The notes beneath the pieces are model-generated. The model was not told where the DNA came from and made no database searches. It saw only the letters and a program-made list of their open reading frames with translations. Below, piece by piece: positions 1-40,930 of a stretch of 40,930 bases of DNA. Where the stretch lies: the NCBI GenBank assembly GCA_025964625.1, contig JAOPYL010000070.1, positions 1 to 40,930 on the forward strand, read 5' to 3'. Positions within the stretch are counted from its first letter, which is position 1, and the number at the start of each line of letters is the position of its first letter. The translations under genes were made by a program, and so were the position numbers. The DNA comes from Actinoallomurus sp. (lineage in GTDB: Bacteria; Actinomycetota; Actinomycetes; Streptosporangiales; Streptosporangiaceae).

Positions 1-197
1 CGGTAGCCGTCCACCAGCTGGTAGCCACCGGCCGGCCCGCGATCGGCGTAGACGGGTACGCCTGCCGCCGACAGCGACTCGACGTCCCGGTAGATCGTGC
101 GCGGCGAGACCTCGAGCTCGTCCGCCAGCTCCTGGGCGGTCATCCGCCCACGTAACTGCAGGAGCAGCAGAAGGGACACCAGACGGCTCGCGCGCAT
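1..197 (-). CDS. YafY/DeoR-like HTH (WYL-type) transcriptional regulator, N-terminal part
   Basis: This is the first 65 residues of a DNA-binding regulator whose gene runs off the left edge of the window. An ATG at 197 opens a winged helix-turn-helix: [11 protein letters not shown], then [12 protein letters not shown] and the recognition segment [11 protein letters not shown], followed by the wing [17 protein letters not shown]. This pattern is typical of the YafY/DeoR class, which normally carries a C-terminal WYL sensor domain not visible here. It lies 22 bp downstream of the quinone-oxidoreductase-like gene in the same direction, so the two are probably cotranscribed and the regulator may control that operon. 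No clear ribosome binding site precedes the ATG, which fits translation from the upstream message. Confidence 0.85.
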
Positions 198-219
198 GCG
201 AACAGTCTGCCGCGCGACC

Positions 220-1128
220 TCAGATGACGATGACCGTCTTGCCACGCGCCTTGCCGGCGCGGCTGCGGGCCAGGGCATCCGGCGCCTGGGAAAGCGTCAC
301 CGTGTCGCCGATGACCACCCGTACGTGGCCGGCGTCGATCTCACGGGCAAGCCGTTCGAGGAGGCCGGCTCCCGCGGCGCTGCTGAAGTTGGTCGCGTCA
401 ACGCCGGGCAGGCCACCCTCCGGAACCGCGAAGACGGGGCTGAGGATCGTGCCGCCGGGCCGGACCACGGGCAGCAGACCGTGCAGCCCTTCGGAGTCGC
501 TGACCAGGTCGATCAGTGCGTCCACGGGCGACTCGACCTGGTCGGCGACGGGACCGGCGGTGTGGTCCACGATCTCGGTGGCGCCCAGGGCCCGCATCAG
601 GTCCGCCTTACCCCCGGTCGCGGTCGCGACCACCGTGATGCCACGCGCGGCGGCGAGCTGCGTGGTGAAGGTGCCGACACCTCCGGTCGCTCCGACGATC
701 AGCAGCCGGTCGACGTCGCCGATCCGGTCGAGGAGGTTCAGCGCGGTCATCCCGGCGGTGGGTACCGCCGCCGCCTCGCTCAGCGCGATGGTCCTGGGCG
801 CGGGCGCGATCGCGTCCTCCGACGCGACGGCCATCTCGGCGTACGACCCACGCCCCTGCCGTGCCTTGCTGAACTGGCCGAACACGGGGTCGCCCCGCTG
901 GAAGCCGGTGACGTCCGCGCCGATCCGCTCGATGGTGCCCGCGCCGTCGGTCCCGATGGTGAGCGGGAACGCCACATCATTGATCGCGCCGTCGATGACC
1001 TTCCAGTCGAACGGGTTCAGCCCGGCCGCGCTCAGCCGGACCAGGACCTCGCCCCGGCCTGGTTCGGGCACCGGCCGGTCGGTCACTTCTGGCGTGGCGC
1101 CGAAGCCCGACACGGTGACAGCACGCAT
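220..1128 (-). CDS. NADP-dependent quinone oxidoreductase-like (MDR superfamily) protein
   Basis: A 302-residue medium-chain dehydrogenase/reductase of the zinc-free quinone oxidoreductase type. It would be a cytosolic NAD(P)H-dependent reductase of quinones or enones. The N-terminal GroES-like fold has the family pattern [19 protein letters not shown] and [12 protein letters not shown]. The Rossmann domain contains [15 protein letters not shown] near residues 145-160. No cysteine cluster for a structural zinc is present. The length is slightly short for the family but the C-terminus looks complete ([11 protein letters not shown]). The ATG at 1128 is preceded, with a 1-nt gap, by a run of eight G on the coding strand (1130-1137) that may serve as the ribosome binding site. 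The substrate cannot be told from sequence. Confidence 0.88.
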
Positions 1129-1141
1129 TCCCCCCCCGAAA

Positions 1142-1155
1142 CGTCAACGCTGACG
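1142..1155. promoter_or_regulatory. Short inverted repeat upstream of the oxidoreductase start
   Basis: Perfect 5-bp arms CGTCA and TGACG separated by ACGC lie 14 bp upstream of the oxidoreductase ATG, in the divergent region with the serine hydrolase. It could be an operator for the YafY-type regulator of the same operon, but only the symmetry and position support this. Confidence 0.25.
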
Positions 1156-1295
1156 ATCCATACCCTCTGCCACCAAGGCTCATTCGTCGGCATTCGGACA
1201 TGATCGTACTTTTCGCGCCCGCTACCCTGCAGGTCGTGTCCCCGGAAGATTCTTGGCAGGTTGAAGCGGTGCATAGAACAGGCAGTGGGGTATCC

Positions 1296-2483
1296 ATGGC
1301 GGGTGTGCAGGTTCCCCGATCCGTGGTCGTCCTCGCGCTGCTTCCGGCGCTGGCAGGATGCAGTGACACGTCACGGGGCGGCGGCGGCGTGGCCCGGCCG
1401 CCCAGCAGCCGATCCTCGCCCTCCGCCGATCCGCTGGCCACCTCGCCGCCTCCCCCGGGTGATCGGACCTCCGCGGCGATGCAGTCCTACCTGCGCGGTC
1501 TGGCCGCCACGAAAAGGTTCACCGGCTCCGCACTGGTGATCCGCCACGGGCAGGTCCTCGCGCGTTTCGCGGCCGGCGAGGCCGACGAGAAGAAGCACAT
1601 CCCGAACCGGCCGGACACCATCTTCCGGCTCGCCTCGGTCAGCAAGCAGTTCACCGCGATGGTGGTGCTGAAGCTGCGCGACCGGGGCCTACTGCACCTC
1701 GACGACCCCGTCTGCCCGTATCTCGTGCCGAAGTACATCACCGCCTGCCCGAAGGCTTGGCGGCCCATCACGATTCGCGAGATCCTCACGCACACCTCCG
1801 GGATCCCCGACATCTCAGAGATGAGCGACTTCTTCCCGAAGCTCCCGAAGCCCACCACGACCAACGAGATCATCCAGCGATTCGTGAACAAGCCGCTGGA
1901 CTTCAAGCCGGGCACGAGCTGGAAGTACAGCAACTCCGGCTACATCCTGGCCGGCGCGATCATCGAGACCGTCACCCACAAGCCGTACGGCACCGTGCTC
2001 CACGACGAGATCACCGGCCCGCTGAACCTCCAGCACACCGGCTACAGCAACGGCGACCCGCCGGCCGGGTACGCGAAGGGGTACCTCAAGCTCGGGTCCC
2101 CGGCACCGCCCATCAACGGCTCGGAGGCGAACGCCGCGGGCGGGGTGTACTCCAACGCCGATGACATGGGCCGCTGGGACCGGTCGTTCGGCGCGAACCT
2201 CGTCGCGCCGCCCGCCACCGTCAAGGAGGCGTTCACGCCGCAGGCCAAGTGCCCGTCCGCCGGGTGCCTCGACTCGCCGTCCAGCGGGTACGCCTTCGGC
2301 TGGCTCGTCGACCGGCTCAACGGCCATAGGTACATGTACCACCCCGGTCTTCTCCAGGGTTACCACGCGAGCAACGCCTACCTGCCCGACGACGACATCG
2401 CCGTCGTCGTGCTCAGCAACGTGCAGGACACCGACGTCAACGGCATCAACCGCCACCTCGCCACAATGGCCCTGAAGTCCTGA
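1296..2483 (+). CDS. Lipoprotein serine hydrolase, beta-lactamase class C / PBP4* family
   Basis: A 395-residue secreted serine hydrolase of the class C beta-lactamase/DD-peptidase/esterase superfamily. The start at 1296 is preferred because it gives a short type II signal peptide ending in the lipobox LAGC (Cys22), so the mature protein should be anchored outside the membrane after a Ser/Pro-rich linker (residues 23-60). The three active-site motifs are visible: SVSK with nucleophile Ser114 and Lys117, Tyr211-Ser-Asn213, and His349-Pro-Gly in place of KTG, as is common in esterase-like members. Four cysteines (residues 140, 151, 319, 324) could form disulfides. Frame-continuous starts upstream at 1200 exist but would bury the signal peptide. 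It is monocistronic and convergent with the purine operon. The substrate (peptidoglycan peptide, beta-lactam or ester) is undetermined. Confidence 0.88.
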   Translation: MAGVQVPRSVVVLALLPALAGCSDTSRGGGGVARPPSSRSSPSADPLATSPPPPGDRTSAAMQSYLRGLAATKRFTGSALVIRHGQVLARFAAGEADEKKHIPNRPDTIFRLASVSKQFTAMVVLKLRDRGLLHLDDPVCPYLVPKYITACPKAWRPITIREILTHTSGIPDISEMSDFFPKLPKPTTTNEIIQRFVNKPLDFKPGTSWKYSNSGYILAGAIIETVTHKPYGTVLHDEITGPLNLQHTGYSNGDPPAGYAKGYLKLGSPAPPINGSEANAAGGVYSNADDMGRWDRSFGANLVAPPATVKEAFTPQAKCPSAGCLDSPSSGYAFGWLVDRLNGHRYMYHPGLLQGYHASNAYLPDDDIAVVVLSNVQDTDVNGINRHLATMALKS

Positions 2484-2486
2484 TCC

Positions 2487-2607
2487 CCGGCGGTCACCGA
2501 CGCTCCGGCGTCAGCATCCGCCACGTCACGCGGCGCCCCGGACCCCACGCGGAGACCGTGGAAGACGACGGAGAGCGCGCGGTCGCGCACGGCCCGGTCA
2601 CCGCCGG
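2487..2607. repeat. Long-range inverted repeat between convergent gene ends
   Basis: Arms CCGGCGGTCACCG (2487-2499) and CGGTCACCGCCGG (2595-2607) are complementary at 12 of 13 positions and flank 95 bp. They sit just after the stop codons of the serine hydrolase (plus strand) and allantoicase (minus strand). The position suits a bidirectional transcript-end structure. No T-tract is present. The remaining sequence between the two genes shows no convincing gene. Confidence 0.3.
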
Positions 2608-2612
2608 TCGGC

Positions 2613-3617
2613 TCAGGACAGGGCCTCCCAGCGGGTCAACAGATCTCGTTCGCCGTCGGCGGTGAGGGTGCCGTGCAGGCGTACCCGGGCGAGGCCACCG
2701 TCCGGATAGATGTCGACCCGGGCGTGCGTCGTGGCCCGGCCGGGGTCGACGCGGAAGCGGTGCGCCGTGTCGGGCTGCAGCCGGGTGCGGGGAAGAATAT
2801 CGAACCACGCGTCCTCGTCGTCCAGCGAGGCCGTACGGGCGTCGGCGCCACGGATCCGCGCCTCCCCCGGGGCGTTGAACCTGAGGTTGCTCGTGTCGAG
2901 CTCTGCCAGCCGTACGACGCCCGGACCGGCGAGCCGCATGGTGACCCAGTCGTTGCCCTCGTCGCGACGGCGGGCGGTCTCCCAGCCCTCGGCCTGGTGG
3001 CGGGCCGACCCCGGCATGATCACGTTGGCCGGCGACGAGTAGAACATGTCCGAGCATCCGGTGACGGTCGCGCCGTTCGCCAGCGCGGCCAGGTCGACGG
3101 TCAGGCCGGTGAGGAGCCGGGGGTCGGGCACCACGTCCCCGTGCACCCGCAGCCGGGCGACCCCGCCGTCGGGGAAGATGCTCAGCCGCACGTGAGTGAA
3201 GCGCCTACCGGCGGAGACCTCGAACTCGTGCGCCGTGTCGCCCTTCAGCGGGCTCCTGGGCACGATCTCGGTCCAGCCCGCCAGGTCGCCGGGCGGCGGA
3301 TAGCCGTCGGCCGAGCACGCCTCGACCGAGGCGTACGGCGGGTAGTTGCCCTTGAACCAGGCCGTGTCCACGACCACCCCGCGGATCACGCCCGGCAGGC
3401 CGAGCCGGACGATCACCCAGTCGTGCCCCGGCGAGCGACGCCGGCGGGTCTCCCAGCCGTCGTACTCCTGGCCCTTGAGCCCGAACGTGTGCGCCTGGAA
3501 GGCCGGCGCCCACGGGTTGATGAGGTTCTCCTTCTCCGCGAAGGACTCGTCGGAGGCCGCGGCGACCGAGCCGCCGAGCGTGCGCAGGGCCAGGTCGGGA
3601 AGCAGAGTGAAACTCAA
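2613..3617 (-). CDS. alc: Allantoicase
   Basis: A 334-residue allantoicase that hydrolyses allantoate to ureidoglycolate and urea. It shows the internal duplication of the family: the first repeat has DGWETRRRR...HDWVIVRLG near residues 53-73 and the second has EGWETARRR...NDWVTMRLA near 205-225. The start is a TTG at 3617, chosen because a strong GAGGAGG ribosome binding site lies 6 nt upstream and because TTG overlaps the allantoinase stop (TTGA), giving translational coupling; the N-terminus [17 protein letters not shown] is family-like. It is the last gene of the ureide operon. No ureidoglycolate lyase gene follows, so the next step must be encoded elsewhere. Confidence 0.93.
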
Positions 3618-4927
3618 CGGGCCCTCCTCAGCAGGCGTCCGCGCGGGCCGGAGCCGATCGTCGCGCCGCGCAGCCAGACGGTCTGCACGACCCCGGTCAG
3701 CTCCCGCCCGGCGTACGGCGTGACCGGGTGCCGCTGGCGCAGCGTGCCCGGGTCGACGACGAACGTCCGGTCGGGGGCGAACGCCACCAGGTCGGCGTCG
3801 CGGCCGGCCTCGATGCGGCCCTTGGCCGTGAGGCCGGCGAGGGCCGCCGGGCCAGACGCCATCCAGCGGGCGACGTCGGCCAGGCCGTGGCCGCGCGAGC
3901 GCGCCGCGCTCCAGATCACGGGCAGGCCGAGCTGCAGCGAGGAGATGCCGCCCCAGGCCGTGTCGAAGCCGCCCTTCTTCAGCTCGGGCGTGCACGGCGA
4001 ATGGTCGGAGACCACGCAGCCGATCACCCCGGCGGCCAGCCCCTGCCACAGCCGCTCGCGGTTCCCGGCCTCCCGTATGGGCGGGCAGCACTTGAACTCG
4101 GTGGCGCCGTCCGGCACCTCCTCGGCCGTCAGGGTCAGGTAGTGCGGGCAGGTCTCCGCGCTGATCCCGACCCCGCGCCCGCGCCACTCGGCGAGCAACG
4201 GGAGCGACCCGGCGTCGGACAGGTGCACGATGTGCGCCCGGCAGCCGGTCTCCGCGCTGAGCCGGGCCACCCGGTCGATCGCCGCGTGCTCCGAGTCGCG
4301 CGGCCGGGACGCGAGGAACTCCGGGTATCCCGGCCCGCCGGGCTCGGACAGGCGTCCCGGATCCTCGGCGTGCACGATCAGCAGCCCGCCGAACGAGGCG
4401 ATCTCACTCATGGCGGCCCGCATCCCCGGCTCGTCGAGGGCCGGGAACTCCTCGACGCCCGACGGCGAGGTGAAGCACTTGAAGCCGTGCACGCCGGCGT
4501 CGTGCAGCGGGCGCAGCGCGGCCAGGTTGCCGGGGATCGCGCCGCCCCAGAACCCGACGTCGACCGAGCACCGTCCCTCGGCGGCGGCCCGCTTGGCGGC
4601 CAGGGCCTCCGGGCCGACGGTCGGCGGCAGGGAGTTCAGCGGCATGTCCACGATGGTGGTCACCCCGCCGGCGGCCGCCGCGCCGGTCGCGGTGGCGAAT
4701 CCCTCCCACTCGGTGCGCCCCGGCTCGTTGACGTGTACGTGGCTGTCGACCAGCCCGGGCAGCAGCGCGACGTCACCGAGGTCGGTGTCGGCCACGGCCG
4801 GCAGGGGGGCGCCGTGCTCCTCGACCGCCACGATCCTGCCGTCACGTACCGCCACGGCCGCGGGGCGCTCCCCCTCCGGCAGGACGGTGCGCCGGGAGCG
4901 GACGACGAGGTCGTACGGGGCGGTCAC
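3614..4927 (-). CDS. allB: Allantoinase (AllB-type cyclic amidohydrolase)
   Basis: A 437-residue zinc amidohydrolase that opens (S)-allantoin to allantoate. Metal ligands of the dihydroorotase/allantoinase family are present: His63-x-His65 in [10 protein letters not shown], Lys150 (the carboxylated lysine) in FKCFTSPSG, His186 in IVHAED, His235 in IVHLSD and Asp308 in VVSDHSPC. The length is normal. The GTG start at 4927 overlaps the glycerate kinase stop as GTGA, and its own stop overlaps the allantoicase TTG, so expression is coupled in both directions. It acts in the cytosol between OHCU decarboxylase and allantoicase. Confidence 0.95.
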
Positions 4928-6105
4928 CGCGGCACCTCGGTGCCGTCGTCACGCGTGCTGGGGACCGGGTCCTCCAACCACGCCCGCCCGATCTCCTCGG
5001 CCAGGCGTTCCAGCAGCGGGCCCGCCTGGTCCATGCACCGGGCCGGGTCGGGCTCCAGGTCGGTGAGGGCGTACGCGCCCGCGAACCCGGCCTGCCGCAG
5101 TTCCTCGCCGGTGAGCCCGCTGCGCCCGGACACGGCGACCACCGGCACCCCCTTCCGCGCGGCGGCCCGCGCCACGCCGGCGGGCGCCTTCCCCCGCAGC
5201 GTCTGCCGGTCCAGCGACCCCTCCCCGGTAATCACGAGACGGGCGCCCTCGAGGTGCTCGGTGAAGCCCAGCAGGTCGAGCAGGTACGTGATGCCGGGCT
5301 CGATCCTGGCCGACAGGAACGCCATCGCGCCGAACCCGGTGCCGCCGGCCGCTCCGGCGCCCGGCCGGTCCGCCGCCTCCACGCCGAGGTCGCGGCGGAC
5401 GACCGCGTCGAGCCGCGCCAGGCCCTCCTCCAGCACGCGCACGTCGTCCGGGCCGGCGCCCTTCTGCGGCCCGTAGACCCGCGCCGCGCCGTCCTCGCCG
5501 AGCAGCGGGCTGTCCACGTCGCTCGCCACCACGACGGTGACGTCCCGCAGCCGGTCGGCCAGGCCGGCGGCGTCGATGGCGTCCAGCTCACGCAGGGCGG
5601 CACCCCCTGACGGCAGCTCCCGCCCGTCCGGGCCGAGGAGACGCGCGCCGAGAGCGGCCGCCATGCCCGCCCCTCCGTCGGTGCAGGCACTGCCGCCCAG
5701 GCCGAGCACGATCCGGCGGGCCCCGGCACGTACGGCGGCGCCGATCAGCTCACCGGTGCCCGTGCTGGAGGCGGTCAGCGGCTCGAGCCGTCCGCCGGGC
5801 AGGTGCCGCAGCCCGGACGCCTCGGCCAGCTCGATCACGGCGACCTCGCCGCGGACCGCGTACGAGGCCGTGACACGCTCGCCGGTCGGGCCGGAGACCA
5901 CCGCCCGCACCCGGTCGAACCCGGCGGCCACCGCCGCGTCCACGGTGCCGTCGCCGCCGTCGGCGACCGGCAACGGCATCAGCCGCGCGTCCGGGTGTAC
6001 CCGGCGCAGCCCGGCGGCGACGTGCGCCGCCGCCTCCGGCGCGGTCAGCGACCCCTTGAACTTGTCGGGCGCGATGACGACGTGCCCATCACGCAGGGCG
6101 GTCAC
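4924..6105 (-). CDS. glxK: Glycerate kinase (GarK/GlxK family)
   Basis: A 393-residue glycerate kinase that phosphorylates D-glycerate with ATP. Family features are the N-terminal [30 protein letters not shown] near residue 50, [19 protein letters not shown] in the first third and [18 protein letters not shown] in the last third. In purine catabolism it takes the carbon of allantoin-derived glyoxylate, after glyoxylate carboligase and tartronate semialdehyde reductase, into glycolysis; neither of those two genes is in the window. The GTG at 6105 is chosen because it forms a GTGA overlap with the upstream deaminase stop; the open frame extends further upstream but is antisense-like there. Confidence 0.92.
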
Positions 6106-7508
6106 GCCGTGCCGCCCATGAGCCGGCGGTGGGCGGCGGCTCCGGCCCGGCCCGCGGCGTCCTGGGAGACGGTGCGCAGCTCGTCGCGCTCCACGAGGGT
6201 ACGGCCGCCGACGAGCAGCCGCTCCAGCGGCGGGACGGGGCCGAACACCAGCGCGCAGACCGGGTCGTCCACGGCCGCGCGCAGGCCGTCGACGCGCCAC
6301 AGGGCGATGTCGGCGAGTTTGCCGGGCTCGAGGGTGCCGATCTCCTCCTGCCGGCCGAGGCATCTCGCCCCGCCGAGCGTGCCGATCTCCAGGGCCTGCC
6401 GGGCGGTCAGCGCCTTCGGGCCGCGTACCGCGCGCTGGAAGAGCATGGCCTGGCGTAGCTCGCCGGCGAGGGAGGTCAGCTCGCTGGACGCGGCGCCGTC
6501 CACGCCGAGGCCGACCGGGGCACCGGCCCGCAGCAGGTCACTCACCCGGGCGATGCCGGCACCGAGCCGCGCGTTCGAGCTGGGGCAGTGCGCGATGCCG
6601 GTCCCGGTCACGGCGAACCTCGCGAGGTCGGCGTCGTGCAGGTGGACGCAGTGCGCGAACCACACGTCCTCGCCGAGCCAGCCGAGCTTCTCCATGTACT
6701 CGCCCGGCGTACAGCCCAGCTGCTCCCGGCAGTGCTCCTCCTCGTCGAGGGTCTCGGCCAGATGGGTGTGCAGGCGTACGCCCTTACGCCGCGCCAGCAC
6801 GGCGGCCGCGGTCATCAGCTCCTCGCTGACCGAGAACGGCGAGCAGGGCGCGACGGCCACGCGCAGCATCGAGGAGAAGGACGGATCGTGGTAGGCGTCG
6901 ATGGCCTCCTCCGTCGCCGTCAGGATCTCGTCGCGGTCCTCGACCACCTCGTCAGGCGGCAGGCCGCCCTGGGAGCGGCCCCGGTCCATCGACCCGCGGC
7001 AGGGGTGGAACCGGATGCCCAGCTCGCGCGCGGCCAGGATCTCGGCCTCGAGCAGGTCGCCCCGGCCCTTCGGGAAGACATAGTGGTGGTCGGTGCTCGT
7101 CGTGCAGCCGCCGAGTGCCAGCCAGCCGAGCCCGGCGGTCGCCGCGCCGTGGACGACCTCGGCGTCCATCGCCGCCCATGTCTCGTACAGGCCGGTCAGC
7201 CACTCGAACAGCGTGGCGTCCTGGAACAGCCCCTGTGTCGCCCACTGATACAGATGGTGGTGCGTGTTGACCAGACCGGGTGTCGCGAGGCAGCCGGTGC
7301 CGTCGATCCGCCGCACGGAGCCGGTGGCGCCGGCGGACGTCGGGGCGGGACCGGGGCCGACCGCAGTGATCCTGTCGCCTTCGATGACGAGGTGCCCGCC
7401 GGCGATCTCCGCGCCACGCACCGGCGCGATGTGGGCGTTCTCGATGACGATCCGGCCGGCCGTTCGCGAAGCCGAATCGGCCGGCCGTTCGCTCGCACGC
7501 CCGCTCAT
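6102..7508 (-). CDS. 8-oxoguanine deaminase / guanine deaminase-type amidohydrolase
   Basis: A 468-residue amidohydrolase of the AtzA/TrzN/8-oxoguanine deaminase group. Zinc-site residues visible are His83 and His85 in NTHHHLYQW, His249 in HTHLAET, His286 in AHCVHL and Asp337 in GVDGAASSE. The stretch after the HxH motif, with LFEWLTGLYETW, resembles enzymes that turn 8-oxoguanine into urate, which would feed uricase directly; guanine deaminase activity giving xanthine is the alternative. It starts at an ATG overlapping the stop of the iron-sulfur subunit gene (ATGA) and ends in GTGA with glycerate kinase. The first 15 residues are a poorly conserved extension. Confidence 0.85.
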   Translation of the reverse strand: MSGRASERPADSASRTAGRIVIENAHIAPVRGAEIAGGHLVIEGDRITAVGPGPAPTSAGATGSVRRIDGTGCLATPGLVNTHHHLYQWATQGLFQDATLFEWLTGLYETWAAMDAEVVHGAATAGLGWLALGGCTTSTDHHYVFPKGRGDLLEAEILAARELGIRFHPCRGSMDRGRSQGGLPPDEVVEDRDEILTATEEAIDAYHDPSFSSMLRVAVAPCSPFSVSEELMTAAAVLARRKGVRLHTHLAETLDEEEHCREQLGCTPGEYMEKLGWLGEDVWFAHCVHLHDADLARFAVTGTGIAHCPSSNARLGAGIARVSDLLRAGAPVGLGVDGAASSELTSLAGELRQAMLFQRAVRGPKALTARQALEIGTLGGARCLGRQEEIGTLEPGKLADIALWRVDGLRAAVDDPVCALVFGPVPPLERLLVGGRTLVERDELRTVSQDAAGRAGAAAHRRLMGGTA

Positions 7509-7978
7509 GGGGCCGCCGCCCTACGGGCCGCCGCGAGGCGTACCGCCTCGAGGATCTTCTCGTAGCCGGTGCAGCGGCAGAGGTTGCCGGCGAGGGCCTC
7601 GCGGATCTCCGCGTCGGAGGGCTCCGGCCGTCGTTCGATCAGGTCGTGGGCCTGGACCAGCAAGCCCGGCGTGCAGAACCCGCACTGCACGGCGCCGGCC
7701 TCGACGAACGCCTCCTGGATCGGGTCCAGCCGGTCACCGTCGGCCAGGCCTTCGACCGTGCGGACCTCCCGGCCGTCGGCCTGACCGGCGGCGACGAGAC
7801 AGGCACAGACCGGCGTGCCGTCGAGGTACACCGTGCACGAGCCGCATTCGCCCTGTTCGCAGGCGTTCTTCGAGCCCGGCAGTCCCATCCGCTCGCGCAG
7901 GACGTACAGCAGGCTCTCGCCCTCCCAGACCTCGTCGACGGTCTGCTCCGCACCGTTGACGATGAAGCTCACACGCAT
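7505..7978 (-). CDS. Xanthine dehydrogenase-type [2Fe-2S] small subunit
   Basis: A 157-residue electron-transfer subunit of a molybdenum hydroxylase. The plant-ferredoxin-type cluster is bound by Cys40, Cys45, Cys48 and Cys60 (CEQGECGSC...C), and the second helical cluster by Cys99, Cys102, Cys134 and Cys136 (QCGFCTPG, GNLCRCTGY). The ATG at 7978 is chosen over an upstream in-frame start because it overlaps the FAD subunit stop as ATGA. The context implies oxidation of hypoxanthine or xanthine to urate. The molybdopterin-binding large subunit expected beside it is missing from this operon. Confidence 0.92.
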   Translation of the reverse strand: MRVSFIVNGAEQTVDEVWEGESLLYVLRERMGLPGSKNACEQGECGSCTVYLDGTPVCACLVAAGQADGREVRTVEGLADGDRLDPIQEAFVEAGAVQCGFCTPGLLVQAHDLIERRPEPSDAEIREALAGNLCRCTGYEKILEAVRLAAARRAAAP

Positions 7979-8847
7979 CAGGCGACGCCCCTTCCCGGCT
8001 TCCCGGCCCGATAGTCGTTCCACGCCCACGCCAGGGTGCGGCGCGCCATGACCGCGAGGGCATGCCTGCGGTAGCCGGCGGTGCCGCGCACGTCGTCGAT
8101 GGGCGCGGCGGCCTTCCTCACCAGCTCGCCGAACTCCCGCGCCACGGCCTCGTCCAGGGGTCCGTCCCAGTCGAGCTCCCGGCGCAGGAACTCCTCGGCG
8201 GCGGACGCCCGGCGGGGCGTCGGGGCGGCGGAGCCGATGCCCGTGCCGACCCGGCGCTCCTCCGGATGCAGCGCGACCGCGAACGAGCAGACCGCGATCA
8301 CCATCGCGTTCCGTGTACCGATCTTGGAGAAGTACTGCGGACCGGTGGCGGGAGCCATCCAGAACGCGCGGATCAGCTCGCCCGGCTCCAGCCGGTTGCG
8401 CTTGACCCCGACGTAGAAGTCGGTGGCCGGGATCATGCGGATGCCGCGCACGGACTCGACCTCGATCACGGCGTCCCCGGCGAGCAGGGGCGGGTGGCTG
8501 TCGCCCGCCGGCGAGGCGGCGCCGAGGTTGCCGCCCACGGAGCCGCGGTTGCGGATCTGCGGCGAGCCGACGGTACGAGCGGCCTGGGCGAGGCCGGGAA
8601 GCCGGTCGCCGAGATCCTCGATGACCCGCGTGTACGACACGCCGGCGCCGATCCGCAGCCGGCCGTCGGCGGTCTCCGACCCGGTCAGCTCGGTGATCCG
8701 GCCCAGGTCCAGCAGCACGGCCGGGCGGCGCATGTCGAAGTTCAGCTCCACCATGACGTCGGTGCCGCCCTGAATCGGCACGGCGTCCGGGTGCTCTGCC
8801 ATGGCGGCCAGCGCCTCATCCCAGGTCGTGGGTCGCAGGAAGTCCAT
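7978..8847 (-). CDS. Xanthine dehydrogenase-type FAD-binding subunit
   Basis: A 289-residue FAD subunit of the CO dehydrogenase/xanthine dehydrogenase medium-chain family. The pyrophosphate-binding loop is seen as PIQGGTDVMVE near residue 25 and the second FAD loop as RNRGSVGGNLGAASPAGDSHP near residue 105. The C-terminal CO_deh_flav_C-like domain ends with YRRHALAVMARRTLAWAW. It should pass electrons from the iron-sulfur subunit to NAD+ or another acceptor. One base separates it from the upstream uricase stop, and it overlaps the iron-sulfur gene by 4 bp. Confidence 0.92.
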   Translation of the reverse strand: MDFLRPTTWDEALAAMAEHPDAVPIQGGTDVMVELNFDMRRPAVLLDLGRITELTGSETADGRLRIGAGVSYTRVIEDLGDRLPGLAQAARTVGSPQIRNRGSVGGNLGAASPAGDSHPPLLAGDAVIEVESVRGIRMIPATDFYVGVKRNRLEPGELIRAFWMAPATGPQYFSKIGTRNAMVIAVCSFAVALHPEERRVGTGIGSAAPTPRRASAAEEFLRRELDWDGPLDEAVAREFGELVRKAAAPIDDVRGTAGYRRHALAVMARRTLAWAWNDYRAGKPGRGVA

Positions 8848-8848
8848 G

Positions 8849-9769
8849 TCAGCTCCAGGCCGGTCCGGGGTCGGGCGCTTCGTCCCGTACCACGCTGCCC
8901 TCGATCAGCCCGTACGGCCGGTCGGCGGCGTAGAACACCTCATTGTCGTTCTCGAGGCCGAACGGCTCGAGGTCGACGGCGAAGTGATGCTTGTTCGGCA
9001 GCGCCAGACGTACCTCGCAGACCTCGGCGCGGCCGGCCAGCAGCCGGTGGCCCATGGCGTACAGCGTCTGCTGCAAGGACAGGCTGTACGTCTCCGCGAA
9101 CGCCTCCAGGAGGTGCCGTCTGGCCGCCGGATAGGACTCTTCCCAGTCCGAGTCGGTGGATGTGTGCCGCCACTGGGCGGTCACCGCGGTGGCGAGGATC
9201 CGGTCGCGGGTCTCCTCGATCGTCGTGTACTCGTCGTTGAGGTAGCCCCGGAACTCCGAGTCCGTGGAGTTGAGCACGACCAGGTCCTTCAGCCCGGAGA
9301 CGACGTGCGCGGCCGTGTCCTGTCGTCCGGACCCGCCAGGACCGGCGCCGTAGTGCACGACGGCGGTGCGCGTCTCGCCGCCGCCGCGGACGAACGAGTG
9401 CTGCCGCTTGGCGGGCTCGCCATCGCCGTCCGTGGCGGGAATGCGGTCCCAGGTGTGCTCCTCGATCGCCACGCGGGCATGGTGGATCGTCGGCTGGGAG
9501 TCCACGAAGTGCCGGGCGAGCCGCAGCCCGAACTCCTCGGGCGAGTCGATGCCGTACTCCTTGGCGAAGGCGAAGACCGTGTTCTTCTGCGTGTCGGTCG
9601 TCAGCACGGCGGCGTTGTCGCCGGTCAGGTGCACCGCCTCCATGTCGCCGGAGAGCGCCACGCCGACGGTGAGGTCCCGGAGGTGGTGGATCCCGCCGTC
9701 CTTGGTGACGCGGACGACGTGAGTCTCCGCCTTGCCGTAACGGTTGGGGCCGAGCCGGAATCGGGACAT
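8849..9769 (-). CDS. pucL: Urate oxidase (uricase)
   Basis: A 306-residue cofactor-independent urate oxidase that converts urate and O2 to 5-hydroxyisourate. The N-terminal YGKAETHVVRV carries the catalytic lysine (Lys13), LTTDTQKNTVFAFAKE gives the active-site threonine region, and NSTDSEFRGYLNDEYTT is a uricase signature in the second T-fold half. Length and domain order are standard for a two-T-fold monomer. It lies 2 bp after hydroxyisourate hydrolase, so substrate and product enzymes are made together. The bacterial C-terminal peroxisomal signal is absent, as expected. Confidence 0.95.
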   Translation of the reverse strand: MSRFRLGPNRYGKAETHVVRVTKDGGIHHLRDLTVGVALSGDMEAVHLTGDNAAVLTTDTQKNTVFAFAKEYGIDSPEEFGLRLARHFVDSQPTIHHARVAIEEHTWDRIPATDGDGEPAKRQHSFVRGGGETRTAVVHYGAGPGGSGRQDTAAHVVSGLKDLVVLNSTDSEFRGYLNDEYTTIEETRDRILATAVTAQWRHTSTDSDWEESYPAARRHLLEAFAETYSLSLQQTLYAMGHRLLAGRAEVCEVRLALPNKHHFAVDLEPFGLENDNEVFYAADRPYGLIEGSVVRDEAPDPGPAWS

Positions 9770-9771
9770 GG

Positions 9772-10080
9772 CTAGCTCCCCCGATACGTGGAGTAGGCGA
9801 ACGGGCTGAGCAGCAACGGCACGTGGTAGTGCTCACCGGGATCGGTGACGTTGAAGGCCACGGTCACCTCGGGGTAGAAGCCGGAGTGGCCGGTGGTGTC
9901 GAAGACGAGCCGGTAGGTCCCCTCGTCCGGTGGCGGCAGGTCGCGCACCCGCCCGTCCTCGTCGGTACGCCCTTCGGCGACGGGCGCCCAGCCGTCGCCG
10001 TCACGGCGGTCCAGGCGGACCGGCACGCCGCGCGCGGGGCGTCCCTTCGCCGCGTCCAGCACATGCGTCGACAGACTCAT
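9772..10080 (-). CDS. uraH: 5-Hydroxyisourate hydrolase (transthyretin-like)
   Basis: A 102-residue HIUase that hydrolyses 5-hydroxyisourate to OHCU. The two diagnostic ends are intact: LSTHVLDAAKGRPA at the N-terminus, with the catalytic His6, and the C-terminal tetrapeptide YRGS that separates HIUases from transthyretins. HYHVPLLLSPF supplies the third conserved block. The ATG overlaps the uraD stop (ATGA). The size matches the family, so the gene is complete. Confidence 0.95.
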   Translation of the reverse strand: MSLSTHVLDAAKGRPARGVPVRLDRRDGDGWAPVAEGRTDEDGRVRDLPPPDEGTYRLVFDTTGHSGFYPEVTVAFNVTDPGEHYHVPLLLSPFAYSTYRGS

Positions 10081-10553
10081 GTCAAGAGCTTCCTCAGCCT
10101 CAGGTCGGTGATCTTGATGAGCTCACCGTGGACCACGGCGCGTTCGCTGCCGGGATCGTTCGCGAGCCGTGCACGCAGCTCGGCCAGCATCTCCCCCGCG
10201 CCGCGCCCGCTCGCGCAGATCAGGAAGACGTGACCGAACCGCTCTTCATACGCGGCGTTGCCCTCCGCCAGGGCCGCCCGGTCCGCGTCGCCGACGCCGG
10301 ACTGCTCGCCACGCGACCAGGTGGATTCGCGGTCATCGCCGGCGGGGCGGTCACCGATCCGCGGATGGGCGCTCAGCGCCTCCTCGACGTCCGGCCAGTC
10401 CAGCGCGCGGATCGCGGCGTCGGCCGCGGCGAACAGGTCGGCCGCTGAGCCGTACGGCCGGCGAGCCGCCACGGCCGCCGCCCAGCGCCGCGACGCGCAG
10501 CAGGTGAGCAGCTCCGCCTCGGCCTCTGCTCGCGACAGCGCGTTGAACCGCAC
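10077..10553 (-). CDS. uraD: OHCU decarboxylase
   Basis: A 158-residue 2-oxo-4-hydroxy-4-carboxy-5-ureidoimidazoline decarboxylase that makes (S)-allantoin stereospecifically. The catalytic His63 lies in SAHPRIGDRP, and the conserved FGHVFLICASGRGAGEML block follows. The start is set at the GTG at 10553 because a GGAGG element lies 6 nt before it; the GTG two codons upstream falls directly on the Shine-Dalgarno, and an ATG at 10589 would add 12 non-family residues. It is the first gene of the ureide operon, so its promoter and the palindrome at 10642-10664 should govern all nine genes. Confidence 0.93.
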   Translation of the reverse strand: MRFNALSRAEAEAELLTCCASRRWAAAVAARRPYGSAADLFAAADAAIRALDWPDVEEALSAHPRIGDRPAGDDRESTWSRGEQSGVGDADRAALAEGNAAYEERFGHVFLICASGRGAGEMLAELRARLANDPGSERAVVHGELIKITDLRLRKLLT

Positions 10554-10641
10554 CCGCACCCTCCTCGCCCGTCCCGCCAGTACACACATGTCCGTGTCGA
10601 GGGGTCCAGCGGCAAGAACTCCGAAGTGGACCATGTCATAC

Positions 10642-10664
10642 CGGCAACATTTCGCGTGTTGCCG
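10642..10664. promoter_or_regulatory. Candidate operator of the purine/ureide operon
   Basis: Perfect 8-bp inverted arms CGGCAACA (10642-10649) and TGTTGCCG (10657-10664) surround TTTCGCG. The centre lies about 100 bp upstream of the uraD start, a suitable place for a repressor or activator dimer. No regulator gene is adjacent, so the cognate protein (for instance an IclR, GntR, TetR or PucR-class purine regulator) is unknown. Confidence 0.5.
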
Positions 10665-10785
10665 CGACCATGCCCCGCCGCCGGCGCTCGAACCGCCCGC
10701 GGCGGCCACTGGCGCGAGCGCGTCCCCCTCCCGGTGTGCGTGAAGGCGGGATGTGGCCGTTCCAGGCCGGATGACCCACGGGATC

Positions 10786-10814
10786 TTGCCGCCGCCCGTA
10801 CCGCGCCTTATGGT
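10786..10814 (+). promoter_or_regulatory. Candidate sigma70-type promoter for the secreted alpha/beta-hydrolase
   Basis: TTGCCG (10786-10791) and TATGGT (10809-10814) are separated by exactly 17 bp and fit the actinomycete TTGNNN / TANNNT pattern. They lie about 110 bp upstream of the ATG at 10926. Confidence 0.45.
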
Positions 10815-10925
10815 GCAGCGACCGGCCAGCCGGGTAGGGCGTACGCGCGCCGCACCCACATCCCACCCGGCGGACCGCCCCCGTACCGCACAGGGCCCAT
10901 GGCGGCCCATCCCAAGGAGTCCTCC

Positions 10926-12281
10926 ATGCGCCTTCGCCGGTTCATGTCGCTGACGGCGGGAGCCGCCATCGCGCTCTCCCTCGGCACCGCCGTGCCGTCG
11001 GGAGCCGCTTCGGTCCCCGACGACCGGCCACTGCCGCCGTACACGATCAGCAACCCGCCGCTGCCGCCGTTGACGGCCGGCGGCGAGCCCACGACCGTGC
11101 GGCAGGGCGTCTTCCACCACGCCGCGTACGACATCGAGATCCCGCCGCACTGGAACGGCGAACTGGTGATGTGGGCACACGGTTACCGCGGCCTGGGCAC
11201 CGTGCTGACCGTCGACCCGCCCGCCTTCGGCCTGCGGCAGAAGCTCATCGGCGAGGGCTATGCCTGGGCCGCCTCCTCCTACGCCGACAACGGGTACGAC
11301 GTCCGCGCCGGCGTCGTCGGCACACACGACCTGGCGGACCTGTTCTCCCGGCTGGAGCACCGGCCGAGGCGCACGTTCATCGCGGGTGTGTCGATGGGCG
11401 GCCAGGTCATCGGCCGGTCGCTGGAGCAGTACCCGTACCGGTACTCGGGCGCGCTGCCGATGTGCGGGGTGCTCGGCGACAACCGGTTGTTCGACTTCTT
11501 CCTCGACTACAACCTGGTCGCGCAGGACCTGGCCGGAGTGCGCGCCTACCCTCCGCCCGCCGACTACACGACCAACGCGGTCCCGCGCATCGAGCACGCA
11601 CTCGGGCTCGACGGCCTGAAGCCCGGCGGGCCCGACACCACCAACACCCTCGGCAACCAGCTGCGCGCGATCACCGTCAACCGGTCGGGAGGTCCCCGGC
11701 CGGGCGCCGACGCGTCGTTCGCGGTGTGGAAGGACTTCCTGTTCGGGCTCGGCGCCGCGCCGACCGGCACGAGCCTGGCGGAGGACCCGGGACAGCTCGC
11801 CACCAACACCCAGACCGCATACACGCCGAACGCGCCGGTGGACGTGAACGCGACCGTACAGCGGGTTCCGGTCGCCGACCCGGCCGACCGGTACTCACCG
11901 CGACTGTCGCAGATCCCGCGGATCTTCGGACTGCCGACCGCCAAGACGGTCACGCTGCACGGCCTGGGCGACATGTTCGTGCCGTTCTCGATGGAGCAGA
12001 TCTACGGCTCTGAGGTGGCCCGGCACCACCTGTCGGGACTCGTGGTGCAACGCGCCGTCCGCAGCGCCCAGCACTGTGAGTTCTCCCCCGGCGAGGCCGG
12101 GCAGGCCTGGGACGACCTGGCCCGCTGGGTGCATGGTGGCGCGCGCCCCGCCGGCGACCCTGTCACGGACCCGGCCGCGGTGGCGCGGCCGGACTTCGGC
12201 TGCCGCTTCACCGACCGCTCCGCGTACCCCTCGGGCACGCGCGGGCTCTTCCCGGCCTGCCCGGCCGGCCCCCGCGGGTGA
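10926..12281 (+). CDS. Secreted alpha/beta-hydrolase (serine esterase/peptidase fold)
   Basis: A 451-residue exported hydrolase. The start at 10926 has AAGGAG 6 nt upstream and gives a Sec signal peptide (MRLRRF, hydrophobic core to about residue 21, likely cleavage near SGAAS at 25-29). Catalytic elements are visible: oxyanion-loop HG at 85-86 in VMWAHGYRG, nucleophile Ser156 in GVSMGG, Asp349 in HGLGDMFVPF and His383 in AQHCEF. The wide spacing between Ser and Asp indicates a large lid insertion. Cysteines at 384, 426 and 445 are in the C-terminal part. The substrate is unknown. It diverges from the purine operon and shares its regulatory region, but nothing in the protein ties it to purines. 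Confidence 0.85.
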   Translation: MRLRRFMSLTAGAAIALSLGTAVPSGAASVPDDRPLPPYTISNPPLPPLTAGGEPTTVRQGVFHHAAYDIEIPPHWNGELVMWAHGYRGLGTVLTVDPPAFGLRQKLIGEGYAWAASSYADNGYDVRAGVVGTHDLADLFSRLEHRPRRTFIAGVSMGGQVIGRSLEQYPYRYSGALPMCGVLGDNRLFDFFLDYNLVAQDLAGVRAYPPPADYTTNAVPRIEHALGLDGLKPGGPDTTNTLGNQLRAITVNRSGGPRPGADASFAVWKDFLFGLGAAPTGTSLAEDPGQLATNTQTAYTPNAPVDVNATVQRVPVADPADRYSPRLSQIPRIFGLPTAKTVTLHGLGDMFVPFSMEQIYGSEVARHHLSGLVVQRAVRSAQHCEFSPGEAGQAWDDLARWVHGGARPAGDPVTDPAAVARPDFGCRFTDRSAYPSGTRGLFPACPAGPRG

Positions 12282-12389
12282 TCGTCCGTTGACCGCCGTC
12301 CGCTTGTAACACTTCGACGTCATCTCGCCTCTTGGATGTAGCGCTCGGAAGGCGCGCTGCGAGAAAATCCAGGAAAGGCGGGAATCACG

Positions 12390-12623
12390 ATGAACGATCC
12401 GGTACGCGTAGCAATGACATTCAGCCTGATGGGACTGCCGTGGCTGCCGACATTGCGGTCATTTGGGCTGGCCGCCCAGCAGGCCTATTTCCGGCATCTC
12501 GTCGCTTTCATTCAGGCCGCCGGCCCGGGCACGCTTCTTACGGATGACCGAAAAGGAGCTAGAACGCCAATCATTTGTGCCGCGGATGAGAGCGGCGAGA
12601 TCGTGGAGAAGACACAGCGATGA
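12390..12623 (+). CDS. Small hypothetical protein coupled to an M48 peptidase
   Basis: A 77-residue protein that I do not recognise. The N-terminal half (residues 6-45) is hydrophobic to amphipathic with many aromatic and leucine residues; the C-terminal 30 residues are polar and charged. An AGGAAAGG element precedes the ATG at a rather long distance. Its stop overlaps the peptidase ATG as ATGA, the main argument that it is translated. Codon use is less G/C-rich at third positions than in the neighbours, which may mean recent acquisition or weak coding potential. It could be a membrane-associated partner or a regulatory leader of the peptidase. Confidence 0.55.
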   Translation: MNDPVRVAMTFSLMGLPWLPTLRSFGLAAQQAYFRHLVAFIQAAGPGTLLTDDRKGARTPIICAADESGEIVEKTQR

Positions 12624-14332
12624 CCGCGGTCCTGCGCGCGCTGCTCGCACTCGCCCTCGTCGTCTCCTGGTACGCCGTAGCGGGCGTTGTTCTGATGCTG
12701 TGCCTCGTGTTCGACGCGCTGATGCTCTGGGCCGAGGCGCAGCCCACCGCCGCGGTCTCGCCCATTCCACTCCTCGCCGTCGCCGGCAGCTTCGCGGTGA
12801 TCGTGGCGGTCGTGCACGGCGTGCTGTCGGTCAGCAGATCCGCCGGCCTGCGCGCGGACTCGGTGACGGTGACCCGGGAAGACGCACCGGTGCTGTGGCA
12901 GACCATAGACGATCTCGCCCGGCGCGTCGGCGTCACGCCCCCGGTGGAACTCCGCCTGGTGGCGGACGCCAACGCGTCCGTCACCGAGCAGGTGCGGATG
13001 CTCGGGCTCCTCCCGGGTCGCAGGAGCATGCGCCTCGGGGTCCCCCTCCTGCTCGGCCTGAGCACCGCCGAACTTCGGGCCGCGCTGTGTCACGAGCTGG
13101 GCCACTACGGGAGAGGACACATCCGGTTCGGCGCGCTCACCTGGCGCGGCTCGGCCGCGCTGAGCGAGACGCGCGCGCACCTCCGGCGGTCCGCGGACAA
13201 GAGCCGGTTCGCCACCCCGTACAGAGCGCTGCTCCAGCTCTTCATCGCCGGCTACGCCAACGTCTACGACCGGCTGACGCTCGCCATGCGACGCCAGCAG
13301 GAGTTCGCGGCCGATGCCACCGCCGCACGCATTGTGGGCGCGGCGGCCACCGCATCGGCGCTGCGCACCGCTCATTCACTCGATGCCGCCTGGGCGGACT
13401 TCCGCGTCCACCTCCTCGACCCGTCCCTTCGCGCCGGGTTCAGGCCGGTCGACCCCTTCGGCGCGTTCGAGATGATGCTGGCCGACCCTGACTACCGTGA
13501 CGCGCTCGCGGACCACCGTCGCAGCCTGCCCGACCGGCCGCGCTCGCCGTGGGCCTCCCATCCGGGCCTGGCCCAGCGCATCGCCGCCCTGCCCGGCGAT
13601 GCCCAGATCCCCGCTCCGCCGGAGACGGTCCCGGCGACCGTGACGTTCGGAATCACCCGCGAGCTGTCGGCCGGCCTGACCGCCGGGGTGCTCGCCCCGC
13701 GCGGCGGCCGCGGCGCGCCGGACGTACTGCCCTGGGCGCGATGGCTCGAGGAGCTGGCCGAACGCCAGGCGGTGGCTCCGGTGCGGGCGCTGGCCACCGC
13801 CGTAAGCGTCTCGGGAGGCTCGCCCTCCCCTGCCACCGGCACACTGCTCAGCGCGACGCTGCAGGCACTCGACCTCGGGCGCGGCGCGGACCTGGCCGCC
13901 GGCCTGCCGGGCAGACGGCCGGGCGGCGGCGCCGAAGACGACGTCATCGAGGCCGTCACAATGCTGATCGGCCACCACCTCGCCACGGCCCGGCATGCGA
14001 CGTGGCTCGTCGGCTGGACCGGTCACGCCCGTCTGATCTGCCAGAACACGACGGCGGAAGACATGCGCGAGCTCGTACGGGCCGCTGTGGAGGACCAGGC
14101 GGAGGTCTCCCGGCTGCGCCTGCACCTGGCCGAGCTCGGTATCGCCCCCGAGACGCCCATCACCTTCCCGGACACGGAGAAGGACGCCGCCACGGTCACC
14201 ATCCGGTCCGCCCCACGAGTGAACTGGCATCGGGAGCTCCGCATCGGCGTGCGCGCCAACCGGGGCCTGCTGACCTTTCTGTTCGCCATCCTGGTAGTGG
14301 TGCTCGTGCTGCGCCTCGCCACACCGCACTGA
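12620..14332 (+). CDS. M48-family membrane zinc metallopeptidase
   Basis: A 570-residue integral membrane peptidase. Two hydrophobic segments at about 5-36 and 48-70 precede a catalytic domain with HELGH (His158, Glu159, His162); the third zinc ligand is Glu228 in QQEFAAD, with Asp232 completing the ExxxD motif of HtpX/Ste24-type enzymes. HPGLAQRIAAL near residue 315 matches the conserved helix after the active site. A long extra domain of about 200 residues and a third transmembrane helix near 547-565 follow, making the protein much larger than HtpX. A role in membrane-protein quality control or envelope stress is an inference from the family. Confidence 0.88.
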   Translation: MTAVLRALLALALVVSWYAVAGVVLMLCLVFDALMLWAEAQPTAAVSPIPLLAVAGSFAVIVAVVHGVLSVSRSAGLRADSVTVTREDAPVLWQTIDDLARRVGVTPPVELRLVADANASVTEQVRMLGLLPGRRSMRLGVPLLLGLSTAELRAALCHELGHYGRGHIRFGALTWRGSAALSETRAHLRRSADKSRFATPYRALLQLFIAGYANVYDRLTLAMRRQQEFAADATAARIVGAAATASALRTAHSLDAAWADFRVHLLDPSLRAGFRPVDPFGAFEMMLADPDYRDALADHRRSLPDRPRSPWASHPGLAQRIAALPGDAQIPAPPETVPATVTFGITRELSAGLTAGVLAPRGGRGAPDVLPWARWLEELAERQAVAPVRALATAVSVSGGSPSPATGTLLSATLQALDLGRGADLAAGLPGRRPGGGAEDDVIEAVTMLIGHHLATARHATWLVGWTGHARLICQNTTAEDMRELVRAAVEDQAEVSRLRLHLAELGIAPETPITFPDTEKDAATVTIRSAPRVNWHRELRIGVRANRGLLTFLFAILVVVLVLRLATPH

Positions 14333-14344
14333 TCGTCCGGTGCC

Positions 14345-14356
14345 CCCGGAAACGGG
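14345..14356. terminator. Small hairpin between convergent genes
   Basis: CCCG and CGGG flank a GAAA tetraloop 12 bp after the peptidase stop and before the 3' end of the opposing small gene. The stem is short and no T-run follows, so this is only a weak terminator candidate. Confidence 0.22.
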
Positions 14357-14381
14357 CGTGACCGTCCGCACGTGCCCAGGT

Positions 14382-14549
14382 CTAGCGGTCATCGGCGATC
14401 TCACTGAGGATGGCCCGTGCCTCGTCGGCGTAGCGTCCGATCAGTCTGCGGAGCTCGGCGAGCTCCGCATCCCGGCGCGGGTGGCCGACGACGGGCGACT
14501 CGTCGAGCACCCGGCGGAGCTCGTTCAGCTCACGCGCGTAGTCGCTCAC
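14382..14549 (-). CDS. Small charged helical protein
   Basis: A 55-residue, highly charged, probably alpha-helical protein (repeating Glu/Arg/Leu pattern, e.g. ELNELRRVLDE and AELAELRRLIGRYADEA). Nearly all third codon positions are G or C from the GTG at 14549 to the stop, supporting real coding sequence. The frame stays open upstream but codon use there is not coding-like. The GTG overlaps the stop of a 24-codon frame (GTGA). The function is unknown. Confidence 0.5.
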   Translation of the reverse strand: MSDYARELNELRRVLDESPVVGHPRRDAELAELRRLIGRYADEARAILSEIADDR

Positions 14550-14620
14550 GCGTCCGTCCGGTTCGTCAGCTCCCGGGCGAGACGCTCGTGCCAGGTCCGG
14601 GCGCCCGCTACGACTCTCAT
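14546..14620 (-). CDS. 24-residue minicistron upstream of the charged helical protein
   Basis: ATG at 14620 opens a 24-residue frame (starts MRVVAGARTW, ends NRTDA) with strongly G/C-rich third positions. It ends in a GTGA overlap with the next gene. There is no ribosome binding site, but a TANNNT element lies 8 nt before the ATG, as in actinobacterial leaderless messages. It may be a tiny protein or a coupling leader. Confidence 0.35.
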   Translation of the reverse strand: MRVVAGARTWHERLARELTNRTDA

Positions 14621-14628
14621 AAAGACGG

Positions 14629-14657
14629 AGCGTATTCGATCCGTTACCGACAGTTCC
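14629..14657 (-). promoter_or_regulatory. Candidate leaderless promoter
   Basis: On the minus strand GGAACT (14657-14652) and TACGCT (14634-14629) are 17 bp apart, and the ATG at 14620 lies 8 nt after the -10 element. The -35 resembles ECF-type GGAAC sequences. This is judged by eye only. Confidence 0.33.
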
Positions 14658-14788
14658 TGAAAGCGTGAGAACAAAGGTCATGTTGCCCGATCCAGCCGTG
14701 TCAACGGGGTCCTCGCCCTCTCACATCCGGTCGAATGGTTCCGGATAGGCGCAGGCGCCGCGCAGCGAGGGCGCGTATCCCGATCTCC

Positions 14789-14831
14789 CGCCCCGCCGCG
14801 GGGCGCCGACGGCGGCCGGGGCGCCCGGCCG
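14789..14831 (-). terminator. Tandem GC-rich hairpins after the PadR gene
   Basis: Two perfect hairpins directly follow the padR stop codon on its strand: arms CGGCCGGG/CCCGGCCG with a 3-nt loop (14813-14831) and arms CGCCCCG/CGGGGCG with a 3-nt loop (14789-14805). No U-tract is present, as is common for actinomycete terminators. Confidence 0.5.
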
Positions 14832-14832
14832 G

Positions 14833-15444
14833 TCAGTCGCCGGCGGAGCGCCGGGCGGTCTCGGCGGCCTCGAGCCGGTCGACGAGAGCCAGGCCCTCGC
14901 GTGCCCACTCGACCTCCACCCGCGCGCGTTCGACGAGGCCGCGGTAGACGTGCACCTTGTAGGCGACGATGGCGTCGTGCGTGTGCTCGGGTTCGATCGC
15001 CAGACGCCGGCGCAGCAGGTCTGTGTCATGTTTCTCCAACTGTGCCACGTGTATCTGCCACTTCAGCTGCTGCCGCTGGTGGTACGCGAGATGGCCCTCG
15101 AACTGCCGCCGCGCGTTCGCGAACGACCCGAACTCGTAGTAGGTCGCCTTCAGATGCGCGGCATCGCGCTCGGGGAGGGGCGGTGCCACCTCTTCCACCC
15201 AGCGCCGGAGCTCGGCCCGGCCCTCCTCGGTGATCGAGTAGGTCCGCTTCGTGGCCTGGCTGCCGCGCGGCGTCGACTCCGCTGAGACCAGACCGCTCGC
15301 CTCGAGCTTGCGCAGCTCCGGATAGATCTGCGAGTGCGGCGCATGCCACACGTAGGCGACGGAGACGTCGAACTGCTTGGCCAGGTCGTAGCCGGTCATC
15401 GGCCGGGCGGTCAACAGGGCGAGCAGCGCATGGCGAAGCGACAC
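14833..15444 (-). CDS. PadR-family transcriptional regulator
   Basis: A 203-residue PadR regulator. The N-terminal winged helix is seen in HALLALLTARPMTGYDLAKQF, HSQIYPELRKLEASGLV and the wing with TKRTYSITEEGRAELRRW; the C-terminal two thirds are the helical dimerisation and effector domain of the long (Vir_act_alpha_C) subclass. PadR proteins usually repress a neighbouring gene and are released by phenolic acids or drugs. It is transcribed divergently from the MFS/decarboxylase pair across 86 bp containing AT-rich direct repeats, so it probably regulates both itself and that pair. Confidence 0.92.
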   Translation of the reverse strand: MSLRHALLALLTARPMTGYDLAKQFDVSVAYVWHAPHSQIYPELRKLEASGLVSAESTPRGSQATKRTYSITEEGRAELRRWVEEVAPPLPERDAAHLKATYYEFGSFANARRQFEGHLAYHQRQQLKWQIHVAQLEKHDTDLLRRRLAIEPEHTHDAIVAYKVHVYRGLVERARVEVEWAREGLALVDRLEAAETARRSAGD

Positions 15445-15475
15445 GAAAACTCAGTCTAGAAGACGTCCAGCGATT

Positions 15476-15497
15476 TATGTATCTTCATACGTATCTT
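15476..15497. promoter_or_regulatory. Candidate PadR operator: AT-rich direct repeats
   Basis: TATGTATCTT (15476-15485) and TACGTATCTT (15488-15497) differ at one base and repeat with a 12-bp period. The second overlaps the 8-bp palindrome ATACGTAT (15487-15494). The site is in the only AT-rich stretch between padR and the MFS gene, where both promoters should lie. Confidence 0.45.
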
Positions 15498-15530
15498 ACG
15501 TCATAGTCCGGCCTCCCCAGGGAGATCCAG

Positions 15531-17015
15531 ATGAGTGATCGCACCGCCGGGATCGGGCCCCCCTCCACGCAGACCGATGTCCCCGTGGTCAACGGACGGG
15601 CCGCGGTCGCGACCCTCACCTACCTCGGCTTCACGCTGCAGCTGCTCCAGGTCGGCATCATCCCGCTGCTGCCGGCCATGGGACGGCAACTGCACGTCAC
15701 CCCCGGCGCGGCGTCCTGGCTCGTCACCGCGGGGCTGCTGTCCGGGGCGATCGCGCTCGCCGTGCTCACCAAGCTGGCGGACCTGTACGGCAAGCGGCCG
15801 ATGATCCTGCTGTCGCTGGTGCTCGTGCTCGCCGGCTGCGTGCTCGGCTCGGCGACGGGCAGCTTCCCGCTGCTCGTCGTGGCGCGAGTTCTCATGGGCG
15901 TCCAGTTGCCGATGCTCGCGCTGCCGGAGGCGATCGCCAACGACACGATGCCCGAGCGGCGCGCCCACCTCACGATTGGCGCCATCCACGCGGGCAACGG
16001 GGCCGGCGTGGGCGGCGGTCTCCTGCTCGGCGCGCTCGTCGGAGTGCATCCCGGCGCGTGGCATGTGTTCTTCTACACCGGCACGGTCGCGGCTCTCATC
16101 GGAATTCTCGCCACGCTCGCGTTCGTGCGCGACTCACCCTTCCGCGCCGAGGGCCGGCTGGACGTGACCGGGGCGGTGCTGCTCGCCGGCGCGCTCGTGT
16201 GCGTGCTCCTCGGGCTGAGCGAGGGACCGGTCTGGGGCTGGGCCTCGACGCCGGTCGTCGCGTTGCCGGCCGGCGGGATCGCCCTGTTCGGATGCTGGCT
16301 CCTGCAGGCGCGCCATACGCCACACCCGCTGATCCGGCTGTCCGCCGTGCTCGGCAAGGACGTGCGCACCCCCTACCTCGTCACCTTCCTCGTCGCCTTC
16401 GGGATCTACGGCTCGCTGTCCGCCGTCACGCGCTTCGCCCAGGCGATACCGCACGTCGCCGGCTATGGCTATGGCTTCAGCGCGCTCCGCACGGGCTGGT
16501 TCGCCCTCCCGCAGGCGCTCGGCGGCGTCGCCGGCGCGGTGGCGCTCCAGCGAATGGGCCGGTACCGCAACCGGGCGCTCGCCGCCGGAGCGGGCTCGGC
16601 ACTGATCACACTGTCGTTCCTCGGCTACGCCACGCTCCACGACGTGCCCGTCCTGACGATGGCCAGCCTCGGCGTGTCCTCGATGGGCCTCGCCATCGGC
16701 CTGGCCGCCACCCAGCTCATGGTGCTGCGGGTGGTACCCGCATCGGAGTCCGGCATCGCGCTCGGCATCTCGGTGGTCATGTACGCCGTGGGCAACTCGT
16801 TCGGCAGCGACGTGGTCGGCATGCTGTTCTCCGGCATGCGTCTGCCGAACGGTATGCCGGAGCGGAACGCGTACCTGGCCGCGTTCTGGCTCTGCGGCGC
16901 CGCGGCGCTGCTCGCGCTCGTGATGTCCGTCTGGCGTGCGCGGTTCGGACCCGCCATAATCCCGCGCCTCTCCACCGCCGGCTCACTCCCGACCACGCCG
17001 AAGGAGCGCGGATGA
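15531..17015 (+). CDS. MFS transporter, EmrB/QacA (14-helix) type
   Basis: A 494-residue inner-membrane transporter. Hydrophobic segments run through almost the entire protein. The first cytoplasmic loop carries the MFS motif A variant LADLYGKRP near residue 85, and AGNGAGVGGGLLLGALVG near residues 150-170 resembles the exporter motif C. The length and segment number fit the 14-helix drug:H+ antiporters. The ATG at 15531 follows GGGAGA at a suitable distance. Its stop overlaps the next gene (ATGA), so it and the decarboxylase-like protein are coupled; with a PadR regulator beside it, transport of an aromatic acid or toxic phenolic is plausible. Confidence 0.9.
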   Translation: MSDRTAGIGPPSTQTDVPVVNGRAAVATLTYLGFTLQLLQVGIIPLLPAMGRQLHVTPGAASWLVTAGLLSGAIALAVLTKLADLYGKRPMILLSLVLVLAGCVLGSATGSFPLLVVARVLMGVQLPMLALPEAIANDTMPERRAHLTIGAIHAGNGAGVGGGLLLGALVGVHPGAWHVFFYTGTVAALIGILATLAFVRDSPFRAEGRLDVTGAVLLAGALVCVLLGLSEGPVWGWASTPVVALPAGGIALFGCWLLQARHTPHPLIRLSAVLGKDVRTPYLVTFLVAFGIYGSLSAVTRFAQAIPHVAGYGYGFSALRTGWFALPQALGGVAGAVALQRMGRYRNRALAAGAGSALITLSFLGYATLHDVPVLTMASLGVSSMGLAIGLAATQLMVLRVVPASESGIALGISVVMYAVGNSFGSDVVGMLFSGMRLPNGMPERNAYLAAFWLCGAAALLALVMSVWRARFGPAIIPRLSTAGSLPTTPKERG

Positions 17016-18004
17016 ACGTACGCATCCCCCTGACCCTCGCCTGCTGGGACTACGACCGGACCGAGCCGCTCCGGGACGGGCGGATCAGGCCCGACGGGAT
17101 CGACCTGACGTACCTGGCGCTGCCGGTCGAGGAAACGTTCTTCCGGATGGCACGGTTCCAGGAGTTCGAGGCCGCGGAGATGTCGTTGTCCTCCTACGTG
17201 CTCACGCTGTTCCGTGACGCGCCCTTCGTGGCGCTCCCGGTCTTCCCGTCGAGGGCGTTCCGGCACAACGGCATTTACGTGCACACCGGCAGTGGCATCC
17301 AGCGGCCCGAGGATCTGACCGGGCGGATCGTCGGCGTCCCCGAATACCAGGTCACCGCGGCGGTGTGGATCCGCGGCACTCTCGCCGAGCATCATGGTGT
17401 GCCCGTCGAATCGGTCCGCTACCGCACCGGCGGGCTGCACGAGGTGGGCCGGGTCGAGAAACTCCGGTTCGACCCGCCCGCGAACGTGGAGGTCACGCCG
17501 ATCCCCTCGGACCGGACGCTCGCCGAGATGCTCGTCAGCGGTGAGATCGACGCGCTGTACAGCCCCCGCACGCCGCAGGCGTACGCGCAGGGTCGTCCCG
17601 AGGTGCGCCGGCTGTTCGCCGACCCGGCCGCGGCGGAGGCGGACTACTTCACACGCACCGGCATCTTCCCGGTCATGCACGTCGTCGTCGTGCGCCGCGA
17701 CGTCTACGAACAGCGGCCATGGGTCGCCCGGTCCTTGTACACGGCATTCGAACAGGCCCGGCTGGAGACCGTTCGCCGCATGGAGGAGACCGCCGCCTCC
17801 CGTTACATGCTTCCCTGGCTGTACGCGGAGGTCGAACGCACCCGCCGCCTCATGGGCGGCGACTTCTGGACGTATGGACTCGACGGCAACGAGACCGCCC
17901 TCCGCACCTTCCTGCGCTACTCCTGCGAACAGGGACTCGCGGGACGCCTCCTGGATCCCGCCGAGCTCTTCGTCCCCGAGACCCTCGAATCTCACGCCGT
18001 CTAG
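17012..18004 (+). CDS. 4,5-Dihydroxyphthalate decarboxylase-like protein (periplasmic-binding fold)
   Basis: A 330-residue protein resembling 4,5-dihydroxyphthalate decarboxylases, which share the NMT1/THI5-type substrate-binding-protein fold. Recognisable parts are LTLACWDYDRTEPLRDGRIRPDGIDLTYL at the start, FRHNGIYVH, the lobe-linking GRIVGVPEYQVTAAVWIRG and the later DYFTRTGIFPVMHVVV. There is no signal peptide or lipobox, arguing for a cytosolic enzyme rather than an ABC transporter binding protein. The ATG at 17012 has AAGGAG 5 nt upstream and overlaps the MFS stop. The true substrate may be another ortho-carboxylated aromatic compound. Confidence 0.8.
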   Translation: MNVRIPLTLACWDYDRTEPLRDGRIRPDGIDLTYLALPVEETFFRMARFQEFEAAEMSLSSYVLTLFRDAPFVALPVFPSRAFRHNGIYVHTGSGIQRPEDLTGRIVGVPEYQVTAAVWIRGTLAEHHGVPVESVRYRTGGLHEVGRVEKLRFDPPANVEVTPIPSDRTLAEMLVSGEIDALYSPRTPQAYAQGRPEVRRLFADPAAAEADYFTRTGIFPVMHVVVVRRDVYEQRPWVARSLYTAFEQARLETVRRMEETAASRYMLPWLYAEVERTRRLMGGDFWTYGLDGNETALRTFLRYSCEQGLAGRLLDPAELFVPETLESHAV

Positions 18005-18058
18005 GGCAGGAACGGCCACCTGGTGAGGTGATCGGGAGCGTCGGGCACTCCCTGCCCT
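18003..18058. terminator. Structured intergenic region between convergent genes
   Basis: AGGGCAGG (18003-18010) and CCTGCCCT (18051-18058) form perfect 8-bp arms. The loop contains a smaller hairpin, CACCT-GGTG-AGGTG (18017-18030). The region begins at the end of the decarboxylase-like gene and precedes the 3' end of the opposing GntR gene, so it could end transcription in both directions. Confidence 0.4.
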
Positions 18059-18088
18059 CTTGGCGGGACCGCCCACTCGGTCACGCGC

Positions 18089-18760
18089 TCACAACGCCTT
18101 GCGCAGCCACTGCTCCACGCCGGCGATGTGCACGATGGCCAGAGCGTGGGCGACGTCCGCCTGCCGGCCTGCAAGAGCGTCGAGGATCGCGTGATGCTCG
18201 TCCAGGGTCCGCTTCAGCGCTCCCTCCTGGGTGAGACCGCGCCAGACGCGCGCCCGGATGGTCGGACCGCACATGGTGTCGACCAGCGAGTAGAGGACCG
18301 AGTTGCCCGCGGCCTCGGCGATGCGGCGATGGAACTCCAGGTCGTTCTCGACCAGGTCCTCGACCGACGACTCGTCGGTGACCTTCGTGAGGTGGTCACG
18401 GAGCGCGCTCACCGTCTCGAGGCTGATCTGGTGTGCCGCCAGCGCCGTCGCCGCGGGTTCGAGGATCCTGCGGACCTCGAAGAACTCCAGCACGGTCGTG
18501 TCGTGGTGCAGGTCGACGATGAAGCTCAGTCCGTCGAGCAGCGCCTTGGGCTCCAGGCTCGTGACGTAGGTGCCGTCGCCCTGGCGGACGTCGAGGATCC
18601 TGACCAGCGACAACGCCCGGACGGCCTCGCGCAGCGAGTTCCGGGACAGCCCCAGCTGGGCCGCCAGATCCGCCTCTTTCGGAAGCCGGTCGCCCGGCCG
18701 CAGCTCGCCGGAAACGATCATGCCCTTGATCTTCTCGATCGCCTCATCCGTGATCGGCAT
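18089..18760 (-). CDS. GntR-family regulator, FadR subfamily (FCD domain)
   Basis: A 223-residue regulator. The N-terminal winged helix has MIVSGELRPGDRLPKEADLAAQLGLSRNSLREAVRAL and a wing ending GDGTYVTS. The C-terminal all-helical FCD domain carries the metal/ligand residues in ENDLEFHRRI, DEHHAILDAL and the final HIAGVEQWL. The ATG at 18760 is selected because AGGGAGGGG lies 7 nt upstream; a longer open frame to 18847 lacks such a site. FCD proteins sense small organic acids or sugars acids. It is divergent from the GH3 gene and convergent with the decarboxylase-like gene, so either could be its target. Confidence 0.9.
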   Translation of the reverse strand: MPITDEAIEKIKGMIVSGELRPGDRLPKEADLAAQLGLSRNSLREAVRALSLVRILDVRQGDGTYVTSLEPKALLDGLSFIVDLHHDTTVLEFFEVRRILEPAATALAAHQISLETVSALRDHLTKVTDESSVEDLVENDLEFHRRIAEAAGNSVLYSLVDTMCGPTIRARVWRGLTQEGALKRTLDEHHAILDALAGRQADVAHALAIVHIAGVEQWLRKAL

Positions 18761-18861
18761 GCCACGCCCCTCCCTGCCGGCTCCTCCGGTGAACGCCCCT
18801 GGACCGTTCCGCGTTTCCCAGGGTCCCACGTGGCCCACCCCGGCCATACCGAAGCCGCCTC

Positions 18862-18890
18862 TTGACGCGAACGTCCGGCCATGATGACAT
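18862..18890 (+). promoter_or_regulatory. Candidate promoter of the GH3 transcription unit
   Basis: TTGACG (18862-18867) and TGACAT (18885-18890) are 17 bp apart. The -35 is close to consensus, the -10 is poor. The palindrome at 18898-18920 begins 7 bp after the -10, where it would cover the transcription start. Confidence 0.42.
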
Positions 18891-18897
18891 CTGCGTT

Positions 18898-18920
18898 TGG
18901 TTAGGAAGGTTTCCTAACCA
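18898..18920. promoter_or_regulatory. Strong operator palindrome upstream of the GH3 beta-glucosidase
   Basis: Perfect 10-bp arms TGGTTAGGAA and TTCCTAACCA are separated by 3 bp. As I recall, similar TTAGGAAA-type palindromes stand before secreted glycoside hydrolase genes in actinomycetes and have been linked to ROK-family repressors; this is recollection, not a search result. The location just downstream of a promoter-like pair suggests repression by a sugar-responsive regulator. Confidence 0.6.
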
Positions 18921-18994
18921 CGGACCGTACTCGGACATGCCGGCCGGGCGCGTGTCGGGGGCCGCGTGCCGGGTCCGGCGGAAGGGAACCGACC

Positions 18995-19291
18995 GTGCAC
19001 AAATCCGCGCGAACCCTGTTCGCCGCCGCCACGCTCGCGCCGGCGGCGACCGAGGTCGCCCTCGCGACGCCGAGCCAGGCAGCCTCTCCCGGCCGCATGG
19101 ATGGACCGGTTCGACCCGGCCTTGGCCCGCACGTTGCGGCCCGGCACCGCTACGGTGCCGCGCGCCGAACGCACCATGTTCCCGATCTTCAAGTCCTTCA
19201 CACGGACCACATCGAAACGGTGTGGCAGGTCGCGTTCGACGAAATCCACGTCGGCTGGAGCTCGCCGACCGGCCACGGGAACGCCCGATGA
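18995..19291 (+). CDS. Small secreted protein or frameshifted remnant coupled to GH3
   Basis: A 98-codon frame beginning at GTG 18995, with GGAAGGGA 7 nt upstream. The first 30 residues look like a Sec signal peptide (HKSARTLFAAATLAPAATE, ending PSQAA). The frame ends in an ATGA overlap with the GH3 start, which favours real translation. However, G/C-rich third positions move to another frame between about 19090 and 19200 and return afterwards, as if two compensating indels had occurred. The central part of the protein is therefore unreliable. No family is recognised. Confidence 0.45.
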   Translation: MHKSARTLFAAATLAPAATEVALATPSQAASPGRMDGPVRPGLGPHVAARHRYGAARRTHHVPDLQVLHTDHIETVWQVAFDEIHVGWSSPTGHGNAR

Positions 19292-21807
19292 GGCGCTCCC
19301 TGCGGGCCGCCGTCGCGGTGATCCTGGCGCTCACCGGCGCGACGGCGGTCCGGCCCGCCCAGGCGGAGACCGGCTGCGCGGCGTGGATGGACAGGCATCT
19401 CCCGGCCGCGACGCGCGCGGACCGGGTGCTCGCCCAGATGACCCTGGACGAGAAGACGGCCATGATGCACGCCATCTCGGACAGCACACATGACCGCGAG
19501 GTGCCCGCCATCCCGCACCTCTGCGTCCCGGCACTGCTGCTGAACAACGGACCGGCCGGCGTCGGCTCGGCCGGGATCACCCAGTACCAGACCACGGCAC
19601 TGCCCGCCCCACTCGGACTCGCCGCCACCTTCGATCCCGGCATGGCACGGGCGTACGGCGCCGTCGAAGGGCGGGAGACCCGCGACACCGGGCGCAACCT
19701 GATGGAGGGCCCGGACATCAACATCGCCCGTACTCCGCTGAACGGGCGGACGTTCGAGGCGTACGGCGAGGACCCGTACCTCGCCGGTCAGATCGCCGTC
19801 GGCAACATCGACGGCATCCAGTCGCAGGGCGTCATCGCGAACGCCAAGCACTATCTCGCGAACAACCAGGAGACGAACCGGACCACCATCGACGAGCACA
19901 TCGACGAGCGGACGCTGCACGAGATCTACCTGCCGGCGTTCCAGGAGTCCGCCAAGCGGTCCGGATCGATCATGTGCGCGAAGAACAAGGTCAACGGCGC
20001 CTACTCGTGTGAGCAGAAGGACCTGCTGCAGGGTGTGCTCAAGAACGACTGGCACTACGCGGGGTTCGTGGCGTCGGACTTCAACTCCTGCCACGACACG
20101 GTCCGCTGCGCCACCGGCGGGCTCGACCTGGAACTGCCCTCGGGCACGTACTACGGCGACAAGCTGAAGGCGGCCGTCCAGTCCGGGCAGGTCCCGATGG
20201 CCACGGTCGACGACCACGTGCACCGGATCCTCACGACGATGTTCCGGTTCGGGCTGTTCGACCGGCCGCAGACCACCACGCCGATCGACACGGGGCGCGA
20301 CGGCCGTACCGCGCGGCAGGCCGCCGAGGCCGGAACGGTGCTGCTGAAGAACTCCGGCGGCGTGCTGCCACTGCGCAAGGACCGGTCGGTCGCCCTGATC
20401 GGGCCGGGCGCGGGCACCGCCGTCGCCACCGGCGGCGGCAGCTCCGGTGTGGCACCCCTGTACAAGGTCAGCCCCCTCGACGCGTTCCGGAAGAGAGGCG
20501 TCAAGGTCGACTACGCCGAGGGCATGCCGCCGGTGGACCTGGGACCGCAACCGGCGCTACCGTCGTACGCGGTCACCGCGGAGAGCGGCGAGCATGGCTG
20601 GACCGCCCGCTACTACGACAACACGACGTGGACCGGTGACCCGAAGCTGACCCGTATCGACCCGTGGGTCGACACGGATCCCAGCGGCGGGATTCCGGCG
20701 CCCGGCCTGCCGCCCAACGGCTGGTCGGTCCGGTGGACAGGCACGTTCACCGCGCCGGTCGACGGCGACTACACCTTCAACCTGACCAACCACGCGCACG
20801 CGACGCTGTACCTCGACGGCAGGAGCGTGCTCGACAACGGCGGCGGCTTCCCCGGTGTGACCAAGTCGGCCACTGTGCACCTGACGGCCGGGCAGCAGCA
20901 CCCGATCCGGGTCGACTGGGCCAAGCCGGCCGGCCAGGCCATGATCGAGCTGTCGTGGGCTCCGCCGGCGAACACGCCGGACGTCCAGATCGCCGAGGCC
21001 GTCCAGGCGGCGAAGCGCGCCGACACGGCCGTGGTGTTCGTGGCCAACAAGGACAGCGAGGCGACGGACCGGCAGTCCCTCGCGCTGCCCGGCTACCAGG
21101 ACCGGCTGATCGAGGCGGTCGCCGCCGCGAACCCGCGTACGGTCGTCGTGCTCGACACGGGCGGCCCGGTGCTCATGCCGTGGGCCGGCACGGTGTCCGG
21201 CCTGGTGCAGGCCTGGTATCCGGGTGAGGAGGACGGCAACGCCGCGGCCGACGTGCTCCTCGGCGACACCGATCCGTCCGGCAGGCTGCCGATCACCTTC
21301 CCGAAGAGCCTCGCCGACACGCCCGCGAACACACCGCAGCAGTATCCGGGGGTGAACGGCGTCGCGACGTACTCCGAGGGCCTGTACGTCGGCTACCGGC
21401 ACTACGACGCGAAGAACATCGATCCGCTGTTCTCCTTCGGGCACGGGCTGTCCTACACCACGTTCTCCTATCGGCACCTGACGGTCGGGAGACACGGCGG
21501 CGACGTCACGGTCGGCGCGGACATCACCAACACCGGGCACCGGACCGGCACCGAGGTACCCCAGCTCTACGTCGGGGCGCCGGACGAGCCGCCCGCCCAG
21601 CTGAAGGGATTCACCAAGGTCCAGCTCAGGCCGGGCCAGACCCGGCGCGTGACGTTCACCCTGCCGGCGAGCGCCTTCGCCTCCTGGGATGTCGCGTCGC
21701 ACGGGTGGAAGGTCACCGGTGGCACGTACCGCGTCATGCTCGGGGCCGGTTCGCGCGACATCCGCCTCCGGACGGACGTCCGGCTGCCCCCGTCCGCGCT
21801 GCCGTGA
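19288..21807 (+). CDS. Secreted GH3 beta-glucosidase with PA14 domain
   Basis: An 839-residue exported glycoside hydrolase. A signal peptide (MRRSLRAAVAVILALTGATA, ending PAQA) is followed by the GH3 N-terminal TIM-barrel domain with EGPDINIARTPLNGRTFEAYGEDPYLA, KHYLANNQETNR and the nucleophile Asp264 in GFVASDF. The GH3 C-terminal domain starts near residue 345 (AGTVLLKNSGGVLPL) and is interrupted by a PA14 module at about 434-560 (TARYYDN to LSWAPP), which often shapes substrate binding in beta-glucosidases. GLSYTTFSY and a fibronectin-III-like domain end the protein. Function: release of glucose or xylose from beta-linked oligosaccharides outside the cell. The ATG at 19288 is chosen for the signal peptide and the upstream ATGA overlap. 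Confidence 0.93.
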   Translation: MRRSLRAAVAVILALTGATAVRPAQAETGCAAWMDRHLPAATRADRVLAQMTLDEKTAMMHAISDSTHDREVPAIPHLCVPALLLNNGPAGVGSAGITQYQTTALPAPLGLAATFDPGMARAYGAVEGRETRDTGRNLMEGPDINIARTPLNGRTFEAYGEDPYLAGQIAVGNIDGIQSQGVIANAKHYLANNQETNRTTIDEHIDERTLHEIYLPAFQESAKRSGSIMCAKNKVNGAYSCEQKDLLQGVLKNDWHYAGFVASDFNSCHDTVRCATGGLDLELPSGTYYGDKLKAAVQSGQVPMATVDDHVHRILTTMFRFGLFDRPQTTTPIDTGRDGRTARQAAEAGTVLLKNSGGVLPLRKDRSVALIGPGAGTAVATGGGSSGVAPLYKVSPLDAFRKRGVKVDYAEGMPPVDLGPQPALPSYAVTAESGEHGWTARYYDNTTWTGDPKLTRIDPWVDTDPSGGIPAPGLPPNGWSVRWTGTFTAPVDGDYTFNLTNHAHATLYLDGRSVLDNGGGFPGVTKSATVHLTAGQQHPIRVDWAKPAGQAMIELSWAPPANTPDVQIAEAVQAAKRADTAVVFVANKDSEATDRQSLALPGYQDRLIEAVAAANPRTVVVLDTGGPVLMPWAGTVSGLVQAWYPGEEDGNAAADVLLGDTDPSGRLPITFPKSLADTPANTPQQYPGVNGVATYSEGLYVGYRHYDAKNIDPLFSFGHGLSYTTFSYRHLTVGRHGGDVTVGADITNTGHRTGTEVPQLYVGAPDEPPAQLKGFTKVQLRPGQTRRVTFTLPASAFASWDVASHGWKVTGGTYRVMLGAGSRDIRLRTDVRLPPSALP

Positions 21808-22010
21808 GCGCCTGGGGGTGAACCCTTCCCGCCGACCGGCCGGGCTCGTCGATCACTTGTGATGGCAACGGTCTTGGTGGACACTGATCCACCGATAAGC
21901 GCTCAATCCGAAGCAATACTCCGGAATCGCGCTTTCTCGGAAAGTGCACGTGGGGACCGAGCACGAACGAGGACCAGTTGCTGGGGGACGCAGGAGCCGG
22001 CCGGTCGGCG
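21808..22010. promoter_or_regulatory. Region upstream of the PknG signalling operon with small inverted repeats
   Basis: 203 bp between the GH3 stop and the first signalling gene. Visible elements are ATCAC-TT-GTGAT (21852-21863), GGTGGA-n6-TCCACC (21876-21893) and CTTTC-TCG-GAAAG (21932-21944). Any of them may be an operator or a transcript end for the GH3 gene. No promoter hexamer pair of good quality was found by eye. Confidence 0.35.
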
Positions 22011-23213
22011 ATGAGCCGCGACCAGATCGACCGCGCCCTGGAGCGCCTCAAGGGCGAACGGGAACGCATCACCACCGTCCTGTTCGAGCTTGAGGCGCAC
22101 CAGGGCTACCAGCTGCTGAAGGGCACGCGGCTGGCCGGCGCCACCCAGCGGTGCTGGAACGAGCTGAACGGCCGCATGACCACACTGTGGAAGCTGTTCG
22201 ACGCCCACGGACGGGTGCTCGGCGAGGCACAGGAGCTGCGGGCCCGCCACTCCCGGCCCGGCCAGGCCCAGCTCGCCGAGCTGACCCGGCTGCTGACCGG
22301 CACCTCCGTCGAGCTGGTCAGTCAGGAGATCCCCCTCGAGGAGAGGACTCTCCTCGGCCCCACCGGCGAATGGCTCTCGCTCGACGCGGTCGTGGCCCGC
22401 ATGACCCCTCTCTATGAGGACGCGGCGGGGACGATCGCCGCCGTCGACGGCGTCTGGTCGGTGCTCCTGACCCGGTTGGGCGAGGCCGAGGACACGTCGC
22501 GGACCGTGGAGGCGCTCCTCGGCTCGCTCGGCATCCAGGACGCGGAGTTCGACCGGGTCGGCCGGCGGCTGGCCGAGGTGCGGGAGGCGGCGCGGACCGA
22601 CCCGTTGTCGCTCGCATCCGGCGGCCAGGCCGACACGAGCCGCATCGACGAGGTCGGCGACGATCTCACGGCGCTGCGCCGCCGCCTGGAGGACGCCGCC
22701 CGGCTCCGCGACGAGCACGATGACCGGATGCGGGGCATCGAGGCGACGATCGGGCTGGTGAAGGCGGCGGAGGAAGAGGCGGTCCAGGCCCGGGACCTGG
22801 TCCTCTCCAAGATCGCCTCTCCCGCGCTCCCGGACCTCCCCGGGCTCGCCGCCCCCCTCCGAGACCGTCTCGCGGTCCTGGGCACGCTTCGCGGCGAGGG
22901 ACGCTGGATCGACCTGGCGGCCCGGGCGGCCGGACTGGAGAGAGCCGCCGCCACCGCACTCGACCAGGCACGCACCACCACCGGCCTGATCACCGGCCTG
23001 CTGGAACGGCGCGACGAGCTGCGCGGACGGCTGGACGCCTACCACGCCAAGGCGGGGCGCCTCGGGCTCGCCGAGGACGCCGGGCTGGCCGAGCTCCACC
23101 AGCAGGCCCACGACCTGCTGTGGACGTCCCCGTGCGACCTGCGGGGGGCCACGGCCACACTGGCGAAATACCAGCGGGCGATCGGATCGCACGCGGAGGG
23201 GACGGGTAGATGA
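22011..23213 (+). CDS. Helical protein of unknown function, first gene of the PknG operon
   Basis: A 400-residue soluble protein without a recognised domain. It is rich in Leu, Ala, Arg and Glu and should be mostly alpha-helical or coiled-coil, for example residues 1-35 and the block LRRRLEDAARLRDEHDDRMRG. There are no transmembrane segments and only two cysteines. The ATG at 22011 is used here; a TTG at 21978 in the same frame has GAGGA 4 nt upstream and is a real alternative adding 11 residues. Its stop overlaps the pknG ATG (ATGA). Strict coupling to a kinase suggests a scaffold, substrate or regulator of the kinase module. Confidence 0.85.
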   Translation: MSRDQIDRALERLKGERERITTVLFELEAHQGYQLLKGTRLAGATQRCWNELNGRMTTLWKLFDAHGRVLGEAQELRARHSRPGQAQLAELTRLLTGTSVELVSQEIPLEERTLLGPTGEWLSLDAVVARMTPLYEDAAGTIAAVDGVWSVLLTRLGEAEDTSRTVEALLGSLGIQDAEFDRVGRRLAEVREAARTDPLSLASGGQADTSRIDEVGDDLTALRRRLEDAARLRDEHDDRMRGIEATIGLVKAAEEEAVQARDLVLSKIASPALPDLPGLAAPLRDRLAVLGTLRGEGRWIDLAARAAGLERAAATALDQARTTTGLITGLLERRDELRGRLDAYHAKAGRLGLAEDAGLAELHQQAHDLLWTSPCDLRGATATLAKYQRAIGSHAEGTGR

Positions 23214-25411
23214 GTCAGTGCACCCAGCCGGGATGCACGGGAACGGTCGAGGACGGCTACTGCGTCGTATGCGGCATGGCCCCCGCCGCCGCCTCGGCCG
23301 GCACACCCAGCGCGGAGACGGGCAGCCCCACCATCGGGAGCACTCCGTCCGGCCGGAGCGGCCGCACCGGCTCCACGCGCTCCCGGCCGTCGGGTCGCGG
23401 CATGCTCGGCATCGGCCTGGTCGAAGTGCCGCGTGTCCCCTACCGGGACCCCGCCTCGGCCGTACGGCAGAACCCCGAGGTGGCCGAGAACAGGCGGTTC
23501 TGCGGAGGCTGCGGCGCGCCGGTCGGGCGCGCCCGCGGTGAGCGGCCGGCCCGTACCGAGGGCTTCTGCCCCAACTGCGGCGCCGGGTTCTCCTTCACTC
23601 CGAAGCTGCGGCCGGGTGATCTGGTCGGCGGCCAGTACGAGGTGCTGGGCTGCCTGGCCCACGGCGGCCTCGGGTGGATCTATCTCGCGCGCGACCACAA
23701 CGTCAGCGGCCGGTGGGTGGTGCTGAAGGGCCTGCTCGACACCGGCGACGCCGACGCCCTGGCGGCCGCGGCCGCCGAACGCGCGTTCCTCGCCGAGGTC
23801 GAACACCCGAACATCGTCAAGATCTACAACTTCGTGCAGCACGCCGGCTCCGGCTACATCGTCATGGAGTACGTCGGCGGGCAGTCGCTCAGGGACGTGC
23901 TCCTGGAGCGGCGGCAGCGGGGCGGCGAGGACTCCCTCCCCCTCGGCCAGGCCATCGCGTACGGGCTGGAGCTCCTGCGGGCGCTCGGCTACCTGCACGG
24001 GCTGGGCCTCATCTACTGCGACCTCAAGCCGGACAACGCCATCCAGTCCGATGAGCAGCTCAAGCTCATCGACCTGGGCGGGGTCCGCCGCCTCGACGAC
24101 GCCGACAGCGCGATCTACGGAACGGTCGGCTACCAGGCTCCGGAGATCGCGGACCAGGGGCCGTCGGTCAGCTCCGATCTCTACACCGTGGGCCGCACGC
24201 TCGCGGTGCTCAGCTTCCCGTTCACGGGCTACACCAGCACCTACGCGAACAGCCTGCCGCCCCGTGCGGACGTCCCGTTGCTCCAGCGGTTCGAGTCCTA
24301 CGACCGGCTGCTGCGCCGCGCCACCCACGCCGACCCCGCGGCGCGTTTTCAGGACGCGACGGAGATGGCCGAGCAGCTCACCGGCGTCCTGCGTGAGGTG
24401 CTGTCGACACAGGACGGGCAGCCGCGGCCCAGCCCGTCGCCGCTGTTCGGCATGGAACTGGCGGCCATCGGTACCGAGATCGGGGGCGGCATGGGCGCCG
24501 CGCTCCCCCCGCCCGCCCCCGCCGACGTGGCCGCTGCGCTGCCCACGCCGCTGGTCGACGGCGCCGATCCGGCCGCCGGCCTCCTGGCCGGCCTCACCGC
24601 CGTCGAGCCGGAGCAGATCGTGGCCGCCCTCACGTCCGCACCGGTCTCGTCACCCGAGGTCGGCCTGATGCTGGCGCGGGTCCGCATCGAACTCGGTGAC
24701 CTCAACGAGGCGCACCGGCTCCTCGACGAGCTCGCGGCCGGCCTGCCCGGAGACTGGCGGGCCGGCTGGTACCGGGCGACCGCGGCGCTGGCGGGAGAGA
24801 ACGTGCGCGACGCCGAACGGCTCTTCGACGAGATGTACTCCCTGCTGCCCGGTGAGGCGGCTCCCAAGCTCGGCCTGGCGTTCTGCCGGGCGCACCGCGG
24901 GGACCACGCCGGCGCGGCGCACCTGTACGAGACGGTCTGGCGCACCGACCACGGCTACATCAGCGCGGCGTTCGGGGTGGCCCGGGCACGGCTGGCGGAG
25001 GGAGACAGCGCCGCCGCCGTGGGGGTCCTGGACTCCGTCCCGAACATCTCGAGCCATCATGTCGCCGCCCAGGTCGCCGCGGTGGCGACCGCCGTCCGGG
25101 GCCGTGCCCCCGCCGATCTCACCGAACCCGACCTGGTCGGCGCGGGCGGCAGGCTGACCGGCCTCAAGCTCGACGGCGAACGCCGCGGGCGGCTTGTGGC
25201 GGAGGTTCTGGAGGCCGGTCTCGCCTGGCTGCGCGCGGACCGGCCCGGCCCGGCGAGCGGGAGATTGTTCGACGCGCCGCTGACCGAGCGCCACCTGCGC
25301 CGCAAGCTCGAGGAGACCTACCGGGGGCTGGCCCGTCTCGCCGACACGACCGGCGACCGCCACGAGCTGGTCGTCCGGGCCAACGCCGCACGGCCGAGGA
25401 CGCTGTTCTAG
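23210..25411 (+). CDS. pknG: PknG-type serine/threonine protein kinase
   Basis: A 733-residue soluble kinase with the PknG architecture. Residues 4-21 form an extra zinc ribbon ending DGYCVVCG; a Ser/Thr/Gly-rich linker follows; the rubredoxin-like domain uses Cys98, Cys101, Cys120 and Cys123. The kinase domain (about 140-400) has Lys173 in VVLKG, Glu196 as the likely alpha-C glutamate, catalytic Asp271 in YCDLKPDN and DLG at 288-290 instead of DFG. TPR-like helices at about 480-610 include the PknG-typical MYSLLPGEAAPKLGLAFC. In mycobacteria and corynebacteria PknG phosphorylates the FHA protein GarA/OdhI to relieve inhibition of 2-oxoglutarate dehydrogenase. Here phosphatase, FHA reader, GlnX and GlnH are encoded downstream in the same operon. 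Confidence 0.93.
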   Translation: MSQCTQPGCTGTVEDGYCVVCGMAPAAASAGTPSAETGSPTIGSTPSGRSGRTGSTRSRPSGRGMLGIGLVEVPRVPYRDPASAVRQNPEVAENRRFCGGCGAPVGRARGERPARTEGFCPNCGAGFSFTPKLRPGDLVGGQYEVLGCLAHGGLGWIYLARDHNVSGRWVVLKGLLDTGDADALAAAAAERAFLAEVEHPNIVKIYNFVQHAGSGYIVMEYVGGQSLRDVLLERRQRGGEDSLPLGQAIAYGLELLRALGYLHGLGLIYCDLKPDNAIQSDEQLKLIDLGGVRRLDDADSAIYGTVGYQAPEIADQGPSVSSDLYTVGRTLAVLSFPFTGYTSTYANSLPPRADVPLLQRFESYDRLLRRATHADPAARFQDATEMAEQLTGVLREVLSTQDGQPRPSPSPLFGMELAAIGTEIGGGMGAALPPPAPADVAAALPTPLVDGADPAAGLLAGLTAVEPEQIVAALTSAPVSSPEVGLMLARVRIELGDLNEAHRLLDELAAGLPGDWRAGWYRATAALAGENVRDAERLFDEMYSLLPGEAAPKLGLAFCRAHRGDHAGAAHLYETVWRTDHGYISAAFGVARARLAEGDSAAAVGVLDSVPNISSHHVAAQVAAVATAVRGRAPADLTEPDLVGAGGRLTGLKLDGERRGRLVAEVLEAGLAWLRADRPGPASGRLFDAPLTERHLRRKLEETYRGLARLADTTGDRHELVVRANAARPRTLF

Positions 25412-25413
25412 CC

Positions 25414-26403
25414 ATGGGAGCCCCTAAGACGAGAGAGCGCACCTGCCCCGCCTGCGACGTCCCGGTGTACCCGGGCGAAGACTTCTGCGAGGCGTGCGGC
25501 CATCGCCTCGGCGCCACCGTGGCCGCCTGTACGGCATGCGGTGCGACCGCCATCAGCGCCGACGGCTACTGCGACCACTGCGGGCTGCGGCAGCCGGCCG
25601 GTGGCGACCACGTCGAGATCGATGCCCGCGCCGCCGCCGGCGTGAGCGACCGCGGCCTGCGGCACAGCCGCAACGAGGACGCGATGGCGCTGACCGACGC
25701 CGGCGAAGGCGTGGCGGCGGTCGTGTGCGACGGTGTCTCCTCCTCGTCCCGGCCCGAGGACGCGTCACGGACGGCCGCGGACACCGGGGCCGCCGCGCTC
25801 GCCGAGCTGCTGGCGGCCGGCACGGCCCCGAAGGCGGCCACCCGCACCGCCCTCACCAGGGCCGCCGAGGCCGTCGCCGCGCTGGCGGGCGATGACGGAC
25901 CGCACGCCGCGGCGGCCGAACCGCCCTCCTGCACGTACGTGTCGGCACTGACGCACGACGGTTCGGTCACGGTCGGCTGGGTGGGCGACAGCCGCGCCTA
26001 CTGGCTGTCCGCGGGCGGCGGCGCGCGGCTCACCGACGACGACTCGTGGGCCGGTGAGATGGTCGCGGCCGGCGTGCTGAGCGAGGCCGAGGCGCAGGCG
26101 CACCCGAACGCGCACGTCATCACCGCCTGGCTGGGTGCGGACGCCGACGAGCCCGACCCGCACGTGACGACCTTCACGCCGGACGGCCCCGGCGTGGTCC
26201 TCGTGTGCAGCGACGGGCTCTGGAACTACCTCCCCGAGCCCGCCGAGCTGGCCTCGGCCGTACCCGATGCCGTGTCAGAGCCCCTGACCGCGGCCCGGTC
26301 GCTGACGCGCCTCGCCCTCGACGCCGGCGGCCGGGACAACATCACCGTCGTGGTGATCCCCTTCTCATCCCCCGTACACCCGACCCTGGAGCAGGCCGAA
26401 TGA
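25414..26403 (+). CDS. PP2C-family serine/threonine phosphatase with N-terminal double zinc ribbon
   Basis: A 329-residue phosphatase. Two zinc ribbons occupy residues 11-56 (Cys11/14/25/28 and Cys39/42/53/56; the second ends DGYCDHCG). The PP2C domain then shows GVSDRGLRHSRNEDA (Asp79, Asp90), VVCDGVSSS (Asp106), VGWVGDSRAYWL, LVCSDGLWNY and GGRDNITVVV, i.e. the acidic residues that bind two or three Mg/Mn ions. It starts 2 bp after pknG and overlaps the VWA gene by 4 bp. The logical role is to reverse PknG phosphorylation of the kinase itself or its substrates. Confidence 0.93.
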   Translation: MGAPKTRERTCPACDVPVYPGEDFCEACGHRLGATVAACTACGATAISADGYCDHCGLRQPAGGDHVEIDARAAAGVSDRGLRHSRNEDAMALTDAGEGVAAVVCDGVSSSSRPEDASRTAADTGAAALAELLAAGTAPKAATRTALTRAAEAVAALAGDDGPHAAAAEPPSCTYVSALTHDGSVTVGWVGDSRAYWLSAGGGARLTDDDSWAGEMVAAGVLSEAEAQAHPNAHVITAWLGADADEPDPHVTTFTPDGPGVVLVCSDGLWNYLPEPAELASAVPDAVSEPLTAARSLTRLALDAGGRDNITVVVIPFSSPVHPTLEQAE

Positions 26404-27704
26404 GCGGCAATCCGGACTTCACGCTCACGATCGATCAGAACAAGTACCTTCCCGAAGGCGGCCAGGAGGTGCACGCGGTCGTGACGGTCGAGGCCGGCGG
26501 GGCGCCGGCCGGCGGTGCCACCAGGTCCACGGCCGCCGCCGAGGTCATCATCATCGACACGTCCGGGTCGATGGACTACCCGCCCGCCAAGATGTCCTCG
26601 GCGATCAAGGCGGCGCAGACCGCGGTGGACGCGCTGCGCGACGGCGTCCACTTCGCCGTGGTCTCCGGCTCGGCCCGGGCACGGATGGTCTATCCGGCGG
26701 GCGAGCAACTGGTCGCCGCGGACGCAGGCACCCGCCGGGAGGCCAAGGCCGCGCTGGACCAGGTGCGCGCGGCCGGTGGAACCGCCATCGGAACGTGGCT
26801 GCGCCTGGCCGACCGGCTGTTCGCCCCCCATCAGGACGGCATCCGGCACGCCATCCTGCTCACGGACGGGAAGAACCAGCACGAGAGTCCCGAACAGCTC
26901 GACGCCACGCTGGCCGCCTGCACGGGCCGGTTCGTGTGCGACTGCCGGGGCGTCGGCACGGACTGGGACGTCGCCGAGCTGCGCAAGGTTGCGTCGGCCC
27001 TGCTGGGCAGCGTCGACATCGTGGCCCACCCGAACGACCTGGTCACCGACTTCCAGGCCATGACCGAGGCCGCCATGGGCAAGGCGGTCGCCGACGTGGT
27101 CCTGCGGGTGTGGATCCCGCAGACCGCCCGGCTGCGCTTCGTCAAGCAGGTGATGCCCGCGGTCGAGGACCTGACCGCCAAGCGGGTGGATGCCGGCCCG
27201 CGGGCCGGCGACTACCCCATCGGCGCCTGGGGTGAGGAGAGCCGCGACTATCACCTCTGCGTCGAGGTGTCACCGGGAAACGTCGGCCAGGAGTTGCGGG
27301 CCGCGTGGGTCAAGCTGGTGCTCCCCGGCTCAGGCGGGGAGGAGCAGGTGCTGGCGACCGGGAACGTGCTGGCCGAGTGGACCGACGACGAGGCCCAGTC
27401 GACCCGGATCAATCCCCGGGTGGCGCACTACACGGGCCAGGCCGAACTCGCCGTCGCCATCCAGGAAGGGCTCGCGGCCCGTAAGGACGGCGACTTCGAC
27501 ACCGCGACCACCCGGCTCGGCCGCGCGGTCGCGCTGGCCCACGAGTCGGGCAACGATGCGATCGCCTCGCTGCTCGGCAAGGTCGTGGACGTCGAGGATC
27601 CCGCGACCGGCACCGTACGCCTGAAGAAGAACGTCGACAAGGCGGATGAGATGTCGCTGGACACGAGGTCGAGCAAGACCGTACGGACACGCAAGGAGGG
27701 CTGA
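26400..27704 (+). CDS. VWA-domain protein of the kinase module
   Basis: A 434-residue cytosolic protein with a von Willebrand factor A domain at about 45-230. The metal-ion-dependent adhesion site is intact: Asp53-x-Ser55-x-Ser57 in IIDTSGSMD, a Thr in GGTAIGTWL and Asp in LLTDGKNQ. A beta-rich segment follows (about 240-340), then a helical TPR-like part (VAIQEGLAARKDGDFDTATTRLGRAV) and a basic, Ser/Thr-rich tail (SSKTVRTRK). There is no signal peptide or membrane segment. Kinase, PP2C and VWA genes also travel together in TerY-type triads, suggesting a phospho-regulated scaffold. Confidence 0.9.
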   Translation: MSGNPDFTLTIDQNKYLPEGGQEVHAVVTVEAGGAPAGGATRSTAAAEVIIIDTSGSMDYPPAKMSSAIKAAQTAVDALRDGVHFAVVSGSARARMVYPAGEQLVAADAGTRREAKAALDQVRAAGGTAIGTWLRLADRLFAPHQDGIRHAILLTDGKNQHESPEQLDATLAACTGRFVCDCRGVGTDWDVAELRKVASALLGSVDIVAHPNDLVTDFQAMTEAAMGKAVADVVLRVWIPQTARLRFVKQVMPAVEDLTAKRVDAGPRAGDYPIGAWGEESRDYHLCVEVSPGNVGQELRAAWVKLVLPGSGGEEQVLATGNVLAEWTDDEAQSTRINPRVAHYTGQAELAVAIQEGLAARKDGDFDTATTRLGRAVALAHESGNDAIASLLGKVVDVEDPATGTVRLKKNVDKADEMSLDTRSSKTVRTRKEG

Positions 27705-27706
27705 GC

Positions 27707-28489
27707 ATGCCGACCTGTCCCGCCGGACATTCCTCCGGCGCCGACGACTACTGCGACACCTGCGGCGCCCGTATGGCGGGCCCGCCGCCGGTCACCTCAC
27801 CGGCCGCCCCGACGTCGCCGGCCTCTGCCGGCGCGGAAGGCACCGGCGAGCCGTGTCCCGAGTGCGGGACGCAGCGGACGGGCCGCTTCTGCGAGGACTG
27901 CGGCTACGACTTCGCCGTGGGCGCAGGACAGCCCACACCGGTCACCGGCCCGATGCGCCTCGTTCAGCCCGCCACGACGACGTCCTCGGACATCACGGAG
28001 CCGCCCCGCGACGTCACCGCGCCGAGCGGGGGCACGGCACCGGGCCCCACGCTGGAAGCGCCGGCCGGCGAGGTACCGGGCTGGACCGCCGTGGTCACGG
28101 CGGACCGCGACTACTACGAGACGGTGCTCAGGCAGGGTGGTGGGACCGGCCCGGACGCCGGGGCCTTCACGTTCCCGCCGTACTGCCCGGAGCGGCGCAT
28201 TCCGCTCACCGGGCAACACGTCCGGATCGGACGGCGCAGCGTCTCGCAGGGCACCGTGCCGGAGATCGACCTCGGCGAGCCCCCCGAGGACCCGGGCGCC
28301 TCGCACACTCACGCGGTGCTGCTCGCCAAGCAGGACGGCACCTGGACGCTGGTCGATCCCGGCTCCACGAACGGCACCACGATCAACCACGGCAACGAGC
28401 CCATCGCGGTCAACGTGGAGGTGCCGATGTCCGACGGCGACCGCATCCACGTCGGCGTCTGGACCACCATCACGCTGCGGAGAGGATGA
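27707..28489 (+). CDS. FHA-domain protein with two N-terminal zinc ribbons
   Basis: A 260-residue phosphothreonine-binding protein. Two zinc ribbons lie at residues 4-19 (ending DDYCDTCG) and 50-65 (CPEC...CEDC). A disordered Thr/Pro-rich linker (about 75-125, including ATTTSSDIT at 89-97) precedes the FHA domain at about 168-258, where RIGRR (Arg176), SHTHAVL (Ser199, His200) and STNGTTIN (Ser220-Thr221-Asn222) are the phosphopeptide-binding motifs. The layout, Thr-rich tail plus FHA, recalls GarA/OdhI, the PknG substrate, but with added zinc ribbons. It lies 2 bp after the VWA gene. Confidence 0.92.
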   Translation: MPTCPAGHSSGADDYCDTCGARMAGPPPVTSPAAPTSPASAGAEGTGEPCPECGTQRTGRFCEDCGYDFAVGAGQPTPVTGPMRLVQPATTTSSDITEPPRDVTAPSGGTAPGPTLEAPAGEVPGWTAVVTADRDYYETVLRQGGGTGPDAGAFTFPPYCPERRIPLTGQHVRIGRRSVSQGTVPEIDLGEPPEDPGASHTHAVLLAKQDGTWTLVDPGSTNGTTINHGNEPIAVNVEVPMSDGDRIHVGVWTTITLRRG

Positions 28490-28496
28490 GGCTGCG

Positions 28497-29921
28497 GTGA
28501 CCATCACGGCGGCTCCACCGTCAGGATCACCGGCTCGGCGTTCCGCCGTGAGCCGGGTCATCAGGAACCGGTCGATGCCGGCACGCATCAGGGCGCTCGC
28601 CGTCCTCGCCGTCCTGGTGGTCGCCGGCATGTTCGCGGTCGCCGGGCTGGCCGTCCAGGACGCGCGGGACGGGCTACGGGTGATCGGGCACGACGCGGGT
28701 CCGCAGGTGGTCGCCACCGGCGACCTCTACTTCGCGCTCAGCGACATGGACGCCCAGCTCGCCGACGTGCTCCTGATCGGGCGGGAACAGAACCTCGGCA
28801 AGGGCCGCGCGGAGGCACTGAAGCTGTACGACCAGCGCCGCTCGGAGGCGAACCGCGCCCTGCTGCAGGGCTCGAAGCTGGCCGGGAACGACCCGGCCGA
28901 GCAGCGGACGGCACAATCGATGCTGGACGCGCTGGGGCGCTATGAGCGGCTGGCCGGCCAGGCCCTGCAGCTGGACGAGCAGCAGAACCACGCCGCGGGG
29001 CCGCCCGGGCCGGAGGTCACCGCCCTCTACCGGCAGGCGACCGACCTGATGAAGCTGGACGCGCTGCCCAAGGCGTACAACCTCACACTCGACAACGGGA
29101 CGACCGTGCGCCGCACCTATGAGTCCAAGCACTCCTCGGTGCTGGCCGGGCGGGTGTGGGTGGTCCTCGCGGGCGGCGTGCTCATCATCGTCCTGGTCGC
29201 CCTGCAGGCCTACCTCGCCGTGCACTTCCGACGGTTGATCAACCCCGGCCTCGCTGTCGCGACGGTCGGCGTCGCGGCCTTGGCGGTGGTCGCCGTCGGC
29301 CTCCTGACCAGCGAGGCCGGTCATCTCCAGAAGGCGAAGTACGACGGGTTCGACTCGGTGCTGTCGCTGTCACGGGCCCGGGCGATCAGCAACAACGCCA
29401 ACGCCGACGAGAGCCGCTACCTGCTCGACCCGGGCCGGGCCGACACCTACGAGCAGGTCTACCTGGACAAGTCACAGGAGATCCTGTTCGTCCCCGCGGG
29501 CAACCTCGACACGTATTACGCGCAACTGGACCGGCGGCTGGCCGCCCACACCGGCTTCATGGGCTTCTACGGGACGGAGGCGCGTCACGTCACCCTTCCC
29601 GGCCAGCGCGCGGCCGTCGACGCGATGCTGTCGGGTTACCAGCGGGTGCAGCAGGACGACGCCCGCATCCGGGCGCTGGCCGGCGCCGGCGGCCGGCACG
29701 AGGCGATCGTCGTCCGGACGGGCACCGCCACCGGCGACTTCGACCGGTACGACCAGGCGCTCGTGTCGCTCACGGCCATTCACCAGAAGGCGTTCGAGGG
29801 TGCCATCCGCGGCGGCGACCACGGGCTTGACGGGTGGGACCTGGGCCTTCCCGGCGCCGCCCTCGCCATCGCCGTCCTCATCCTCGCCGGTGTACGGCCC
29901 CGGCTGTCCGAGTTCCGCTGA
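28497..29921 (+). CDS. glnX: GlnX-like four-helix membrane protein
   Basis: A 474-residue membrane protein. The GTG start at 28497 lies 7 bp after the FHA stop with TGAGG 5 nt upstream. Transmembrane helices are predicted at about 33-54, 219-241, 251-272 and 449-466. This gives two large extracytoplasmic helical segments (about 55-218 and 273-448) and a cytosolic N-terminus. In mycobacteria and corynebacteria GlnX has this topology and, with GlnH, relays extracellular amino acid status to PknG. Order and orientation next to a GlnH-like lipoprotein support the assignment. No histidine-kinase or methyl-accepting domain is seen. Confidence 0.82.
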   Translation: MTITAAPPSGSPARRSAVSRVIRNRSMPARIRALAVLAVLVVAGMFAVAGLAVQDARDGLRVIGHDAGPQVVATGDLYFALSDMDAQLADVLLIGREQNLGKGRAEALKLYDQRRSEANRALLQGSKLAGNDPAEQRTAQSMLDALGRYERLAGQALQLDEQQNHAAGPPGPEVTALYRQATDLMKLDALPKAYNLTLDNGTTVRRTYESKHSSVLAGRVWVVLAGGVLIIVLVALQAYLAVHFRRLINPGLAVATVGVAALAVVAVGLLTSEAGHLQKAKYDGFDSVLSLSRARAISNNANADESRYLLDPGRADTYEQVYLDKSQEILFVPAGNLDTYYAQLDRRLAAHTGFMGFYGTEARHVTLPGQRAAVDAMLSGYQRVQQDDARIRALAGAGGRHEAIVVRTGTATGDFDRYDQALVSLTAIHQKAFEGAIRGGDHGLDGWDLGLPGAALAIAVLILAGVRPRLSEFR

Positions 29922-29945
29922 GCCCGAGGCATAGGGAGCGAGTTA

Positions 29946-30761
29946 ATGCGAGTACGTGCGATCGGCATCGCGCTTGCGATGGCCGCGGGCATGACCGGAT
30001 GTGCCGGTAACGGGCCGCGGTCAATCCTCGGGAAGGACAAACTGGCGATCGGCGTCACGGCGGACCAGCCGGGTCTCGGGTTCCGGTTCCCCGACGGCAC
30101 CTACAAGGGTTTCGACGTCGACGTCGCGACGTACGTCGCCGGACGGCTCGGGGTGAGCAAGAAGAACATCACGTTCAGGACGGTGACGTCGTCCCAGCGG
30201 GAGAAGGTGCTGCAGACCGGGAAGGTCGACCTGGTGCTGGCGACCTACTCGATATCGGCGGAGCGGAAGACCAAGGTCGCGTTCGGCGGGCCGTACTACG
30301 TCGCCCACCAGGACATCCTGGTCCGCAGGAGCGACACCTCGGTCAAGAACGTGCGCGACCTGGCCGGCCGGCGTCTGTGCCAGGTCACCGGCTCGCTCTC
30401 CTGGCAGCGCGTCACCGCGGAGAGAAAGGTCCCGGCCCGCCTGGTGCCGGCCGGCTCCTACGGCGAGTGCCTCACCAAGCTCAGGAACGGCACCCTCGAC
30501 GCCATCTCCACCGACGACCTGATCCTGGCCGGCTTCGCCGCCCAGCAGCCGCAGGCGGTCAGGATCGTCAACGTCCCCTTCTCCGATGAGCGCTACGGCG
30601 TCGGGGTCCGTCTGGAGGACGTGGACGGCTGCGAGGCGGTCAACAAGGCCGTCACCGAGATGTACCAGGACGGCACCGCGGGGGCCCTCCTCGGCAAGTG
30701 GTTCGGGTCGTCGGGTCTGCACCTGACCAACACCGTCCCCCAGTTCGAGGGCTGCAGCTGA
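29946..30761 (+). CDS. glnH: GlnH-like glutamate/aspartate-binding lipoprotein
   Basis: A 271-residue solute-binding lipoprotein of the SBP_bac_3 family. The signal peptide ends in the lipobox MTGC with Cys19. The binding fold shows KLAIGVTADQPGLGFRFPDGTYKGFDVDVA, VDLVLATYSISAERKTKVAFGGPYY and, in lobe 2, LAGRRLCQVTGS and DAISTDDLILAGFA. The ATG is preceded by AGGGAG with a 7-nt spacer, 24 bp after glnX. There is no permease or ATPase gene nearby, so it more likely acts as the ligand sensor for GlnX and PknG than in transport. Ligand specificity (Glu, Asp or Gln) is inferred from homologs. Confidence 0.88.
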   Translation: MRVRAIGIALAMAAGMTGCAGNGPRSILGKDKLAIGVTADQPGLGFRFPDGTYKGFDVDVATYVAGRLGVSKKNITFRTVTSSQREKVLQTGKVDLVLATYSISAERKTKVAFGGPYYVAHQDILVRRSDTSVKNVRDLAGRRLCQVTGSLSWQRVTAERKVPARLVPAGSYGECLTKLRNGTLDAISTDDLILAGFAAQQPQAVRIVNVPFSDERYGVGVRLEDVDGCEAVNKAVTEMYQDGTAGALLGKWFGSSGLHLTNTVPQFEGCS

Positions 30762-30866
30762 CAAACAAGAATCCCGCACAAGACAGACCAACGGCAAGAA
30801 GGCGGCCGAAGCCGGAATCATCTTCTTCGCCAAATGCCGGTGCTCGGCCGTGGCCTGGGCGGTTGG

Positions 30867-31340
30867 TCACCCGGCCGTGTTCATCTCCTGGGCGGCGGCT
30901 TCTACGGCATCGACGATTCCGACGTAGCCGGTGCAGCGGCAGATATTGCCGGAAAGCTCTGCGCGAATACGCTCTCTGCTGGGGTTGGTCTCGCGGTGCA
31001 ACAGGTCCAGTGCCGACATCAGCATGCCGGGTGTGCAGAAACCGCACTGCAGCCCGTGGTGGTCGCAGAACGCCTTCTGCAGCGGGTGCGGAGTACCGTC
31101 GGCGCCGGCCATCCCCTCTACGGTGGTCACTGAGCTTCCCTCGGCTTGCACCGCGAACATCAGGCATGCGCGGACTGGTTCGCCGTCGACCAGGACGGTA
31201 CAAGCTCCGCAGACTCCGTGTTCGCAGCCGAGGTGGGTCCCGGTGAGCCCGATGTCCTCACGCAGGGCGTCGGCGAGTGTCCTGCGCGGCTCAACGTCCA
31301 CGCTGTGACACGCGCCGTTGACCGTGAACTCCACATTCAT
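30867..31340 (-). CDS. Molybdenum hydroxylase [2Fe-2S] small subunit (CoxS-like)
   Basis: A 157-residue iron-sulfur subunit. Cluster ligands are Cys39, Cys44, Cys47 and Cys59 (GCEHGVCGAC...C) and Cys99, Cys102, Cys134 and Cys136 (QCGFCTPGM, GNICRCTGY). The ATG at 31340 overlaps the FAD subunit stop (ATGA). This is the last gene of the minus-strand catabolic operon and completes a three-subunit hydroxylase with the FAD and molybdopterin proteins upstream. It is clearly a different protein from the small subunit in the purine operon. Confidence 0.93.
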   Translation of the reverse strand: MNVEFTVNGACHSVDVEPRRTLADALREDIGLTGTHLGCEHGVCGACTVLVDGEPVRACLMFAVQAEGSSVTTVEGMAGADGTPHPLQKAFCDHHGLQCGFCTPGMLMSALDLLHRETNPSRERIRAELSGNICRCTGYVGIVDAVEAAAQEMNTAG

Positions 31341-32182
31341 CAAGCAGCTCCGTTGTCTGGTGCGGCGGTCGCCCGGGTCAGTGCCCGGCGGGTGAATTCC
31401 TCGGTCATCGCGCGCCGGTAGTCCCCGGAGGCGTGGATGTCAGTGGACGGTTCGATTCCGGCGGCCGTGGCCGCCGCGGCACGGGCGATGGTCACCTCGG
31501 TGAGAGGTCCGTCGGCGAGCAGCGCCTCGGCTTCGGCCGGCCGGTAGGGGACACTGCCGACGCCACCGACCGCGATGCGCCATCGGCCCTCGATCTCGGC
31601 CGCGACCACGGTGACGAGACCGAAGTCCCCATGTCGCCGGGAGAGCTCCGCGAAACCCCACCGCTGCGGGATGGGCAACTCGACCGAGGTGATCATTTCC
31701 TCCTCGGTCAGCGATGTCTCGAGTGCACCGACGAACAGGTCCCCGGCCTCGACCTCCCGTGAACCCCGCGGCCCCGCGACCCGTACGACCGCGTCCAATG
31801 CCGCGGCGACGACGGGGAGCTCGGCGGAGGGGTCGGCGTGAGCGATGCTGCCACCGGTCGTGCCGCGGGAGCGGATCGCGGTATGGCCGATCCAGCCGGC
31901 GACCTCCGCGAGCAGCGGATGGTCACACTGCCGCATCAGTGCCGAGTGGCGTACCAGTGCACCGATCCGGATGGACGACTCACTCGTACGCGTGATTCCA
32001 CCGAGGCCCGGAATCCTGTTGACGTCGACCAACAGCGCAGGCCTGGCCATCCGTAGCGCCAGGACGGGGGCGAGGCTCTGACCTCCGGCGATGATCTTTC
32101 CTTCGCCGTGCGCGTCGGCCAGCGCACGCACCGCCTCCTCGACACTGCGGGCACGGAGATAGTCGAACCGTGCGGATTTCAT
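31340..32182 (-). CDS. Molybdenum hydroxylase FAD-binding subunit (CoxM-like)
   Basis: A 280-residue FAD subunit. The two FAD pyrophosphate loops are AGGQSLAPVLALRM near residue 32 and RSRGTTGGSIAHADPSAELP near residue 105, both characteristic of the CoxM family; EEEMITSVELP and the C-terminal CO_deh_flav_C region follow. It overlaps the small-subunit gene by 4 bp and lies 12 bp after the crotonase-like gene, which separates it from the large subunit. Confidence 0.93.
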   Translation of the reverse strand: MKSARFDYLRARSVEEAVRALADAHGEGKIIAGGQSLAPVLALRMARPALLVDVNRIPGLGGITRTSESSIRIGALVRHSALMRQCDHPLLAEVAGWIGHTAIRSRGTTGGSIAHADPSAELPVVAAALDAVVRVAGPRGSREVEAGDLFVGALETSLTEEEMITSVELPIPQRWGFAELSRRHGDFGLVTVVAAEIEGRWRIAVGGVGSVPYRPAEAEALLADGPLTEVTIARAAAATAAGIEPSTDIHASGDYRRAMTEEFTRRALTRATAAPDNGAA

Positions 32183-32194
32183 CTTTGGCTTCCC

Positions 32195-32923
32195 CTATCG
32201 GCCGTTGAACTCAGGCGCACGCTTTTCCGCCCGCGCGCGCCGGGCTTCGGCGACGTCCTCACTGCGCCAGCAGGCATCGAACGCGGCGTCCAGTCCGGGG
32301 TCCCACGGCCCGGGCTCCAGCAGCGCGGTCAGCGCCCGCTTCGAGTAGGCCAGCGACATGGGCGCGAACGAAGCGATCTCCTCGGCCCAGCCGAGCGCCG
32401 CCTCGATATCGCCGAGACGATCGACCAGCCCTTGCCGCAGAGCATGTTCGGCGCCGATCTGGTCGCAGCCGAGCAGCATGGCCCGGGCCGCGCCGCCGCC
32501 GGCAAGAATGGCGAGCCTGCGGATCGTCCAGGGGTCGACTGCCAGCCCGTTGCGTGCGGTCGGTACCGCGAAGACCGCCTCCGGCCTGGCGACTCGCAGG
32601 TCGCACGCGACGGCCAGCTGGGTCCCCGCTCCGATCGCCGGACCGTTCACCGCGGCGATCACGGGGATCGGCGCGGCGACGATGCTGTTCAGCGCCGCGT
32701 ACAGGGCGCCGCGGAAATCATCGCCGTACACACCGCCGAGATCCGCCCCCGCGCAGAAGCTCGTGCCGGCGCCGGTTATCACCAGCGCACGCGCACCGGA
32801 GCCGGTGGCATTCTCCACTGCCTCGCGCAGGGCGTCGCAGTGCTCGACGTCGAGAGCGTTGCGGCGTTCGTGGCGATCGATCTCGATGAGCCCGACGCCG
32901 CGCCGCCGTTCGGAGTTGATCAT
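32195..32923 (-). CDS. Enoyl-CoA hydratase/isomerase-like (crotonase fold) protein lacking both catalytic Glu
   Basis: A 242-residue crotonase-fold protein. The CoA/oxyanion motifs are present: SFCAGADL (59-62) and NGPAIGAG (93-100). However, the two glutamates of hydratases are replaced: the GGGxELA motif reads GAGTQLA (Gln102) and the FxxPE motif reads FAVPT (Thr122). Simple hydration of an enoyl-CoA is therefore unlikely; isomerase, C-C hydrolase, decarboxylase or binding roles remain possible. The ATG at 32923 overlaps the stop of the large hydroxylase subunit (ATGA), unusual placement inside a coxS/M/L-type gene set. Confidence 0.87.
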   Translation of the reverse strand: MINSERRRGVGLIEIDRHERRNALDVEHCDALREAVENATGSGARALVITGAGTSFCAGADLGGVYGDDFRGALYAALNSIVAAPIPVIAAVNGPAIGAGTQLAVACDLRVARPEAVFAVPTARNGLAVDPWTIRRLAILAGGGAARAMLLGCDQIGAEHALRQGLVDRLGDIEAALGWAEEIASFAPMSLAYSKRALTALLEPGPWDPGLDAAFDACWRSEDVAEARRARAEKRAPEFNGR

Positions 32924-35277
32924 TGGATCGCCGCCCATACCGCCGCGGGGGTTATCGGAAGCCGGGTGATCTCCGTGCCCAGCGCGTCGGCGACCGCGCC
33001 GGCGAGCACGGCGTTGGGGCCGAGCGTGCCGCCCTCCCCGACGCCGCGTACGCCCAGCGGGTTGTCCGCCGGCATGGAGATGTGGTCGATGATCAGTTCG
33101 GGAACTTCGGCGCTGGTCGGCATCAGGTAGTCCATCAGGGTCCCGGTGCTGAGGTTTCCGGCCTCGTCATAGATGAGGTGCTCGTAGAGCGCCCCTCCGA
33201 TGCCCTGGGCGATGGAGCCGGCGATCTGGCCCTCCACGATCTGCGGATTGATCACCCGGCCGGCGTCCTCGACGCATACCCATTTCAGAATGCGCAGCTC
33301 GCCGGTCGAGCGATCGATCTCGACGGTCGCGGCCTGGGCCCCGGCCGCGAACGCGCCACGGATGGGATCGAAGAAGCGGGTGGCTTCCAAGCCTGGTTCG
33401 ATGCCCTCGGGTAGCCGGTTCGACTCGAGATAGGCCACACGGGCGATCTCCGCGAGCGAGGCGAGCGGCTCGGGCTCACCTGTGCGGCGGATCTGCCCGT
33501 CCTCCAGGCGGAGGTCGTCGATTTCGGCGTCGAAGAGCGCGGCTGCGAGTCGCAGTGCCTTCTCCTTCACCGCCTCGCCGGTGCGGTGCGCGGCGCCGCC
33601 GCCGATCACGGCCTGTCGGGAGGAGAAGGCGCCGAAGCCCCACAGCGACTCGTTGGTGTCGCCGATACGGACCTCGACGTCGTCGTAGGCGACACCGACG
33701 GCGTCAGCGACGATCTGCGCGACAGTGGTCTCCAGCCCCTGCCCCTGTGAGGTCACTCCACTGAGGACGGTCACCCGGCCATCGGGGTTGATGCGTACGG
33801 TGCAGGCGTCGTGTCCGGTGCGGAAGGGCATCCGCGGTCCGGCGGCGGCGGCACGGCCCAGTCCGGTGAGTTCGTTGTAGCAGGCCACGCCGATGCCGAT
33901 CGGGTTCTCACCCGCTTCCCGGCGCCGGCTCTGCTCGGCGAGGAACTCCTCGTAGCCGATGGCGTCGATCACCTTGTCCAGGCACTTGCCGTACCACCCG
34001 GAGTCGTCCACCAGCCGCGACGGCATCCGGTAGGGGATCTCTTCGGGCTGGATCAGGTTGCGCCGCCGGATGTCCAGAGCGGACATGCCCAGCTCTCTGG
34101 CCGCCGCGTCCATGAGCGATTCCATGGCGAACACGCTGGCCGGGCGCGCCACACCGCGGTACGGGCCCGACGGTGAGGTGTTGGTCGCGACCCCGCGTAC
34201 GGTGCAGCGGTAGTTCTCCAGCCGGTAGGGGCCGGACAGCAGCCCGCCCGCCATCAGCGGCTCGATGCCCGCGGTCCACGGATACACGGAGTACGCGCCC
34301 ACGTTGCATGTGACGTCGGCCTCCAGCGCCAGCAGCTGCCCGTCGGTGCCGAAACCCGCCTTCACCACGTAGCGGTGGTCCCGGGCGTGGGTCGCGGCGA
34401 GGAGATGTTCCGCGCGGTCCTCCACCCACTTCAACGGCACGCCGCGCATCGCGCGTGCCATCAGGCACAAGGCGACGTCTTCCGGGTAGAGCACGGCTTT
34501 GGTGCCGAACCCGCCGCCGACGTCGGGGGCGATGACCCTGACGTTGCCCTCGGGCAGCCCGAGCAGTTCGGCGAGCATGTTGCGGGCGATGTGCGGTACC
34601 TGGGTGCCGGACCAGAAGGTCAGCTTGTCGTCGGCTCCGTCCCACAGTGCCACACCCACGCGGCACTCCATCGGGTTACCCGCGTGCCGGTTGGTCACGA
34701 GCTCCCGCTCGACCACCAGAGGCGCCGTCGCGAGGGCACCGGCCACATCTCCGGCATCGAAAGTTCGTTGCAGCAGTACGTTGTCCGGTGCGGCCGCGTG
34801 CACGGGTTCTTCGGGTGCGATCCATGCGGTCACCGTGGCCGGTAGCGGTTCGTAGTCGACGTCGATCAGCTCGATCGCGTCCTCGGCGATGTAGCGGTCA
34901 TCGGCCACGACGGCCGCGACCGCCTCACCGGAGAAGCGCGCCTTCTGCCAGGCCAGGATCGGCTGGTCGGTCTCGACATACGACGGCAGCGCGGACCGCG
35001 CCCGCAGCGTGATGGCCGAGAACTCCGGCATCTCTCCGGTGAACACTCCGTGCACCCGCGGCGCCTTCGCGGCCTCGGTGGCGTCGACACCGCGGATCCT
35101 GGCGTGACCGTACGGACTGCGCAGGAAGGCCACATGGCGCATCCGTGGCAGCTCCAGGTCCGAGGCGTAGTGACCGCGTCCGGTGACGAGGCGACCGTCC
35201 TCCTTGCGGCGGACGGTGGTGCCGACGCTGCGCCGTGCGGTCTCACCGCCGGGCTCATTGCTCATGGACGGCATCAC
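32920..35277 (-). CDS. Molybdenum hydroxylase molybdopterin-binding large subunit (CoxL/XdhB-like)
   Basis: A 785-residue large subunit of the xanthine oxidase family. Features are RKEDGRLVTGRGHYASD at the N-terminus, DVGGGFGTKAVLYPED near 252-267, the active-site loop PYRGVARP at 372-379, GQGLETTVAQIVAD and the catalytic Glu748 in VGEGG. The cysteine-containing AYxCSFR loop of form I CO dehydrogenases is absent, so CO oxidation is not supported; hydroxylation of an aromatic, heteroaromatic or activated carbon is expected. Starts at GTG 35277 (GTGA overlap with the SDR stop), ATG 35274 or ATG 35265 are all possible. The coupled acyl-CoA ligase suggests a carboxylic acid or CoA-ester substrate. 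Confidence 0.92.
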   Translation of the reverse strand: MMPSMSNEPGGETARRSVGTTVRRKEDGRLVTGRGHYASDLELPRMRHVAFLRSPYGHARIRGVDATEAAKAPRVHGVFTGEMPEFSAITLRARSALPSYVETDQPILAWQKARFSGEAVAAVVADDRYIAEDAIELIDVDYEPLPATVTAWIAPEEPVHAAAPDNVLLQRTFDAGDVAGALATAPLVVERELVTNRHAGNPMECRVGVALWDGADDKLTFWSGTQVPHIARNMLAELLGLPEGNVRVIAPDVGGGFGTKAVLYPEDVALCLMARAMRGVPLKWVEDRAEHLLAATHARDHRYVVKAGFGTDGQLLALEADVTCNVGAYSVYPWTAGIEPLMAGGLLSGPYRLENYRCTVRGVATNTSPSGPYRGVARPASVFAMESLMDAAARELGMSALDIRRRNLIQPEEIPYRMPSRLVDDSGWYGKCLDKVIDAIGYEEFLAEQSRRREAGENPIGIGVACYNELTGLGRAAAAGPRMPFRTGHDACTVRINPDGRVTVLSGVTSQGQGLETTVAQIVADAVGVAYDDVEVRIGDTNESLWGFGAFSSRQAVIGGGAAHRTGEAVKEKALRLAAALFDAEIDDLRLEDGQIRRTGEPEPLASLAEIARVAYLESNRLPEGIEPGLEATRFFDPIRGAFAAGAQAATVEIDRSTGELRILKWVCVEDAGRVINPQIVEGQIAGSIAQGIGGALYEHLIYDEAGNLSTGTLMDYLMPTSAEVPELIIDHISMPADNPLGVRGVGEGGTLGPNAVLAGAVADALGTEITRLPITPAAVWAAIQ

Positions 35278-36038
35278 GGCATCGCGTAGCCGCCGTTGAC
35301 CGACAGGACTTGCCCCGTGGTCCAGGACGACAGTGGTGAGGCCAGCAGCAGGACGGCGGGGGTGACGTCCTCCGACCGCCCGAGCCTGCGCAGGGGGTAG
35401 GCGGAGAGGATCTTCTTCATCTTCGCTTCGTCGGCATTACCCGTGTGTGCGTCCAGGTTCCCGGTCTGCACGAGGGCGATCGACACCGCGTTCGCGCGGA
35501 TCTTGTACCGGGCCAGTTCCTTGGCCAGGGACTTGGTCAGGCCGACCGTGGTGGAGCGGGTGGTGGCCGTGACGAGCAGGCGCGATTCGCCGACCCGGCC
35601 CGAGTCGCCCATCAGGCTGACGATCGAGCCACCGCCATGGTCGACCATCTGCCTGGCCACCGCCTGCGCCACGCGAAGTGTGCCCGCCACGGTGACCTCG
35701 ATCTGAGGTGCCCAGTCCTCCTCGGTGGTCTCCAGGAACGGCTTGCTCTGCGTGGCCGCGGCATTGTTGATCAGCACGTCGATCGGGCCCAGCCGCGTCT
35801 TCACGTCGGCTACCGCGGTGTCGACGGCGGCACCGTCGCGCAGGTCGGCGCCGATGGCGATGGCCTTCACGCCGAGGGCGGTGGCTTCCTTCGCCGCTTC
35901 CTCCGCTCCAGCAGCGGAGGAGTTGTAGTGGAAGGCGACGTTGGCGCCTTCCTGCGCGAAGGCGAGCCCGATGGCTCGGCCGAGCCCTTGTCCGGCGCCC
36001 GTGACGAGGACCGTCTTGCCGGTCAGCTGCAGATCCAT
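35274..36038 (-). CDS. SDR-fold protein with a degenerate active site
   Basis: A 254-residue short-chain dehydrogenase/reductase fold protein. The cofactor motif TGAGQGLG (13-20) and the NNA motif (90-93) are intact, so NAD(P) binding is likely. An ungapped comparison with FabG-type SDRs shows every catalytic-tetrad position changed: Asn to Thr116, Ser to Gly144, Tyr to Thr157 and Lys to Arg161 (TATTR where YSAxK is expected). Normal carbonyl reduction or alcohol oxidation is therefore doubtful. It may use other chemistry or serve as a cofactor-binding partner. It overlaps the large hydroxylase subunit gene and follows the MBL gene by 18 bp. Confidence 0.88.
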   Translation of the reverse strand: MDLQLTGKTVLVTGAGQGLGRAIGLAFAQEGANVAFHYNSSAAGAEEAAKEATALGVKAIAIGADLRDGAAVDTAVADVKTRLGPIDVLINNAAATQSKPFLETTEEDWAPQIEVTVAGTLRVAQAVARQMVDHGGGSIVSLMGDSGRVGESRLLVTATTRSTTVGLTKSLAKELARYKIRANAVSIALVQTGNLDAHTGNADEAKMKKILSAYPLRRLGRSEDVTPAVLLLASPLSSWTTGQVLSVNGGYAMP

Positions 36039-36056
36039 GTCGGCTCTCTTCTCCTC

Positions 36057-36854
36057 TTAGATGACGTTCCACTGGCGCCGGCCGGACACCGTGACGAGCC
36101 GTCCGAAACGCAGACCCGGGAAGTGCGCGCCGGCGATCGCGTCCGGGTGGTCGGCGACTTCGTCGGCGAGCCGCGCTCGTACGGCCTTGGCCGCGATCGG
36201 GTCGACATCGAACACCGCTTGCCAGTCAGGGTCGGTGAGCTCCACGATCGAATGTGCGACGTCCCCGAGCAGCAGCGCCCGCTCTCCTTCGCTCGAGACG
36301 ATGAAGACGGTGGAGCCGGGGGTGTGTCCGGGGGCGTGCCGGGTGTTGAGGCCGGGTGCGATGGCGATGTCCGCTTCGAAGGTTTCGAGGCGGTCCTTCA
36401 GCGGTGAGAGCTTCCGCACCGCGCCGGGTTCCGCGTCGGGGCTCTCCACGAAATGCGCCCAGTCGGCGGCGTGCACCCGGTAGGTCGCGTTCGGGAACAC
36501 GATCTCGCCCTTCTTGGTGGCCCAGCCGACGTGGTCGAAATGCAGGTGCGTGAACACGACGTCGGTGACGTCCTCCGGGGTGACACCGAGTTCGCCCAGG
36601 CTCTCCAGGAACCGGCCGCCGTGGTACTTGTCGTTGTCGATGGTGCCGACGCCCGCGTCGATGAGGACCGTGCGGCCACCGGTGCGCAGCAGGAACCCGC
36701 CGAGCGTGAGTTCCAGGTTCCCCCTGCCATCGAGCAGATGCTCGTGACAGGCCCAGGCGTCGCCGCGCGCGGCCGGACGGCTGAGCACCTCACGCGCGGA
36801 TTCATGGCCGTACCCGTCGTAGACCGGCCGGATCTCCAGTGAGCCGACCTTCAT
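36057..36854 (-). CDS. MBL-fold metallo-hydrolase
   Basis: A 265-residue metallo-beta-lactamase-fold hydrolase. Zinc ligands are His103, His105, Asp107 and His108 in THLHFDHVG, His176 in HAPGHTPGS, Asp198 in LLGDVAHS and a His in AGAHFPGLRFG. The protein resembles lactonase/thioesterase-like members, so it may open a lactone or cleave a thioester formed in the pathway; this is inference from context. The ATG overlaps the alcohol dehydrogenase stop (ATGA). There is no signal peptide. Confidence 0.9.
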   Translation of the reverse strand: MKVGSLEIRPVYDGYGHESAREVLSRPAARGDAWACHEHLLDGRGNLELTLGGFLLRTGGRTVLIDAGVGTIDNDKYHGGRFLESLGELGVTPEDVTDVVFTHLHFDHVGWATKKGEIVFPNATYRVHAADWAHFVESPDAEPGAVRKLSPLKDRLETFEADIAIAPGLNTRHAPGHTPGSTVFIVSSEGERALLLGDVAHSIVELTDPDWQAVFDVDPIAAKAVRARLADEVADHPDAIAGAHFPGLRFGRLVTVSGRRQWNVI

Positions 36855-37999
36855 GACGCGGCCGCCCGGGTGTTCGGCGCTATCAGTGTCCGGATGCCGC
36901 GGCCGCCGGCCATCTCCTCCAGCGCGCCCTCGATGTCGGCGAGCGTGCCGTGGCCGGTCACCAGCCGGCCGAGGTCGAGCTTTCCGGAACGCACGTGGTC
37001 GAAATAGCGCGGCAGATCGGTGCCGGCGTCCAGGGAGCCGGCGACGCAGCCGGTCAGGGTGCGGGCGAAATGGAACAATTCGAGCGCACTGAAGCTGACC
37101 TTGTCGTCCTTGCCTCCGATGCCGACGACGCAGGCGGTTCCCCCGCGCCGGGTCATCCCCCAGGCGTCGCGGATCGTGCGGGCCGATCCGACACAGTCGA
37201 AGGCGTAGTCGACGCCCTGTTTGCCGGTGAGCGAACGCACCATCTTCTTGGTGTCGTCGTCGGCGGGCACGAAGTGGTCGGCCCCCAGCTCCTTGGCCAG
37301 TTCGGCCTTGTCGGTGTTGCGGTCGACGGCGATGATCGTGCCCGCACCCGCGAGTCTGGCGCCCTGGATCGCGGACAGTCCGACCCCACCCAGGCCGAGA
37401 ACCAGGACCGACGACCCTTCCTCGACGTTCGCCGTCTTGGTGACGGCCCCTACCCCGGTGGTGACCGCGCAGCCGAGCAGCGCGGCGTTCCGGGAGTCGA
37501 TGTCGTCGGGCACCTTGAACGCCGCCGTGGCCGGTACGACGGTCTGTTCGGCGAAAGATCCGACCGTGAGGCCCGGATACACGGGCGCGCCGTCGGAGTC
37601 GATGGCGTACGGCTCACTGGCGCGGGCCGAGCCGTTCACGCACAGGTGCGCCTCGCCTCGCCCGCAGTGGACGCAGCTCCCGCACGACGTGATCCACAGC
37701 AGGATGACCCGGTCGCCTTCGGTGAGGTCGGTGACGTCGGAGCCAACCTCGACCACCGTCCCGCAGGCCTCGTGGCCGAGCACCGCCGGCAGTGGCTGGG
37801 CCAGCACGCCGCGGGCCAGCGAGAGGTCGGAGTGGCATACGCCGGTGACGTCGATGCGGACCCGCACGTCGCCTGGGCCGACATCGCGCAACCGGATGCG
37901 CTCAACGGTCATCGGCGCGTCGGGGGCGCGCAGGACGACGGCATTGATCTCGACGCTGTACGCGGTCTTCGTCACCGGGGTCTCCGCGTTCGTGGTCAC
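36851..37999 (-). CDS. Zinc-dependent alcohol dehydrogenase (MDR, class III-like)
   Basis: A 382-residue zinc alcohol dehydrogenase. Catalytic zinc ligands are Cys55 in GVCHSD, His76 with Glu77 in LGHEACG and Cys177 in LLGCAVTTG; the structural zinc is bound by Cys106, Cys109, Cys112 and Cys120. The Rossmann motif GLGGVGLSAI is near 202-211 and AVDRNTDK follows, with the Asp indicating NAD preference. It is closest in appearance to the NAD/mycothiol-dependent formaldehyde and aryl-alcohol dehydrogenase group. The GTG start overlaps the aldehyde dehydrogenase stop (GTGA), so alcohol-to-aldehyde-to-acid conversion is likely sequential. Confidence 0.92.
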   Translation of the reverse strand: MTTNAETPVTKTAYSVEINAVVLRAPDAPMTVERIRLRDVGPGDVRVRIDVTGVCHSDLSLARGVLAQPLPAVLGHEACGTVVEVGSDVTDLTEGDRVILLWITSCGSCVHCGRGEAHLCVNGSARASEPYAIDSDGAPVYPGLTVGSFAEQTVVPATAAFKVPDDIDSRNAALLGCAVTTGVGAVTKTANVEEGSSVLVLGLGGVGLSAIQGARLAGAGTIIAVDRNTDKAELAKELGADHFVPADDDTKKMVRSLTGKQGVDYAFDCVGSARTIRDAWGMTRRGGTACVVGIGGKDDKVSFSALELFHFARTLTGCVAGSLDAGTDLPRYFDHVRSGKLDLGRLVTGHGTLADIEGALEEMAGGRGIRTLIAPNTRAAAS

Positions 38000-39408
38000 A
38001 GCTGAACCGCCTTGACTTCGAGGACGTCACTGATGCCGTAGTCGCCGATCTCTCTTCCGACGCCGGACTGCTTGTAGCCGCCGAACGGGGCGCGGGGGTT
38101 GAAGGGGGCGGCGTTGACGTCGATCTGGCCGGTGCGGATACGGGCGGCCACAGCGACCGCTTCGTCCTTCGCCTCGGTCCAGAGCGCACCGCCGAGTCCG
38201 TAGATGGAGTTGTTCGCCAGCTCGATGGCGTGGTCGTCAGAATCAGCGGCCAGGATCGAAAGCACGGGACCGAAGATCTCCTCCTGGGCGATACGCGAGT
38301 CGGGATCGACGCCGCTGTAGACGGTGGGAGCGACGTAGTAACCGCGCTCGGGCAGAGGTCCGGTACTGCTGGTGACCACGGAGCCGCCGCCGGCGGCCTC
38401 CGGGGTGAGGAAGCTCTGTACTTCCTTGCGCTGACCGGCGGAGATGAGCGGGCCGAGCCGATCGCCGGGCGTGTATTTGGCCGCCGCCGCGGCGGCCAGC
38501 CGCTCGACTTCGGCGAGGCGGTCGGCGGGCACGATCAGCCGGGACAGCGCCGTACAGGTCTGGCCTCCGTTGAGGAAGCAGTTGGCCACGGTGATCTTCA
38601 CCGCTTTGGCCAGCAGTTCGTCGGAGACGTCGGACAGCACGACGCTGGCGGATTTTCCGCCGAGCTCGAGTGTCACGCCCTTGACGGTCTCTGCCGCTGC
38701 GGCGGCGACCTGGCGGCCGACCGGGGTCGAGCCGGTGAAGGAGACGTGGTCGACTCCGGGGCTGCGGGCGAGCTGGTCGCCGACGTCACGGCCGCCGCCG
38801 GGGACCAGGTTGAAGACCCCGGGGGGCAACTCAGCCGCTTCCAGGGCGCGCGCCAGCTCGAAGGCGGTCAGGGGGGTGAGCGCGGCAGGCTTGAGCACGA
38901 CAGTGCAGCCGGCGGCGATCGCCGGGACGATCTTCACGATGACCTGGTGCAGGGGCAGGTTCCATGGGGTGATCGCGGCGACCACGCCGACCGGCTCACG
39001 GAGGATCACCGAGTTGCCCTGCTGCGACCGGAACGGGAATTCCTCGAGCGCGTCCGCGGCACTGGCGATCACCGCGAGGGGCACGTCCACATGCAGCTTC
39101 CGGGCGAGCGGGGGTGGTGAGCCCTGCTCGCGGTTGATGAGGTCGGCGAAGACATCTGCCCGCTCGGACACGACGTCGTGCAGGCGTCGCAACGCTCGCA
39201 CACGGTCGGTGACGGGTGTCGCGGCCCAGCCGTCAAAGGCGGTGCGCGCCGCGGAGACCGCGGCATCGACGTCGGCGCGGCTTGCCTGGGTGACGACGCC
39301 GATGACCTCTTCGGTGGCGGGATTCTCCACCTCCGAGTCGACACCTCCGGCCGGTACCCATTCGCCGTTGATGTACAGCGCAGGCTCTCGGATCATCTCG
39401 ACCGTCAC
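37996..39408 (-). CDS. Aldehyde dehydrogenase (NAD(P)-dependent)
   Basis: A 470-residue aldehyde dehydrogenase with all key residues: Asn150 in PWNLPL, Lys173 in VLKPA, Glu248 in LELGGKS and nucleophile Cys285 in NGGQTC. EEIFGPVLSI and FGGYKQSGVGREIG complete the family pattern. The GTG at 39408 overlaps the CoxG-like stop (GTGA); an in-frame ATG at 39396 is an alternative. The natural aldehyde is unknown; context points to an aromatic or short-chain aldehyde produced by the neighbouring dehydrogenase. Confidence 0.94.
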   Translation of the reverse strand: MTVEMIREPALYINGEWVPAGGVDSEVENPATEEVIGVVTQASRADVDAAVSAARTAFDGWAATPVTDRVRALRRLHDVVSERADVFADLINREQGSPPPLARKLHVDVPLAVIASAADALEEFPFRSQQGNSVILREPVGVVAAITPWNLPLHQVIVKIVPAIAAGCTVVLKPAALTPLTAFELARALEAAELPPGVFNLVPGGGRDVGDQLARSPGVDHVSFTGSTPVGRQVAAAAAETVKGVTLELGGKSASVVLSDVSDELLAKAVKITVANCFLNGGQTCTALSRLIVPADRLAEVERLAAAAAAKYTPGDRLGPLISAGQRKEVQSFLTPEAAGGGSVVTSSTGPLPERGYYVAPTVYSGVDPDSRIAQEEIFGPVLSILAADSDDHAIELANNSIYGLGGALWTEAKDEAVAVAARIRTGQIDVNAAPFNPRAPFGGYKQSGVGREIGDYGISDVLEVKAVQL

Positions 39409-40196
39409 CGGCCTACCTCCTCATTGTTGACGTGGCTGGCTGCGGTACTGATCGTCAACGCAGGCAGCGTCAGATTGATGACTACCGGCACTCCGGCCCA
39501 TCCGGCGGACGGCCGGCCTGTGCCGGGCGCATACGGGAACCCGGCCGATCGACGCCGGCTCTTCCGGGCGAGCAGGAGACCGACGATCACGATCGCCGCC
39601 GCCCCTGCCACGGGCAGGGCCCGCTTGGCGATCGTCGTGCCCATGCTGGACATGACGTCGAAGGGCTCGATGTCGTCGATCGACGCCGGCGTGACCGGGG
39701 CCGAGCCGCCGGCCAGGGGACGTGCGCCCGCGTCGTGCTTCGCGCCGTCCGAGGCGACTTCCGCCTCGAGGCGCTGGATGAACTGCCCCAGCAGCTTGTT
39801 GCTCACGTCGGCGATGACGCCCCGGCCGAACTGCGCGACCCGGCCGGACAGTGCGAGTTCGGTGAGAATCTCGACCTTCGTACCGGCGCCCTGCTCGGAC
39901 AACGTCGCGGTGACAGTGGCGGCGGCGTTGCCCTGGCCGCCCACGTCCCTGCCCTCGGCACGGATCACGGCGCGGTACGCCTTGTCGTCGCGCTCGACGA
40001 AGCGGGCAATGCCCTTGTACTGGGCCGACACCGGCCCGACCTTGATCTTCACCACACCGCGGTAGTCGTCGCCCTCGACGCTCAGCAGGGCGGCGCCCGG
40101 CAGGCAGGGAGCCACTCGTTCGAGGTCGGTGAGGACGCGCCAGGCGTCCTCGACCGGGAGATTCACTGTGAAGGTGTTCATGAGGTCCACTGGCAT
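39405..40196 (-). CDS. SRPBCC-family CoxG-like protein with membrane anchor
   Basis: A 263-residue CoxG-like protein. The START/SRPBCC fold (about 1-150) shows MNTFTVNLPVEDAWRVLTDLERVAPCLPGA, VKIKVGPVSAQYKG and VAQFGRGVIADVSNKLLGQF, all typical of CO dehydrogenase subunit G, which helps anchor or mature molybdenum hydroxylases at the membrane. A linker and one transmembrane helix (about 190-208, LPVAGAAAIVIVGLLLA) follow. Unlike usual CoxG proteins, another roughly 50 residues continue after the basic stop-transfer KSRRRS. The ATG at 40196 is preferred for family fit; a GTG one codon upstream is possible. Confidence 0.88.
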   Translation of the reverse strand: MPVDLMNTFTVNLPVEDAWRVLTDLERVAPCLPGAALLSVEGDDYRGVVKIKVGPVSAQYKGIARFVERDDKAYRAVIRAEGRDVGGQGNAAATVTATLSEQGAGTKVEILTELALSGRVAQFGRGVIADVSNKLLGQFIQRLEAEVASDGAKHDAGARPLAGGSAPVTPASIDDIEPFDVMSSMGTTIAKRALPVAGAAAIVIVGLLLARKSRRRSAGFPYAPGTGRPSAGWAGVPVVINLTLPALTISTAASHVNNEEVGR

Positions 40197-40268
40197 CACC
40201 CCTATTGATTAGCGTTGGTTTGTACGAGCCACGCGGTCGGGTCCGGCCCAGCCGTGCCGCCCCTCCGG

Positions 40269-40930
40269 TTACTGTTCGAGCTGCTCCCGCAGGCGATAGC
40301 GGATGGTCTTCCCTGAGCCGGTACGAGGGATCTCAGCAGTCTCGATGAGCTGTACGGGGATCTTGAAGTGCGAGAGCTTCTCACGGCAGGCATCGAGCAC
40401 GGCTTCCGTGTCCAGACCGCCGGGCCGTTCCGCCACGACGAAGGCCACCGGAACCTCCCCCAGGTCGTCGTGCGGCTGGGCGACGACCGCGGCGTCCGCG
40501 ACACCCGGTGCGGCGAGCAGTACCTCCTCCACCTCGGCGGGATAGATGTTCTCGCCGCCTCGGATGATGAGCTCCTTGATACGCCCGGTAATGGTGAGGA
40601 ATCCGTTGGGGTCACGGCGTCCCAAGTCGCCGGTCCGGTACCAGCCGTGCTGGAGCACCTCGGCCGTCGCCACAGCCTGGTTGTGATAGCCGGCCATGAC
40701 GTTGGGGCCACTCACCCACACCTCGCCGTCGTCTCCGACGGCCACGTCCGTACCGGTCGCCGGGTCGACCAATCTGATCGCGACGCCTGGCGCGGGCAGG
40801 CCGCACGAACCCATGACCCGGCCACCCACAGGCCAGTTCAAGGTCACCATGGTCGAGGTCTCGGTGATTCCATACCCGTCGAGCAACCGCACGCCGAAGA
40901 TCTCCTCGAACGCGGAGTTCAGTGACGCAG
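40269..40930 (-). CDS. AMP-dependent acyl-CoA synthetase/ligase, C-terminal part
   Basis: The last 220 or so residues of an ANL-superfamily acyl-CoA ligase; the 5' part lies beyond the right edge of the window. Visible motifs are the A5 region GYGITETS, the A7/A8 hinge GWYRTGDLG and GRIKELIIRGGENIYPAEVE, and the A10 lysine in PRTGSGKTIRYRL. The protein activates a carboxylic acid to its CoA thioester via an acyl-adenylate. It stands at the upstream end of the visible hydroxylase operon, about 70 bp before the CoxG-like gene, and probably supplies the CoA-ester substrate for later steps. Confidence 0.92.
   Translation of the reverse strand, partial: ASLNSAFEEIFGVRLLDGYGITETSTMVTLNWPVGGRVMGSCGLPAPGVAIRLVDPATGTDVAVGDDGEVWVSGPNVMAGYHNQAVATAEVLQHGWYRTGDLGRRDPNGFLTITGRIKELIIRGGENIYPAEVEEVLLAAPGVADAAVVAQPHDDLGEVPVAFVVAERPGGLDTEAVLDACREKLSHFKIPVQLIETAEIPRTGSGKTIRYRLREQLEQ

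Follow-up and report, generated by a model that had tools for sequence, protein, structure and literature searches.

A widespread seven-gene set around pknG in actinobacteria is probably a fuller, older form of the PknG pathway

Seven tightly spaced genes at the pknG locus

The window that we analysed is a 40,930-nucleotide stretch of contig JAOPYL010000070.1 from Actinoallomurus sp. (assembly GCA_025964625.1, a draft genome of 5.84 Mb in 375 contigs). Between positions 22011 and 30761 it carries seven plus-strand open reading frames which, according to their coordinates, are separated by gaps of -4, 2, -4, 2, 7 and 24 bp and encode the following products:

22011-23213, plus strand: HEL, the first gene, a 400-aa long-helix protein of no known family (ATG start)
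23210-25411, plus strand: PknG-family Ser/Thr kinase with an extra N-terminal zinc ribbon, a rubredoxin-like domain, a kinase domain and a TPR domain (Pfam; alignment to 2pzi; ribbon read from the sequence)
25414-26403, plus strand: PP2C-type Ser/Thr phosphatase with an N-terminal double zinc ribbon (Pfam and NCBIfam)
26400-27704, plus strand: VWA protein with the MIDAS-type motif DTSGSM and a VWA_3_C tail (Pfam VWA_3 and VWA_3_C)
27707-28489, plus strand: FHA protein with two zinc ribbons, a variable linker and an FHA domain (Pfam; alignment of 25 sequences)
28497-29921, plus strand: GlnX-family membrane signal transducer (GTG start; NF058618)
29946-30761, plus strand: GlnH-like amino-acid-binding lipoprotein, its lipobox MTGC read from the sequence (SBP_bac_3; M. 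tuberculosis GlnH 6h1u)

A sequence-only reading of this stretch had given the same seven frames with their strand, spacing and identities, all of which are confirmed by the coordinates and by Pfam and NCBIfam, the two databases together establishing the identity of six of the seven proteins (all but HEL). An alternative TTG start for HEL is possible at 21978. In a genome-wide profile search, PknG_rubred, the GlnX family and VWA_3_C each gave one match in the organism's own genome, and the closest PknG relatives among named genomes belong to Actinoallomurus iriomotensis (79% identity) and Actinomadura sp. DC4 (78%). A promoter and terminator scan returned no promoter match and a single terminator-like match, which lies on the opposite strand and does not exceed the level found in shuffled sequence.

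The set recurs across actinobacterial families in two gene orders

We examined gene content around pknG in 160 loci, made up of the best 80 of 239 PknG relatives in named genomes and 80 hand-chosen places in genomes with a PknG_TPR match; this is a biased sample, and at least four pairs with identical PknG rows and matching contigs represent the same record twice. With classes assigned by gene content using iterated HMMs, PP2C and VWA genes were found beside PknG in 92 of the 160 loci. Two gene orders account for most of these: type A1, in which GlnX follows PknG (49 loci, 39 of them reading exactly HEL-PknG-PP2C-VWA-FHA-GlnX-GlnH), and type A2, in which GlnX precedes PknG (34 loci, 29 reading exactly GlnX-GlnH-HEL-PknG-PP2C-VWA-FHA). 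The other nine have PP2C and VWA genes and no GlnX in PknG's orientation within the stretch; seven of them lie on cut contigs, one (L170) contains a run of N and one (L185) has GlnH-GlnX inverted. Type B, consisting of GlnX-GlnH-PknG only, accounts for 43 loci, and the remaining 25 form a residual class, many of them on cut contigs. In some loci of the seven-gene type the absence of a member is genuine, for example that of PP2C in L059 and L060 and of VWA in L127; L124 and L128 are missing more, and L128, which belongs to the window's family, has only PknG-GlnX-GlnH.

Type A was found in the families coded f1, f3, f8, f84 and f90, in two f4 genomes, in Amycolatopsis and in one genome of another class in the same phylum (G189, locus L185), with the A2 order seen in f3, f8, f84, f90 and the two f4 genomes. 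Among these loci, the three-gene order of type B was confined to f4, f113 and Pseudonocardiaceae from named genomes. Both forms occur side by side in two genomes, G719 and G640, which indicates that they are able to coexist. Among 13 relatives tested, the GH3 gene upstream of the window's set recurs in two and the two downstream XDH-like genes in none. Because the tested flanking genes are not kept, the conserved unit is the seven genes themselves, and because the same genes are linked in several families while these flanks are not, a chance arrangement is excluded. The sequence-only reading had proposed that GlnH, GlnX and PknG are encoded in one compact group with a phosphatase, a VWA protein and an FHA protein; this holds far beyond this strain, the linkage recurring over several actinobacterial families.

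Co-occurrence was assessed in 394 genomes drawn over the class, in which genomes rather than adjacent genes were counted and some second matches lie away from the PknG locus. PknG_TPR scored above cut-off in 141 of these. HEL was detected in 80 genomes, 77 of the 141 with PknG and 3 of the 253 without, in a class-wide search that misses distant forms such as those of the f8 loci, where HEL is recovered by a broader locus model only. VWA_3_C was detected in 101, comprising 96 with PknG and 5 without. One contig of G607 (C260) carries weak HEL and VWA_3_C matches, though the PknG locus fetched from that genome is type B.

The encoded proteins retain most signature residues

PknG of the window matches PknG_TPR with 311 bits and PF16919, PF00069 and PF16918 above their cut-offs, the full domain set of the family, and aligns with the M. 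tuberculosis PknG structure 2pzi with 564 bits over residues 62-733. The linked glnX and glnH genes lie beside it (28497-30761), a linkage that recurs in relatives. Ahead of the rubredoxin-like domain we read a zinc ribbon, C-x4-C-x8-C-x2-C, and by pattern this N-terminal ribbon is present in 48 of 49 A1 PknGs, 29 of 33 scored A2 PknGs (four f90 rows lack one of the four cysteines, and one broken gene was left unscored), eight of the other nine type-A loci and 6 of 43 type-B PknGs. We had considered the ribbon as a strict marker of the cassette on the strength of a first count of 0 in 41 scored three-gene PknGs, a rule that was dropped after the wider look. The six ribbon-bearing three-gene PknGs come from five Pseudonocardiaceae records and one titled Rhodococcus rhodnii, and the PknGs of L100 and L128 carry the ribbon as well; ribbon and cassette are not tightly coupled. 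Locus L087, from a record titled Rhodococcus, has the three-gene order and carries a Kibdelosporangium-like ribbon.

Ribbon-like patterns, scored loosely, also occur in PP2C (49/49 A1, 33/34 A2) and in the FHA protein (48/49 A1, 34/34 A2). The PP2C motif GDSR is present in all 49 A1 and all 34 A2 proteins and SDGLW in 44 of 49 A1 but only 12 of 34 A2, while a further stretch reads GGRDNITV in the window. The VWA motif DxSxS is kept in 47 of 48 A1 and 33 of 34 A2 proteins. FHA domains bind phosphothreonine, and an alignment of 25 FHA proteins shows C4, C16, C19, C50, C62, G175, R176, S199, H202 and N222 to be invariant; the residues that we take to contact phosphothreonine in known FHA domains are kept in that of the operon. 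The possibility that this protein is itself a GarA-like switch was rejected, as no conserved T-rich motif was seen in the linker of the 25 sequences. By sequence, PknG, PP2C, VWA and FHA have the domains and most of the signature residues of working proteins.

HEL has no match in Pfam, NCBIfam, PHROGs or PADLOC. Its AlphaFold2 model has a mean pLDDT of 92.6 and is almost all helix. A Foldseek search with this model gave no match at E <= 0.001, and in a second structure comparison the best Z was 12.4 (EzrA, rmsd 7.1 over 185 aligned residues), below the value of about 13 common for helical rods. A profile search gave four weak matches to unrelated helical proteins, the best at E 0.0015. No solved structure among those compared is a convincing relative of HEL.

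On the input side, GlnX scores 296 bits against the NCBIfam family NF058618 (cut-off 250) and is a member of that family, and scores 61 bits against the equivalog NF041460, protein kinase G-activating protein, for which the cut-off is 780. GlnH matches SBP_bac_3 and M. tuberculosis GlnH (6h1u, E 8e-34). In the latter, as described in the available text of PMC6069109, Arg147, Thr162 and Trp232 hold the side chain of the ligand and Ser164, Arg169 and Asp250 its backbone, with Lys161 acting via water; the same source predicts that all PknG-linked GlnH proteins bind amino acids and calls the operon of pknG, glnX and glnH widely conserved. At the positions of Arg147, Thr162, Ser164, Arg169, Trp232, Asp250 and Lys161, the alignment places R, T, S, R, Y, D and A in the window's GlnH, so that five of the seven contacts are kept and Trp and Lys are replaced by Tyr and Ala. 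Across 47 A1 sequences including that of the window, 33 A2 and 43 B, the classes for which alignment rows were counted, the acid-binding Arg147 is invariant (123/123), and the Trp232 position is Trp in 43/43 B, Tyr in 47/47 A1 and mixed in A2 (Gln in 17 of 33). The ligand of the window's GlnH is likely still an acidic amino acid, with a possibly different preference.

Operons of pknG, glnX and glnH have been described (PMC8546545, PMC9769921, PMC6069109). The portions of these papers available to us name no PP2C, VWA or FHA gene beside pknG, and the available main text of PMC6069109 contains neither the word phosphatase nor VWA. Like the glnX-glnH-pknG sets of C. glutamicum and mycobacteria, as presented in the accessible parts of PMC9769921 and PMC6069109, the window combines a TPR-bearing PknG, a GlnX-family protein and a GlnH-type lipoprotein in one set, in a genome that also encodes GarA/OdhI. 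Unlike them, it adds HEL, PP2C, VWA and FHA, puts GlnX-GlnH last in the gene order, begins its PknG with a zinc ribbon, encodes a GlnX far below the equivalog cut-off and has Tyr for the pocket Trp232.

GarA is available as a target, and its PknG site varies

The organism's genome contains two GarA-like genes that match almost the whole model, their scores of 198 and 187 bits falling slightly short of the cut-off of 200 for the family. One (L112) adjoins frames that we read as MerR-type-regulator-like and nuclease-like, and the other (L113) lies on a 3.3-kb contig of the draft. GarA matches were found in all 57 further genomes searched, 27 of type A and 30 that are type B or PknG-less; of the 11 type-B genomes in this count, eight were read at 16-20 kb loci and three (G038, G074, G392) were taken as type B on the grounds that GlnH precedes PknG on a short locus and VWA_3_C is absent. 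Both of the organism's own GarA copies have an N-terminal zinc ribbon and a T-rich motif. Of the 23 other type-A copies that were read by script, 21 also carry the ribbon, the exceptions being those of G719 and G640, and it was seen by eye in four more (L208-L211), which gives 25 of 27 type-A genomes overall; it is present in none of the 11 type-B genomes. Motif and ribbon were both found in 10 of 10 PknG-less genomes read from the window's family, and the ribbon in none of six other PknG-less genomes read. Since they persist in genomes that lack PknG, these features do not depend on it.

The PknG site of C. glutamicum OdhI is Thr14, according to the available text of PMC9769921. At the equivalent position, both of the organism's own GarA copies have Ser, and 23 other type-A copies read by script have Thr (13), Ser (9) or Ala (1); the next residue is Thr in all 25 of these script-read copies. 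Four f90 copies read by eye have Gln at the site, and among the 11 type-B genomes nine have Thr there and the other two Lys or Arg. GarA is thus available as a target, but neither type strictly retains the classic site and the motif survives in the absence of PknG, so that the output may be the TCA cycle or something other than it.

The reading that we favour, and consider probable with some reserve, is that the seven genes constitute one signalling unit in which a sensor of acidic amino acids drives a kinase-phosphatase-reader module acting on GarA and perhaps on other targets, and of which the three-gene operon is a reduced form. Its closest competitor, which is possible if somewhat doubtful, is an ordinary GarA switch with extra parts that does the same job as the three-gene operon, PP2C and FHA serving only to sharpen the GarA phosphorylation cycle. 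The presence of GarA in the organism's own and all other type-A genomes searched, the invariant Thr just after the PknG site in the script-read copies and the ribbon on most type-A GarAs are all consistent with such a role; the Ser at the PknG site of both own copies sits poorly with the phosphothreonine preference of FHA domains, however, and the persistence of motif and ribbon without PknG also speaks against it. Rather unlikely, in our judgement, is a separate branch in which the cassette controls targets other than GarA, for example proteins of the envelope or of development, while other kinases act on GarA. This would fit the occurrence of both operon forms together in G719 and G640, the variation at the PknG site of GarA, and the division at the Trp232 position of GlnH between A1 and three-gene forms with A2 mixed, but the conserved set contains no candidate target gene, and the tested flanks are not kept.

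The three-gene operon is more likely a reduced form

To place the gene orders on the history of the kinase, we used locus classes fixed by gene content before any tree was made and a careful maximum likelihood tree of the kinase and TPR part of PknG from 60 hand-picked loci and the window. Type-B rows do not group together but fall into two clades, and the sister group of each includes seven-gene loci. The f4 clade is sister to two type-A f4 copies, L189 and L190 (support 100/100), and the Pseudonocardiaceae clade to two type-A Amycolatopsis loci that group with L100 (97/91). Forcing all type-B rows into one clade gave a tree 53 log units worse, which was rejected (p-AU 7e-5), and a quick tree of 97 rows likewise separated the two B groups. 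In a tree of VWA, whose branching order at deep forks is not resolved, the type-A copies of f4 and Amycolatopsis fall outside the clade of the window's family (100/99), which indicates that they were not recently acquired from that family.

The root of the PknG tree was not inferred from the data, so that the direction of change rests on one outgroup row and on distribution, and step counts by themselves do not distinguish gain from loss. Several observations nevertheless favour loss. Type B is confined to two groups, while type A is widespread and occurs in a few members of both B groups and in another class; some type-B PknGs keep the N-terminal ribbon; and the VWA tree speaks against recent transfer from the window's family. 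It is therefore more likely that the seven-gene set is the ancestral state and that the textbook three-gene operon is a reduced form that arose at least twice. The description of the window's operon as "expanded" in the sequence-only reading is accordingly not supported as it stood, as the position of type B in two clades of the PknG tree beside seven-gene relatives is more simply explained by reduction.

The converse history, in which the three-gene operon is ancestral and a PP2C-VWA-FHA-HEL cassette was gained a single time, with later loss in Pseudonocardiaceae, requires by our count the same number of steps on the unrooted PknG tree (one gain and one loss against two losses). We nonetheless regard it as distinctly unlikely, given that the three-gene order is limited to f4, f113 and Pseudonocardiaceae while the seven-gene form is found in many families and another class, that the ribbon survives in some three-gene PknGs, and that in type A2 GlnX-GlnH already precede PknG, just as they do in the three-gene operon.

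A model for the seven-gene unit

Under the favoured reading of a single signalling unit, the seven genes would be co-transcribed, and phosphorylation and scaffolding would take place within the unit. By analogy with work on M. smegmatis and C. glutamicum, GlnH would bind an acidic amino acid outside the cell, GlnX would relay the signal through the membrane and PknG would be switched on, probably via its TPR domain. For the four added genes we infer function from domain type and linkage. PP2C could reverse the marks set by PknG, the FHA protein could recognise phosphothreonine, whether on PknG itself or on PknG targets, while HEL and VWA may keep the parts together near GlnX, although the assignment of VWA as a scaffold is a guess. 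The N-terminal zinc ribbons of PknG, PP2C and FHA, which GarA shares in the majority of these lineages, may serve for docking. The most likely target would be GarA, which holds back 2-oxoglutarate dehydrogenase, although the site may be other than the usual threonine and further targets may exist. With regard to this switch, the organism resembles the GarA/OdhI systems in possessing two GarA-like genes and differs from them in the zinc ribbon at the N-terminus of both its copies and in the Ser that stands where OdhI has Thr14. In that case the three-gene operon of mycobacteria would have come about by reduction, with loss of the linked phosphatase, reader and scaffold. The pathway does not need a phosphatase encoded alongside it, since OdhI of C. 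glutamicum is dephosphorylated by the general phosphatase Ppp according to the accessible part of PMC9769921.

A bolder version of this model, which we advance tentatively as a real possibility, holds that the seven-gene unit is the original actinobacterial PknG pathway, a ribbon-tagged complex of sensor, kinase, phosphatase, reader and rod-like scaffold whose full form has targets beyond GarA, and that the operon of the tuberculosis bacterium and corynebacteria is a remnant left by loss at least twice. If so, current knowledge of PknG, which is among the best-studied bacterial Ser/Thr kinases, covers only part of the pathway. If the reduction reading alone is true, the model organisms are the exception. 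In the sampled PknG-bearing families outside the two three-gene groups, the usual locus has four further genes, for a phosphatase, for a probable reader of phosphothreonine and for two proteins that may be scaffolds. These added genes are concrete candidates for missing steps of the pathway, and could be tested in harmless producers of antibiotics. How GlnX acts on PknG is called elusive in the available text of PMC9769921, and changing GarA raised antibiotic yield in one species, as stated in the portion of PMC12321487 available to us. The unit is widespread, and is probably the fuller and older form of the PknG pathway.

Relation to other kinase-phosphatase systems

The TerY-P triad consists of a kinase, a PP2C and a vWA protein. 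A resemblance to it, suggested in the sequence-only reading, stands as far as the shared domain types and their adjacent genes in the window are concerned and goes no further, as the window's kinase is a PknG, FHA, GlnX and GlnH belong to its set, and no ter gene was found among ten further window ORFs scanned with Pfam. That a TerY-type stress or conflict system recruited a PknG kinase is very improbable in spite of the side-by-side kinase, PP2C and VWA genes, given the full PknG domain set, the missing ter genes in those ten ORFs, the recurrence of the amino-acid sensor pair in the set and PADLOC matches that are kinase-domain models (25 of 31 among the matches listed) and one weak PP2C model. 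On the same PADLOC matches, a role in anti-phage defence was rejected. The PpkA/PppA/Fha set of type VI secretion likewise follows the logic of kinase, PP2C and FHA reader, which the window shares; the seven-gene set differs in containing no secretion gene and in having VWA as a separate protein.

No paper on the seven-gene unit was found in the literature searched, the scope of which was mostly without subscription papers and without bioRxiv. The gene order is visible in any genome browser, so it may have been noticed elsewhere, and since the NCBI GlnX-family model covers the GlnX of the window, the spread of GlnX is known to NCBI curators.

Zinc ribbon of GarA and PknG

GarA, the known target of PknG, carries an N-terminal zinc ribbon in the genomes of loci L112, L203-L227 and L241-L251, and none of the 11 genomes with the three-gene GlnX-GlnH-PknG unit encodes a GarA with this ribbon. 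The main text of PMC12321487 does not contain the word zinc. The Actinoallomurus genome itself holds a second GarA-like gene with a zinc ribbon (L113, G000:C230), which lies on a contig of 3.3 kb and may be a paralogue or a contaminant. The N-terminal ribbon sequence of PknG at L087, a record titled Rhodococcus rhodnii, is identical to that of Kibdelosporangium aridum (L086), and the Rhodococcus label may be wrong.

Mixed, divergent and apparently decayed PknG loci

Two genomes of family f4, G719 (L186-L189) and G640 (L190-L191), possess the three-gene and seven-gene PknG units together, and G719 harbors two more PknG genes that lack partner genes. Divergent second kinds of PknG locus occur in f1, f3 and f90 genomes (L139, L156, L161, L173 and L199), one arrangement having VWA and a low-scoring GlnX match alongside PknG in the absence of PP2C, and the other placing GlnH-GlnX on the strand opposite PknG. 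The seven-gene locus L158 (G369) looks decayed: matches to PknG, VWA, GlnX and GlnH are short or split, and those to the helical protein (HEL), PP2C and FHA score highly. Three genomes (G635, G658 and G667) have a HEL match and no PknG match, which could reflect decayed loci or contig gaps.

Other genes in the window

The following minus-strand genes lie elsewhere in the window:

4927-11597, minus strand: ORF matches to glycerate kinase, amidohydrolase and OHCU decarboxylase
within the 30867-39408 cluster, minus strand: subunits resembling those of xanthine/CO dehydrogenase, identified by reading the sequences
within the 30867-39408 cluster, minus strand: ORF matches to zinc alcohol dehydrogenase and aldehyde dehydrogenase

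The first group looks like purine/allantoin breakdown, and the 30867-39408 cluster is convergent with the PknG unit.
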